Assembly (NCBI GenBank): GCA_021841585.1
Contig: JAKBUS010000013.1
Location: 1-47,304 of the forward strand
DNA: 47,304 nt
DNA from: Pseudomonadota bacterium
GTDB taxonomy: Bacteria > Pseudomonadota > Gammaproteobacteria > Acidiferrobacterales > Acidiferrobacteraceae
Direction: 5' to 3'
In this document: positions 1 to 47,304 of the stretch, one piece after another
How the letters are laid out: the number at the start of each line of letters is the position of its first letter
How positions within the stretch are numbered: position 1 is the first letter of the stretch
Notes under the pieces: model-generated
Databases searched by the model: none
What the model was told of the DNA's origin: nothing
Seen by the model: only the letters and a program-made list of their open reading frames with translations
Made by a program: the position numbers and the translations under genes

Positions 1-256
1 CGCGCTTACGGTAGGGGGTGACGAACTGCGCCGCCATGAGTTTTGCCGTGTGCCCAAGCCGGGTGAGTTCGCGGCCCCAGTAGTGGGCGGTAGCGCAGGC
101 CTCCATGCCGACTGTGCACGGCGGCAGTTGGGCGAAGAATTCCAGCACCTTGGCTCGTGCCAGGGTCTTGCGAACCCTGACCACGCCACGCGCATCGACG
201 CCGTGGATCTGCAACACCTGCTTGGCGATATCCAGACCGATCCGAACAATTGTCAT
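1..256 (-). mobile_element. IS110-family transposase, N-terminal part (runs off window)
   Basis: Read on the minus strand from the ATG at 256-254, the first 85 residues begin MTIVRIGLDIAK and contain GMEAC. This is the start of the RuvC-like DEDD domain of IS110/IS1111 transposases, with the first acidic residue at D9 and the second at E52. The frame is open to the window edge, so the rest of the gene lies outside. These enzymes carry out RNA-guided recombination without terminal inverted repeats of the DDE type. The start is clear because the conserved GLDIAK motif begins seven residues in. I cannot tell the IS110 from the IS1111 subgroup from this part alone, nor whether the element is intact. 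Confidence 0.88.
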
Positions 257-918
257 GGCACGACCTCCTGTTTCTTGACTGACGGGCTCCCTAGAATTTG
301 GCACGATCGCCGGAGTAAGGGTAGGGGGCGTCCATGTCATTAGCTGGCTGCCGGCCGCATCACGGGTGGCCTCACCCAAGATTTCCGCTCCCCCGCTGAT
401 AACTCCGGAGGCCCAATCCGTGGCGGCCGAAAGAGAAACTCACATGAAGCGCATGAAGTGGTTTACGTGGGCGGCCTTGATGGCCCCGTCCTCGCCCTGG
501 CCTCCCGGCCGGGCGTGGTGAATTTTTTAACGGCTCGTCCATCCCGCAAAAGACCCCCCGCGGCGCTGGTGTGACCCAGGCGCAGGCAGCGGCGCGCGGG
601 CATGTGATCTCGCTCCCGCGAAGCCCTGCGCAAAGTGGTTAGCCTTGCGGTATTCGCGCGCGATGGCCGTTACAACCTGGCCGCTGCTAGCCCTTGGCCG
701 TCACAAGGCTGACTGATAGCTGCCACGGTGCGGCCTTTGCGGACGGGAAGGGCGCCTGCACGCCATCGCGATGGACCCCATGAATCGCCCATATCCCTTT
801 GCTCGATAAGGAGATTGTCTCACGTTACCGGAGACAGTCCGGGGTCTAGCATGAATCCTGCAAGGTCCTGGCCATAAAGCCGGCCCTTGTGAGCCGGTGC
901 ACTGGGGCGTGGGGGTTT
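257..918. other. Gene-poor stretch between IS110 transposase and pilin gene
   Basis: I see no convincing coding sequence here. The part next to the transposase start (about 257-430) should be the non-coding end of the IS110 element. A short frame from the ATG at 444 (begins MKRMKWFTW) ends after about 25 codons, and a scattered frame around 640-700 looks like debris. The element boundary cannot be fixed without other copies. Confidence 0.5.
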
Positions 919-1614
919 ATGGTCACGAAGGGCGGGGACCCGCGGACGGGTGCGCGGGGTACGGGTTTTACCTTGATCGAGGCCATGGTCGTGATCGCCA
1001 TCATCAGTGTCCTGGCGGCGATCGCCGTCCCGGTGTACGAGCGTTACACCGCGATCGCCAGGGCCCAGGATGTTGCCGAGGACTTCCATGCGGCGATCAG
1101 CGCGGTGACCGATGCCATATCGGGCGCGCAGGCCGGACAGGCCACCCTCATTGCCCTTGACAACACGCAGGGGGTAGCGGCGGCCACCCCGGCCCCGGGG
1201 TCCGGGGCCCCCGTTCTCAGTGATCGCTTGCCAGATCCCGTGGCCTTTGCCACGACCGGCGGGGCCTCTCCCGTCAATTTTGCCTATATCGGGTCGAGCG
1301 GCACCACGTTTACCGCGCCTACATATTGCGGAGAAGTGGATATCGTGGGTGAAGGACCCAAGGCGCCCGCCACGGCCACGGGCGCCTGGATCAATCCCGG
1401 CGTTACGCGCCCGGTGTATCTCAGTGTCGGCGTGGGCCGTGCCTGCGGAAATGATGCGACCTTGGGTCAGGACATCATCAATGCGATCGTCGCCAACGGG
1501 TCGAGCGCGCCCCTTCCCATGACCGACGGCGCTGGGCATACCGTGAGTGCCTGCCTGTCGGGGGTGGCGGCCTGTTATGCCGAGGTGAACTCCGACGGGT
1601 CCATTACGCCCTAG
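919..1614 (+). CDS. Type IV pilin-like protein (prepilin)
   Basis: A 231-residue protein with a short basic leader (about 16 residues, MVTKGGDPRTGARGTG) followed by FTLIEAMVVIAIISVL, the prepilin peptidase cleavage site (G before F, with Glu at +5) and the hydrophobic N-terminal helix of type IV pilins and pseudopilins. The C-terminal part has cysteines (ACLSGVAAC near the end) that could form the D-region disulfide. The ATG at 919 gives a leader of normal length; a GTG at 889 is possible but less likely. No assembly genes (pilB, pilC, pilD) are nearby, so it would depend on machinery elsewhere. It may be a major pilin, a minor pilin or a pseudopilin. Confidence 0.82.
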   Translation: MVTKGGDPRTGARGTGFTLIEAMVVIAIISVLAAIAVPVYERYTAIARAQDVAEDFHAAISAVTDAISGAQAGQATLIALDNTQGVAAATPAPGSGAPVLSDRLPDPVAFATTGGASPVNFAYIGSSGTTFTAPTYCGEVDIVGEGPKAPATATGAWINPGVTRPVYLSVGVGRACGNDATLGQDIINAIVANGSSAPLPMTDGAGHTVSACLSGVAACYAEVNSDGSITP

Positions 1615-1975
1615 ACGCCGCGCCTTACAGGAGGGCGCGATGGGTTCACGGGATGGGCGGTCACCGGGTCCGTGGGCATGCATCCTATGCTTGCTGTGGG
1701 TGCGTGATGTCAGCCCCCCGACATTCAAGGGTCGCCACCGGCCCACGACGCAACAAGGATCACCCACCCTTCCTGACCCCGATTTGCGCCAGCACCCGAA
1801 CCGGTAGGAACGGGGCCTCCCGGGCGGCGGGCACGAGTCGTGATGAGCGCGATGCCCCGGAAATTTCCGGATGGTACGAGGCGTGCGCCATTTGTAGTAT
1901 GGCGGCCTCACGAGCCGGTCCGTGCGCCCGCAATCCGGTGGTATAATAGGCGTACGCATCGTCATGGGCGCGAAC
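1615..1975. other. Intergenic stretch, no gene seen except a promoter element
   Basis: No convincing coding sequence on either strand. Frames that cross it are antisense to flanking genes or lack any recognisable motif. An extended -10 box lies near the right end. Confidence 0.5.
1939..1947 (+). promoter_or_regulatory. Extended -10 promoter (TGgTATAAT)
   Basis: TGGTATAAT is a perfect extended -10 hexamer. No -35 match is visible 16-18 bases upstream, which is usual for extended -10 promoters. The expected start site near 1954 leaves about 20 bases before the ATG at 1976 of the coiled-coil gene. Confidence 0.5.
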
Positions 1976-2326
1976 ATGCTGGACACCTATACGCTCGTCA
2001 AGCGTCCGACCAAAGCCGGCGTTCCCGAGGCACAGGCTGAGGCCCATATGTCGGTGTTCCTGGATATGTCGGAGCGCGGGTTCGCGAACAAGGGCGACAT
2101 CGCAGAGCTTAAAAAACGAATAGATGATCTCGCAACCCATGTCGCGGACATGGATACGCGGCTTTCGGGCGTGGAGGCACACCTTGCGGGCATGGATGTG
2201 CGCCTTGCTGGAATGGATCTTCGCCTTTCCGGCATGGAGCTCCGCCTGATGGTTCGGCTAGGTGGACTCATCGTGACGCTGATGTCCGTGGGTTTTGGGG
2301 TCCTGGAGTTCACTCTCGCGCACTGA
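1976..2326 (+). CDS. Small coiled-coil protein with C-terminal membrane helix (DUF1640-like)
   Basis: A 116-residue protein that begins MLDTYTLVKRPTKAG. Residues about 15-30 (EAQAEAHMSVFLDMSE) and the following NKGDIAELKKRIDDL segment resemble DUF1640/CCDC90-like coiled-coil proteins. The centre has imperfect seven-residue repeats (LAGMDVR, LAGMDLR, LSGMELR), typical of a coiled coil, and the C-terminus is a single hydrophobic helix (LIVTLMSVGFGVLEF). It is likely a membrane-anchored coiled coil; its function in bacteria is unknown. An alternative ATG lies at 1964. The gene stands alone with its own extended -10 box. Confidence 0.7.
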   Translation: MLDTYTLVKRPTKAGVPEAQAEAHMSVFLDMSERGFANKGDIAELKKRIDDLATHVADMDTRLSGVEAHLAGMDVRLAGMDLRLSGMELRLMVRLGGLIVTLMSVGFGVLEFTLAH

Positions 2327-2444
2327 TCCCGCCGTCAAGCGCGAGCGCGTGATCGGTGGGGCCGGTGAAGCGGTGACCGGATACATACCCTGATCTCTCG
2401 TCCTTTGGTTCCTATCAGGCTCCCTTATGACCGTTCACAAAACC

Positions 2445-3437
2445 CTACCCGAATATTCCACCCTTAAAAAGGTGGGTCGGATAAGACGTCAGCCGAACAG
2501 TAAGGCTGGCGATTCGCGCTCCGGGATCGCGCCGGAGAAGTCCAGAATCACCCAACCCCGTCCCATCCCGAGACGTGAGAGGTGGAGGAGCGGTTTTATG
2601 ATCTCCCCGCCGGACATGCGCCGCTTTGAGGCTAGACCGAACACGCGACCAGAACGACCATACATGCTTCGCGCGATTCCTTACAGGTAGCGCGAAGGTG
2701 ACATGGCCGCCATTACGGGTCGGCACGACGGCCTCCCGTACGGTCGGACGTTCAGACAGCCGCAATCCTCGACGGGCGACGGCATACGCCGCGCCCTGAT
2801 GAACCGAGATGCCTTTTTGTTGGGCGTGATTGACCGCGCCGATCACCGAGGTGTAGGCGGGATTCACGGTAATCACTTCCACGCCTTCGCGGAAACACGC
2901 CGCCTTTAGTCCGGATAAGATTTTGTTGTAAGAAAAGGACGAGAGCATGCGGGCTTTTCGGCGATTCACCGCCTCTAGCTCCGCTTTCTTCCGGCTAAAA
3001 TCCAATTGCTCGACCACCACCGGCTTGCCAGCTTGGCGGGCAAGCGTGGCGATTTTTGCCACGACATCGCCCATGAGCGCCTTAGCCTGGTCTGTGGTCT
3101 TTCCATAGGTTATGAGATCGAGGCGTTGGGTCTCGATCAGGTTTCCGAAACGGTCGGTCTCGGCCAGCGCCAAGTGATCGGCATTGATATCAAATCCGAT
3201 AGCCCCCGCCAAACGGACGGTCGTTACCGGAACGGCCGGCGCCGCCACACTCACGAACACAAGCCAGCCCTTGGCATCGCGCACGAAACGATAGCTGATG
3301 GCGGTGCCGACGCGTTTGACGACGAGCTTGCCCGCCGCGGTTTGGGCGGGGACACGGCGACTGGATCGCAAGGCCTGTTCCACCGCCTCCTGACCATAAG
3401 GAAAGCGCCGCTGGCGGCCGCTCAGGCTATGCGCCAA
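2445..3437 (-). pseudogene. TnpB-related nuclease gene of IS200/IS605 type, 5'-truncated
   Basis: The 330-codon frame resembles TnpB-related proteins: GFDINADHLALAETD carries the first RuvC-like acidic residue (D83), VVVEQLDF the second (E143), and the VNPAYTSVIG...HQGAAYAVARRGL segment is the characteristic C-terminal part. TnpB proteins are RNA-guided nucleases linked to IS605-type elements. The family usually has a much longer N-terminal region before the FPYGQEA segment, which here is residue 12. That region is missing because the sequence abruptly becomes the primase remnant on the other strand near 3410-3420. I therefore call it truncated and probably inactive. The nominal start is a TTG and is probably an accident. 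No adjacent TnpA is visible. Confidence 0.75.
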
Positions 3438-3990
3438 CGAGTGGCGGCCCGGGATCTGCAGGAAACCACAGGTAGCCTGCTCGGCCTGCGGCCATCGGGA
3501 ACTTGTGTCGCTGTCGGATGCCGTGCTTTATCGGCACCTTACCGGGCGATGCACGGTCGGCATCTATCCGCTCCTGACAGACGCGAGCTGCGGCCTCCTG
3601 GCGGTCGATTTCGATGAGGCGCAATGGCGCGAGGATGCGCGCGCCATTGTCTTTGCCTGCAAGGCCATGGATGTGCCGGTGGCCTTGGAGATATCGCGTT
3701 CCGGGGCCGGTGCGCATGCCTGGATCTTCTTCGAGGGGACGGTGGCGGCGCGCGATGCGCGACACCTGGGGGTGGCGCTGATCAGCGAGGCCTGTGCCCG
3801 TACCGGCCAGCTCAATCTGAATTCGTATGATCGGCTGTTCCCGAATCAGGACACCATGCCCTAGGGCGGTTATGGCAACCTGATCGCGCTCCCCTTGCAG
3901 AAGGACCGGCGCGCGCACGGCGCCACGGTGTTCGTGGACGAGTCCCTGCGGCCGTATGACGATCAGTGGGGCTATCTCGCGACCATCAGG
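3421..3990 (+). pseudogene. Fragment of TOTE-type archaeo-eukaryotic primase gene, with in-frame stop
   Basis: In the frame of the GTG at 3505 the translation reads LCANEWRPGIC...CSACGHRELV, then HLTGRCTVGIYPLL, LLAVDFDEAQW, LEISRSGAGAHAWIFF and YDRLFPNQDTMP. These match my knowledge of the archaeo-eukaryotic primase domain of TOTE conflict systems, including the acidic AVDFD motif and the preceding cysteine knuckle. A TAG at 3862-3864 interrupts the frame where a Lys is expected; the frame then continues GGYGNLIALPLQ...DDQWGYLATIRRMR. Neither the beginning nor the helicase/nuclease part is present. It is a double-ended remnant between the TnpB-related and XdhC remnants. Confidence 0.75.
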
Positions 3991-4825
3991 CGCATGCGGT
4001 CCGGCGTACGCAGTGCTTCCATGAGCGCCAGGTCATCGAGTTTTGGGTCATGCGTCACAGCCACCACCGCGCTGTTGCGATCAAGATTTATGGCCAGCAC
4101 CACATCGTCTGGCATGAGGGTAGACAGTGTGACCCCGGAAGCTTCGTTCCAGCCTTCATGGTATTCGCTGCGCGGCTCGCACACGGTTACCTGGTAACCC
4201 AGCATGACCGCCATCGATGCAAGGTAGCGCCAAAGCTGCCCGCCACCAATGATAAGCAGGCGCAGACCCGGGCCATGCGTGGTGATGAGCGTAACCCCGT
4301 CGAACGTCACGTGGCCCCCTTCCCATGCGGGCTCCAGGCACATCGCACCCGTATTCATGTCCAGGCGCCGCTGTACGCGGTTGTGGCGTTCGATTTCCCC
4401 CCAAAGCTCGCGCACGCGAGATTGCTCCGAGAGCGGCTCCAATACGACCTGCACCGTACCGCCACGGGGCAGGCCGAAGCGCTGCGCCTCCGGCGGTGCG
4501 TCCATAAATCGTGCTTTCCGGGTGGCTCAGGGCAAGCCCCCCCGCGCTTCACGCGGCCGATGAGGTCGTCCTCGATGCAGCCGCCCGACACCGAGCCTGA
4601 TACCTGTCCATCGTCACGAATGATCATGAGTGAACCCGGAGGACGAGGCGCGGATCCCCAGGTTTGGACCACCGTTCCCAGAGTGACGCGATGGCCCTTG
4701 TCGAGCCAGGATACGGCGATCCGTATGACTTCGGTGTCTGTGCAATTCACGAAGTCCCTCTCGATGCATCTGTGTGGGCACATGAAGACGATCCGCATAC
4801 CCATTCCAGTTGCCGAATTATCCAC
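3972..4825 (-). pseudogene. XdhC/CoxI-family gene, frameshifted and 3'-truncated
   Basis: The N-terminal part (about 4825-4540) reads VLTGTVVQTWGSAPRPPG-like sequence and VSGSVSGGCIEDDLI, the signature of XdhC-family molybdenum cofactor chaperones. The family sequence then continues in a second frame (LALSHPESTIYG, about 4500-4540) and a third (EAQRFGLPRGGTVQVVLEPL onward), so at least two frameshifts occur. One sits at the C7 run at 4537-4543. The C-terminal Rossmann part (LLIIGGGQLWRYLASMA, VTVCEPR) is present, but the frame ends at LMVAR, losing the last quarter of the family at the junction with the primase remnant. No molybdenum hydroxylase genes are in the window. Confidence 0.82.
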
Positions 4826-5340
4826 ACTATTGCGCCTTTTGCGTACTGAATACGAAAATCATGACATAGGCGGTTATTGGATGCGCCGAGCGCCTGCGTC
4901 AAGCACGGCACCGGCCCACCGCGCCCCCGGCCTTGATGTGTGATACACACGGCCAGACGGCGTTACGCCGTCACCCCGTTTTGGGCGGCATGCCCAAGTC
5001 CGTGCGCCGCGCCGGGGCGTTCGGCCTTTCGCGACCGGTGGCCGTGGGACACGCAGATAATGCGCGCCATTCAGTAGCCTTTCCTATTCGCAGTCCCCGT
5101 CGCGTATACCCGCGATGACCCCCGACAGTCTCGAGATCGCGGGAGACTCCGCTGATTGCGCTAAGCCCCTGGAAAATTCGCGCCATCGCCGCGCCTGCGC
5201 CATGGCCTGCCGGCCGCGTCGTGTCCCGATGCCTCGCCCCGCCGCACCGCGTCTTGCCTTCAAAGCGCCCGCATTGCTTCATCACGGGCCTTGCGAGGGG
5301 GTACGGTCGCGCCGCGAGGCCGGCCCCGGGCCGGTGTCAT
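4826..5340. other. Gene-poor stretch left of the dabBA promoter
   Basis: I see no supportable gene. Several open frames exist on both strands (for example 4971-5285 minus and 5115-5342 plus), but they show no recognisable motifs and are rich in Arg, Ala and Pro, as expected from chance frames in GC-rich DNA. Confidence 0.45.
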
Positions 5341-5355
5341 GAGCATTCATGGGAG

Positions 5356-5409
5356 TAAATAGCAAGAATCTGAAACATTAAGTTTTAGTTATGACTTCGG
5401 GATTATAGA
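5356..5409 (+). promoter_or_regulatory. Putative CbbR-type operator and promoter of dabBA
   Basis: An AT-rich island in GC-rich DNA. TAAAT (5356-5360), 16 bases, then ATTAAGT (5377-5383); the latter begins TTA-N8-TTA (5378-5391), which fits the TNA-N7/8-TNA half-site pattern of CbbR-type LysR regulators. A -10-like TATAGA lies at 5404-5409. The same TAAAT-N16-AT(T/C)AAGT arrangement occurs at 22295-22322 and on the minus strand at 18497-18470. Transcription from here would leave a leader of roughly 180 bases before dabB. The binding protein is inferred. Confidence 0.5.
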
Positions 5410-5594
5410 GTGGCCCTCGTGCCGTAGTGCGTTGGGCGCAGGGTTGCGCCAGCAAGACCAGAGGGCGCGCGGGCGGCGCGATGGCACAAGGCCCCGAGCG
5501 TTCGCTCGCTGTGAACGTCCGGGAAAACGACTGGTATATCGGGAGTTCGGATCGTGGCACGTAACGGATTGAGCGAACCCATGGGAGGTGTTTC

Positions 5595-7253
5595 ATGATG
5601 ATCGCGGAAATGGCATCGCGGTTGATGTTGGTTGCGCCCTGGCCGCTCTTGGCCGCGGGCGTTGTCGTGGGGGTGGGCGCCGATCGCCATCCCCGAGTCA
5701 TGCGGGCCGCCACCACAGGCGCCGCCTGGTTCGCGCTTGCCTGCGCGATCCTGGCGGCCGTGGCCTATGGTTTCGGCGCCACCCACTCCGAGACCTACCT
5801 GAGTCTGCACCTGCCGGCGCGCCTCGGGGCGCTCGCGGTCAGTGTCGACGTCGATGTTTTGACGCTCATCATGCTGACGCTGGTGGCCTTCGTCGGCATG
5901 ATCGTGGCGCGCTACTCGAAGACCTACATGGATGGCGATGAACACGAAGGCCGCTTCCATCGTTGGCTGGCCTTGACGCTCGGCTCGTTCTTGACGCTCA
6001 TTGTGGCCGGCAACGTGTGGGGCTTCTGGGTCTCGTGGGTGGCTACGAGTCTGTGCCTCCATGAGCTCCTGGCCTTTTATCGCGATCGGCCCGGCGCGGT
6101 GCTCGCCGCGCGCAAGAAGTATCTGCTCCATCGGCTGGCGGATGCCTGTCTGTTCTCGGCCTTCGCGCTCATCGTGCGCGCGCTCCATAGCGCGCAGTGG
6201 GCGGGTATCGGCCGGGCGCTTGCCCATACCGCGAGCCCGTTGCCGGAAGGTCTGGCGGTGGCTGCCGCCCTCATCGTCGTGAGCGCCATCCTAAAGAGCG
6301 CGCAGTTCCCGACCCAGGGCTGGCTCATACAGGTCATGGAGGCACCGACCCCGGTGTCGGCCTTGCTGCATGCCGGCATCATCTATACCGGGGCATTTCT
6401 GGTGCTGCGCGCAAGTCCGCTCATGACCCATGTCAGTTGGGCCGGGGACGTCCTCGCGGGCGTGGGCCTCGTGTCCATCGTGGTGGCCTCGCTCACTATG
6501 ATGACCATGACCAACATCAAGGGCGCGCTCGCTTACTCCACGTGCGCGCAAATGGGGTTCATGTTAATGGAGTGCGGTCTCGGGCTCTACAGCATCGCGG
6601 TCCTGCATATCATTGCGCACTCGGTGTACAAGGCCCATGCCTTCCTGTCGTCGGGGAGCGTCGTTGAACACTTTCGGGCACCCAAGCTCGTGGGGTCAGC
6701 CGCTGCGACTGCGGGACGGGCGTTGCTCGGGCTTACGATCGCGGTGGCCATGGTGCTTGGCGTCGGTAACGCGTTTGGTGTCGGGCTCGTGCGCCAACCC
6801 GCGCTGATCGTCATGGCGGCAATCCTGGCGGTGGGTATGACCCAGCTCCTGGTGCAGGCCTTGAACACCCGCGCAGGCGCCATGGGCGGTCTGCTCGTGC
6901 GTATGACGGGCTTGAGCGCGCTGGTCTCCGTCGCCTACTTCGCGCTCCATATGGGCTTCGTTGCCCTCCTGAGCGCAAGTGTCCCGGCCGATCCCGTGCA
7001 GATCGGTATCGCCCAGAAGGTCTTGCTGGGGGTGATCGGCGTGGCGTTCCTGGCCCTGCTTTTCATCCAGCAGTTGTTGCCGCGCCTGTCGCAGACGGCC
7101 TTGGGGCGCGCCGCCTACGTCCACTTCTATGGCGGCCTTTATGCCGACAGCATGTTGACCGAGTTTGTTCGCGGCTTCGGGCCGACGCCGGGCGGGGTTG
7201 CCGGACGTCGCCGACCCCTGAATGCCGATCCTTCACATGAGGTGCAATCATGA
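5595..7253 (+). CDS. dabB: DabB, membrane subunit of the DAB inorganic-carbon uptake system
   Basis: A 552-residue protein of the NuoL/MrpA proton-channel family, hydrophobic throughout with many membrane helices. The core motif PTPVSALLHAG is present near residue 255, followed by the MTMTNIKGALAYSTCAQMGFM and HIIAHSVYKAHAFLSSGSVV segments that carry conserved polar and charged residues of the channel. Together with DabA it forms the energy-coupled system that takes up CO2 and traps it as bicarbonate, DabB being the cation-conducting part. The ATG at 5595 follows GGAGGTG at 5583-5589. The stop overlaps the dabA start (ATGA, 7250-7253), so the two are translationally coupled. The adjacent DabA is what separates it from respiratory complex I subunits. 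Confidence 0.92.
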   Translation: MMIAEMASRLMLVAPWPLLAAGVVVGVGADRHPRVMRAATTGAAWFALACAILAAVAYGFGATHSETYLSLHLPARLGALAVSVDVDVLTLIMLTLVAFVGMIVARYSKTYMDGDEHEGRFHRWLALTLGSFLTLIVAGNVWGFWVSWVATSLCLHELLAFYRDRPGAVLAARKKYLLHRLADACLFSAFALIVRALHSAQWAGIGRALAHTASPLPEGLAVAAALIVVSAILKSAQFPTQGWLIQVMEAPTPVSALLHAGIIYTGAFLVLRASPLMTHVSWAGDVLAGVGLVSIVVASLTMMTMTNIKGALAYSTCAQMGFMLMECGLGLYSIAVLHIIAHSVYKAHAFLSSGSVVEHFRAPKLVGSAAATAGRALLGLTIAVAMVLGVGNAFGVGLVRQPALIVMAAILAVGMTQLLVQALNTRAGAMGGLLVRMTGLSALVSVAYFALHMGFVALLSASVPADPVQIGIAQKVLLGVIGVAFLALLFIQQLLPRLSQTALGRAAYVHFYGGLYADSMLTEFVRGFGPTPGGVAGRRRPLNADPSHEVQS

Positions 7254-9754
7254 TCGCCATCACCGATATCGATAAGGAGTTGAAGGCCCGGATCGACAAG
7301 GCCTGTGGACGAATCGCGCCGCTGTGGCCGCTGAAAAGCTTCGTGGCCGTCAACCCGTACTTCGGGCTTGCCGATCAGCCATTCTGGCAGGCCGATGTGA
7401 CTATGAAGCGGGTCGCGGGCCAGGGGCTTACCATGCCGCGGGCGTTTTACAAAAAACGTATCGACAGCGGGCGCATCACGCGCGCGGACCTGGCCGCGGC
7501 GCTCCGCGAGTCCGGGAGTTCCTGGGATGTGGCGACCCTTGAAGAGGCGGTGGCCCGCCCCTCCCAGGCCCCTCTCGCGCCGCTTGTGCTCGTGACCGAC
7601 ATCCTGGGCGAGCTCGATCGTCAGGAATGGCCGGGTTTCGTCTTGGAGCGCATCAGCCAGTACTGCGCCGGCTACTTCGATGAGGGTCAGGCCTTGTGGG
7701 CGATGCCGTGGCGGGAACAGGGTCTCTATGCGGGCTGGCGCGAGTTCGCGCGCCTCGACCGCAATCCGCGGACAGTCGGCCTGCGCGGCATGAACGAGGC
7801 CGTGGGTGACCTCCCAGACCAGGCGCCGCGCGCCATAGGCTGGGCCCTGCGCCAACTTGCGGTGCCGGAGGCGGCCATTGACGACTATCTGCATGCCGCG
7901 CTCTTGAGCGTGGGTGGATGGGCGGGGTGGGCGCGTTACAAGCGCTGGCAGGCCGAGCTTGCCGGCGGCCAGGACGACACCATACGCGATCTGCTCGCGA
8001 TCCGCGTGTGCTGGGACGCGCTCCTCTACAAACTGCGGTTCAGCGAACGTCTGAAGGCGCGCTGGTACCAGGCCATGATCGCGGATGCCGGCACGGCCGC
8101 CAAGGCCGAGACGCAGCCACAGATCTCCGCGAAGGAGACCGATGCCCTGCTGCAGACGGCCTTCGAGATCGGCTACCAGCGGGAGCTCATTACCTCGCTT
8201 ACGGCGGCCCCTGCGGCGCCGGCGCGCAAGGAGCGCGCCCCAGTGCACGCGATCTTTTGCATCGATGTGCGCTCCGAGATCTATAGGCGCGCCTTCGAGA
8301 CCGTGGCCCCGACGGCACGCACCGGCGGATTCGCCGGGTTCTTCGGGGTGCTGATGGAGTACCTGCCGCTGGGCGCATCGCAGGCCAAGGGGCATCTCCC
8401 GATCCTTTTCAACCCATCGTATCGCATCTGCGAACACGTCGCCGGTGCCGACCAGGAGCAGACCAAGGCGCTCATCGCCAAGCGTCATGGGCGGTTGCGC
8501 GCGGCCGATGCCTGGAAGACCTTCAAGACCTCGGCGTCGTCGTGCTTTACGTTCGTCGAGGCCGCGGGCCTGCTCTATGCCCCGAAGATGTTCGGCGACA
8601 GTATGGGCTGGACGCGCACCGTCTCGCACCCCGACGCCAAGGGGCTGGATGACGGGGCCCGCGACCGCCTGGGGCCGAGGCTCGTCAGTGATCATGGCCA
8701 AGGGGCCTGTGCGGCGGGCGGAATTCCGGCCGCCGATCGGCCGGGTGCCGCCGAGTTTGCGCTGCGCAACATGGGCCTGATCCGCGATTTCGCAAGGCTC
8801 GTCGTCTTGGTGGGGCATGGCAGCACGACCGTCAACAACCCGCAGGCTACGGCGCTCGATTGTGGGGCGTGCGCCGGCCAGACGGGTGAGGCCAGCGCGC
8901 GTATTGCGGTGGCTTTGTTGAATGATCCGGTGACGCGCCAGGGGCTGGCCGAAAAGGGCATCAACATCCCGGCCGACACGGTGTTCGTGGCCGGCTTGCA
9001 TGATACGACCACCGACGAGGTGGCTTTGTTCGATACCGCCTCCATACCGTCTACGCATAGCGCCGATCTGCGGCAATTGCGCGAGTGGTTCAAGGCCGCG
9101 GGTCAGCTTACGCGCATGGAGCGTTCCGCGTTTCTCGGGATCGGAGGGCTGCCGGAGGCGCGCGTGGACGCGGACATCAAGCGGCGCACGCGCGATTGGG
9201 CGGAGGTGCGGCCCGAATGGGCGCTTGCCAACAACGCCGCCTTCATAGCCGCGCCGCGCTCCCGCACGGCGCGTTGCGACCTTGGGGGGCGGGCCTTTCT
9301 GCACGACTACACGTGGGGCAACGATGTCGATTTCAAGACCCTGACCCTCATCATGAGCGCGCCCATGGTGGTCGGCAACTGGATCAACATGCAGTACTAC
9401 GGGTCGGTCGTCGACAACGCCCGCTTTGGCAGCGGCAACAAGGTCCTGCACAACGTGGTCGGCGGGTCCATCGGGGTGCTCGAGGGCAATGGCGGCGACC
9501 TGCGCGTGGGGCTCGCCATGCAGTCGCTGCATAACGGTCATCACTGGATGCACGAGCCGATGCGCCTCAATGTCTTCATCGAGGCCCCGCAGGCGGCCAT
9601 GGACGATGTCATCGCCGGCAATCCGCTGGTCCGCCAGCTGGTCGAGAACGCCTGGTTGCATCTCTTCCAGATCGATGACGAGGGCCGTATCCATCGTCGC
9701 GGACTGGATCGGCAATGGCGTGCGGTGGCGCCGGCCACGGGCAAGCCAGAGTAA
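7250..9754 (+). CDS. dabA: DabA, zinc-containing carbonic-anhydrase-like subunit of the DAB system
   Basis: An 834-residue DUF2309/UPF0753 protein. All four zinc-site residues known from Halothiobacillus DabA2 (Cys351, Asp353, His524, Cys539) have counterparts: C337 and D339 in FCIDVRSE, H523 in VGHGS and C538 in LDCGAC. Other family blocks include AVNPYFGL near the N-terminus and the C-terminal HNVVGGSIGVLEG and HHWMHEPMRLNVF. It is a cytoplasmic-side protein that catalyses one-way CO2 hydration when joined to DabB. AGGTG precedes the ATG at 7250, which overlaps the dabB stop. Length and motifs indicate a functional protein, unlike the paralogue at 22506. Confidence 0.95.
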   Translation: MIAITDIDKELKARIDKACGRIAPLWPLKSFVAVNPYFGLADQPFWQADVTMKRVAGQGLTMPRAFYKKRIDSGRITRADLAAALRESGSSWDVATLEEAVARPSQAPLAPLVLVTDILGELDRQEWPGFVLERISQYCAGYFDEGQALWAMPWREQGLYAGWREFARLDRNPRTVGLRGMNEAVGDLPDQAPRAIGWALRQLAVPEAAIDDYLHAALLSVGGWAGWARYKRWQAELAGGQDDTIRDLLAIRVCWDALLYKLRFSERLKARWYQAMIADAGTAAKAETQPQISAKETDALLQTAFEIGYQRELITSLTAAPAAPARKERAPVHAIFCIDVRSEIYRRAFETVAPTARTGGFAGFFGVLMEYLPLGASQAKGHLPILFNPSYRICEHVAGADQEQTKALIAKRHGRLRAADAWKTFKTSASSCFTFVEAAGLLYAPKMFGDSMGWTRTVSHPDAKGLDDGARDRLGPRLVSDHGQGACAAGGIPAADRPGAAEFALRNMGLIRDFARLVVLVGHGSTTVNNPQATALDCGACAGQTGEASARIAVALLNDPVTRQGLAEKGINIPADTVFVAGLHDTTTDEVALFDTASIPSTHSADLRQLREWFKAAGQLTRMERSAFLGIGGLPEARVDADIKRRTRDWAEVRPEWALANNAAFIAAPRSRTARCDLGGRAFLHDYTWGNDVDFKTLTLIMSAPMVVGNWINMQYYGSVVDNARFGSGNKVLHNVVGGSIGVLEGNGGDLRVGLAMQSLHNGHHWMHEPMRLNVFIEAPQAAMDDVIAGNPLVRQLVENAWLHLFQIDDEGRIHRRGLDRQWRAVAPATGKPE

Positions 9755-9759
9755 GCCCA

Positions 9760-9812
9760 AAGGCCGCCAGCGGCCTTGATACAAACCGGCGGAGGGGACC
9801 TCCCTCCGCCGG
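9760..9812 (+). terminator. Tandem GC-rich hairpins after dabA
   Basis: AAGGCCG/CGGCCTT forms a stem at 9760-9766 and 9771-9777 with a four-base loop. Eight bases later CCGGCGGAGGG/CCCTCCGCCGG forms an 11-bp stem at 9786-9796 and 9802-9812. Neither is followed by a T run, so they may be rho-dependent ends, mRNA-stabilising structures or attenuators between dabA and the barrel gene rather than classic intrinsic terminators. Confidence 0.45.
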
Positions 9813-9910
9813 CCATCATCGGTGGGACGGGAGGGGCCGGTACAAGCGGGGGCGCGTCCCCCAGCGGCCGGTACGGACGACAACCGATACAAAAAAACAC
9901 ACGAGGAACG

Positions 9911-10924
9911 ATGATGAATCATGGATTACGAAAATTCTTGGGTGCGATCCGCGGGGTGTTGTTGCCAGGAGGCGTTGCCATCGGCTGCGCCGCCGCCCTG
10001 CTCGGGATGCCACTGACCGCACAGGCCGCGGCCAAGAGTGGGGGGTTGTTTGGGCAGAGCCGGCCGGCGGGTACCGGCGGGGTCACGACCATAAGCGGGG
10101 CGGCCGGGGGTGGGCTCGTGCCGTGGGCGCTGATTGCCGGCTACGGCGGGGCCGGACAGATCGGATTTACCGCCTCCTACACCCATGCCAGCACCGCCAA
10201 TTTCAATGCCAACGGCTATGGGGTGGCGGCTGGCATCGACAACCGCGTCGAGGTCTCGATCACCCAGCAGAACTTCGATCTTGGCAATACGGGACCGTAC
10301 CTGGCGACTGCCTTGGGGGCGCAGAGCCTATCCGCTGTCGGGCAACCGTTGCAGGACAACGCCGCGATCAATCAGGATATTATTGGCCTCAAGGTGCGTG
10401 TGTTTGGAAACGCCCTCGCCCAGGGGACGTGGATGCCACAGGTGGCGGTGGGCGCCCAGTACCACCACAACGAGGACGGGGCCCTCATGAAGGACCTAGG
10501 GGCCAGCGCGAGCGGCGGGAGCTATTATCTGGCGCTCACCAAGGTGTGGCTAAAGGGCCTGCTCGGGCATGTGACCCTGCTCGATTTCACGCTCGATGCT
10601 ACGCGCGCCAACTATAACGGCCTGTTCGGCTTCGGGGGTCCGACCGACAATCGCTACCACTACGAGCCCGAGGTCTCGGCGGGCGTGTTCCTGGACCCGC
10701 ATGTCATGGTCGGCGGCGAATATCGCGCCATGCCGCAAAACGAGCTCCTCGTGGGCAATCCGGCGGGCCCGATGGTGAGCCAGAGCAATGCCTGGAAGGA
10801 CGTGTTCATGGCCTATATTCCCAACAAGAATGTCTCACTCACGCTGGCCTATGCCATGCTCGGGCATATCGCCGGTATCCCCAACTCCAACGGGCTCTAT
10901 ACCTCCGTGACCGCCAGCTTCTAG
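9911..10924 (+). CDS. DUF3034-family outer-membrane beta-barrel protein
   Basis: A 337-residue protein with a signal peptide (MMNHGLRKFLGAIRG..., hydrophobic core, cleavage probably after LTAQAAA). The mature part alternates polar and aromatic residues as beta-barrels do and carries DUF3034-like blocks: GAAGGGLVPWALIAGYG, GIDNRVEVSITQQNFD, MPQVAVGAQYH and YIPNKNVSLTLAYAMLG, ending in Phe (VTASF), typical of outer-membrane insertion. GAGGA at 9903-9907 serves the ATG at 9911 or the adjacent one at 9914. It lies 157 bases after dabA across two hairpins, so it may be co-transcribed. A porin-like role for dissolved carbon or another small solute is speculation. Confidence 0.78.
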   Translation: MMNHGLRKFLGAIRGVLLPGGVAIGCAAALLGMPLTAQAAAKSGGLFGQSRPAGTGGVTTISGAAGGGLVPWALIAGYGGAGQIGFTASYTHASTANFNANGYGVAAGIDNRVEVSITQQNFDLGNTGPYLATALGAQSLSAVGQPLQDNAAINQDIIGLKVRVFGNALAQGTWMPQVAVGAQYHHNEDGALMKDLGASASGGSYYLALTKVWLKGLLGHVTLLDFTLDATRANYNGLFGFGGPTDNRYHYEPEVSAGVFLDPHVMVGGEYRAMPQNELLVGNPAGPMVSQSNAWKDVFMAYIPNKNVSLTLAYAMLGHIAGIPNSNGLYTSVTASF

Positions 10925-11181
10925 AGGCGGGCGGGGCCCACGGGCCATAAGGTACCCAGGCCGCTTGCGTCTTCGGGGCGTTGACGCGGCGGACCCTGGC
11001 GTACCCTGGACGGTCCGGGCGCGGCATGGGGCCATGGACGGCGCCAGGATCCTCCGGCCGGCCGCAGCCTTCAGGGGTGCGGGGAAGAATTCCCGCGCCT
11101 CGTTTTTTTGGATTACACTAAATTATCACAGAGGTGCCGCACCGATGTCGGCGCCTCGATGCCAATGGAGACTTAAGTTTC

Positions 11182-12207
11182 ATGATGCCGCCAGTGGAAT
11201 CCCTGCATGGCACTGTCGCGCAGCAGCGCAGCATGCTGACAAAGACGCTCTACAAGCCCTTGCGCGCCCTAAGCGAGCAGTGCGCGCGGGTGTGGGGCGA
11301 CCGCGCCGCCCTGGAGGCCGCGCTGCAGGAGACCTTCGCCTCCGTGCCTTATTGCAAGTTCCTGTATGTCCTGGACGCCAATGGCCGGCAGATCACCGCC
11401 AATATGAGCCGGGACGGCCTATTGGAGGAGCACTTCGGGCGTGACCGGTCCGACCGCCCTTATGTCCGGGAGGCGATGTTCGAGCGGGATGCGCTCACGA
11501 ATAGCCGTGGACAGCACTACCAGCACTGGGGGGATCTCGGGGATGGCGGGCAGGCGACGGATTTCGTGCTGTCGGCGGCCTACATCAGTCTGCGGGCGCT
11601 GCGCCCGTCTTTGACCGCCATGCAGTTCGTGCGGGCCGCCCATGGCGGCGTGTTGGGTTTCGTGGGCGCCGACTTTGCCTTGCGAGAGCTTCCGCAGGCG
11701 CAGGCCCTCTACGAGGATCCGCGGCGCCCCCGGCGCGTCGATGCCGATTATCCGCGGCCGGACGCGCCATCGGGGGATACGCGGCTCGCGAGCAAGATGG
11801 ACGGCCAGATCGACACTGTGATCCGCGTCATGGAGGAGTTGATCCTCGTCCATGGCATTTATCATGTCATGCTGCACTTTTCGAGCAGCCAGGCGGTCGT
11901 ATGGGTGGTCGATGACCCCTTCCGGTATCGTCTGCTCGCCATCAACGAGCTCACCAACCCCGACATCTGTTTCGCCTACCCGAAGTGCCCCTACCCGGGC
12001 AATGCGCTGGTCCCGGCCGAGCGTGTCCGCGAGATCCTAGACAACATGAGGACGCTGCGTTCGATGGAGGGCCGCTTCTACTTGCGTACCGGCACTGTCA
12101 ACATCTTCAACGGCATGGTGAGCTTGAGCTTCTCCTCGGACTCCTCGCATTACCTCCCCTACGAGGAGTTCCTGAAGATGGACTATTCGTTCTGGATAGA
12201 TGGGTAG
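11182..12207 (+). CDS. PDC-type sensor domain protein
   Basis: A 341-residue soluble protein whose middle part (about residues 55-185: FASVPYCKFLYVLDANGRQITANMS, DRPYVREAMF, SAAYISLRALRPSLT, GVLGFVGADFALRELP) resembles a PDC/Cache ligand-binding fold. The C-terminal half (HGIYHVMLHFSSSQAVVWVVDDP, LRSMEGRFYLRTGTVNIFNGMVSLSFSSDSSHY) is less familiar. No membrane helix, kinase, GGDEF or methyl-acceptor part is fused, so it would act through a partner. GGAG at 11167-11170 precedes the ATG at 11182 at a slightly long distance; 11185 is also possible. The 3' end overlaps the convergent lipoate-ligase-like gene by 25 bases. Confidence 0.65.
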   Translation: MMPPVESLHGTVAQQRSMLTKTLYKPLRALSEQCARVWGDRAALEAALQETFASVPYCKFLYVLDANGRQITANMSRDGLLEEHFGRDRSDRPYVREAMFERDALTNSRGQHYQHWGDLGDGGQATDFVLSAAYISLRALRPSLTAMQFVRAAHGGVLGFVGADFALRELPQAQALYEDPRRPRRVDADYPRPDAPSGDTRLASKMDGQIDTVIRVMEELILVHGIYHVMLHFSSSQAVVWVVDDPFRYRLLAINELTNPDICFAYPKCPYPGNALVPAERVREILDNMRTLRSMEGRFYLRTGTVNIFNGMVSLSFSSDSSHYLPYEEFLKMDYSFWIDG

Positions 12208-13691
12208 TGGGTGTCGCTTAGGCGCAATACTCGCTCCAGCAACCGGGGATCGAGTGTCGCCTCGGCGGTGAACTGCCCGCGATACGCGGACTCCTCGGCG
12301 CGCAGTGTGTAACAGGTGTCGCCGCCGATGTCGATGAATAGCGCGCCCAGGCCACCCTCTATGAAGGCGTAGTCGCGCTTTAGAAAGAACTCTGTGCAGC
12401 AGACCCCCAGGAACGCGCGTACCCCCGCGGCGCGCAGTTGCGCCAACACCATATGGAGGTGCTCATAGCGGGTGATCGTGGTCACGGGAAGGCCGCGCTC
12501 CCGCCCCAGGCGATAGGCCTCCCCCACGGCGCAATGTCCGCATTCCGGGCAGCCGTCACGATGGCGCCACTTGCACCACGTGGGCTTGGCGCAGTAGGGC
12601 AGCAGCAGGGCCCCGACATCGGCGAGCAGATCCAGAAACCCCTGGTCGCGGCGGGGGCTATAGAGCGTCACGCGCTCGGCATCTCCCGGGATCCCCAGGC
12701 GCTCGCCCAGGCCTTGGCGCTCCACGCACAATCGCGCGAGGTAGGCGAGATCCGTGCGGTCGAAGCCGAGCGCGTCCCCGGGCGCTGCCGCCAAGACCGC
12801 CCGCTCAAGCTCATCTAAGGACACCCCGGTCATGGCCATGGTAAGCCGCCTTAGGTCATTGGCCCCCGCGCACTGCACCCCACCCACGATGCGCGCGGCG
12901 CCTACGACGCCGTCGTCGAGCAAAAGATCGAGATACAAGACCCCGCCAGGGGTCTTCAGGAAGGCGCTGACGTCCGGGGACAGCTCATCCCCGCAAGGGG
13001 GCAGGGGGGTGATGCAAACGGCGGGCGGCGATTGCCTGACGGCGTCGGTCGTCAGACGCGTAGCCAGCGCCGCCGCCATAGCCGGGTAGACGCGCGCCGC
13101 TACGGCCGAGGGCCTTGCGCCGCCGATGGGGGCAAATCGCTGGGCGGCGGCCAGTAACCCATCCGCCGACAGTTTCTCGAGAGGCAACTTTATGGTCTTC
13201 ATCAAGGCCTCGATATCGATCGCGAACAAGAGGGCTGCCTCGATCAGTATCTGATCGCCGACCCACACAACAAATACGCTGCCTCGCTTGCGCCCATCGT
13301 CCGTGATGTCGTTTGGGGCGGTAAATGCTGCCGGGATGCCTTGATCGCGCAGTGTCTTTGCGATCACTTCGCCGATCATCGCGATTAATGCTGTCAGCGT
13401 TTGCCGTGGCGCCAGGGCGCGCGGCATGGCCGCCACCATGAGCGTCGTCCCCGCATCGACATACAGACTACCGCCGCCGGTGCGTCGGCGCGCGACCGGC
13501 AGGTGGCCGTCGACAAACGAGCGCCTGAGCGAGCGGTTCTGGTCATCGAAGGCCCCGAGCAGCGCGCAAGGCTTAAGACGCGCAAACCCGAGTGGCACAT
13601 CGCCCGCCGACGCCTGCTCCAGGATCGCGCGTTCATAATCATGGAATGCACCCGGATCGAGGATGGGTGTCTCGTGCCAACATACGGTCAT
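12183..13691 (-). CDS. Lipoate-protein ligase-like domain fused to a DUF116-like domain
   Basis: A 502-residue two-domain protein. Residues 1-240 fit the LplA/biotin ligase fold: LLGAFDDQNRSL, the RRRTGGGSLYVD loop (68-79) and PNDITDDGRKRG, in which K135 occupies the position of the lysine that binds the activated lipoyl group. The family's GRKISG is altered to GRKRG. The C-terminal half (about 320-480) is rich in cysteines (YCAKPTWCKW, DGCPECGHCAVGEA, GVCCTEFFLKRD, GGDTCYTL) and resembles DUF116, so it probably binds metal. GGAGG lies seven bases before the ATG. In sulfur oxidisers dedicated lipoate ligases modify LbpA of the sHdr pathway; a similar role here is only a guess, as no such genes are in the window. 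Confidence 0.75.
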   Translation of the reverse strand: MTVCWHETPILDPGAFHDYERAILEQASAGDVPLGFARLKPCALLGAFDDQNRSLRRSFVDGHLPVARRRTGGGSLYVDAGTTLMVAAMPRALAPRQTLTALIAMIGEVIAKTLRDQGIPAAFTAPNDITDDGRKRGSVFVVWVGDQILIEAALLFAIDIEALMKTIKLPLEKLSADGLLAAAQRFAPIGGARPSAVAARVYPAMAAALATRLTTDAVRQSPPAVCITPLPPCGDELSPDVSAFLKTPGGVLYLDLLLDDGVVGAARIVGGVQCAGANDLRRLTMAMTGVSLDELERAVLAAAPGDALGFDRTDLAYLARLCVERQGLGERLGIPGDAERVTLYSPRRDQGFLDLLADVGALLLPYCAKPTWCKWRHRDGCPECGHCAVGEAYRLGRERGLPVTTITRYEHLHMVLAQLRAAGVRAFLGVCCTEFFLKRDYAFIEGGLGALFIDIGGDTCYTLRAEESAYRGQFTAEATLDPRLLERVLRLSDTHYPSIQNE

Positions 13692-13856
13692 GTCGCTGCC
13701 TCCAAAGGGTGGTGGCCATGCTGTGGGCGTCGTATTCGCGGCGCCCGGTTTGGGCCGTCTTCACGCGCATGCCTCGCTACGCGATTCAAATCTTTTCGTT
13801 ATCGCCTGTCTTTATTACCGATCCGCACCGTGGCCGTTCGCAGCGGGATCCCGGTC

Positions 13857-15818
13857 CTACGAAAAATCCTCGGCAAGAAAGCCCACGACCCCGTCTGTGG
13901 GGTGGATGGCGCCCGCGCCGGCACCGACGGCGCGCGCCCCGGCGGGCGTCGCCCGGTTGCCGCGCCCGCGCCCACCAAAAAGTGCCATTGGCAGGTGGTA
14001 GCATGCCACCCATCCGGGGATATCTTCGGGCGGCATGGGACCAGTCACCCAGTAGCCTTGCATTCGCTCGCACCCGACATCTTTCAGCAGTTGCGCCTGT
14101 TCGGGGTGCTCCACGCCCTCGGCTACGACATCTAGGCCGAGTGCGCGCGCGGTCGCTATGATCCCGCCGATGATGGCAAGATCGCGTGGGTTTGCCACGA
14201 TGTCCTTAAGAAAGCTCCGGTCAATCTTGATGGTTTGCGCAGGGAATCTCTGCAGGTAACTCAAGGAGGCGTGGCCGGTCCCGAAATCGTCGAGCCCGAT
14301 GCGGATCCCGAGCCGGGCGCAGTACTCGAGCGCCGCGCGGGCGCGCTCGAAGTCCTGGAGCGGCGCGCTTTCGGTCACTTCTAATTCCAGATGGCGCGGC
14401 GACACATCCGGGTGGCGCGCGAGGGCGTCGTCGACGTCCGCGCAAAAACGCCTGTCGAGGAGGTGGAAGGGGCTGATATTGATCGAAACGCGCAACCTCA
14501 GACCCTGAGTCTGCCACGAGGCGGCTTGGGACAAGGACCGTTCGAGCGCGAGGCGGCCGATATCGCGCGCGAACCGCGGGTGATCCAGGCTGTCGCCAAG
14601 ATCGCTGGCGCTACGCAGCCGTCCTTCGTTATCGCGCCACCGTAACAGCGCTTCGACCCCGAATACCGGGCGCTCGGGGTGCGTGAGGCGCACGAGCGGC
14701 TGGTAGTGGAACGACAGGCGACCGTCGCTAAGGGCGCCCGCCATATGGTCATGCGCGACACCGTAATGTCTCTGGCGCGTCCCCAACGCGATGGTGTGTG
14801 CCTGGTACTGGTCGCGGCCTTGCCTTTTGGCCTCGTACAGGGCCGCGTCGGCATGCCGCAAGAGCGTCGCGGGGCTGCTCATGTCCGATGGGTAGCATGT
14901 GATCCCGATGCTTGCGGAGAGGATCGCGGTGGCGCCGTTGATTATAAGGAAAGGTTCGCGCAGCTCTGCCAGTATCTGCTCGCAGACCTTGTCGACGCCG
15001 CGCGCGTGTATGTCACCGAGCAGCAGGCCGAACTCGTCGCCGCCAAGGCGTGCTAGCGTATCGCCGGTGTATAGAGCGCGTCTGACGCGCAGCGCGGCCT
15101 GACACAAGACATCATCCCCGGCCATGTGGCCGAAGCGGTCATTGACCTCCTTGAATCCGTCGAAGTCGAGGATGGCGATCCCGACGAAGCGTCCGTCGCG
15201 GCGGCACTTGTTGCGCGCCTGCGTAAGCCTCTCCAGGAAAAGCCGGCGGTTTGGCAGATTGGTGAGGGCATCACGCAAGGCCTGGTCGCGCAGATGCAGG
15301 GCAAGCCTGCCCACATGGCTGAACGTCAGGAAATACGTAAGCCCGATGCGCTCAAAATATCCCGTGCGCCGCACGCCGATGATTCCCACGAGTTCCAGGC
15401 CGGGTTGCCCGAACGGGAAGCAGGCGATCTCGCGCGCGTCCGCCCCAAGCCCCGCCACCCACGCCAAAGGCGGGTCGTTGGCGAGGCCCCACACCACCAC
15501 GGCCTTTTCTTCCGTGGCTCGCCACACCGGATCCGTCGGGCCCTTGGGGATGCGCAGGCGTTTCCTCATGGTACCCGCGAGACATCGCGAGTCGAAGTAG
15601 CCTTCCTCCGTGCGCACGCAATAGCCGCACCATGAGACGAACAGGCTGCCGTGCACGAGCCCGTGACATACACGCGCCAGGAGGTTTGTGTCCGCCGGGC
15701 CCTCGGCCATGCCCGGGTCGGCAAGCGTGTGCAGGAGCACCTCGAGTATGATTTGGCGCTCGGCCTCGATGTCCAGGACCGCCGAGTCAGCTTCGTCCCC
15801 CGTCATAAACCGCGCCAC
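13857..15818 (-). CDS. GGDEF-EAL protein with N-terminal GAF-like region
   Basis: A 653-residue cytoplasmic protein. Residues 20-170 look like a GAF-type sensor with several cysteines (SWCGYC). The GGDEF domain (about 180-335) has the intact RLGGDEF signature (259-263), and the EAL domain (about 360-610) has intact EALLRW (389-394) and DDFGTGHASLSYL, so both c-di-GMP synthesis and breakdown are possible. No RxxD inhibitory site is visible five residues before GGDEF. The C-terminus ends in a Gly/Ala/Arg-rich tail. The start is a GTG at 15818; the ATG at 15806 is an alternative. It lies 124 bases downstream of the last roadblock gene, so it may belong to that operon. Confidence 0.88.
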   Translation of the reverse strand: MARFMTGDEADSAVLDIEAERQIILEVLLHTLADPGMAEGPADTNLLARVCHGLVHGSLFVSWCGYCVRTEEGYFDSRCLAGTMRKRLRIPKGPTDPVWRATEEKAVVVWGLANDPPLAWVAGLGADAREIACFPFGQPGLELVGIIGVRRTGYFERIGLTYFLTFSHVGRLALHLRDQALRDALTNLPNRRLFLERLTQARNKCRRDGRFVGIAILDFDGFKEVNDRFGHMAGDDVLCQAALRVRRALYTGDTLARLGGDEFGLLLGDIHARGVDKVCEQILAELREPFLIINGATAILSASIGITCYPSDMSSPATLLRHADAALYEAKRQGRDQYQAHTIALGTRQRHYGVAHDHMAGALSDGRLSFHYQPLVRLTHPERPVFGVEALLRWRDNEGRLRSASDLGDSLDHPRFARDIGRLALERSLSQAASWQTQGLRLRVSINISPFHLLDRRFCADVDDALARHPDVSPRHLELEVTESAPLQDFERARAALEYCARLGIRIGLDDFGTGHASLSYLQRFPAQTIKIDRSFLKDIVANPRDLAIIGGIIATARALGLDVVAEGVEHPEQAQLLKDVGCERMQGYWVTGPMPPEDIPGWVACYHLPMALFGGRGRGNRATPAGARAVGAGAGAIHPTDGVVGFLAEDFS

Positions 15819-15942
15819 ATGCCGCCATAGCCCCCGGGTGATGCCAAGAGGGCCCGCCGGTTATCGCAAGACGACATGACAAGGTTGACCAGACTCATAC
15901 CATTCCTTGTGACGGCCCGCCGCCTTGCCTGCCGGTCCCGGC

Positions 15943-16302
15943 CTAGGCGAAATCCAGGGTCTGCTCGTAGGCGCGTAATTCATGGCGCGCCATGGCGAGA
16001 TTGCCCTTGGCGCGATCTAGCATCAGATAAAGAAACAGCTTGTCGTTGCGCTCCAACGGCCGGATCAAATGGTATTGCTTATGGAGCGTAATAAGGATGT
16101 CCTCGATCTTGTCGTCGAGCTTGAGGCGTGCTACCAGCGCACGCTTCGTGTTCACCACTTCGGAATTTCCCGCTATCGCCAAATCCAGATCCACCGACGC
16201 GCTTCCAATCCTCGCCAAGAGCATGCCGCTGCTCGAGTCTCCGAGTGCCGCTGCAATGAATCCGTCGATCTCCTGGATGCTGCTGAGGTCCACCTTTGCC
16301 AT
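15943..16302 (-). CDS. Roadblock/LC7-like protein (second of two)
   Basis: A 119-residue protein. The N-terminal part (SIQEIDGFIAAALGDSSSGMLLARIG, DLDLAIAGNSEVVNTKRALVARL) and the following DKIEDILITLHKQYHLIRPL segment fit the roadblock/LC7 pattern, small dimeric proteins that partner Ras-like GTPases (as MglB does for MglA). A C-terminal helix (LDRAKGNLAMARHELRAYEQTL) extends the domain. It is the last short gene of the four-gene minus-strand operon with the GTPase at 16810 and the other roadblock protein. The target of the switch is unknown. Confidence 0.75.
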   Translation of the reverse strand: MAKVDLSSIQEIDGFIAAALGDSSSGMLLARIGSASVDLDLAIAGNSEVVNTKRALVARLKLDDKIEDILITLHKQYHLIRPLERNDKLFLYLMLDRAKGNLAMARHELRAYEQTLDFA

Positions 16303-16384
16303 GATTTACGTCCATCCTCTCTTTTGTATCCTGCCAAATTCCGGACGACCGCGCGGCCGTCCCGCCATAAATCCCTGTTCGCCA

Positions 16385-16813
16385 TCAAGCGGACTGCCGA
16401 TCGCGCCCAAGCCATTCATCAAGTATTTTGCCGGCCGCCACCGCGGTAATCCCAGTTTCATGCAGTAAAATGCCGAGATTCGTGTTATGGCGCGCAAGCG
16501 TGCCCACGACCAGCAGATCGCGCTGGGCCGGTACTCGCTGAAGCAGGATCATCCCGCCTACCGCGCTCACCGCCACGAACTGCGTGCGGCCGATCATGAC
16601 CTCGCGGCCGATGGTCTCGCCGAGCGCCACGATCGATCCCACCATGGCCGACACGCGTTGCGGGTCAGCCTCGTTATCGACCACCGCCGAGACCTGCCGC
16701 CCGTCAGTGGTGGCAAGCACGCACCCGATGACGCCCGACACCCGCGCATGCAGTCCCCGAACCTCATTGTCCAGATCCGCGATGAGTTCCAAAGGCAAGG
16801 TACGCACGCTCAT
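16385..16813 (-). CDS. Roadblock/LC7 domain protein (first of two)
   Basis: A 142-residue protein. GVIGCVLATTDGRQVSAV, RVSAMVGSIVALGETIGRE and GGMILLQRVP match the roadblock/LC7 domain, as do LLVVGTLARHNTNLGILLHE. Such proteins usually stimulate nucleotide hydrolysis by, or scaffold, the neighbouring GTPase. Its ATG (16813-16811) overlaps the stop of the GTPase gene (16812-16810), so the two are translationally coupled, which supports a complex. Confidence 0.85.
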   Translation of the reverse strand: MSVRTLPLELIADLDNEVRGLHARVSGVIGCVLATTDGRQVSAVVDNEADPQRVSAMVGSIVALGETIGREVMIGRTQFVAVSAVGGMILLQRVPAQRDLLVVGTLARHNTNLGILLHETGITAVAAGKILDEWLGRDRQSA

Positions 16814-17400
16814 GAATTCGCCCCCATCAATCCGCAGGCCGACACGCCGCCCATGACCTCGTCATACGCCCATGTCGCCTCAATCTGTTGCAGAAGGATC
16901 TCAAGCATTCCCACGACGTCACTGTGCCGGCGGGCGTCTGCGGGCATCACCGGCACCACCACATCGAGCGCCGCCAGGCGTTCGGCGTAGGCCTCAAGCG
17001 ACGGCCGCGGGCAGGACTCCATGTGTCCGACGCCCACGATCACGGCGCCGGCATCGGCCAGCGCGCGAAAGGCATCGATGTAAAGCTCGAGATCCGCCAA
17101 GGGGTCCGGGCGCGAGTTATCGATCAGGATCACGACGCCGAGTGCGCCGGCGGCGAGGATCGGCCACATGAACCCAAAGCGTGCCTGGCCCGGGGTCCCG
17201 TAAAGCCGCAGCTTTTCGCCCGTCGGCAAGGTGATCTCGCCATAGTCCATGGCAACCGTGGTCTCTTCCTTGTCGCACTCCGTAAAATCCCCGTTTGTGG
17301 CCTCGGTCGTGATCGGCGCGATTTCGCTAATCGCGCGTATGGCGGTGGTCTTGCCCGCGCCCATCGCGCCCGCAAACAAAAGCTTCAGCTCCCCGCTCAT
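16810..17400 (-). CDS. Small Ras/MglA-like GTPase
   Basis: A 196-residue protein. GAMGAGKT (11-18) is the P-loop, and YGTPGQARF (67-75) corresponds to the G3 region, with Thr in place of the usual Asp. A clear NKxD motif is absent; VILIDNSRPDP and GVGHMES occur where guanine recognition should lie. This fits prokaryotic small GTPases that work with roadblock proteins in polarity, motility and multicellular behaviour. The frame is open much further upstream, but the ATG at 17400 overlaps the stop of the preceding gene (17399-17397) and begins directly before the GTPase fold (MSGELKLLFAG), so I take it as the start. Confidence 0.88.
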   Translation of the reverse strand: MSGELKLLFAGAMGAGKTTAIRAISEIAPITTEATNGDFTECDKEETTVAMDYGEITLPTGEKLRLYGTPGQARFGFMWPILAAGALGVVILIDNSRPDPLADLELYIDAFRALADAGAVIVGVGHMESCPRPSLEAYAERLAALDVVVPVMPADARRHSDVVGMLEILLQQIEATWAYDEVMGGVSACGLMGANS

Positions 17401-18353
17401 GCGGATATCCCCAGGGCGCTGCGTATGGCGCCCAGAAGGCGCGGCCATCGCGTCGCGTCCACCGGTCCAGGATCCGCGCCCCGGGTGTTTGCCTCGCCGC
17501 GCTCGGCATAGGTCTCCGTGGGTATCGCGGGCACCACGAATCCGCACAAAAGCGCGGCGTTGGCGAACGCCACGGCCTCGGCCTCGGGGACGCGCGCGGC
17601 ATCCGCCAAGGCCGCGACGTTCTGTGGCCGGGCGCGCAGGGCGGTGGCGAGCCTGATCGCCCCCGCCGGTCCCTGGCCCGCGAGATAGGGCCACGCACGC
17701 ATCTTGAGGGCGTCGTCGCGTCCGACCCATGGCAATAGCCCGCAGCGCGCGTGCGCGAGCCCCATATGCCAGAACACCGGCTCTATGCCACGCCGTTTTC
17801 GGTGCTGTTGGTTGGTCGATGCAGCCCATGGGCGTAGGTCGAGCCCTCGAAGCCTATGCGACTGAAACCATTCAGGCAGTAACCGCTCGTCATCGGGGCC
17901 CGACCACGAAAACTGGCGATCGGCTGGGTAGAGGATGAGGCCCGCACCGTCCCCGTCGACGAGCGCGTGCGGCGCGCCGCCGGCTTGAAACAGGTCATGG
18001 AGCGAGCGCACTAAGGATTTCATGACCCCGCACCCAGTTTCAGCATACGTCTCTTGTTCGACGAATTCCGCGAATATATCCAGGAGGTCCGTGACGTGGG
18101 GCGGCATGCGTAGCCCACCAGAAAAGCGCTGCGCGTCCATGTCACGGACTACGCGCACAAGCCTTCCTGTGATTCCATCCGGGCGTGGCGCCGCGTCATC
18201 AAAGAACACGAGCTGCGCGTCGCGCGCCGGTACGCGCGCCACCGGGGCCGGAAGGCGCCGAGATATCCGCTCAATCATGGACTGAAGAAGGACATTTTCG
18301 CTATCGGCCATCCCATGAAAGCCGTAGGTGACGACGCCTTTTGTAGGATCCAC
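17397..18353 (-). CDS. Unknown protein, first gene of the GTPase/roadblock operon
   Basis: A 318-residue soluble protein that I do not recognise. There is no signal peptide or membrane helix. Visible blocks are MPPHVTDLLDIFAEFVEQETYAETGCGVMKSL, LILYPADRQFSWSG and, near the C-terminus, LRARPQNVAALADAARVPEAEAVAFANAALLCGFVV, which could be a winged-helix-like segment. The start is a GTG at 18353 preceded by a G-rich stretch; M15 is an alternative. It overlaps the GTPase start by four bases, so it is probably a regulator or effector of the GTPase. Confidence 0.6.
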   Translation of the reverse strand: MDPTKGVVTYGFHGMADSENVLLQSMIERISRRLPAPVARVPARDAQLVFFDDAAPRPDGITGRLVRVVRDMDAQRFSGGLRMPPHVTDLLDIFAEFVEQETYAETGCGVMKSLVRSLHDLFQAGGAPHALVDGDGAGLILYPADRQFSWSGPDDERLLPEWFQSHRLRGLDLRPWAASTNQQHRKRRGIEPVFWHMGLAHARCGLLPWVGRDDALKMRAWPYLAGQGPAGAIRLATALRARPQNVAALADAARVPEAEAVAFANAALLCGFVVPAIPTETYAERGEANTRGADPGPVDATRWPRLLGAIRSALGISA

Positions 18354-18445
18354 AAAGCCCCCGATTCGCTATGCGCCGCCCTGGCGCGCCAGGGCGATCT
18401 TAATGTTGCCGCCGTTGGTCGCGCGGTGTTTACGTGAGGCAATGT

Positions 18446-18497
18446 AGCGGATATGGGGTTATTAAAGACACTTAATATTGGCAAGTATCATAATTTA
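18446..18497 (-). promoter_or_regulatory. Putative promoter/operator of the GTPase-roadblock operon
   Basis: Inside the 324-base gap between the GTPase operon and the SIR2-like gene, an AT-rich island holds, on the minus strand, TAAAT (18497-18493), 16 bases, ATTAAGT (18476-18470), and a -10-like TACATT about 30 bases after the start of the second block. The arrangement and spacing match those upstream of dabB and of the DabA paralogue. Transcription toward the operon start at 18353 is inferred. The element could also serve the divergent SIR2-like gene. Confidence 0.45.
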
Positions 18498-18677
18498 CCA
18501 GCCTCTATGTTTCTGGCATGGAGCCGGCACTCGTGCTACTGGAAATGTTGTCGGTCATGGCCATGCCGGAGCGCCACGGCATGGGTCATGAGCGGGTATC
18601 CCTGGAACATCATGGGAGTTTCGTAGTAGCGTAACGGCACCGTGGCGGTGTCTTCCAATGCAAACGGGAGGTTATAA

Positions 18678-19769
18678 GTGGCGGATGTCGTGTTCATTCT
18701 TGGGGCGGGGGCATCGCAGCAGGGCGGCGCGCCGGTCATGAGCAGCTTCCTGGACAAGGCGCGTCGGCTGTTGTTCACTGGCGCCGTGCAGGGCCACGCG
18801 GGGGATTTCGCCAAGGTCTTCGAGGCAATCGGCAAATTGCAGGCGGTGCATTCAAAGGCGCAAGACCTGGACATCACCAATGTCGAGAGCGTGTTCGCGG
18901 CCTTCGAGATGGCCCGGCTTATCGGCCGCATGCCGGGCTATGGCGTGGGCGATATCGATGCCTTGATTGCGGCCCTGAAGACCGTCATCGCCTATACCCT
19001 GGAGTCGACGCTCAATTTCAACGAGGAGCGCGCCGGGGAGCTGCCGGTGGCGCCCGAGCCCTATCCCCGCTTCGTGGAGTTGCTGCGCGAAAGCCAATCG
19101 GCATCGCCGCCCTATCGCCATGCCATCCTTACGTTCAATTACGATCTGGCCTTGGATTACGCCCTGCATCGGGGCGGGATCCCGGTGCGCTATTGCCTGG
19201 ATGACTCCGACCCGGTTTCCGGCATCCCGCTTCTGAAGCTGCACGGCTCGCTCAATTGGGTGGCGGGCGCGCGCGGGGAGGTCGTGCCGTGGCGGATGGA
19301 TCAGCTGTTGGCGGAGTCGGGCGGCGCGGTGTTTTGTCGCCAGACGGAGGGCGTGTTCCGGCTTTGCACCACTGCGCGTATTCTCGACCGCCCAGCAGGT
19401 GAGCATCCGGTAATCGTGCCGCCAACGTGGAATAAATACGGCTACCAAAGCCAGTTTACCCGCGTATGGGCGCAGGCCGCTCAGGAGTTGTCTGATGCTC
19501 AGCATATTTTCGTGATCGGCTACTCGCTGCCGGAGTCAGACTTGTTTTTCCGCTATCTCTACGCGCTGGGCTCGGTCGGGGATCATCCCTTGGAGATGTT
19601 TCGCGTGTACGACCCCGATGAGCGGGTTGGGCCGCGTTTCCAGAGCATGCTCGGGCCCGGCGCCCGCATCCGCTTCCGGCACGTGGCGACGAACTTCGAG
19701 CGCGCCATCGGTTTGGTGGAGGGCATCTTGAAGAAGCGCCAGAAATGGCCGGAGGCGGGCGCGCGATAG
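18678..19769 (+). CDS. SIR2-like NAD-binding protein
   Basis: A 363-residue protein with SIR2-family landmarks in order: FILGAGAS (6-13), TFNYD (152-156), LKLHGSLNW (187-195, H189) and FVIGYSLPESD near residue 276. The Asn and His correspond to catalytic residues of SIR2 NADases in defence systems such as Thoeris ThsA. It lacks the cysteine zinc ribbon of sirtuin deacetylases, so NAD hydrolysis or ADP-ribosyl transfer is more likely than deacetylation. The GTG at 18678 has GGGAGG six bases upstream. No obvious sensor or partner gene is adjacent; cbbR follows convergently. It may be a stand-alone defence or regulatory protein. Confidence 0.8.
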   Translation: MADVVFILGAGASQQGGAPVMSSFLDKARRLLFTGAVQGHAGDFAKVFEAIGKLQAVHSKAQDLDITNVESVFAAFEMARLIGRMPGYGVGDIDALIAALKTVIAYTLESTLNFNEERAGELPVAPEPYPRFVELLRESQSASPPYRHAILTFNYDLALDYALHRGGIPVRYCLDDSDPVSGIPLLKLHGSLNWVAGARGEVVPWRMDQLLAESGGAVFCRQTEGVFRLCTTARILDRPAGEHPVIVPPTWNKYGYQSQFTRVWAQAAQELSDAQHIFVIGYSLPESDLFFRYLYALGSVGDHPLEMFRVYDPDERVGPRFQSMLGPGARIRFRHVATNFERAIGLVEGILKKRQKWPEAGAR

Positions 19770-19805
19770 AAGGCTTGGCCGGCTGTCACCGGCAGGCCGG
19801 GTGCA

Positions 19806-20792
19806 TCACCGGGCGCGTGTCTTTGCGGGTCGCTTTTGGAGGGTGCGCGGGCGCGCGCCGGGTTGGGGCTCCGCCACCCAGCCCTTGCGGATCCCGAGCC
19901 CCGGGCCTTCCTTGACCAGAAAGTCGAGGAACACGCTCGCCGTGAGGCCCAGGTGTTTGCCATGCAGGTGGACCGCGTACCAGGTCCTGTGCAGGGGGAA
20001 GCCCACGACATCGAGGATGACGAGGCGTCCGGCCTCCAGTTCCAGTTCCAGGCTGCTCAAAGCCAGCACCGAGATCCCGAGATCGGCCATGATCGCCTGC
20101 TTGATGGCCTCGCTCGACCCAAGCTCCATGTAGGGCTCCACAGTGAGTCCATGTTCCGCAAACATCTGTGCGGCTGACATACGTGTGCCGGAACCAGGCT
20201 CGCGCAGCAGGAAACGGGCGCGGACGATCTCCTCCAGGGGGATATTCGTCCGGCTGGCGAAGGGGTGGTCCGGGTGCGCCACCACCACCAGCAGATTATC
20301 CATGAACGGCCGGACCGCAAGGTCCATGTCGTTCGGGATCTGGCCCATGACGACAAAGTCGTCGACGTTGTCCGCCAGGCGTTCCAGCACCCGCGCGCGG
20401 TTCGTGACCGTAAGCTGAGGCGCTACGTCCGGGTATTCGTGCACGAAAAGCCCCAGAAAATGCGGCATGAAGAACTTCGCGGAGGTGACCACCGCCATCT
20501 TCAGGGGGCCCGCCACCTTGCCCTTCATGTCGGCGATCTCTCCTGTGAGCGCGCGCAGCTGGCCTATCACCGCGACCGTGGCCGCGTACACCTCCTCGCC
20601 GGCGCGTGTCAGCAGGAGCTTCTTGCCGACCCGCTCGATCAGCGGCAGGCCCACGATCTCCTCGAGCCTGCGCACCTGGATATGCACCGCGGGCTGTGTC
20701 AGGCACAGCTCCTCGGCGGCGCGCGTGTAGCTGCGATGGCGGGCGACCGCCTCGAAGAGTCGAAGTTGCTGGAGCGTCCAATGATTAATCAT
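19806..20792 (-). CDS. cbbR: LysR-type regulator CbbR
   Basis: A 328-residue LysR-family protein. The N-terminal winged helix reads LQQLRLFEAVARHRSYTRAAEELCLTQPAVHIQVRRLE, very CbbR-like, followed by the effector domain (KFFMPHFLGLFVHEYPDV, LVVVAHPDHP, LLREPGSGTR, EAIKQAIMADLGISVL). CbbR activates Calvin-cycle and carbon-uptake genes in response to metabolites. It is divergent from the aldolase-like gene, the usual LysR arrangement. It is the only LysR gene in the window and the likely binder of the TNA-N7/8-TNA boxes seen upstream of dabBA and the DabA paralogue. The last 25 residues are a basic tail. Confidence 0.88.
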   Translation of the reverse strand: MINHWTLQQLRLFEAVARHRSYTRAAEELCLTQPAVHIQVRRLEEIVGLPLIERVGKKLLLTRAGEEVYAATVAVIGQLRALTGEIADMKGKVAGPLKMAVVTSAKFFMPHFLGLFVHEYPDVAPQLTVTNRARVLERLADNVDDFVVMGQIPNDMDLAVRPFMDNLLVVVAHPDHPFASRTNIPLEEIVRARFLLREPGSGTRMSAAQMFAEHGLTVEPYMELGSSEAIKQAIMADLGISVLALSSLELELEAGRLVILDVVGFPLHRTWYAVHLHGKHLGLTASVFLDFLVKEGPGLGIRKGWVAEPQPGARPRTLQKRPAKTRAR

Positions 20793-20812
20793 TAACTAGA
20801 ATAAATGGCTGC
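20780..20812. promoter_or_regulatory. AT-rich cbbR/aldolase-like intergenic operator candidate
   Basis: TTA-N7-TAA occurs at 20791-20803 (TTAACTAGAATAA) next to the cbbR start, fitting the TNA-N7/8-TNA LysR pattern and the habit of LysR proteins to bind between themselves and a divergent target. The rest of the gap to 21046 has further AT-rich stretches but no clear -35/-10 pair. Confidence 0.35.
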
Positions 20813-21046
20813 ACTAATGAAGACTGATTTCTCTTTAGCCATATTACTCTCTAAATTCGATCATGCCCAACCGGATGACGGAAATTTGTGTCGACGGGCA
20901 AAGGATGTCCGCGGCCGGCCGGTCCCTGGCGGGCGTGGAAACAACATCGCCCCAGGGTTTGTCGGGGCGTCGCGGCCCATCGGGCGGCGACGCGCGCCAT
21001 CCCGGCGGCGGTCGCGCTCAGCACAACCGATCTGCGAGGGTTTGTT

Positions 21047-22249
21047 ATGCCGTTGGTCGACATGAAGGATATGCTCGCGCACGCTTACCAAAACGGTTAC
21101 GCGGTGGGCGCCTTTGACCTCACGGAGCCTGATTTCCTGCCGGCGGTGTTGGCGGCGGCGGAATCGGCGCGCGCTCCGGTCATCGTCCGTGTCGCCGAGT
21201 CCCGACCCCAAGGTTCGGTCTTTGCCTGGGTCATGGCGGCCGTGGAGGCCGCCGCGGCGCGCGCTACCGTACCCGTGGCGATCCAGTGCGATCAGGGGAC
21301 CGACGCCGATTCCGTCTTGCGCGGGATCGGCCTGGGGGCCAACGGGGTCGTGGCGAGCGCCCTTCAGGAGTCGCTTTTTCGTCATATCGATCGCACGCGC
21401 GCGATCGTGGATGTGGCGCACGCCTGCGGCGTGCCGGTCGAGGGTGAATTGGTGTATGTGTCCGATGGCGATGCCACGGAAGGCCGCGCATCGCGCCCCA
21501 TCGAGTATGCGACCGCAGCCGAGGCCAAGGGCTTCGTCGAACGTACCGGGGTGGATTTCCTGGCCGTCTCCATGGCGCTCGTGCGCGCGCGGGGAAAGTC
21601 GCGGTTCGACTGGGGGCGGCTTCGGGAGATCAATGCCGCGCTCAAGATACCGTTGGCCATACCGGGTGAGGCGGGGCTTTCCGATGAGCAATGTCACAGG
21701 CTCATCATGCTGGGCGCGGCCAAGATTTCCTGTTCCATGGCTCCGGACAGCCTAGCGGGCGAGCGGCTGCGGGCCACGGTACGGCGTGATCGTCATGCCC
21801 CCTACAGCGCCCTGAAGGAGGACCTGCATGAGATGATCGCGGCGCAGCTCGAGCCGCGCATGCGCGCGTGGGGCTCGGCGGGCCGCGCCGCGGAAGTGCT
21901 CGACCGTTGCCGCCCCTGGACCAACATCATGCATGTCATCGTTTACGATACGCCGCGCCTTGATGCCCCGGCGTTGCGGGCGTTGATGGCCGATGGGCAG
22001 CGGTTGCTGTCGGGCATCCCGGGGGTGCGTTCGGTCCAGGCCGGCAGCATCGCGGATGAGGGCAGCCGCTACCGCCACTGCCTGCTGACGCGCCTGGTGT
22101 CGGTGCCGGCGATCGACGCGTTTCGCAGGCACCCGGCCTATACCGGATTCATGGATCGGCGTCTCGCGCCGGTGGCCTCCGATCGCATCGAAGGCGATTA
22201 CCGCATGATCGATGCGTGCCGGGAGATCGCGCCCTTGGCGTTGCCGTAG
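21047..22249 (+). CDS. Class II aldolase-like pseudoenzyme fused to a C-terminal Dabb domain
   Basis: A 400-residue protein. Residues 1-270 follow the class II fructose-bisphosphate aldolase fold (MKDMLAHAYQNGYAVGAF, VIVRVAES, AHACGVPVEGELVYVSDGD, FVERTGVDFLAVSM, GAAKISCS). The zinc histidines are gone: the DHG motif is D82-Q83-G, the GTSHG histidine aligns with R180, and the LHGGSG histidine is P206. The asparagine-rich NVDT segment is replaced by SCSM. Residues about 290-400 (IMHVIVYDTPRLD...GVRSVQAGS...HPAYTGFMDRRLAP) resemble the Dabb stress-responsive dimeric alpha/beta-barrel domain (unrelated to the DabB protein). GAGGG precedes the ATG at 21047. It is unlikely to be an active zinc aldolase; a regulatory or new catalytic role in carbon metabolism is inferred from context. 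Confidence 0.75.
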   Translation: MPLVDMKDMLAHAYQNGYAVGAFDLTEPDFLPAVLAAAESARAPVIVRVAESRPQGSVFAWVMAAVEAAAARATVPVAIQCDQGTDADSVLRGIGLGANGVVASALQESLFRHIDRTRAIVDVAHACGVPVEGELVYVSDGDATEGRASRPIEYATAAEAKGFVERTGVDFLAVSMALVRARGKSRFDWGRLREINAALKIPLAIPGEAGLSDEQCHRLIMLGAAKISCSMAPDSLAGERLRATVRRDRHAPYSALKEDLHEMIAAQLEPRMRAWGSAGRAAEVLDRCRPWTNIMHVIVYDTPRLDAPALRALMADGQRLLSGIPGVRSVQAGSIADEGSRYRHCLLTRLVSVPAIDAFRRHPAYTGFMDRRLAPVASDRIEGDYRMIDACREIAPLALP

Positions 22250-22294
22250 GCACCGACCGCAGGTCGCGCGCCCCCGAACGGGAATTAACCGTAG

Positions 22295-22350
22295 TAAATC
22301 CTCATAATTTTTAATATCAAGTGTCTCTTATTCTTCCGGAGCTCTAATAT
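22295..22350 (+). promoter_or_regulatory. Putative CbbR-type operator and promoter of the DabA-like/DUF6671 genes
   Basis: TAAAT (22295-22299), 16 bases, ATCAAGT (22316-22322), with TCA-N8-TTA at 22317-22330 and a -10-like TAATAT at 22345-22350. The order and spacing match the dabB promoter. Compared without gaps with the minus strand of 18460-18498, about three quarters of 35 positions agree. It sits in the 256-base gap before the DabA-like gene. Confidence 0.5.
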
Positions 22351-22505
22351 CTCCCCCCATGGCCGCAATTGGGTAGTCGGGCCGGAGGACCCAAGTCCAT
22401 GACCAGGATCTCGCAAACAAGGGCAGGGCCGCGGTCTATGGATGCGCCAACATGCGCGCCGGGCGCGATCCTCGCACCGCGCAATCCCGACACGGAGGGG
22501 ACCCC

Positions 22506-24728
22506 ATGGATGGCCCCTTAGCGGCGTGCTGGACGGGGCGCGACGAGGGGTGCATGGCAGACCGCCCAAGGCCGGGCGGCGGCGCCGTGACGACCCGCGA
22601 GTGGCCGGCGTGGTGGGCCGCCGTGCGCGATGCCTGTGGCCGGCTTGCGCCCGCCTGGACCCTGGACGCGTCGGTTGCCGTCAACCCCTACTTCGGATTG
22701 CGTCACCTGGATTTCGAGGCCGCAGGTCTGACCCTGGCGCGGGTGGCTGGCTCCACGCTTGCCATGCCGCGCCGCTATTACCGGGAGCAGATCGCGAGCG
22801 GGCGCATCACGCGCGGTGATATCGCCGAGGCCTTGCGGGCGCACGGCCTGCCGTCCGACAAGGACTATGCGGCCTCGCTCTTGGCGCATGACGGCGCACC
22901 GCCCGTGCAGAGGCTGCCGCTCGTGTCGCATGTCTTGCAGCGCATCGACCCGGGTACGCCGTGGGCGGCCTTCTGCGTCGAGCGTATCAGCCAGTTCGCC
23001 GCCGCTTACTTCGACATAGGCCAGGCCTCATGGCCCTTGCCGTGGCGCGATGAACCCCTCTACGACGCGTGGCGTGGTTTCGCAAAACTCGATGCCAGTC
23101 CCCGCACGGTGGGGTTAAAGCGGGTGGCCGGCCTCGTCGAGGGGCTGCCGCGGGCGCCGCTTGCGTCCATCGCGGTCGTCCTGAAGGCCTTGGCCGTCCC
23201 CGAGGCCCATATCGTAGATTATTGTCACGCCGCGCTTCTCGATATCAGCGGGTGGGCTGCGCGCGTGCAGGATACGCGCCAGGGGTGCGGGGCCGATCGT
23301 GGTCACGCCGACATCGAGCAGCTGCTCGCCATCCGGCTGGCGTGGGAGTTCATCCTCTTTCGCGCCGTCCCGGGGCCGCGGCTGGAGTCCGCCTGGCGGA
23401 CGGCGCTGTCGTCGCTGCCGCCCGCACCCTCGATGCGCATGACCCCCGATGCCCAGGCAGACGCGGTCCTGCAGGCGGCGTTCGAGCTTGGGTACCGGCG
23501 GCGCATCGTCGCCGATCTCGCCGCGTGCGTGGAGACGCCTGTCCACAAGGCCCCGCAGGGCCGCGCCCCGCTCCAGGCGGTGTTTTGCGCGCACAACCGT
23601 GTGGAGGTCTTTCGCCGCGCCATGGAAACCGTCGCCCCCGCAGTACAGACCCTGGGATTCAGCGGATTTTGTGGGCTTGCCTTCGCCCGCGCCCCCTTCG
23701 ACCCGTTCATGGACGGCCCGCGATACGCGTGGCCGCCCTTGCCGCCATCGGCGTGCGCGGCCGATCGCGATGAGCTAAGCGATATCGCCGTCGACCAAGC
23801 CGCGACGGCCATCCTCCGGACCATGTCGCTCACAGACGGCTTCGCACGGCTGGTGTTACTGATCGATCACGGCGCGCCTTTCGCCCATAAGCCGCATGGC
23901 GCAACACCCGCTCGAGCGGGTGTTGCGCCCTGGGCCGGCGAGACCGACGCGCGCACGGCGGCGGCGTGGCTGAATGATCCAGCGCTACGCGCGCGGCTTG
24001 CGCGCAGCGGCCTTACGATTCCCGCGGATACGGGCTTTGTGGCGGCGCGTTACGACAGCGCGCGCGACGAGGTCGCCTTGTTCGATGCCACGTCATGGGA
24101 AGCGACGCACGCTCAGGATCTGCGGGATGCGCGCGCGATCCTGGAAGAGGCGGGCGCGCGCGCGCGTGAAGAGCGCGCCCAAGCCTCGGTCCCGCCGGTC
24201 GCCGCCGGCCTGGAATTTGCCGGCCATGCCGCCTTCATCGCGGCGCCGCGCGCGCGCACGAAAGGCGTCGTATTGGACGGCCGCGCGTTCCTCCATGACT
24301 ACGACTGGCGCCGGGATGAGGATTTCCGGGTCCTGCGGCACATCATGACCGCGCCGATGATGGCGGCGCACTGGATGAACATGCGCTACTACGCATCCAT
24401 GGTCGACAACAAGCGCTTCGGCGGTGGCAACAAGGCCCTGCACAATATGGTGGGCGGATGCGTCGGGGTGCTGGAAGGTGGGGGCGGCGACCTCAGAAAC
24501 GGCCTTCCAATCCAGTCGCTTTTTGATGGCGGCCATTGGGTCCATGAGCCGATGCGCCTGAATGTGTTCGTGGAGGCGCCGCGCGCCGGCATCGATGAGG
24601 TGCTTGCGCGTCACGAGATCGTGCGTGACGTGGTGGAGCATGGATGGCTGTTCTTGTTTCAGATGGACAGCGAGGCCAGCGGCCTGTTCCTGCGCGCCCG
24701 TGATGGGCGGTGGGAGCAGGTGTCATGA
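22506..24728 (+). CDS. DabA-like protein with altered zinc site
   Basis: A 740-residue DUF2309/UPF0753 protein that aligns with the DabA at 7250 over most of its length (VAVNPYFGLRHLDF, FGGGNKALHNMVGGCVGVLEG, GHWVHEPMRLNVFVEAP). Of the four zinc-site residues, C361 and H455 remain, but the Asp is H363 (FCAHNRVE instead of FCIDVRSE) and the second Cys is R470 (PARAG in place of LDCGA). Normal carbonic-anhydrase-like chemistry is therefore doubtful; a changed metal site or a regulatory role is possible. GGAGGGG at 22494-22500 supports the ATG at 22506. No dabB is adjacent; the coupled partner is DUF6671. A 32-bp palindrome lies in the altered segment. The long open frame and conserved ends argue against simple decay. 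Confidence 0.85.
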   Translation: MDGPLAACWTGRDEGCMADRPRPGGGAVTTREWPAWWAAVRDACGRLAPAWTLDASVAVNPYFGLRHLDFEAAGLTLARVAGSTLAMPRRYYREQIASGRITRGDIAEALRAHGLPSDKDYAASLLAHDGAPPVQRLPLVSHVLQRIDPGTPWAAFCVERISQFAAAYFDIGQASWPLPWRDEPLYDAWRGFAKLDASPRTVGLKRVAGLVEGLPRAPLASIAVVLKALAVPEAHIVDYCHAALLDISGWAARVQDTRQGCGADRGHADIEQLLAIRLAWEFILFRAVPGPRLESAWRTALSSLPPAPSMRMTPDAQADAVLQAAFELGYRRRIVADLAACVETPVHKAPQGRAPLQAVFCAHNRVEVFRRAMETVAPAVQTLGFSGFCGLAFARAPFDPFMDGPRYAWPPLPPSACAADRDELSDIAVDQAATAILRTMSLTDGFARLVLLIDHGAPFAHKPHGATPARAGVAPWAGETDARTAAAWLNDPALRARLARSGLTIPADTGFVAARYDSARDEVALFDATSWEATHAQDLRDARAILEEAGARAREERAQASVPPVAAGLEFAGHAAFIAAPRARTKGVVLDGRAFLHDYDWRRDEDFRVLRHIMTAPMMAAHWMNMRYYASMVDNKRFGGGNKALHNMVGGCVGVLEGGGGDLRNGLPIQSLFDGGHWVHEPMRLNVFVEAPRAGIDEVLARHEIVRDVVEHGWLFLFQMDSEASGLFLRARDGRWEQVS
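23898..23929. repeat. 32-bp perfect palindrome inside the DabA-like gene
   Basis: GGCGCAACACCCGCT and its reverse complement meet at a central CGAG-type core to give a perfect 32-base palindrome. It encodes residues 465-475 of the DabA-like protein, exactly where the fourth zinc ligand (Cys in DabA) should lie. Distances to the flanking conserved residues are the same as in the other DabA, so it replaces rather than lengthens the segment. In RNA it would form a very strong hairpin. Confidence 0.85.
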
Positions 24729-25609
24729 GCCTGGATGGGCATGTGGCGGCCCACGCCTCGCCGGCGCGCAGTCTCTATCGTGGGCGGCGTGCGGCGTTTT
24801 TGACCCAGCACGGCAAGGAGCGCATCGTGGCGCCGGTCCTTGAGGGCTTCGTGGGCTGTCTCGTCGAGCGCGTGGGCGGGTATGACACCGATCTCCTTGG
24901 GACATTCACGCGCGATATTCCGCGCGCCGGCACCCAGCTCGAGGCCGCCCGCCACAAGGCGCGCATCGGTATGGAGCTCTCGGGGCTGCCAGTCGGACTT
25001 GCCAGCGAAGGGTCCTTCACCCGTGATCCGTTCACGGGGATGTTTCCCTGGAATATCGAATTTTTGGTATTCCTGGACGACTTGTTGGGTCTTGAGGTGG
25101 TCGGCATGGCGCAGGGGCGGGCCAACAGCGCCCAGGTCTTAGCGGCGGGCTGGGAGGACGCCGAGCGGTTCGCGCACGCGGTCCGCTTTCCCGAGCATTA
25201 TTTGGTCCTAAGGCCCGACGGCGACGATGATCCCCGCATCCGCAAGGGGATCGCCGATTGGTCGGGACTCAAGACGGCCTATGAGGAGGCCGCCGCGCGC
25301 TCGTCGAGCGGGCGGGTGTTCGTGGAGGTGGATCTGCGCGCCTACGCCAATCCCACGCGCCTCATCAATATCCGACTCGCCGCGGTCGACCTCGGCCGGC
25401 GCCTGGCATCGTTGTGCCCCGTTTGCCGCACGCCCGGATTTTGGGTGGTGGAGGTGATCGCCGGGCTCCCCTGCCAGGCATGCGGGGCGCCGACGCGCGA
25501 GGCGCGCGCCGAGGTCCGTGGTTGCATGAAGTGCGGGCATCGGGTAACGCGTGATCGCGAGGATCTCGCGCAGGCGGACCCGGCCCGCTGCGATATCTGT
25601 AATCCCTAG
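24725..25609 (+). CDS. DUF6671-like protein with C-terminal cysteine pairs
   Basis: A 294-residue soluble protein. The N-terminal part (RSLYRGRRAAFLTQHGKERIVAPVL, RVGGYDTDLLGTFTRDIPRAGTQLEAARHKARIGMELSG, FTGMFPWNIEFLVFLDD) fits DUF6671 as I remember it. The C-terminus has four CxxC pairs (CPVC, CQAC, CMKC, CDIC), a double zinc ribbon. Its ATG (24725) overlaps the stop of the DabA-like gene (24726-24728), so the two are translationally coupled and probably act together. The biochemical role of DUF6671 is unknown to me. The conserved Arg, Thr and Glu residues in the N-terminal half could form an active or nucleotide-binding site. Confidence 0.75.
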   Translation: MSLDGHVAAHASPARSLYRGRRAAFLTQHGKERIVAPVLEGFVGCLVERVGGYDTDLLGTFTRDIPRAGTQLEAARHKARIGMELSGLPVGLASEGSFTRDPFTGMFPWNIEFLVFLDDLLGLEVVGMAQGRANSAQVLAAGWEDAERFAHAVRFPEHYLVLRPDGDDDPRIRKGIADWSGLKTAYEEAAARSSSGRVFVEVDLRAYANPTRLINIRLAAVDLGRRLASLCPVCRTPGFWVVEVIAGLPCQACGAPTREARAEVRGCMKCGHRVTRDREDLAQADPARCDICNP

Positions 25610-25678
25610 CGCGCCCATGGACAGCGCAAACCTCAAGGCCATGAGCCCCGCCGCGCGCCACGCGCCCGCGAGGGCGCG

Positions 25679-26779
25679 GTGAGCGACAACTTTGGCGATG
25701 GCGCGCGCCGATGCGCGCCGGACGCGGACGCAAAGGCCCAGGTGCCGGCAGCATCCCTTCGCCTCATCCGCCCCGACGATTGGCACGTTCATCTGCGCGA
25801 TGGGGCGATGCTGGCCACGGCGGTGGCGGATAGCGCGCGGCGTTTCGCGCGCGCCATCGTCATGCCCAATCTCGATCCCCCGGTGCGCACCGTAGATGAG
25901 GCCTTGGCCTATCGCGCGCGCATCCTGTCGGCATTGCCCGCGGGCGCGCGCTTTGAGCCCCTCATGACGCTGTATCTCACCGAGGAGACGCGGCCTGCGG
26001 AGATCGCACAAGCGCGCGCGACGGGCCTTGTGCACGCCGTCAAGTACTATCCGGCCGGCGCCACCACCCATGCCGCGCGCGGCGTGCGAGATCTTGCGCG
26101 CTGTTATCCGGTCTTGGCGGCCATGGAGCGCCATGATCTCCCCTTGCTCCTGCATGGCGAGGTCACGGACCCCTCGGTGGATGTCTTCGATCGCGAGGCC
26201 ATGTTCCTCGAGCGCCACTTGTCGCCGCTCATGCGCGCGTTCCCGGGCCTGCGCATGGTTTTGGAGCACATCACGACCCGCGCCGCGGTCGAATTCGTGA
26301 GCGCCGCCCCGCAAACGCTGGCTGCCACCGTGACCGCCCACCATCTGCTGCTCGATCGCAATGCGCTCTTCGCGGGGGGGCTACGGCCGCATCACTACTG
26401 TCTGCCCCTTCTAAAGCGCGCCCACCACCGCGCTGCGCTGGTCGGCGCGGCGACCGGCGGCAATCCGAAGTTTTTTCTCGGGACTGATAGCGCGCCACAT
26501 CCTCGGCACGCCAAGGAGTCGTCCTGCGGGTGCGCTGGGATCTATACCGCGCATGCCGCGCTTGAGCTCTATGCAGAGGTCTTCGAAAAGGCCCACGCGC
26601 TCGACCGCCTGGAGGGGTTCGCAAGCTGTTACGGCCCGGACTTCTACCGTCTGCCGCGCAATCAAGATCGTGTCACGCTCATCAAGGCTCCATGGCGTGT
26701 CCCGTCCACCATAACCGCTGGCACGGACGTGCTCGTGCCCTTGCGCGCCGGAGAGGACATCGCATGGCAGCTTAGCTGA
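25679..26779 (+). CDS. pyrC: Dihydroorotase
   Basis: A 366-residue class II (PyrC, homodimeric) dihydroorotase that interconverts carbamoyl-aspartate and dihydroorotate in pyrimidine synthesis. Metal and catalytic residues are all visible: H36 and H38 in [10 protein letters not shown], the carboxylated K122 in VKYYPAG, H159 in LLLHGE, H197 in LEHIT and D270 in GTDSAPH. The start is a GTG at 25679 preceded by GAGGGCG. An N-terminal extension of about 25 residues comes before the conserved start ([12 protein letters not shown]). It stands 69 bases after the DUF6671 gene on the same strand and may be read through from it. Confidence 0.95.
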
Positions 26780-26841
26780 TCCGCCACCGCGACGGCGTAG
26801 GCCGCGGTATTGATCTTGACCTTCATTCCCAGGAGAACCTC

Positions 26842-28521
26842 ATGTCCGACAATCACAAGAGCCGGGTAGTGACGACCGGCGTGGAGCGCGCCCCCAATCG
26901 CGCCCTGTTGCGCGCCACCGGCTTTAGTGACAAGGATTTCGCAAAGCCGATCGTGGGCGTGGCCAACTCTCATAGCACCATCACGCCCTGCAATATGGGC
27001 ATCGGGCCTCTTGCCGCGCGCGCCGAGGCGGCCCTGGCCGCCGCCGGGGCCATGCCGCAGGTGTTTGGCACCATCACCATCTCGGACGGTATTTCCATGG
27101 GCACCGAGGGCATGAAATACTCGCTGGTGTCGCGCGAGGTGATCGCCGACTCGATAGAGACCGTGTGCGCCGGCCAGAGCATGGATGGCGTGCTGGCCTT
27201 CGGCGGCTGCGACAAGAACATGCCGGGCGCCATGATCGCCATCGCGCGCCTCGATATCCCGGCGGTGTTCGTCTATGGGGGCACGATCAAGCCCGGCCAC
27301 CACGACGGACGCGATCTGACCATCGTGAGCGTGTTCGAGGCGGTCGGCGCGCGCATTGCCGGCGCCATTGATGACCGAGAGCTACACGAGATCGAGCGCA
27401 AGGCGTGCCCCGGCGCGGGCTCGTGTGGCGGCATGTACACCGCCAATACCATGGCGGCGTTGTTCGAGGCCATGGGCATGAGCCTGCCGTACTCCGCGAC
27501 TATGACCGCCGAGGACTCCGAAAAGGCCGATAGCACCGCGCGTTCGGCGGCGGTGCTAGTCGAGGCCATAAAAGCGCGGCGGCGGCCACGCGAGATCCTC
27601 ACGCGCCAGGCCTTCGAGAATGGGCTTGCGGTGCTCATGGCGCTGGGCGGCTCCACCAATGCCGTCATCCATATGCCGGCCATCGCGCACGCCGCTGGCG
27701 TGGCGCTGACCCTCGAGGACTTCGACGCCTTCAGCCGCCGCGTCCCGGTGCTGTGCGACCTGAAGCCGTCCGGCCGTTACGTCGCCACCGATCTGCATCG
27801 CGCCGGCGGGGTGCCGCAGGTGATGAAGATGCTGCTCGCACACGGCCTCTTGCATGGCGATGCGCTGACCGTCACCGGGCAGACGATTGCCGAGGTCCTG
27901 CGGGATGTGCCGGAGTGCCCGCCGGCCGATCAGGACGTGATCCGGCCGTGGGCGCGGCCGGTCTATGCGCATGGCCATCTCGCCATCCTTAGGGGCAATC
28001 TCGCCGAAGAGGGGGCGCTGGCCAAGACCAGCGGCGTCAAGGTCCCGAGGATTACCGGCCCGGCGCGCGTGTTCGATTCCGAGGAGGCCTGCATGGCCGC
28101 CATCCTGGAACGACGCATAGTAGCGGGTGATGTGGTCGTGATCCGCTACGAGGGCCCGCGCGGGGGGCCTGGGATGCGCGAAATGCTCTCGCCCACCGCC
28201 GCGCTCGTGGGCCAAGGGCTCGGTGACCTCGTGGGGCTCGTTACCGATGGGCGTTTCTCCGGCGGCACTTATGGTATGGTGGTAGGCCATGTGGCGCCGG
28301 AGGCCGCGGTCGGCGGCATGATCGCGCTGGTGGCCGATGGCGATACGGTGATCATCGATGCCGAGCGGCGCATCTTGCGGCTCGATGTGCCCGAGGAGGA
28401 GCTTGCGCGCCGCCGCGCCCTGTGGACGCCCCCCGCGCCGCGCTATACGCGCGGGACCTTGGCCAAATATGCGCGCCTCGTCTCGTCAGCGAGTCGTGGC
28501 GCGGTGACGGATGGAGCATGA
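26842..28521 (+). CDS. ilvD: Dihydroxy-acid dehydratase
   Basis: A 559-residue IlvD that dehydrates dihydroxy-isovalerate and its methylvalerate homologue in branched-chain amino acid synthesis. The Fe-S cysteines are C50 ([11 protein letters not shown]), C123 ([10 protein letters not shown]) and C195 ([14 protein letters not shown]). The C-terminal [33 protein letters not shown] block is intact. AGGAG precedes the ATG. The stop overlaps the bioA start (ATGA at 28518-28521). This is the first gene of a tight ilvD-bioA-bioD-sua5 run. Confidence 0.96.
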
Positions 28522-29891
28522 GCAGGACGGATCCGACCTTCGAGACGGGATCGCGGGCGTGTACCGCAGACAGCCGGCCGGCCGGGACGGGCGCCGAGGG
28601 TGGTGGCCCCGGGGGCCGTGACTGGGCGCGCGCCATGGCCTTCGATCACGCCCATCTTTGGCACCCGTACGCGCCCCTGGGCGCGCCGGTCTGGCCGGTG
28701 GTGGCGGCCGATGGCGTGCGCCTTACGCTCGCCGATGGCCGGCGGCTGATCGATGGCATGAGCTCGTGGTGGGCGGCGATCCATGGCTACAACCACCCGG
28801 TCTTGAATCAGGCCGTGAGCGCGCAGCTGGGGCGCATGGCGCATGTGATGTTCGGGGGGCTCACGCACGGCCCGGCGATCGATCTCGGGCAGCGGCTCGT
28901 GGATTTGACCCCGGCGCCCCTTGAAAAGGTCTTTCTGTGCGACTCGGGGTCGGTGGCCGTGGAGGTCGCCATCAAGATGGCGCTCCAGTATTGGCAGGGG
29001 CGCGGGCGACCGGGCAAGCACCGTCTGCTCACCGTGCGCGGCGGCTACCACGGCGATACCTTTGCCGCCATGTCGGTGTGTGATCCGGTCACCGGCATGC
29101 ACCGCCTGTTTACCGGGCTCGTCTTCAAACAGCTCTTCGCGCCGCGGCCCGCGTGCCGGTTCGATGACCCCTGGGAGCCGTCGGCCATCGCCGAATTCGC
29201 CGATTTGATCATGGCGCACGCAGACGAGTTGGCGGCGGTCATCCTGGAGCCCATCGCCCAAGGCGCCGGCGGGATGTGGTTTTATCACCCCCAATACCTG
29301 CGCGAGGTGCGGGCCTTGTGCGACGCCCACGGCGTGCTGCTCATCGCCGATGAGATCGCCACGGGCTTCGGCCGTACCGGCCGCTTACTGGCCTGCGACC
29401 ATGCGCGCGTGACGCCGGACATCCTGTGTCTCGGCAAGGCCCTGACCGGGGGCTACATGACCCTGGCCGCGACCCTGACGACCGCCGACATCGCCACCGT
29501 GATTGGGCACGGCGAGGCCGGCGCCCTCATGCATGGACCCACGTTCATGGCCAACCCCTTGGCGTGCGCGGCGGCGGTGGCCAGCATCGACCTTTTGACG
29601 AGTGGTGACTGGCAGGCCCGCGTCGATGGCATCGCCCGCCAGTTGGTTTGTGAGCTCGAGCCCTGCCGTGGGCTTGCCGCGGTCAGCGACGTCCGGGTGC
29701 TGGGTGCCATCGGGGTCGTGGAGACGCGCGCGGCCGTGGACGCGTCGGCGCTCACCGCGCGGTTCGTGGACGCCGGCGTGTGGGTGCGCCCGTTCGGCCG
29801 GCTCGTCTATGTGATGCCACCCTACGTCATGGATCCCGACGATCTGTCGGTGTTGACCGCGGCGATCACGCGCGTAGTGGCGGACCTCTGA
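28518..29891 (+). CDS. bioA: Adenosylmethionine-8-amino-7-oxononanoate aminotransferase
   Basis: A 457-residue PLP aminotransferase of biotin synthesis, using S-adenosylmethionine as amino donor to make 7,8-diaminopelargonate. [39 protein letters not shown], the [12 protein letters not shown] block (D278) and the PLP lysine K307 in [13 protein letters not shown] identify BioA. The first 35-40 residues, rich in Gly and Pro, are an unusual extension; the ATG at 28635 (M40, next to [11 protein letters not shown]) may be the true start. The overlap with the ilvD stop favours 28518. Confidence 0.94.
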
Positions 29892-29946
29892 GGCGCGCGC
29901 ATGGGGGTTGCCGGGGATCATGGAATATTGTGAAAGGGGGTGCGCG

Positions 29947-30657
29947 ATGCGCGGGGTGTTCATTACCGGGAGCGACACGGGTGTCGGCAAGACCGCAATC
30001 GGGGCCGCCTTGGCGTGGCGGCTGTCTCGCGAGGGGCTTGTGGTACGGCCGCGCAAACCCGTGGAGTCAGGCTGCGTCGACCGAGAGGGCGGCGCGCATT
30101 CCGGCGATCGCGAGACCTATCACGCGGCAGTCGACGGCCGGGAGCCGCTAGCGCGCATCGGCCATTACCGGTTTCGCGCGCCGCTCTCGCCGGAACGTGC
30201 CGCGGCCCTGGAGGGCCGCGCGTTGCGCTTGGATGAGCTCGTCGCGGCGTGCCGTGAAGGGGTCGACGCCCCGGACTTTCTGTTAGTGGAGGGCGCCGGC
30301 GGTTTCTATTCGCCGCTCACCGCCGACGCCCTGAATGCCGACCTGGCCGTGGCCCTTGGCCTTCCGGTGCTGGTCGTGAGCGCCGACCGGCTCGGCGCGA
30401 TCCATCAAACGCTGCTGACGGTCGAGGCGGTCATCGGTCGTGGCCTCGCGCTGGCCGGGGTCGTGTTGAACCAAACGGCCCCGGGCGCCGACCCGGGGAT
30501 GGATAATGGCGCCGATGTCGCCCGTTGGCTTGGGCGCGATCCGCTGGTCATCCGCCACCACGATGAGGCAAATGGCACCCCGGCGTGGCGCGCCATCGCC
30601 CCCTTTGTGACGAAGATTGCCGCCACGCTCGCCGCGGGGTCCGCGCATGAATGGTGA
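29947..30657 (+). CDS. bioD: Dethiobiotin synthetase
   Basis: A 236-residue P-loop enzyme that closes the ureido ring of biotin with CO2 and ATP. GSDTGVGKT is the P-loop, RPRKPVESG carries the conserved lysine, and VEGAGGFYSPL is the Mg/ATP-binding segment. The ATG at 29947 follows a GAAAGGGGG six bases upstream; the TTG-started frame from 29908 is longer but lacks support. The last 11 bases overlap the start of the sua5 gene. CO2 as substrate is worth noting in an organism with several CO2-capture genes, but the enzyme itself is ordinary. Confidence 0.94.
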   Translation: MRGVFITGSDTGVGKTAIGAALAWRLSREGLVVRPRKPVESGCVDREGGAHSGDRETYHAAVDGREPLARIGHYRFRAPLSPERAAALEGRALRLDELVAACREGVDAPDFLLVEGAGGFYSPLTADALNADLAVALGLPVLVVSADRLGAIHQTLLTVEAVIGRGLALAGVVLNQTAPGADPGMDNGADVARWLGRDPLVIRHHDEANGTPAWRAIAPFVTKIAATLAAGSAHEW

Positions 30658-31687
30658 TGGGTTTGGTGGCGGGCCTGGCGGGTGGCGGCAGGTCCCAGAA
30701 TCGGCTATCGCGCGCGCCGCCGAGATCCTCGGCCGCGGCGGGCTGGTGGCGTTTCCGACCGAGACCGTCTATGGCCTGGGCGCGGACGCGCACAACGCGG
30801 CGGCGGTGGCGGGCGTGTTCGCGGCCAAGGGGCGGCCGGCCGATCACCCCCTGATCGTTCATATCCATGATGCCGATCAGATGCGCCGCTACGCGCGCGA
30901 CATCCCACCGGTCGCCTGGCGGCTCGCCGAGCACTTTTGGCCGGGACCCCTGACGCTGATCCTGCCCCGCGGCCCCGGCGTGGCCGATGCCGTCACCGGC
31001 GGCCAGGACACGATCGGCCTGCGGGTCCCGGGGCATCCCGTGGCGCTGGCGCTGCTCAAGGCCTTCGGGCGCGGGGTGGCCGCGCCCTCGGCCAATCCCT
31101 TTGGCGGCGTGAGCCCGACCACGGCCGCGCATGTCGCCTTTGGTCTCGGGCAAGCGGTGGATGCGATCCTGGATGGCGGGGCCTGCGCGGTCGGCCTGGA
31201 GTCCACCATCCTCGACCTGAGCGGGCCCGTGCCGCGCCTGCTGCGCCCGGGCGCGGTAAGCCCCCGGGCGCTGGCCGCGATCATCGGCCGGACGCCCATG
31301 TTTGCCGCGTCCGGCGGCCCGCGCGCCCCCGGACGCCTCCCTTCTCATTACGCCCCCGCGACCCCCCTGCGGCTCGTCAGCGATCCAGACCGGGAGTGGC
31401 GCCACGGCCCCCGGCCGCTGGCGGTGATGGCCTTGCGTCCGCCGGCCTCTGGGACGGTGCGCTGCCGTTGGCTGGTGATGCCGCGCGCGGCCGGCGCCTA
31501 TGCCCATGCGCTCTACGCGCGCCTGCGCGCCATCGACCGCTGGGGTTGCCGTCTGGTCCTGGTCGAACGGCCACCCGCCACCGAGGCATGGGACGCGGTG
31601 CGCGACCGTCTGGAGCGCGCCGCCCGCGGCACCGCCGTCCCAGGGGCCGCGGGGCGCAAGGAGTCGGGGGCGGCGCGCCAGAAGTAG
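30647..31687 (+). CDS. L-threonylcarbamoyladenylate synthase, Sua5 type
   Basis: A 346-residue Sua5/YwlC-type enzyme that makes threonylcarbamoyl-AMP from threonine, bicarbonate and ATP for the t6A modification of ANN-decoding tRNAs. The YrdC-like catalytic domain (FPTETVYGLGADA, AAKGRPADHPLIVHI, FWPGPLTLIL, GLRVPGHP, APSANPFGGVSPT, GLESTILDL) is followed by the linker PSHYAPATPLRLV and the C-terminal Sua5 domain, so this is the long form. The ATG at 30647 overlaps the end of bioD. The C-terminal tail (GAAGRKESGAARQK) is basic. Confidence 0.93.
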   Translation: MNGDGFGGGPGGWRQVPESAIARAAEILGRGGLVAFPTETVYGLGADAHNAAAVAGVFAAKGRPADHPLIVHIHDADQMRRYARDIPPVAWRLAEHFWPGPLTLILPRGPGVADAVTGGQDTIGLRVPGHPVALALLKAFGRGVAAPSANPFGGVSPTTAAHVAFGLGQAVDAILDGGACAVGLESTILDLSGPVPRLLRPGAVSPRALAAIIGRTPMFAASGGPRAPGRLPSHYAPATPLRLVSDPDREWRHGPRPLAVMALRPPASGTVRCRWLVMPRAAGAYAHALYARLRAIDRWGCRLVLVERPPATEAWDAVRDRLERAARGTAVPGAAGRKESGAARQK

Positions 31688-31859
31688 CTTCCTTCTGTTC
31701 GCGCCGGGGCCTGGCGTATCGCCCATCCCGCCCGGTGCCGGTCCGTGAGGTGCCGTCCGCCCCGAAAATCGGTATCGTACGCGTGTCGCGTGGCCATGAC
31801 AGAGGTGCTGGGCGCGGCGCCCTTGCTACCGAAAGCCAGGGCTGTCTCGTGAGGAACCG

Positions 31860-34340
31860 ATGAAGACCCAAGACCGCAAGGCCCGTTCGCGCCCCAAGAG
31901 GCGCGCGCCACCGAAGATCTCCCATACCCACAAACCCGCCGACCTTACCCCGCTCGACTGGCAGCGCGCCCTGCGCCGGCAGTTCGGGCGCGAGCAGGCG
32001 TTTCACTGGGAGAACGTCGGGGACGAGGCGATATTCTCCGATTTTCAGGTAAGCAACCCGGCGAGCCGATCCCGCTACCGGGTGACGGTCCGCGGGCTGC
32101 AGCCGGGCGACAACCGCTGTTCCTGTCCCGATTTCGCTACCAACGAGCTCGGCACCTGCAAGCATATAGAATTCGTGCTCGCGAGGCTCCTCAAGAAGCG
32201 CGGCGCCAAGGCCGCCTTCGCGCATGGCTATCATCCGGTGTTTTCGGAGCTCGTTTTGCATAACGATGGCCACCGCTCCGTCCGGTTCCGGCCGGGAAGC
32301 GCATGCCCCGCCGCTGTGCGCAAGGCAGCGGCGGGCCTCTTTGCGCAGTCCGGGGGCAATTTGTGCCCCGATCGTTTCGATGATCTGGAGTCCTTCATGA
32401 AGGAGGCGACCCGGGCCGGCCACGAGCTGCGGGTTCCCGACGAGGTGCTGGATTTTGTCGCCGGGTGGCGCGACGCTGCGCACCGCGCCCGGACCCTGGA
32501 TCGGCTGTTCCCAAAGGGCGCCGCCGACTGGGGCCGCGCGCGGCTCACGAAGCTTGCCCTCTACCCCTATCAGGTCGAGGGCGCCTTGTTCGCGGCGCGC
32601 GCCGGGCGCGCCCTCATAGGCGATGAGATGGGGCTTGGCAAGACCGCGCAGGCGATCGCCGCCGCTGAGATCCTGGCGCGCTATTTCGGGGTGTCGCGCG
32701 TGCTCGTGGTCTGCCCGACGTCGCTCAAATATCAGTGGCAGGGCGAGTTTTTGCGTTTTGCCGGGCGTAAGGCGCGGGTGATCGCCGGAGGCCGCGCGCA
32801 ACGACAGAAGGAGTACACGTGTGACGATTTCTGCAAGATCACCAATTACGAAAAGCTCGATCCGGATCTCGATCTCATCAGCGGCTGGGCGCCGGAACTC
32901 GTCATAGTCGATGAGGCGCAGCGCATCAAGAACTGGAATACCATCGCGGCACGCGCCTTGAAACGCATCGACAGCCCCTATGCCGTCGTACTCACGGGGA
33001 CGCCGCTCGAGAACAAGCTGGAGGAGCTCGTCTCTATCGTGCAATATGTCGATCAGCACAGGCTCGGGCCGACCTGGAGACTTCTGCATGAGCACCAGGT
33101 GCGCGACGAGGCCGGGCGCGTCATCGGTTACGCCGGTCTCGACACCATCGGCAAGACGCTCGCGCCGATCATGATCCGGCGGCGCAAGGCCGAGGTTCTG
33201 CGCCAGCTGCCGGAACGGACCGACAGCACCATCCTCGTCCCCATGACCGAGGCGCAGATGCGCTATCACGAGGACAACGCCGATATTGTCGCGCGCATCG
33301 TCCAGCGCTGGCGCAAGACGCGCTTTCTGTCGGATACGGATCAAAGGCGCCTGACCTGCGCCCTGCAGAACATGCGCATGGCATGCAACAGCACCTATCT
33401 GCTCGATCAGGACAGCGACCATGGCGTGAAGGCCGACGAAGTGGCGGCGCTGGTGGATGACCTTGCGGCGCAAGACGCCAAGGCCGTCATCTTCTCGCAG
33501 TGGACGCGCAGCCATGACATCGTCATCCGCAGGCTCAAGGCCCGCGGCCTGGGTTATGTGAGCTTTCATGGCGGAGTGCCCTCGGAAAAGCGCCCGGCGC
33601 TCGTGCAGCGGTTTCGCGACGATGCGGATTGCCGGGTCTTTCTGTCCACGGATGCCGGCAGCACCGGCCTCAATCTGCAGCATGCCACCACGCTCATCAA
33701 CATGGATCTGCCCTGGAACCCGGCGATTCTGGAGCAGCGTATCGCGCGCATTCACCGCATGGGGCAGAAGCGTCCGGTGCGCATCGTGAATCTCGTGGCC
33801 AAGGGGACCATAGAGGAGGGCATGCTGGGGGTGCTCGCTTTCAAGCGTTCGCTCTCGGCCGGTATTCTGGACGGAGGGGCGGGCGAGGTATCGCTGGGCG
33901 GCTCGCGCCTCAACCGTTTCATGAAGGACGTGGAGAACGTGACCGGGCGCATGGGGGAGGCCGCGGAAGTGGCGCCCGCCGAGGAACGCGCCTTCGAGTC
34001 CGTGGCGGCGAAGGCGGGTGCGGGATCGCGCGGGGAGGGTGCCGCCGGTGATGGCGGGCCTGCGTCGGCGGTCCCGGGGGAGGGGCGTGACCGGTCCTCG
34101 CCTGCCACGGCGCATGTCCCGAATGATCCCTGGGCAGCCCTCGCGGGCCTTGGCCGTCAGCTGCTCGGCGCCTTTACGGCCACTCACGATGATGGCGCCG
34201 CCCATCCGTGGGTTGAGCGCGACGCGGCGAGCGGCCGATCCTCGCTCAAGATCCCGCTGCCGCCACCGGATGTGGCCCGTGAACTGGTTGCCGCGCTGGC
34301 GCGGTTCATGGACGCGTTCCAGGGCCACGATTCCTCGTGA
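31860..34340 (+). CDS. SWIM zinc-finger SNF2-family helicase
   Basis: An 826-residue SF2 DNA translocase. The SWIM finger CSCPDFATNELGTCKH (C87, C89, C100, H102) is followed by the SNF2 core: DEMGLGKT Walker A near residue 255, VDEAQRIKN Walker B, LTGTPLENKLEEL, and the helicase C-terminal motifs VIFSQWTRSHD, FHGGVPSEKR, STDAGSTGLNLQ and RIARIHRMGQKRPV. The C-terminal 150 residues are a low-complexity Ala/Gly/Glu region. It probably remodels protein-DNA complexes in repair or transcription. GAGGAA precedes the ATG. The 172-base gap after sua5 suggests a separate unit. Confidence 0.92.
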   Translation: MKTQDRKARSRPKRRAPPKISHTHKPADLTPLDWQRALRRQFGREQAFHWENVGDEAIFSDFQVSNPASRSRYRVTVRGLQPGDNRCSCPDFATNELGTCKHIEFVLARLLKKRGAKAAFAHGYHPVFSELVLHNDGHRSVRFRPGSACPAAVRKAAAGLFAQSGGNLCPDRFDDLESFMKEATRAGHELRVPDEVLDFVAGWRDAAHRARTLDRLFPKGAADWGRARLTKLALYPYQVEGALFAARAGRALIGDEMGLGKTAQAIAAAEILARYFGVSRVLVVCPTSLKYQWQGEFLRFAGRKARVIAGGRAQRQKEYTCDDFCKITNYEKLDPDLDLISGWAPELVIVDEAQRIKNWNTIAARALKRIDSPYAVVLTGTPLENKLEELVSIVQYVDQHRLGPTWRLLHEHQVRDEAGRVIGYAGLDTIGKTLAPIMIRRRKAEVLRQLPERTDSTILVPMTEAQMRYHEDNADIVARIVQRWRKTRFLSDTDQRRLTCALQNMRMACNSTYLLDQDSDHGVKADEVAALVDDLAAQDAKAVIFSQWTRSHDIVIRRLKARGLGYVSFHGGVPSEKRPALVQRFRDDADCRVFLSTDAGSTGLNLQHATTLINMDLPWNPAILEQRIARIHRMGQKRPVRIVNLVAKGTIEEGMLGVLAFKRSLSAGILDGGAGEVSLGGSRLNRFMKDVENVTGRMGEAAEVAPAEERAFESVAAKAGAGSRGEGAAGDGGPASAVPGEGRDRSSPATAHVPNDPWAALAGLGRQLLGAFTATHDDGAAHPWVERDAASGRSSLKIPLPPPDVARELVAALARFMDAFQGHDSS

Positions 34341-34835
34341 CAGCCGGTAGCCGACGGCGCGCCGTCCGAGCCTGTGGGGGGATCGGGGCATCGCGCCGGT
34401 CCACGCTAAAGCACCAAGGCGGTGGCAGGCCGGCGCGCGGGATCGAGGGTTGAACGCAAGACGCGTGCTGCCAGGAGACCTCATGATTGGCGGGGAGGTG
34501 TGCGCACGGGGCGGGTCGTGCAATGAGACATCTCGAATGCGTGCTGGCATGATATGCGCACCTATCCATCACGCACCATGAGCCGGTGCTGCGAGAGGCC
34601 TGCGTACAGGACCGCGTGGGCCCCGATTTCCCCCTTTACCGCCCCTTTGCGGCCGTGATGAGCCTGTTACTGCGGCGCCGGTGCGCGGATTCGATGCGAG
34701 GTTGTCGAGGTGGAAGCCGTCCGATGGCCGAGGCGCGAGGGACAGGAGGCGCTGGTTGTGACACAATGCCCGCACTTTGCGACATCCGGCCACGCTGAAG
34801 AGGTTTATGGGCTGGAACCGACGTTGGGAGGTCTG
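34341..34835. other. Intergenic stretch before purE, no gene seen
   Basis: About 500 bases without a supportable gene. Open frames here lack family motifs; the frame that precedes purE (from 34710) is best read as untranslated leader because a good ribosome-binding site sits directly before the internal ATG at 34836. No tRNA-like cloverleaf or strong promoter stood out by eye. Confidence 0.5.
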
Positions 34836-35327
34836 ATGGCGGCACTTGTCGGCATCATCATGGGGTCGCGTTCCGATTGGGACACGATGCGGCATGGCGC
34901 GCAGACACTGAGCGATCTCGGCATTGCCCATGAGGTCCAGGTCGTCTCGGCGCATCGTACCCCCGATCTGCTCTTCACTTATGCCGCGCAGGCCGAGGGT
35001 CGCGGGCTGCGCGCGATCATCGCCGGCGCTGGTGGCGCCGCCCATCTCCCCGGCATGGTGGCCGCCAAGACCACGCTTCCGGTCTTGGGTGTGCCCGTGC
35101 AGTCCCAGGCCCTGAACGGGCTCGATTCGCTGTTGTCCATCGTCCAGATGCCGGCCGGCGTGCCGGTCGCCACCTTTGCCATCGGCAAGGCCGGGGCGAT
35201 CAATGCCGCATTGTTCGCGGGCGCGCTGCTTGCCGGATACGATAGCGCGATCCGCGAGGCGCTCGCGGCCTTCCGGGTCCGGCAGACCGAAGCCGTTCTA
35301 GCCCATGGAGATCCGCGCGTCCCATGA
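34836..35327 (+). CDS. purE: N5-carboxyaminoimidazole ribonucleotide mutase
   Basis: A 163-residue PurE, class I, converting N5-CAIR to CAIR in purine synthesis. The N-terminus reads [16 protein letters not shown], followed by VVSAHRTPD and [19 protein letters not shown], the substrate-binding loops with the catalytic His. GGGAGG (34826-34831) supports the ATG at 34836. The stop overlaps the purK start by four bases. Confidence 0.96.
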
Positions 35328-36418
35328 TCGTCGGCATCATCGGCGGAGGTCAACTTGCGCAGATGCTGGCCATGGCCGGTCAGCCGCTTGGCATCCGTTG
35401 CCTCTTTCTGGACCCCGCCCCGGATGCCTGCGCGCGCACGACCGGCGAGTTATTGTGCGGCGACTACGGCGACGACCGCCTGTTAGACGAGCTCGCGCGC
35501 CGCGCCACGGTCGTGACCTATGAGTTCGAGAACGTGCCGGAGGCGGGTCTTCGCCGTCTCGCCTCTCGGGTGAGCGTGCATCCTCACCCCCAGGCGCTCG
35601 CCCTGGCGCGCGACCGCTGGCACGAGAAGCGCCTGTTTGCCGACCTCCACATACCGACACCCCCGTTCGTGGCCGTCGATACGCGCGCGGACCTGGAACG
35701 GGCGCTTGCCATCACCGGTTGGCCGGCGGTCCTGAAGACCCGCACCATGGGCTACGACGGCAAGGGTCAGCGGGTCCTGCGCGGTCCCGCCGACGTCGAT
35801 GGTGCGTTCGCCGCGCTCTTTGGCGCGCCATTGATCCTGGAGGGCTTCGTGGCCTTCGATCGCGAGATCTCGGTGGTCGCCGTGCGCAGCGCCACGGGCG
35901 ACGTGCGCTTCTATCCGCTGACCGAGAATGTCCACAGAAACGGCGTCCTTGTGCAATCGCAAGCGCGTCCCGGGGACCCGATGACGGCGCGCGCCGAGGA
36001 CTATGTCGGCCGGCTCCTTGCGCATTTCGCCTATGTGGGCGTGCTGGCCGTGGAGTTCTTCCAGAAGGGCGATACGCTACTCGCCAATGAGATGGCACCA
36101 CGGGTGCACAACTCCGGCCACTGGACGATGGAGGGCGCTGAGACCAGCCAGTTCGAGAATCACCTGCGCGCCGTGCTGGGCCTGCCGCTTGGCGCCACGC
36201 ACGCGCTAGCACCCTCGGGCATGGTCAATTTCGTGGGCCGCCTGCCCGAGGCATCGGCGGTGCTCGCCGTACCCGGCGCCCATCTTCATGTCTATGGCAA
36301 GGTCGCGCGGCCAGGCCGCAAGCTCGGCCATGCCACGGTGCGCGCCCCTCGCGAACCGGATGTCCAAGACGCCCTGGCGCGCCTGCGCGTGCTCGCCGAG
36401 GCCGGCGGCACGATTTAG
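35324..36418 (+). CDS. purK: N5-carboxyaminoimidazole ribonucleotide synthase
   Basis: A 364-residue ATP-grasp enzyme that joins bicarbonate to AIR using [31 protein letters not shown], the ATP-grasp segment [29 protein letters not shown] and [32 protein letters not shown] are all intact. It is translationally coupled to purE, so the two handle the unstable N5-CAIR intermediate together. The stop codon overlaps the stop of the convergent DinB-family gene. Confidence 0.96.
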
Positions 36419-36942
36419 CCCACGATCCGCTCCTTTTCCCGCCACTCCATGTATTCCGGGGCCTCCACGTCCTGTTGACGCATCAGCAGGTCCATTTGCC
36501 CCAGATGATAGGCATGGTGGCCGAGAATGGACCATAGGAGGCCCATTCCCGTGTAGTGACGGCCGGCGAACGCGAGCGGCTTGTCGAGGTCGCCGGCGCC
36601 GAGGGCCGCGAGGCGTCCCATGTTCTTCTGGTGGCGCTGCTCATAGACGTCGATAAAGCTCGGGACGGTCTTCACGGCCTCGATCACTGGGTCCTTTTCC
36701 GGCATCGGCATGGTCCCGTTCGCGGGGATCGCGGGCAACTGGCTGATCCAATGCGACTCGGTCGTCGCCAGGTGGCGGGACAGCGCGGCGATGGTGATCT
36801 TATTGATGCGTGACCCAAGATAGAGGGCCTTTGAATCCTTCGGTATGCCCAGCCATTGGGGCTCACCCACGGCGCGCAGATAGTCGAATGTGTGCAGGAC
36901 CTGTTCATTGAACAGTGACCGAAAGCGTTCCAGTTCCGTCAT
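36415..36942 (-). CDS. DinB-family protein
   Basis: A 175-residue four-helix protein of the DinB/YfiT superfamily. Candidate metal-binding histidines are H57 in LSRHLATTESHW and those of LGHHAYHLGQMD near residue 140. Members are metal-dependent thiol-using enzymes or stress proteins; the substrate is unknown. GGAGG precedes the ATG. The 3' end overlaps purK tail to tail by four bases. The gap to the next gene on the right is 124 bases. Confidence 0.85.
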   Translation of the reverse strand: MTELERFRSLFNEQVLHTFDYLRAVGEPQWLGIPKDSKALYLGSRINKITIAALSRHLATTESHWISQLPAIPANGTMPMPEKDPVIEAVKTVPSFIDVYEQRHQKNMGRLAALGAGDLDKPLAFAGRHYTGMGLLWSILGHHAYHLGQMDLLMRQQDVEAPEYMEWREKERIVG

Positions 36943-37066
36943 AAGAAAACCTCCGTAAATGTGTCGGGGAGCGGCTTGTTCCTGACTGCAAAATACCGAT
37001 CATAGGCCCGCGGGCATGACCATAATGGGGCCGAACGGCGGTCTGCAGGCCTTATCGGGAGGCCAC

Positions 37067-38398
37067 TTAGGTCCCTCGAGGTGCCGCGAAGCCGTGCCGG
37101 CGCAGGCGCCGGTAGAGGGTGCGTTCACTGACGCCCAGGGCGTCGGCCATTGCCCGGCGTTTGCCTTGGTAGCGTTCGGCGAGGGCCTCGAGCTGTTCGC
37201 GCTCCAGGCCCCCCCAGTTGGGGGCCGTGGCCGCGCCGATATCGGTGCCCGTCTCCTCGAGACCGAGGTCGCCCGGTTCTATGACTTGCTCATGGCAGAG
37301 CGCCACGGCGCGTTGCAGGACATTGCGCAGCTCGCGCACGTTTCCCGGGAAGTCGTGTTGCATGAGGCGTATCCAGGCCGCCTCGCTCAATCGCGCGTGG
37401 CGGCCGTTGGCGGCGTTGATGCGCGCGAGCAGGGCCTCGACCAAAAGCGGGATGTCCGCGCGGCGCTCGCGCAACGACGGTAGGGCGATGGTAATGCATG
37501 CGATACGGTAGTAGAGGTCTTCCCGGAACAGGCCGCCGGCGACGGCGTTCTTGAGATCCCTGTTGGTGGCCGCCACGAGCCGGACGTCGGCATGGAGCGT
37601 CTCGCGTCCCCCGACTCGACGGAATGTCCCGCTCTCCAGGACGCGTAGTAGCTTGGCCTGCATGGCAAGCGGGATCTCACCGATCTCATCCAAGAACAGC
37701 GTGCCGTTGCACCCGTCCTCGAAGAGCCCGGCCTTGCGCCCCACGCAGCCCGTGAATGCACCGGCTTCGTGTCCGAACATCTCGCTCTCAAACAAGTTTT
37801 CCGGGAGCGTCGTGCAGTCGATGGCCACGAATGGGCCGCCCCGGCGTGGGCTGTGATCATGTAGGTAGCGGGCGGCGAGTTCCTTGCCGACCCCGCTCTC
37901 CCCGGTGAGCAGCACCGGCGCCGGGCTGGCCGCGGCCTGGCTCAATTGATCAATGGCATGCAGCAAGGGGCGCGAACGCCCCACCATGCGCATCTCCTCG
38001 CAGTTCATGGCCTCCGGCGGCGCAAGCCTCTGGATCGACTCCCCCAGATAGGTCTCGCCGTCCGGGAGCACGACCGGGTGCCCCTTGATCCCGACATATT
38101 CGGGGCGGCCCTTACCGTCGAAGTGGGTATGCACGACACGCTGGATCTCGCCGCACGCAAACACCTGTTGATGGGGACAGTCCTCGCCATGCAGGTGGCA
38201 GGGTGTGTCGCGATGGTGCGAGACTTCATAGCAATGGCGGCCGATCAACTGCTCGCTCTTCACCCCGTAGGTGGTGCGGTAGGCGCAGTTGGCGGCGATG
38301 ATCCGGTAGGCACGGTCAATGAGCACGGCCGGGTGGTCGTGCATGTCGATCAAGGACTGCACGGATTCGTGGAGACGCGATGCTGACAGCTTTGACAT
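37067..38398 (-). CDS. Sigma-54-dependent activator with cysteine-rich PAS domain
   Basis: A 443-residue transcription activator. The N-terminal PAS domain (about 10-130: MHDHPAVLIDRAYRIIAANCAY) contains C56, C67, C74 and C82 in a HCYEV...CHLHGEDCPH context that could bind a metal or react with sulfur. The AAA+ domain (about 140-370) has GESGVGKE Walker A and [10 protein letters not shown] Walker B, and the C-terminus is a Fis-type helix-turn-helix (GKRRAMADALGVSERTLYRRLRRHGF). The sigma-54 contact loop is GAFTGC (213-218) instead of GAFTGA. It is divergent from the dsrE-like operon, which has a sigma-54 promoter, so it very probably activates that operon. Confidence 0.9.
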   Translation of the reverse strand: MSKLSASRLHESVQSLIDMHDHPAVLIDRAYRIIAANCAYRTTYGVKSEQLIGRHCYEVSHHRDTPCHLHGEDCPHQQVFACGEIQRVVHTHFDGKGRPEYVGIKGHPVVLPDGETYLGESIQRLAPPEAMNCEEMRMVGRSRPLLHAIDQLSQAAASPAPVLLTGESGVGKELAARYLHDHSPRRGGPFVAIDCTTLPENLFESEMFGHEAGAFTGCVGRKAGLFEDGCNGTLFLDEIGEIPLAMQAKLLRVLESGTFRRVGGRETLHADVRLVAATNRDLKNAVAGGLFREDLYYRIACITIALPSLRERRADIPLLVEALLARINAANGRHARLSEAAWIRLMQHDFPGNVRELRNVLQRAVALCHEQVIEPGDLGLEETGTDIGAATAPNWGGLEREQLEALAERYQGKRRAMADALGVSERTLYRRLRRHGFAAPRGT

Positions 38399-38434
38399 GC
38401 TGTCATGACAGCACTGTCACCGATGTCATGTCAA
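38392..38434. promoter_or_regulatory. Upstream activator site, TGTCA/TGACA repeats and palindrome
   Basis: GCTGTCATGACAGC (38399-38412) is a perfect 14-base palindrome, flanked by TTGACAT (38392-38398), CTGTCAC (38414-38420), ATGTCAT and ATGTCAA (38423-38434). It lies about 100 bases upstream of the -24/-12 promoter, the usual distance for an enhancer of a sigma-54 activator, and it overlaps the activator's own start codon, so autoregulation is likely. Confidence 0.65.
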
Positions 38435-38503
38435 GCGGCCGCGCGGTGGTGTCGGGCCCCGTATATATCGGGCCTTGCAGGCCATGGCGCCCAAGGACGG
38501 GCG

Positions 38504-38519
38504 CGGCACGAGTATTGCT
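38504..38519 (+). promoter_or_regulatory. Sigma-54 (-24/-12) promoter of the sulfur operon
   Basis: CGGCACGAGTATTGCT matches the consensus TGGCACG-N4-TTGCW at every position but the first. GG (38505-38506) and GC (38517-38518) have the exact ten-base separation. The expected start site near 38530 leaves about 50 bases of leader before the ATG at 38579. Confidence 0.8.
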
Positions 38520-38578
38520 TTAGGGCCTCCGTGGTAAGCACCACACCCTGATTTGTCCGTGACCTCAATAGGAATCTC

Positions 38579-38968
38579 ATGTCCGATAGCATACGCATCA
38601 TCCTGACCTCGGGAACCCGGGAGAAGCTGCAAATGGCCGCCATGACCGCCGCTGTGGCCGCGGCCGGCGGGACCGATGTCGGCATCTTCGTATCCATGAA
38701 CGCCCTGCCGTATTTCCGCCGCGAGGGCGCCCCCGAGGCCCCTGTCGAAGGCGAGGTCGGGCATGCCCTCAAGGCCCGCAACGCGCCACGCTTTCTCGAT
38801 CTCTTCGCGCAGGCCGTCGATCTTGGGTCGGCGCGGGTCTACCCATGTTCCATGGCCCTGGACGTCCTGTCCCTGAGACCAGCTGATCTCGTCCCCTATC
38901 TGGAAAAACCCACCGGCCTCACCAAGTTCCTGAGCGAACTGGAAGGCAGCCACGTCCTTACTTTCTGA
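38579..38968 (+). CDS. DsrE-family sulfurtransferase-like protein
   Basis: A 129-residue soluble DsrE/DsrF-like protein: IRIILTSGTREKLQMAAMTAAVAAAGGTDVGIFVSMNALPYF, with a conserved Cys in RVYPCSMALDVLSL. Such proteins pass sulfane sulfur between carriers, commonly with TusA. AGGA precedes the ATG. It is the first gene of the sigma-54-controlled operon with tusA, the SQR-like gene and DUF1641. Confidence 0.85.
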   Translation: MSDSIRIILTSGTREKLQMAAMTAAVAAAGGTDVGIFVSMNALPYFRREGAPEAPVEGEVGHALKARNAPRFLDLFAQAVDLGSARVYPCSMALDVLSLRPADLVPYLEKPTGLTKFLSELEGSHVLTF

Positions 38969-38982
38969 AGGGAAGGGAAGAA

Positions 38983-39213
38983 ATGAGTGAAACCAGGATC
39001 GTCGATGCCCGCGGAAGCTTCTGTCCCGGACCTCTCATGGAATTGATCGCCGCAATGAAGACCGCGACCGTAGGCGACGAGCTCGAGGTCCTATCCACCG
39101 ACCGGGGGTCGGCCGAGGATATCCCGGAGTGGATCAAAAAGGTTGGCCACACATTGGTATCCAGTTCGGAGGAGGGTGGCGTCTACCACCTGCGCGTTCG
39201 CAAGGCCAAATAA
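38983..39213 (+). CDS. tusA: TusA-family sulfur carrier
   Basis: A 76-residue protein with the TusA signature: RGSFCPGPLMEL, with the persulfide-carrying C14 in CPGP. GGGAAGG lies just before the ATG, 14 bases after the dsrE-like stop. In sulfur oxidisers TusA carries sulfur atoms to the oxidation machinery, and the pairing with DsrE-like and SQR-like genes supports that use here over tRNA thiolation. Confidence 0.93.
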   Translation: MSETRIVDARGSFCPGPLMELIAAMKTATVGDELEVLSTDRGSAEDIPEWIKKVGHTLVSSSEEGGVYHLRVRKAK

Positions 39214-39249
39214 CGTCTTCATGCCAAAGGCGGGAGGAGCGATAACTTC

Positions 39250-40386
39250 ATGAAAAGAATACTCATAGTGGGTGGTGGCACGGGCGGGACGATCCTTGCA
39301 AACAACCTTGCCCGCAGGCTTCGGCCGGAGATCGACGGCGCGCGCGTATCGGTGACCATGCTATCGGCCAGTGCGCGCCACATGTATCAGCCAGGACTGC
39401 TCTACGTCGCGTTTGGCAAAATGGCCCCGTCCGAGCTCTACGCCGACCAAAAGACCCTGCTCGACCCGGTGATTCACTTCCACGTCGATCCCGTGGAATC
39501 TTTCGATCTCGACCATAACGAGGTCAAGACCAAGGGCGGGAGCGTCTACGATTATGATTATCTGGCGATCTGCACGGGTTCACGCCCGGAGCTCGTCTCC
39601 GTCCCCGGCCTTATGGAAAACGCCCACCATGTGTATACCGAGGACGCGGCCGTAAAGACCGCCGAGGCCCTGAGGACCTTCGAGGGCGGACGGATCGCCA
39701 TCGTCACCGGGGTCCCGCACAAGTGCCCCATGGTGCCGCTCGAGCTCACCTTCATGATGTACGACTACTTCAAGGACCGTGACCTTCTGGACAAGGTCAG
39801 TTTTATGTATACCTACCCCATAGGCCGCATCCATTCCCTGGAGAACGTCGCCAAGTGGGCGGCTCCGGAATTCGATCGCATGGGCGTGCGCTACGAAACG
39901 CTGTTCAACGCCCGAGAGGTCGATGGCGTCAAAAAGTGCGTGCATAGCGAAGAGGGGAGCAAGGTGGAGTTCGACCTGCTGATAGCCGTCCCGCCCCACA
40001 AGGGCATGGAGGTGATAGAGCAAAATAAGCTCGGGACCGCGGGATGGATACCCACCAATCGTGCGACGCTTGCCATGGAAGGCCGAAACAACGTATTCGT
40101 GCTTGGCGACACCACGAACCTGCCGATCAGCAAGGCCGGCTCCACGGCGCATTACGAGGCCGAGGTGCTGGGCGAGAACCTTGCGCGGCTTGTAACCCAG
40201 GGCGGGGCCATGCGTTTCTATGAAGGCAAGGTCTTTTGCTTTATCGAGGCCGGCAAGGACCGCGCCACCTACGCATCATTCGACTACAAGAATCCGCCTC
40301 AGCCCCGGCCACCGTCGCGCGCCATCCACTGGTTCAAGCTCGCCTACAATCGCTTGTACTGGAATAGCGTGCGCGGCCTGCTGTAA
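39250..40386 (+). CDS. SQR-like FAD-dependent oxidoreductase (sulfide:quinone type)
   Basis: A 378-residue flavoprotein. The N-terminal dinucleotide fold is RILIVGGGTGGTILANNLAR, the second FAD motif is NNVFVLGDTTNLPISKAGSTAHYEAEVLGENL, and ICTGSRPELV lies between. Cysteines at C159 (VPHKCPMVPLE), C230 and C330 (KVFCFIEAG) suit the disulfide or polysulfide chemistry of sulfide:quinone oxidoreductases. The C-terminal amphipathic end (HWFKLAYNRLYWNSVRGLL) may bind the membrane. GGAGGAGC precedes the ATG. It probably oxidises sulfide or a protein-bound persulfide into the quinone pool, with TusA/DsrE as sulfur acceptors; the exact SQR type is not resolved. Confidence 0.85.
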   Translation: MKRILIVGGGTGGTILANNLARRLRPEIDGARVSVTMLSASARHMYQPGLLYVAFGKMAPSELYADQKTLLDPVIHFHVDPVESFDLDHNEVKTKGGSVYDYDYLAICTGSRPELVSVPGLMENAHHVYTEDAAVKTAEALRTFEGGRIAIVTGVPHKCPMVPLELTFMMYDYFKDRDLLDKVSFMYTYPIGRIHSLENVAKWAAPEFDRMGVRYETLFNAREVDGVKKCVHSEEGSKVEFDLLIAVPPHKGMEVIEQNKLGTAGWIPTNRATLAMEGRNNVFVLGDTTNLPISKAGSTAHYEAEVLGENLARLVTQGGAMRFYEGKVFCFIEAGKDRATYASFDYKNPPQPRPPSRAIHWFKLAYNRLYWNSVRGLL

Positions 40387-40397
40387 GGAGCGATACC

Positions 40398-41048
40398 ATG
40401 CCAACCGATAATGCAAACGTGGGGGATGCGACGGCCATCCTGGTCGAGGCCGGATTCGAGACGCTGACCGACGAGATGGTCGGGCGCCTCGCGCAGGCCG
40501 CAAGCCAAGGACTCGACGTCCTGGACGACCTGCAGCGCCACCGCATACTGGAGATCCTGCCGCTCGTGGGTGAGTTCGCGGCCTCTGGCGACCTTGCCCG
40601 GCTGATGCGGCTCGCGCGCCTTATGGGCGCGGCCGAGGACGCCTTGACTGATGACCTCGTGACGAGGCTTGCCGGCCTTGCGAGCCAGGCCATGACCATC
40701 GTGGATCATGTCGCATGCGCCGATGACGGTCGCTACGCGCGCATATGGGAGCGCGTGAATGAGCGCCTCACGCCCGCGCTCGTCGATCGTGCCCTGAAGG
40801 CCTTGCCGGTACTGCTCGATCTCTTCGAGGGCGTCACGGCGAGCGGTGTCCTGGCGGATTTCGTGGAAGGCTTCGAGCGGCTCCAAGGGGAGCTTGCCAA
40901 GGCCCCGCGTCCGGGCGGAGGACTTGGCGGACTGTGGGCCCTCCTCAAGGATGCCGACAATCAGAGGGTCTTGCAGGCGCTTTTCATCTATGGGCGGCAC
41001 GCCCTCAAGATCGAGGGGTCGTCGGCGAGCGCGACTGGCGCACGATAA
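40398..41048 (+). CDS. DUF1641 protein
   Basis: A 216-residue helical protein of the DUF1641 type (LDVLDDLQRHRILEILPLVGEFAASGDLARLMRLARLMG, ALKALPVLLDLFEGVTASGVL, GLWALLKDADNQRVLQALFIYGRHA). Its role is unknown, but DUF1641 genes regularly follow SQR-like genes and may act in complex assembly or membrane attachment. AAGGAG lies directly after the SQR-like stop, so the two are in one operon. The last 44 bases overlap the convergent rusticyanin-like gene. Confidence 0.82.
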   Translation: MPTDNANVGDATAILVEAGFETLTDEMVGRLAQAASQGLDVLDDLQRHRILEILPLVGEFAASGDLARLMRLARLMGAAEDALTDDLVTRLAGLASQAMTIVDHVACADDGRYARIWERVNERLTPALVDRALKALPVLLDLFEGVTASGVLADFVEGFERLQGELAKAPRPGGGLGGLWALLKDADNQRVLQALFIYGRHALKIEGSSASATGAR

Positions 41049-41658
41049 AGCGTCCATACATATGGAAAGCCGAGGCGTGCCCAGGGATAGGGCAGACGTA
41101 ATAATATGTACCCGGGCGCCGCGCGACAAAGTGCACCGTTGCTTCGGCGTAGCGCGCGGCGCGCAGCCGGCTGCTCGACCGCGGCGCCAATGCCGCGATA
41201 CGAGCCAGCATATCGGGCGGGTGTCGCCCGATCTCGAGCGGATAGGGCGGTTTGGCCGAAGTAATGACGAGGCCATGGATCATGCCCGGGCCATAATCCA
41301 TGTTAATGACCTTGAGGGTCACATGCGCCCCTTGCGACACGCATACCGTGGGGTTCGTAAGCCCCCCGGTCTCGAAGCTCATGTCCGGGTGGCGCGGGGC
41401 ATTGGCCACCACCGTGATTACCACTTTCTTGCCGGGAAACATGACGGCATGGGGTCCGCGACGCTCGCCGTTCATGCGCGAGGATTGCCACACGATCCGC
41501 CCTTTCGTCCACGGGATCGTCGGACCCACGACCGGCGGCGCGCCACCTATCATTGCCATGCGCATCGCGGTCCTTTCCGTACCGCTGCGCGTTGCAGCGA
41601 GGCTGACGGGGGCGGCAAACACCAGGAAGGCCAAGACGGGTAAAAGACGCACGTTCAT
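41005..41658 (-). CDS. Rusticyanin-like periplasmic blue copper protein
   Basis: A 217-residue protein with a signal peptide (MNVRLLPVLAFLVFAAPVSLA). The type 1 copper site is visible: H128 in GMIHGLVIT, and C189 and H194 in YYYVCPIPGHASAFHMYGRF. The axial ligand should be M200, which makes the His-to-Met loop one residue longer than in rusticyanin (H143 to M148), or else H199 at the rusticyanin spacing. Such proteins carry electrons in iron oxidation or to terminal oxidases in acidophiles. The ATG at 41658 gives a standard signal peptide; a TTG at 41673 is an alternative. No strong ribosome-binding site is seen. The gene is convergent with and overlaps the sulfur operon. Confidence 0.85.
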   Translation of the reverse strand: MNVRLLPVLAFLVFAAPVSLAATRSGTERTAMRMAMIGGAPPVVGPTIPWTKGRIVWQSSRMNGERRGPHAVMFPGKKVVITVVANAPRHPDMSFETGGLTNPTVCVSQGAHVTLKVINMDYGPGMIHGLVITSAKPPYPLEIGRHPPDMLARIAALAPRSSSRLRAARYAEATVHFVARRPGTYYYVCPIPGHASAFHMYGRFIVRQSRSPTTPRS

Positions 41659-41688
41659 AAATACCGCAGGCAAGGCTGATGCTTGATC

Positions 41689-42390
41689 TTATGAACTCCC
41701 GTTCCGCCGGTCAATACGAATCGAGATCATAGCTTGCCAACAATTGTTGCGGTGGCCCCCGGCATCGGGCGCAAGGCGGCGCAGCCGCGCCAAGACGGGC
41801 AGCGGAAACACCGGCCCTCTTTTAAGCGGCGTATCCATATCCTTGTCGCCTCCAAGGGGCCTGCAGGCGGTGGTAAGATAGAGCCGATCGACGGTCCGGT
41901 CCGCCAATAGACTATAAAAAAGCCGTGGCCCGCCCGTCATGCATACGCGCCGAAGCCCCCATTCGCCGAGTGCGCGCAGCGCCTCCTTGCCCGTCACGAA
42001 CGGGCCGCCTCAACCGTGATGACATCGAGCCCCGCCGCGCACGCCGTTTGCGCCTCGTCTTTTGCCGTGGCGGACTCACTGCCATGATGGCGCCAGGATG
42101 CGCGGCCTAGAGCGCCCCGCTCGCCAAATCATGGGGTCGCGAGGTCACGACGACGCACGCGAAATGCGCGCTCAGGCCGCGCGCGGCGGTGACCTCGAAG
42201 GTCCGGATAGCGTTCGTGCGTGGGTGTCATCATGTCCTTGAACTGACCCGCGGCGAGCGCCCGGGCCTGGGAGCCGGTGGTGAGTGCGGCGTCGGCCTGC
42301 ACCAGCGATTCCGTATACAGGCGCCAATCCCGGTCATTGGCGATGGTGGCGAAGACGGCCTTCAATCCATCGCCGCCGCATCGCGAAACT
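41689..42390 (-). pseudogene. RibD C-terminal/dihydrofolate reductase-like gene, multiply frameshifted
   Basis: Family sequence runs through three frames on the minus strand. FATIANDRDWRLYTESLVQADAALTTGSQARALAAGQF (about 42360-42230) is followed, after a shift near 42200, by LSAHFACVVVTSRPHD, an in-frame TAG near 42108 and GLDVITVEAA, and after another shift near 42000 by EALRALGEWGLRRVCMTGGPRLFYSLLADRTVDRLYLTTACRPLGG. That is the body of a NADPH-dependent RibD_C-like reductase. Lesions at three points mean no functional product. It lies just downstream of the PAS-GGDEF-EAL gene on the same strand. Confidence 0.8.
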
Positions 42391-44793
42391 TCAAGTCCGG
42401 GCGAGCAGCAGCTCCGTGATCGCTTGGCCCGACAGCGGGCGCGCCACTAGATAGCCTTGCACCAGGTCGCAGCGCTGGCGGCGCAGGAAGCTCATCTGGT
42501 CCTCGGTCTCGACGCCCTCGGCGATGATCTCGAGCCCCAATTCGTGGCCGAGCGTGATGATGGCGCTGGTGATCGCGCCGCCGTCGGCGTGCCGCGTGAG
42601 GTCAGCTATGAATGATTGGTCGATCTTGAGCGCATTCAAGGGAAAGCGCTTCAGATAACTCAAAGACGAGTAGCCGGTCCCGAAATCGTCGACCGCAAGC
42701 CGGATACCCATGTCGCTCAGCGCCTCCAGCATATCGACCGCCTCCTGGGCGTTTTCCATGAGTACGGACTCCGTAAGTTCCAGTTCCAGCAGACCATCGC
42801 CCTGTGGCCAGCGGCCGAGAATGTCGGCCAGCACCGCGAGCAGGGCGCGATCGTGAAACTGGCGCCCAGAGATGTTTACCGAGACGCGCATGTCACTTAG
42901 CCCTTGCGCGCGCCAGGCCTCCATCTGAGCAAGCGCCGCCTGCAGTGCCCATTCTCCCGCCGGCACGATAAGGCCGGTCTCCTCGAGCAACGGTATGAAG
43001 CCCACCGGGCTTACAAGCGCTCCATCGGGCTGCTGCCAGCGCATAAGCGCCTCGACGCCCACGATCCGCTCGCTCACCATATCCTTCTGCGGCTGATAGA
43101 AAAGCCGCAACTCGTCGCGCTCCAGCGCGCGGCGCAGCCGACTCTCCAGGGTCAACCGTTCGAGCGCTTTTGCGTTCATGTCGGCCGTGTAGAACTCATG
43201 GGCATTGCCGCCGCGCAGCTTCGCGCGATCCAGGGCGCTACCGGCATTTTTTAGAAGCGTCTCGGCATTGGTGCCGTCCGCGGGGGCAAGGCTCACGCCG
43301 ACGCTTACCGTCAAGAAAAACTCATGACCGTCCACGTTGAATGGCTCGCTCACCACAGCCGCCAGGTGGTCTGCAAAAATGCTCGCCTCCTGGGCCGACT
43401 CCGTGGGCGCGAGCAAGGCGGCGAATTCGTCGCCCCCGAGGCGCGCGACGAACGCCTTTCTTCCGAGGACGGTGCGCAGGCGTTCGGCGAATTCCTGGAC
43501 GATACGGTCGCCAACGCGCGGACCAAAGGTGTCGTTTACACGCTGAAACCGGTCGAGATCAAACAACAGGACGGCCAGAGACCGGTTTTCGTGCCCGTCT
43601 TGAGTGATGGCAAGATCGATGTGCTCGGCTAGCAGCGCGCGCGTGGGAAGATTGGTCAACGGGTCGTGGTGCGCGAGGTAATTTATGCGCTCCTCGGTGG
43701 CGATATGCTCGGTCATATCCTTTCCCGTCGATACAAAATAGGTTATGGCGCCGCTCTCGTCGCGCAAGGGCGTGATCGTCGCCTGCTCGTAGTAGAGCGA
43801 ACCGTCCTTTCGGCGGTTGATGAACATGCTCCGGTATACGGACCCGGACCGTATCGTATGCCACATATGGCTGTAAAAAGCTCGTTCATGGCGGCCGGAG
43901 CGCAGGAGGCGTGGCGTATGGCCTAGCGCCTCCTCGCGGGGGTAACCCGTGATCATCTCGAAGGCCTTGTTGACATAACGGATGACGCCTCTGGTATCAG
44001 TTATGAATACCGAGTCCCCGGATTGTTCTATGGCAATCATAAAGCGTCGTAGTTCCTGCTCCGTGCGTCTTCGCTCGGCGATCTCGGCGGACAGCTCCGT
44101 GGTGCGGCGCGCGTGCAGAAAGTGCAGGCGACGCATATGCATGCGCGAGCGTTCCCGTTCAACGGCGCTCGTTATGCTGCGACCGGCGGCGAGCAGGGCG
44201 CCGCGCGTGGGTGGCAGAAGCGCGTCCTGGTTTACCGCGAGGTCGATAAAGCCGATAAGGTGGTGGTTGTCGAGCAAAGACAGCACGGCGCGCCGAAGGC
44301 CGGGTGCGATCGGCAATGGCGCGTGCCGGCGCGCCTTGCGAAAGCGCCCAAGGCGGTACGGGTCCTCGACGCTCGCAAAGCCTTCGCGCCGTGGCGCGGT
44401 GCGGTATTCCTTGTACTGCACGATGCGCGCCGCGTATATCCCGGGAAAACGCAAAAGAGCCGTGGTAGCGCGCGCCACCACCCGCTCTTGGCCCTCGTTG
44501 CCGAGCAGGTCGGTAATGAGCGCTGGAAGGGCCCTCAATACCGCCTGCACCCGCCGACGGACCGGCATCGCCGGTCGCGATGCGCGTCGGCCCCTGTGTG
44601 CGACCCGCAAGGTGGCGCGCGGTACGATAAAGAGGGCCGCCTCCCTACGTATGCCGTTTGGGGCGATGCTTTTGCGGATCACGCGTGTCCGCGGCCTCCT
44701 GAGATAGGGGACCAGCTTGCGCCCACAATCGTCCGGATCCATGAGTACGACGACCTGGAAACCTTCATCCGTCCGCCTGGTCATGGGTGGCAA
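42391..44793 (-). CDS. PAS-GGDEF-EAL c-di-GMP protein
   Basis: An 800-residue protein. Residues about 85-210 look like a GAF-type region, a helical linker follows, then PAS (245-365: FMIAIEQSGDSVFITDTRGVIRYVNKAFEMITGY), GGDEF (375-530, intact RLGGDEF with GGDEF at 453-457) and EAL (550-795, intact GVEALMRW and DDFGTGYSSLSYLKRF). Both activities are possible. No RxxD inhibitory site is seen. The first 80 residues are very basic and may be partly untranslated leader. No membrane helices are visible, so it senses an internal signal, perhaps redox or a ligand through PAS. Confidence 0.9.
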   Translation of the reverse strand: MPPMTRRTDEGFQVVVLMDPDDCGRKLVPYLRRPRTRVIRKSIAPNGIRREAALFIVPRATLRVAHRGRRASRPAMPVRRRVQAVLRALPALITDLLGNEGQERVVARATTALLRFPGIYAARIVQYKEYRTAPRREGFASVEDPYRLGRFRKARRHAPLPIAPGLRRAVLSLLDNHHLIGFIDLAVNQDALLPPTRGALLAAGRSITSAVERERSRMHMRRLHFLHARRTTELSAEIAERRRTEQELRRFMIAIEQSGDSVFITDTRGVIRYVNKAFEMITGYPREEALGHTPRLLRSGRHERAFYSHMWHTIRSGSVYRSMFINRRKDGSLYYEQATITPLRDESGAITYFVSTGKDMTEHIATEERINYLAHHDPLTNLPTRALLAEHIDLAITQDGHENRSLAVLLFDLDRFQRVNDTFGPRVGDRIVQEFAERLRTVLGRKAFVARLGGDEFAALLAPTESAQEASIFADHLAAVVSEPFNVDGHEFFLTVSVGVSLAPADGTNAETLLKNAGSALDRAKLRGGNAHEFYTADMNAKALERLTLESRLRRALERDELRLFYQPQKDMVSERIVGVEALMRWQQPDGALVSPVGFIPLLEETGLIVPAGEWALQAALAQMEAWRAQGLSDMRVSVNISGRQFHDRALLAVLADILGRWPQGDGLLELELTESVLMENAQEAVDMLEALSDMGIRLAVDDFGTGYSSLSYLKRFPLNALKIDQSFIADLTRHADGGAITSAIITLGHELGLEIIAEGVETEDQMSFLRRQRCDLVQGYLVARPLSGQAITELLLART

Positions 44794-44879
44794 GTATAAG
44801 AGAAGGCGTGGCCAAACAAATCGGCCTTCCAGACCGGTCCATTGGAGGCCCGTTAGGCTTGAGATGTGATGCGCGGTTT

Positions 44880-45225
44880 TGCGGGGTGTGCGGGTGCGTG
44901 CACGCGGTATCGTCTGGGCTTTTAGTGGCGACCGCGCTCATGGGCTTGTCCTTTGCGATCGGACAAATGAGTCTGCGCTACGCGCCTGCGCTGTTTCTGG
45001 TGGGGCTCTGGTTCACCATGGCGGGCGCACTTTTTGCTTGGTTTAGGCGCAAGCATCGGGCGCTCGCCAACGGAAGCGATCGGCGGCGCGTGCTCACCAT
45101 GGCCCTCAAGGCCGCGGGCATCATGGGGACGATCTTCGTGAGCTCAAAGACCATCCCCGCGGGCGAGTCGGCGACCCTGACCTTTGCTCGCCCCCTGTTT
45201 GTAGTCGTGGGTGGCCGGTGCCGCT
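44880..45225 (+). pseudogene. EamA/DMT transporter gene remnant
   Basis: The segment LLVATALMGLSFAIGQMSLRYAPALFLVGLWFTMAGALFAWF and, further on, AAGIMGTIFVSSKTIPAGESATLTFARPLFVVV fit the first three to four helices of EamA-type drug/metabolite exporters (typical: a TxxxGxxF start and an AGESAILTFTNPLWV-like motif). The similarity stops near 45215, after about 100 residues of a roughly 290-residue family, and the frame continues as unrelated sequence to 45281. It is 3'-truncated and the start is unclear. Confidence 0.7.
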
Positions 45226-45285
45226 CCGCTATTGCGTGTTTCGCTATTCGCGCGAGCCGATGCCAGCGCGCGGCAACATGAGGTC

Positions 45286-45660
45286 TCACGTCCAGTAGAC
45301 GCGCTCGGGGTCGTCGTTGAGTTCGGCGACGGCGTCGACAAGGCTTGGCTGGGCGCTTTGGATCACCCATGCATCGGTTATGTGGTCGCGCCGATAGAGG
45401 TGCCAGACATTATGGCCGCTGCGAAAGCGCAGCCAAGCGACATCTATAATGCCGCCTGCGCTATCGACAGTGCGTGAGCAGCAGGGGCTTCGCACGATGT
45501 AGCCCTCGGGGCCGGGCACCACCGCGGGTGTGACATAGCGGTAGCGGCGCCGGTTTTTGAGCAGGCGCAGGATACGCCGTCTATCGACGTCATTGGGGTG
45601 TATGGGAGGCGCGGCGGAATCATGCACGGGCGCCTTTCCATGGTAGTGGGCGTCATTCAC
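45286..45660 (-). CDS. Conserved small protein beside nif genes, unknown
   Basis: A 124-residue soluble protein. The central part RYRYVTPAVVPGPEGYIVRSPCCSRTVDSAGGIIDVAWL has a CC pair that could bind a metal, and the C-terminus (WHLYRRDHITDAWVIQSAQPSLVDAVAELNDDPERVYW) is acidic. I associate such proteins with nitrogen-fixation gene clusters but know no function. It starts with GTG at 45660 and lies 67 bases after the LRV gene on the same strand, so the two are likely one transcript. Confidence 0.6.
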   Translation of the reverse strand: MNDAHYHGKAPVHDSAAPPIHPNDVDRRRILRLLKNRRRYRYVTPAVVPGPEGYIVRSPCCSRTVDSAGGIIDVAWLRFRSGHNVWHLYRRDHITDAWVIQSAQPSLVDAVAELNDDPERVYWT

Positions 45661-45727
45661 GGTGAGCGACCCGACCGGTGGTCCATGAGGGCCGGTTTGC
45701 CGTTAAAGGGGGCGGGCGCGCGCATGC

Positions 45728-46360
45728 CTAATCCGGGCGCGTGGCCGGCACGGCCCATTGCAGTCGGCCAGCCACGATCGCGCGCACATCGGCGGTTGGG
45801 TCTTCGGCGAGTATCGCAAGCCAGGACGCGTCTATGCGTCGCGCCAGGACGCGCCGGATATGGGGATCCGCATCGCCGAGCATAAGCGGCAGCATGTGTG
45901 TCGTGACGCGCGCGGCCACGATGCGCCGGACGATGATATCGGGATCGTCGATCATGATGATGAGGTCGCTGCCAAAAAGCCTACGCGCGACCGCGACGCG
46001 CACGCGCGCATCGGCATTTTCGCGCAGCGGCAAGATGTGATCAAGCGGCGCGCGCGCGATGGCCTGACGGCGTACCTGCCGGTCCGGGTCGTAGAGGAGC
46101 TCGGGGGCGTAATAGGGGTGGGCACGCGCGGCCGCGGCCCGGCGGATGTCCTTGGGCCATTCGGGGGTGGCGCAGCGCGTCCCGAACGAGGGGTTGCGAT
46201 GAAAGAAGCGGTGGATCCCCAAGGCGCTCCGCGCGTGCAAGCACATGGACCCGGGCCGGCACCGGGCCGGCCACGGCCATTGATGGACGCAACAGTGCGC
46301 GCACTCCTGGCGCTGAACAGTATCGTCCGCCATCTGGCCTTTTCGTTCGTCGGTTGTCAT
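45728..46360 (-). CDS. 4Fe4S-binding leucine-rich-repeat-variant (LRV) protein
   Basis: A 210-residue protein. The N-terminal cysteines C20, C23, C24, C34 and C40 (ECAHCCVHQWPWPARCRPGSMC) fit the small [4Fe-4S] domain of LRV proteins, first known from Azotobacter vinelandii near nif genes. The rest is a row of about 24-residue alpha/3-10 repeats (DPDRQVRRQAIARAPLDHILPL, ENADARVRVAVARRLF, DPDIIVRRIVAARV, DADPHIRRVLARRI, DPTADVRAIVAGRL). GGAGAAGG precedes the ATG at 46360. It may bind nucleic acid or protein in a redox-dependent way; its role in nitrogen fixation is unproven. It lies downstream of nifA in the same direction. Confidence 0.85.
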   Translation of the reverse strand: MTTDERKGQMADDTVQRQECAHCCVHQWPWPARCRPGSMCLHARSALGIHRFFHRNPSFGTRCATPEWPKDIRRAAAARAHPYYAPELLYDPDRQVRRQAIARAPLDHILPLRENADARVRVAVARRLFGSDLIIMIDDPDIIVRRIVAARVTTHMLPLMLGDADPHIRRVLARRIDASWLAILAEDPTADVRAIVAGRLQWAVPATRPD

Positions 46361-46514
46361 GGGCCTTCTCCGAGCGCGGGCCGCCTTTTCATGAAACGCC
46401 CCCTGACCAGCCCACCCTTGCGGTTGGGTCGACCCTATACGAAGCAATTACCATACCAGGCCGCGACCAGACTTGCGGGGCGCGCGCACGGACCGGATCC
46501 GAGGCGCCTGGTGG

Positions 46515-47304
46515 CTACAGGCGTCGCAGCGGGATGGCGTGCTTTTTCAGGGCGTAGCCAACCTGTCGGGGCGTGAGATTGAGCAGGCGCGCGGCCTTCG
46601 CCTGTACCCACCCGCACTGCTCGAGGGCCCAAATCAGGCGTTCGCGCTCGGAGCCCGCGGGCGGCGGGTTGTGCGCGCCCCCCGCGGCTGATACGCCGGG
46701 TCTCGTGTCCATGCGCGACAGGGGGTGCAGGGTGCCGCCCTTCGCCGCCCAGCCCTCCTGCAGGACCCCCGAAAAGCACTTTCCCTGTTGGCAGGAAAGG
46801 TCCGGAAGTTCGATGACATCGCCTTGCGTCATGGTCGCGGAGCGCTCCACGCAGTTCTCAAGCTCGCGCACATTGCCGGTCCAGTTGCATTGCAAAAGGG
46901 TACGCATCGCCTCCGGCGCCATACGCACGCTCCGGCCGTTCTCCCGATTGAACTTATCGAGACAATGCTCAACCAGAAACGGGATGTCCTCATGGCGTTC
47001 GCGCAAGGGCGGCAGAAAGATGGCCACGACATTGATACGGTAGTAAAGATCTTCGCGGAACACACCGTCGGTGACCGCCGCCTCCAGGTCGCGGTTGGTG
47101 GCGCATATGAGGCGTACGTCGACCCGAATCGACTTGTTTCCGCCGACCCGCTCGAATTCGCGTTCTTGCAGCACGCGCAAAAGCTTCGTCTGGAAGGCCG
47201 GCGAGATCTCGCCGATCTCGTCTAGGAAGAGCGTGCCGCCATGCGCGGATTCAAAGCGCCCCTTGCGCTCCTGCGAGGCACCGGTGAAGGCGCCTTTTTC
47301 GTGG
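46515..47304 (-). CDS. nifA: NifA, nitrogen-fixation sigma-54 activator (C-terminal part; start outside window)
   Basis: The visible 262 codons cover the second half of the AAA+ domain and the DNA-binding domain: [75 protein letters not shown], and a C-terminal helix-turn-helix ([24 protein letters not shown]). The cysteines in [13 protein letters not shown], then 19 residues, then CQQGKC give C-X11-C-X19-C-X4-C, the motif of oxygen-sensitive NifA proteins of alphaproteobacteria. The linker and helix-turn-helix are NifA-like. It should activate nif operons lying to the right of the window. Confidence 0.9.

Follow-up and report, generated by a model that had tools for sequence, protein, structure and literature searches.

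Gene Content of the Locus

The window, by which we mean the whole 47,304-nt stretch of DNA analyzed here, corresponds to contig C9 of a genome of 2.57 Mb. This genome, from an acid-loving bacterium, groups with Acidiferrobacter, and one of its close relatives carries the label Acidiferrobacter sp. Three open genes on the same strand encode an aldolase-Dabb fusion, a DabA-like protein and a DUF6671 protein, and lie divergently to a LysR-type regulator gene (Table 1). All three products score above the cut-offs of their Pfam families. The DabA-like and DUF6671 genes are joined by an ATGA stop-start overlap. This arrangement is as described in the initial annotation, which had also reported that dabB is missing from the module and that a complete canonical dabBA pair lies 13 kb away. 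Both statements hold. A Pfam search of the locus detected no dabB between the LysR gene and pyrC, and none adjoins the DabA-like gene. The two canonical genes are complete, and canonical DabA has all ligands and the membrane finger when aligned with the DabA structure 9rd0. An Rfam search of the window returned no RNA element.

Table 1. Positions of the module features and of the canonical dabBA genes in the window.
Feature	Position	Strand	Remarks
Canonical dabB	5595–7253	+	Pfam Proton_antipo_M/N; context outside the module
Canonical dabA, catalytically complete	7250–9754	+	PF10070 full length; context outside the module
LysR-type regulator, CbbR-like	19806–20792	-	Pfam HTH_1 and LysR_substrate; divergent from the module
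Conserved AT-rich LysR–aldolase intergenic block	20788–20873		Operator-like site TTAACTAGAATAAA at 20792–20805
Aldolase-Dabb fusion	21047–22249	+	Pfam F_bP_aldolase, Dabb; class II aldolase fold without zinc ligands
Second conserved block, upstream of the DabA-like gene	22280–22350		Operator-like site TTAACCGTAGTAAA at 22285–22298
DabA-like protein, putative pseudoenzyme	about 22554–24728	+	PF10070; alternative starts 22506 or 22587
ATGA stop-start overlap, DabA-like/DUF6671	24725–24728	+
DUF6671 protein	24725–25609	+	PF20376; predicted HAM1/ITPase-like fold, ATP-grasp-lid-like insert, C-terminal eight-Cys zinc ribbon
pyrC-like amidohydrolase	25718–26779	+	Pfam Amidohydro_1; next gene of the conserved dabA-DUF6671-pyrC-ilvD block

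The genes downstream of the module (25718–36418) include the CO2- or bicarbonate-related bioD, tsaC/sua5, purE and purK, with pyrC, ilvD and bioA interspersed. Upstream, a single protein (12183–13691) combines a lipoate-ligase-like domain with a DUF116 domain, and a SIR2-like protein (18678–19769; Pfam SIR2_2, weak PADLOC SIR2 matches) is encoded convergently with the LysR gene and kept beside it in the genus. Elsewhere in the same genome (G000:C81:1-20000; loci L146 and L093) there is apparently an alpha-carboxysome operon with RuBisCO and carboxysome-like shell genes, followed by genes for a CbbO-like protein, DabB, a large DabA, a small PII-like protein and a CbbQ-like protein, an apparent second DAB system; RuBisCO and DabA of this region were confirmed by profile and the other genes were read from the sequence.

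Residues Lost From the DabA-like Protein and the Aldolase

The DabA-like protein is recognized by PF10070 over nearly its full length (E 9e-170), and its best fold match is the beta-carbonic anhydrase CsoSCA (9g4t; probability 0.99, E 0.009). As reference for the residue comparison we used DabA2 of Halothiobacillus neapolitanus DAB2 (PDB 9rd0). According to the 2026 cryo-EM study of DAB2, the zinc ligands of DabA are Cys351, His524 and Cys539, Asp353 and Arg355 form a dyad and are not zinc ligands, and a membrane finger with Glu444 completes the proton path with DabB (PMC13144422). In the window protein Cys351, Arg355 and His524 are kept, Asp353 is replaced by His, Cys539 is lost, and DabA2 residues 384–484, which hold the finger and Glu444, have no counterpart. 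The initial annotation had described two of four zinc ligands as changed. The Asp and the second Cys are indeed altered, but the count becomes one ligand of three (Cys539) plus the dyad residue Asp353; the loss of the finger had been missed.

Across the eight species with a DabA-like protein, Cys351 is found in all, His524 in seven, Arg355 in six, and Asp353 and Cys539 in none. The protein resembles DabA of the DAB/DAC CO2-uptake complex in its family and in its three-domain plan minus the finger, and differs from it in the missing Cys539, Asp353 and Glu444 finger, in having no adjoining dabB and in its coupling to DUF6671. With Cys539, Asp353 and the finger missing, it is not expected to work as a zinc enzyme or to dock on DabB in the manner known for DabA. 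The retention of Cys351 and His524 would suit a soluble CO2/bicarbonate sensor or enzyme that uses substituted ligands, for instance His at position 353, to bind metal or CO2. We consider such a protein very improbable: His occupies this position in only three of the eight species (otherwise Ser, Gly or Asn), no residue consistently takes the place of Cys539, the loop is shortened or modelled with poor confidence, and alanine changes at these sites impair DabA2 (PMC13144422).

The aldolase-Dabb fusion was described from the outset as zinc-less, and this is confirmed for the window protein, in which the three zinc His positions are occupied by Gln, Arg and Pro. The whole class II fructose-bisphosphate aldolase domain is recognized (Pfam F_bP_aldolase, PF01116, E 5e-43); the differences from that enzyme are the absence of all three zinc His and the added C-terminal Dabb domain (E 2.5e-5). 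Which of the zinc ligands survive differs among the species. In Candidatus Gallionella acididurans and a relative (L040:3828-4985, L041:886-2046) an aldolase-Dabb fusion directly follows dabA and keeps two of the three zinc His, apparently an earlier stage of the ligand loss seen in the window.

Origin of the DabA-like Gene

In a maximum-likelihood tree the DabA-like proteins form a single clade, sister to the dabA products of L031 and of Acidithiobacillus sulfuriphilus (L035), with support 99/96. Forcing them together with the canonical DabA of the genus was rejected (p-AU 0.0012), and with it a recent duplication of the nearby canonical dabA; grouping them with the Gallionella-type DabA was rejected as well (p-AU 0.0002). 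Both L031 and L035 have the gene order dabB-dabA-DUF6671-pyrC, and the block order dabA-DUF6671-pyrC-ilvD is common to L031, L035, L026 and the genus, the Acidiferrobacter DabA-like gene taking the exact dabA slot before DUF6671-pyrC-ilvD. As tree placement and gene order agree, it is well supported that the DabA-like gene descends as an orphan from the dabA of an old dabB-dabA-DUF6671-pyrC block, having lost dabB, the finger and the zinc site and kept its coupling to DUF6671. The exact sister group is less sure than the separation from the canonical copies, because the DabA-like branch is long (0.77).

Conservation Within the Genus

We examined 14 genomes of the genus, some of them incomplete. 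The full set of LysR, aldolase-Dabb, DabA-like and DUF6671 genes was found in eight; in the initial annotation, absence from relatives was to have spoken against a functional set. An intact DabA-like gene was not found in the remaining six. One of these (G012) has the LysR gene, the aldolase, the second conserved block and DUF6671, with only a trace of the DabA-like gene. Of the set, two (G003 and G005) retain LysR and DUF6671 alone, and another (G007) has DUF6671 and an aldolase stub, the DabA-like gene being deleted. No DUF6671 match was found in G002 and G011, both about 85% complete. With no intact copy in six of the 14 genomes, and a mere remnant in one, the DabA-like protein is not indispensable. 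Since DUF6671 persists where the DabA-like gene is a remnant or gone, the core of the module is probably DUF6671, as a carbon-uptake partner under a dedicated LysR regulator, and not, as first proposed, a set of catalytically altered parts.

Where the DabA-like gene is present, its frame of 700–744 codons is open in all eight species despite up to 40% amino-acid divergence, and gene coordinates place the ATGA overlap in seven of the eight. Pairwise dN/dS (NG86) was 0.23–0.35 for the DabA-like gene and 0.20–0.32 for the aldolase, compared with 0.09–0.21 for DUF6671 and 0.08–0.13 for canonical DabA and DabB. By these ratios the DabA-like gene is under purifying selection, though relaxed, its values being two to three times those of canonical DabA; free decay is not favored. 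The earlier view of the set as maintained and not decaying is borne out by the conservation of the set in eight species, the open frames, ratios far below 1 and an operator-like site common to both transcription units, but not by the species of the genus in which the DabA-like gene is only a remnant or absent. Conservation has also shifted along the protein. The catalytic domain after the finger scores 0.89 in canonical DabA vs 0.58 in the DabA-like protein, of which it is the least conserved part; the best-conserved parts are the second beta-CA domain (0.75) and the N-terminal domain (0.72). This is the pattern expected if catalysis was lost and binding surfaces were kept, and slow relaxation would fit it as well.

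The module might accordingly be a slowly fading relic in which DUF6671 is the sole working gene and the DabA-like protein and the aldolase have been drifting away since the canonical dabBA took over. The elevated dN/dS of the DabA-like gene points in this direction, as do the active-site residues that vary freely among species in both proteins and the remnant, deletion and absences listed above, all with DUF6671 retained. Long frames that stay open over such divergence, the conserved ATGA coupling and promoter block, and the uneven, domain-specific conservation of the DabA-like protein argue against it, and we regard a relic of this kind as unlikely.

The canonical dabBA genes are themselves at odds with the species relationships. 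In G004 and G006 the canonical DabA and DabB are practically identical and DUF6671 is 11% different; in G003 and G005 canonical DabA is 94–96% identical to that of the window (7250–9754), and DUF6671 68%. Horizontal transfer or mis-binning could account for this mismatch.

A Predicted LysR Regulon

The regulator had been annotated as cbbR. The gene does encode a CbbR-like LysR protein, for which the NCBIfam CbbR equivalog NF045990 is the best-matching named model, but at 229 bits it does not reach the cut-off of 450; as the model is narrow, this shortfall by itself does not decide the matter. A different LysR gene lies beside RuBisCO on contig C75 of the same genome, and the two paralogues are 41% identical. 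These results lend no support to the module LysR as the classical CbbR of RuBisCO. It is like CbbR in its best model and in its divergent position beside a carbon-related unit; it differs in scoring below the cut-off, in not being the LysR beside RuBisCO and in a likely operator pattern that the examined RuBisCO and canonical dabBA regions lack.

Two stretches of non-coding DNA at the module are conserved. The first, of about 80 bp, stands out in a nine-species alignment in which the remaining intergenic DNA diverges. The second, of about 70 bp, is conserved in six relatives with diverging flanks, and is kept even in G012, which has no intact DabA-like gene. LysR/CbbR sites have the form TNA-N7-TNA. 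Both blocks contain TTAACNNNNRTAAA, which is compatible with this form. Across the 2.57 Mb genome there are exactly two occurrences of the TTAACNNNNRTAAA pattern, both at the module, and none of the reversed control pattern; the TTAACNNNNRTAAA pattern was not found in the RuBisCO or canonical dabBA regions examined. A related sequence lies directly upstream of DUF6671 in G003 and G005, the two genomes that keep only LysR and DUF6671. As the pattern is confined to these two conserved blocks, the sites likely define a private LysR regulon. In this regulon LysR would bind the two shared operator-like sites and switch on both units under carbon limitation.

DUF6671 in Other Bacteria

The DUF6671 protein matches PF20376 with E 5e-39 and 134.7 bits (curated cut-off 23.8). 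We took 60 DUF6671 loci from the genome collection, of which 47, biased to near relatives, were left after removal of the genus and of near-copies. In 25 of these, dabA (seven loci) or sbtA (18 loci) lies within 3 kb of DUF6671, and some of the other loci are cut by contig ends. The identities of SbtA, PII-like, CbbQ, biotin carboxylase, TsaC/Sua5 and DabA were verified by Pfam on representatives.

Against the bias to near relatives we drew two even genome samples, one of the class and one of the phylum (proteobacteria). The class sample of 369 genomes has DabA in 83 and DUF6671 in 14, and 11 of these 14, two Acidiferrobacter genomes included, also have DabA (Fisher p 9e-6). As only about 13% of the DabA-bearing genomes in this sample carry DUF6671, it is an accessory. 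Leaving out the genus, the class sample has ten complete DUF6671 loci: dabA is the direct neighbor in six, and sbtA, together with a small PII-like gene, is the neighbor in one. An eleventh locus (G189), with a decayed DUF6671 copy, is also beside dabA. Five of the seven phylum-sample loci adjoin dabBA or sbtA; one of them has a fused dabBA, and in another, from a distantly related bacterium of the phylum (L162), an intact dabA overlaps DUF6671 by 4 bases, as the DabA-like gene does in the window. Over both even samples, dabA or sbtA is only a few genes away from DUF6671 in 12 of 17 loci, and tsaC is close by in six of 17. DUF6671 is accompanied by dabBA, sbtA and LysR genes in proteobacteria that are only distantly related.

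In the genomes searched, all four genes occur together in a single genus. The initial annotation had suggested a search for DUF6671 behind a ligand-less DabA gene; the combination recurs in the genus but only there, and elsewhere DUF6671 sits behind a catalytically complete dabA or beside sbtA. We found no paper on DUF6671 or PF20376 in the open-access literature, and two publications on carbon-uptake gene sets, in the terms searched, make no mention of a partner of this type. DUF6671 is probably an uncharacterized conserved partner or regulator of inorganic-carbon uptake through DabBA and SbtA.

TsaC, PurK and biotin carboxylase use bicarbonate, and BioD uses CO2. Families encoded downstream of the module in the window recur by DUF6671 elsewhere, with purEK in L028 and L040, biotin carboxylase in L115 and bioD in L042 and L043.

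Predicted Fold of DUF6671

An AlphaFold2 model of DUF6671 (pLDDT 92.5) resembles the HAM1/RdgB/YjjX nucleotide pyrophosphatases over residues 20–230 (Z 11–12.6), the best HAM1 match being 1vp2 (Z 12.6 over 136 residues, rmsd 3.4). An insert at residues 135–205 matches ATP-grasp lids, including those of biotin carboxylase and carbamoyl-phosphate synthetase (Z 8.6–10.2, about 68 residues). In an alignment of 50 sequences H29, K31, D54, D56, K78 and E95 are invariant, as are seven Cys at the C-terminus; an eighth Cys there is nearly so. Profile alignment with HAM1 is weak (hhalign E 0.013, probability 3%), with K31 and K78 falling on conserved lysines. In Pfam the protein matched only PF20376, and neither Ham1p_like nor a related family. 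DUF6671 shares with the HAM1/RdgB, YjjX and Maf pyrophosphatases the modelled fold of residues 20–230, by comparison with HAM1 and YjjX structures, and aligned conserved Lys residues, and is set apart from them by the insert, the zinc ribbon and the missing Ham1p_like match. From the modelled fold, nucleotide binding may reasonably be inferred.

The top Foldseek match of DUF6671 came from the KomBC complex, which with the nearby SIR2-like gene raised a phage-defence reading. It was rejected because PADLOC matches neither the three module proteins nor the LysR, and because the HAM1 fold alone accounts for the KomBC match.

DUF6671 might act on the demand side, as a nucleotide pyrophosphatase or an ATP- and bicarbonate-dependent enzyme induced at carbon scarcity, and not as a regulator of the transporters. 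Its HAM1-like fold with an insert resembling the lids of biotin carboxylase and carbamoyl-phosphate synthetase, its invariant H29, K31, D54, D56, K78 and E95 and neighbors that include TsaC, PurK, biotin carboxylase and BioD are in keeping with such an enzyme. The lid match, however, concerns a small and common subdomain, and the most frequent neighbors of DUF6671 are transporters and LysR genes and do not form a single pathway. We rate an enzyme of this type as quite unlikely.

Discussion

Taken together, the anatomy of the module, the origin of the DabA-like gene and the association of DUF6671 with carbon uptake are well supported, and the reading of the gene set as a sensing module is plausible. 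Our best available guess, somewhat short of probable, is nucleotide-responsive control of carbon uptake by DUF6671 with the pseudo-DabA as a soluble partner. DUF6671 would bind a nucleotide via its HAM1-like domain and lid-like insert, and would match the uptake or supply of carbon to the energy state, in a way comparable to the action of SbtB on SbtA. The DabA that lacks the finger would remain cytosolic and bind DUF6671 via the conserved surfaces of its N-terminal and second beta-CA-like domains, acting as an adaptor or decoy and not as an enzyme.

The comparison with SbtA-SbtB draws on the fact that DUF6671 often adjoins sbtA, sometimes with a PII-like gene, and on its prediction as a nucleotide-binding partner of a carbon transporter. 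It differs from SbtB in its unrelated fold (HAM1-like, whereas SbtB is PII-like) and in also accompanying DabBA. In a more far-reaching form, which we consider doubtful, DUF6671 would be a widespread nucleotide-sensing regulator or subunit common to the mechanistically unrelated PMF-driven DabBA and sodium-driven SbtA, and a worn-out DabA of Acidiferrobacter would serve it as a non-catalytic, soluble adaptor switched by a private LysR.

The control of DAB and Sbt carbon uptake is poorly known outside the cyanobacteria. If one uncharacterized family accompanies both systems, it would directly become a candidate for a control or support factor common to the two, and the pseudo-DabA would offer a natural separation of the binding surfaces of DabA from catalysis and membrane docking.

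What the first reader, a model, noticed from the sequence alone, without database searches (positions are those of the whole stretch)
22506..24728. DabA paralogue with Asp-to-His and Cys-to-Arg changes in the zinc site
Direct comparison with the DabA at 7250 shows C361 and H455 kept, while the Asp two residues after the first Cys is H363 and the Cys 15 residues after the His is R470. Halothiobacillus work identified exactly these four residues as zinc ligands. The spacing between ligands is unchanged. A Cys/His/His site or loss of metal would alter or abolish CO2 hydration.
Basis: partly seen in the sequence, partly recalled or inferred. Interest (0 to 1): 0.72.

Follow-up and report, generated by a model that had tools for sequence, protein, structure and literature searches.

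The report
Dead, membrane-detached DabA paralogue (Acidiferrobacter)
Next to a normal CO2-uptake pump, this acid-loving bacterium and seven relatives keep a second copy of the pump's catalytic subunit that has lost its zinc site and its membrane arm, yet natural selection preserves it, so it probably does a new, non-enzymatic job.

Summary
In detail: window 22506-24728 encodes a 740-aa DabA (PF10070) homologue with C361 and H455 kept, H363 for the Asp and R470 for the second Cys. The reading 'Cys/His/His zinc site with unchanged ligand spacing' does not hold. The Cys-to-His distance is 94 residues, against 186 in the canonical DabA at 7250, because the whole membrane 'finger' (alpha16/17, with the essential Glu444) is missing. 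Seven full-length orthologues exist, all in the same genus (inferred: Acidiferrobacter). In these the Asp position reads H/N/G/S and the second Cys R/H/S/I/gap, so no new ligand set is conserved, while about 90 other DabAs keep every active-site residue. The eight form one clade on a long stem. The gene is still under purifying selection (dN/dS 0.17-0.31, against 0.07-0.14 for canonical DabA). Relaxation is concentrated in the zinc loop, the product-tunnel gate and the putative DabB-contact hairpin. It has no DabB of its own. It sits behind a CbbR-like LysR gene and an aldolase homologue that has also lost zinc ligands, and it overlaps a DUF6671 gene (ATGA). Best reading: a soluble, non-catalytic pseudo-DabA retained for a binding or regulatory role. 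The partner is unknown.

The parts
22506..24728 (+). dabA' : finger-less, zinc-site-degenerate DabA paralogue (740 aa)
   Evidence: PF10070 E 1e-169 split in two stretches; 45-48% identity to the canonical DabA at 7250; 8 orthologues in one clade, SH-aLRT 100
23586..23594 (+). codons of C361 and H363 (DabA2 C351 and D353)
   Evidence: alignment; C kept 8/8, Asp position H/H/H/N/N/G/S/G
23691..23766 (+). site of the deletion of the membrane finger alpha16/17 with Glu444 (about residues 396-420; low-confidence linker in the AF2 model)
   Evidence: span from GF[AS]GF to His 49-67 residues in dabA', 125-172 in the other DabAs sampled (230 in the third copy L002)
23868..23915 (+). codons H455 to R470 (DabA2 H524 to C539): degenerate zinc loop
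   Evidence: C539 position R/H/gap/I/S/R/R/gap; loop pLDDT <50; 60% pairwise difference in DabA' vs 0% in canonical DabA of the same genomes
24051..24053 (+). codon Y516 (DabA2 H585), His->Tyr fixed in all 8 DabA'
22281..22445 (+). conserved leader/promoter region of dabA' with TTA-N7-TAA (22285-22297)
   Evidence: 73-81% identity over 145-178 nt in the other 7 orthologous loci; half-sites TTA and TAA invariant 8/8 with variable spacer
21047..22249 (+). class II aldolase homologue with degraded zinc ligands plus C-terminal A/B-barrel domain (PF07876 at its cut-off)
   Evidence: canonical FBA is elsewhere
24725..25609 (+). DUF6671 protein, start codon overlaps the dabA' stop (ATGA)
   Evidence: PF20376 E 5e-39; sequence; AF2 pLDDT 87, weak YjjX-like fold match
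19809..20792 (-). LysR-type regulator, best NCBIfam match CbbR (below cut-off), divergent from the aldolase homologue
   Evidence: TTA-N7-TAA at 20792-20804
7250..9754 (+). canonical DabA, all active-site residues and finger (E437 = DabA2 E444) intact
   Evidence: PDB 9rd0 match E 8e-228
5595..7253 (+). DabB partner of the canonical DabA (PF00361); only DabB in the window

Best explanation
DabA' is a pseudoenzyme: a duplicated DabA that can no longer hydrate CO2 or couple to the proton motive force, and that is kept as a soluble, non-catalytic protein in a LysR (CbbR-like)-linked aldolase homologue - dabA' - DUF6671 cluster. Shown: loss of Zn ligand C539, Asp353, His585, the T2 gate residues and the whole membrane finger; one clade; purifying selection; relaxation centred on catalysis and on the putative DabB contact, with the NTD middle part and C-terminus still constrained; no DabB of its own. 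Inferred: it acts by binding partners or ligands (candidates: the translationally coupled DUF6671 protein, the aldolase homologue, or CO2/HCO3- in the retained T1 tunnel) as a regulator or scaffold of carbon acquisition.
For: Residues: in 8/8 orthologues D353, C539 and H585 are lost, while every other DabA sampled (about 90) keeps the eight checked catalytic-site residues. Finger with E444 absent in 8/8 (E444 essential). Tree: 8 rows, one clade 100, stem 1.27. Selection: NG86 dN/dS 0.225 (95% bootstrap 0.17-0.31) against 0.097 (0.07-0.14) for canonical DabA in the same two genomes; YN00 0.16 against 0.06. Same-genome comparison: Zn loop 60% vs 0% divergence, T2 gate 9.6x, domain II hairpin 9.1x, NTD 101-200 1.1x, C-terminus 1.7x. 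Operon: ATGA overlap with DUF6671 and synteny LysR-FBA'-DabA'-DUF6671 in all eight. AF2 model keeps a beta-CA-like fold (top PDB hit CsoSCA, probability 1.00 but E 4e-3) with the zinc loop and finger site unstructured.
Against: C351 is kept in 8/8, H524 in 7/8 and R355 in 6/8, so a residual metal or structural role of the old site is possible. The regulatory or scaffold role has no direct evidence, and no partner is shown. One genome (G012) holds only a short relic of the gene and five other genus members have no DabA' match, so the gene is dispensable in parts of the genus.
Confidence: 0.72

Rival explanations
1. A gene in slow decay: DabA' lost its function after duplication and survives by inertia, with residual constraint only.
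For: dN/dS is 2-3 times that of canonical DabA; short branches of canonical copies vs long ones here; relic in G012 between aldolase homologue and DUF6671, no match in G002, G003, G005, G007, G011.
Against: Eight independent full-length reading frames without stops at dS 0.25-0.67 between sampled pairs; dN/dS significantly below 1 (upper bound 0.31-0.35); conserved upstream region and ATGA coupling; constraint is regional, not uniform.
Confidence: 0.15
2. An enzyme with a changed site: zinc held by Cys/His/His (or Cys/His plus water) gives a soluble carbonic anhydrase or another hydratase free of DabB.
For: C351 8/8, H524 7/8 and R355 6/8 retained; extra His in the window loop (H461, H464); T1 tunnel residues F375, F378, I700, P704 mostly retained.
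Against: No third ligand is conserved: positions 353 and 539 are free to vary; H585 and the T2 gate lost; zinc loop disordered in the model; G009 orthologue lacks H524 as well.
Confidence: 0.06
3. A DabB-binding modulator: DabA' docks on DabB in place of DabA and blocks or tunes the pump.
For: Same chromosomal neighbourhood as the dabBA operon; overall fold retained; C-terminal domain still 56% identical to canonical DabA.
Against: The finger that inserts between DabB helices is gone, and the domain II hairpin assigned here to the cytoplasmic DabB contact is among the most relaxed parts (9.1x). The hairpin assignment is read from the paper's text, not from coordinates.
Confidence: 0.12

Closest known systems
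DabA2 of Halothiobacillus neapolitanus (PDB 9rd0; PMC13144422), PF10070
   Same: Homologous along the whole length except the finger; [quoted passage not shown] C351, R355, H524 equivalents present in the window copy
   Different: Lacks Zn ligand C539, D353, H585, R653/W656 gate, and the alpha16/17 membrane finger with E444; no DabB partner gene
Canonical DabA at window 7250 and the third DabA on contig C81 (with its own DabB)
   Same: Paralogues in the same genome
   Different: Both have all ligands; both follow a DabB gene
MpsB of Staphylococcus and Tcr_0854-type DACs (other PF10070 proteins with a DabB-type partner; from PMC13144422 and general knowledge)
   Same: Family
   Different: Work as two-subunit systems; not sampled here
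Class II fructose-bisphosphate aldolase (for the neighbour at 21047)
   Same: PF01116 barrel, 148 bits
   Different: DHG->DQG, GTSHG->ALVRARG, MHGSS->IPGE in the window copy; extra A/B-barrel domain

Membership tests
DabA / PF10070 (homology) | Profile match over the family | tested here: met
   566.8 bits, E 1.1e-169, but in two stretches split at the finger
DabA (vectorial carbonic anhydrase subunit) | Zn ligands C351, H524, C539 | tested here: not met
   C and H present in the window copy, C539 is Arg; no conserved replacement in 8 orthologues
DabA (vectorial carbonic anhydrase subunit) | Asp353-Arg355 dyad | tested here: not met
   Asp is H/N/G/S in 8/8; Arg kept in 6/8
DabA (vectorial carbonic anhydrase subunit) | Membrane finger alpha16/17 with Glu444 completing the proton path | tested here: not met
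   about 90 residues absent in 8/8
DAB/DAC complex | Cognate DabB (PF00361) gene next to dabA | tested here: not met
   No DabB in the dabA' cluster in any of 8 loci
DAB/DAC complex | PMF-dependent CO2 uptake; rescue of CA-deficient E. coli | not testable with these tools
   needs bench work
Beta-carbonic anhydrase-like fold | Rossmann-type beta-CA domains | tested here: inconclusive
   AF2 pTM 0.82, best Foldseek PDB hit CsoSCA prob 1.00 but E 4e-3; 9rd0 did not appear among the hits listed
Class II aldolase (neighbour) | Three His zinc ligands | tested here: not met
   each of the eight neighbours of dabA' lacks at least two of the three

The most novel reading that the evidence does not exclude
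Acidiferrobacter has turned two carbon-fixation enzymes, a class II aldolase and the CO2-pump subunit DabA, into a co-regulated pair of non-catalytic proteins that, with the DAB-linked DUF6671 protein, sense or relay CO2 / sugar-phosphate status or scaffold carbon uptake.
Probability: 0.2. Interest if true: 0.75.

Novelty: new variant of a known kind. Interest (0 to 1): 0.5.

Why it matters
DabA was structurally understood only in 2026, and which parts serve catalysis, coupling or assembly is open. A naturally finger-less, zinc-dead but retained DabA clade is a natural dissection: it shows which surfaces stay constrained when catalysis and coupling are gone, and it points to a non-catalytic role and to DUF6671 as an unstudied DAB-linked partner. 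It also warns annotators that a strong PF10070 hit (567 bits) need not mean a CO2 pump.

Tried and rejected
Orthologues outside the genus: none among the other-genus genomes of the order or the 80 best of 384 genome-contig hits, within the pre-filter limits. Other finger-less DabAs: no full-length match in the sampled phylum and class genomes (397 and 370, partly overlapping) shows the 331-447 profile gap, but at most two candidates per genome were scored there. IQ-TREE codon models gave no omega in the output, so pairwise NG86/YN00 with bootstrap was used. The apparent residue at E444 in the alignment is a gap-placement artefact of a 5-residue remnant. Rfam: no RNA family in the window; RNA structure of the conserved leader: little covariation (-0.83), so read as a promoter region. 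No paper in the library mentions DUF6671, and none read describes a degenerate DabA. Foldseek of DUF6671 gives only weak YjjX/CinA-like hits.

Full report
Observation. The ORF ending at 24728 (+) starts at ATG 22506 (GGAGG ahead of it; an earlier ATG at 22452 is possible) and encodes 740 aa of the DabA family, PF10070, E 1e-169, in two stretches. Against the canonical DabA at 7250-9754 it keeps C361 (C337) and H455 (H523) and has H363 for D339 and R470 for C538. The claim of unchanged spacing is not: Cys-to-His is 94 residues here and 186 in the canonical copy, because about 90 residues are missing.

What is missing. The cryo-EM work on H. neapolitanus DAB2 (PMC13144422; PDB 9rd0) shows zinc on C351, H524, C539 and water. 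D353-R355 orients the water, H585 and D590 lie on the putative proton relay, and a membrane-inserted finger (alpha16/17) carries E444, without which activity is lost. The canonical DabA at 7250 aligns to 9rd0 over its length with all of these. The paralogue lacks C539, D353, H585 (Tyr), the whole finger and the R653/W656 tunnel gate.

Orthologues. Eight genomes of the genus, the window's included, have the gene, the other seven at 60-73% identity to the window copy, with open frames. At the Asp position they read H,H,H,N,N,G,S,G, and at the second Cys R,H,-,I,S,R,R,-. H585 is Tyr in all; C351 is kept in all, H524 in seven. About 90 other DabAs, from other genera and the canonical copies, keep the eight checked catalytic-site residues and the finger span. 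The tree puts the eight in one clade (SH-aLRT 100, stem 1.27) beside the DabAs of this family, Acidithiobacillus and other acid-mine bacteria.

Which organism. 

Selection. Between G001 and G013, dN/dS (NG86) of dabA' is 0.225 (95% bootstrap 0.17-0.31). Canonical dabA gives 0.097 (0.07-0.14), the aldolase homologue 0.26, DUF6671 0.22 (YN00 values). So the gene is constrained, but less than its parent. In six genomes that hold both copies, the divergence ratio DabA'/DabA is 1.1 in NTD 101-200 and domII 281-336, 1.7 at the C-terminus, 3-5 in most of domain I and early domain II, 9.6 at the T2 gate and 9.1 in the domain II hairpin 720-770; the zinc loop differs at 60% of positions against 0%. That hairpin is assigned by me to the cytoplasmic DabB contact from the wording of the paper, not from coordinates. 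Not all of the NTD is quiet: residues 201-280 show a ratio of 3.9.

Model. AF2 gives pTM 0.82 and mean pLDDT 76. The finger site (389-422), zinc loop (458-476) and hairpin (640-678) are below 50. The best PDB match is the beta-CA CsoSCA (probability 1.00, E 4e-3); this is weak support for the fold, and sequence homology to 9rd0 (E 4e-122) is the stronger argument.

Neighbourhood. In all eight loci the order is LysR (divergent), aldolase homologue, dabA', DUF6671, dihydroorotase-like, ilvD. dabA' and DUF6671 overlap by ATGA in the window. No DabB is in the cluster; the other DabAs of this genome have one. In G003 and G005 LysR and DUF6671 stand together without the two inserted genes, and in G007 only a trace of the aldolase homologue remains. 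G014 has the aldolase homologue and DUF6671 without dabA'. G012 keeps LysR, aldolase homologue and DUF6671 with a short dabA'-like remnant between them (tblastn E 0.015 at the expected place). About 165 nt ahead of dabA' are 73-81% identical in the other seven loci, with an invariant TTA-N7-TAA; the same motif lies between LysR and the aldolase homologue. The window has four such motifs where 0.8 are expected. That this motif resembles CbbR sites is from general knowledge.

The neighbour is degraded too. The aldolase homologue has lost zinc His ligands in all eight (window: DHG->DQG, GTSHG->ALVRARG, MHGSS->IPGE), while a normal aldolase is elsewhere (G000:C100). A relative in G052, 2 kb from another DabA, still has HLDHG, GTVHG and VIHGG; G011 and G012 are intermediate. 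So two enzymes tied to carbon fixation have been degraded side by side.

DUF6671. This uncharacterised family recurs next to ordinary dabBA operons: 17 of 75 non-genus loci carry it within the fetched flank, and all five other genomes with it in a class sample have DabA, three of them within 350 bp. It has a C-terminal set of invariant Cys and a weak YjjX-like fold match.

Judgement. Loss of catalysis and of PMF coupling is very likely on sequence grounds. Retention for a non-catalytic role is the best reading but rests on selection and synteny only. DabB modulation is disfavoured by the missing finger and relaxed hairpin; slow decay is the main rival. Caveats: most genomes are MAGs; identity of the genus is inferred; broad scans scored at most two DabA candidates per genome.

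Noticed in passing
window 21047-22249: Class II aldolase homologue with degraded zinc ligands in all 8 orthologues, carrying a C-terminal A/B-barrel domain; a ladder of degradation from intact (G052, L143) through G011/G012 is visible.
   Followed up: partly
window 24725-25609; L063 L064 L066 L068 L073 L076 L090 L105 L107 L112 L114-L117 L120 L121 L126: DUF6671 family (unknown function) recurs next to dabBA operons in several lineages; YjjX-like domain (weak) plus C-terminal Cys cluster. A candidate accessory protein of DAB systems.
   Followed up: partly
window 22281-22445: Strongly conserved non-coding leader ahead of dabA' (73-81% in the 7 other loci) with an invariant TTA-N7-TAA and an AT-rich block; same motif at 20792-20804.
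   Followed up: partly
L140 1805-2035 (-): Short relic of the dabA' C-terminus (AGGSVGMFEHADGGLGASPPIRLFGEG) between aldolase homologue and DUF6671 in G012.
   Followed up: partly
window 11134-12207: ORF without Pfam or NCBIfam match that follows dabBA in most genomes of the family and in Acidithiobacillus (g11134): conserved unknown gene.
   Followed up: no
window 25679-26779: Dihydroorotase (TIGR00856, 454 bits), present in the eight loci with dabA' and in G012, missing from the loci of G003, G005 and G007.
   Followed up: no
L053, L054: G006 carries two canonical DabB-DabA pairs besides dabA'.
   Followed up: no
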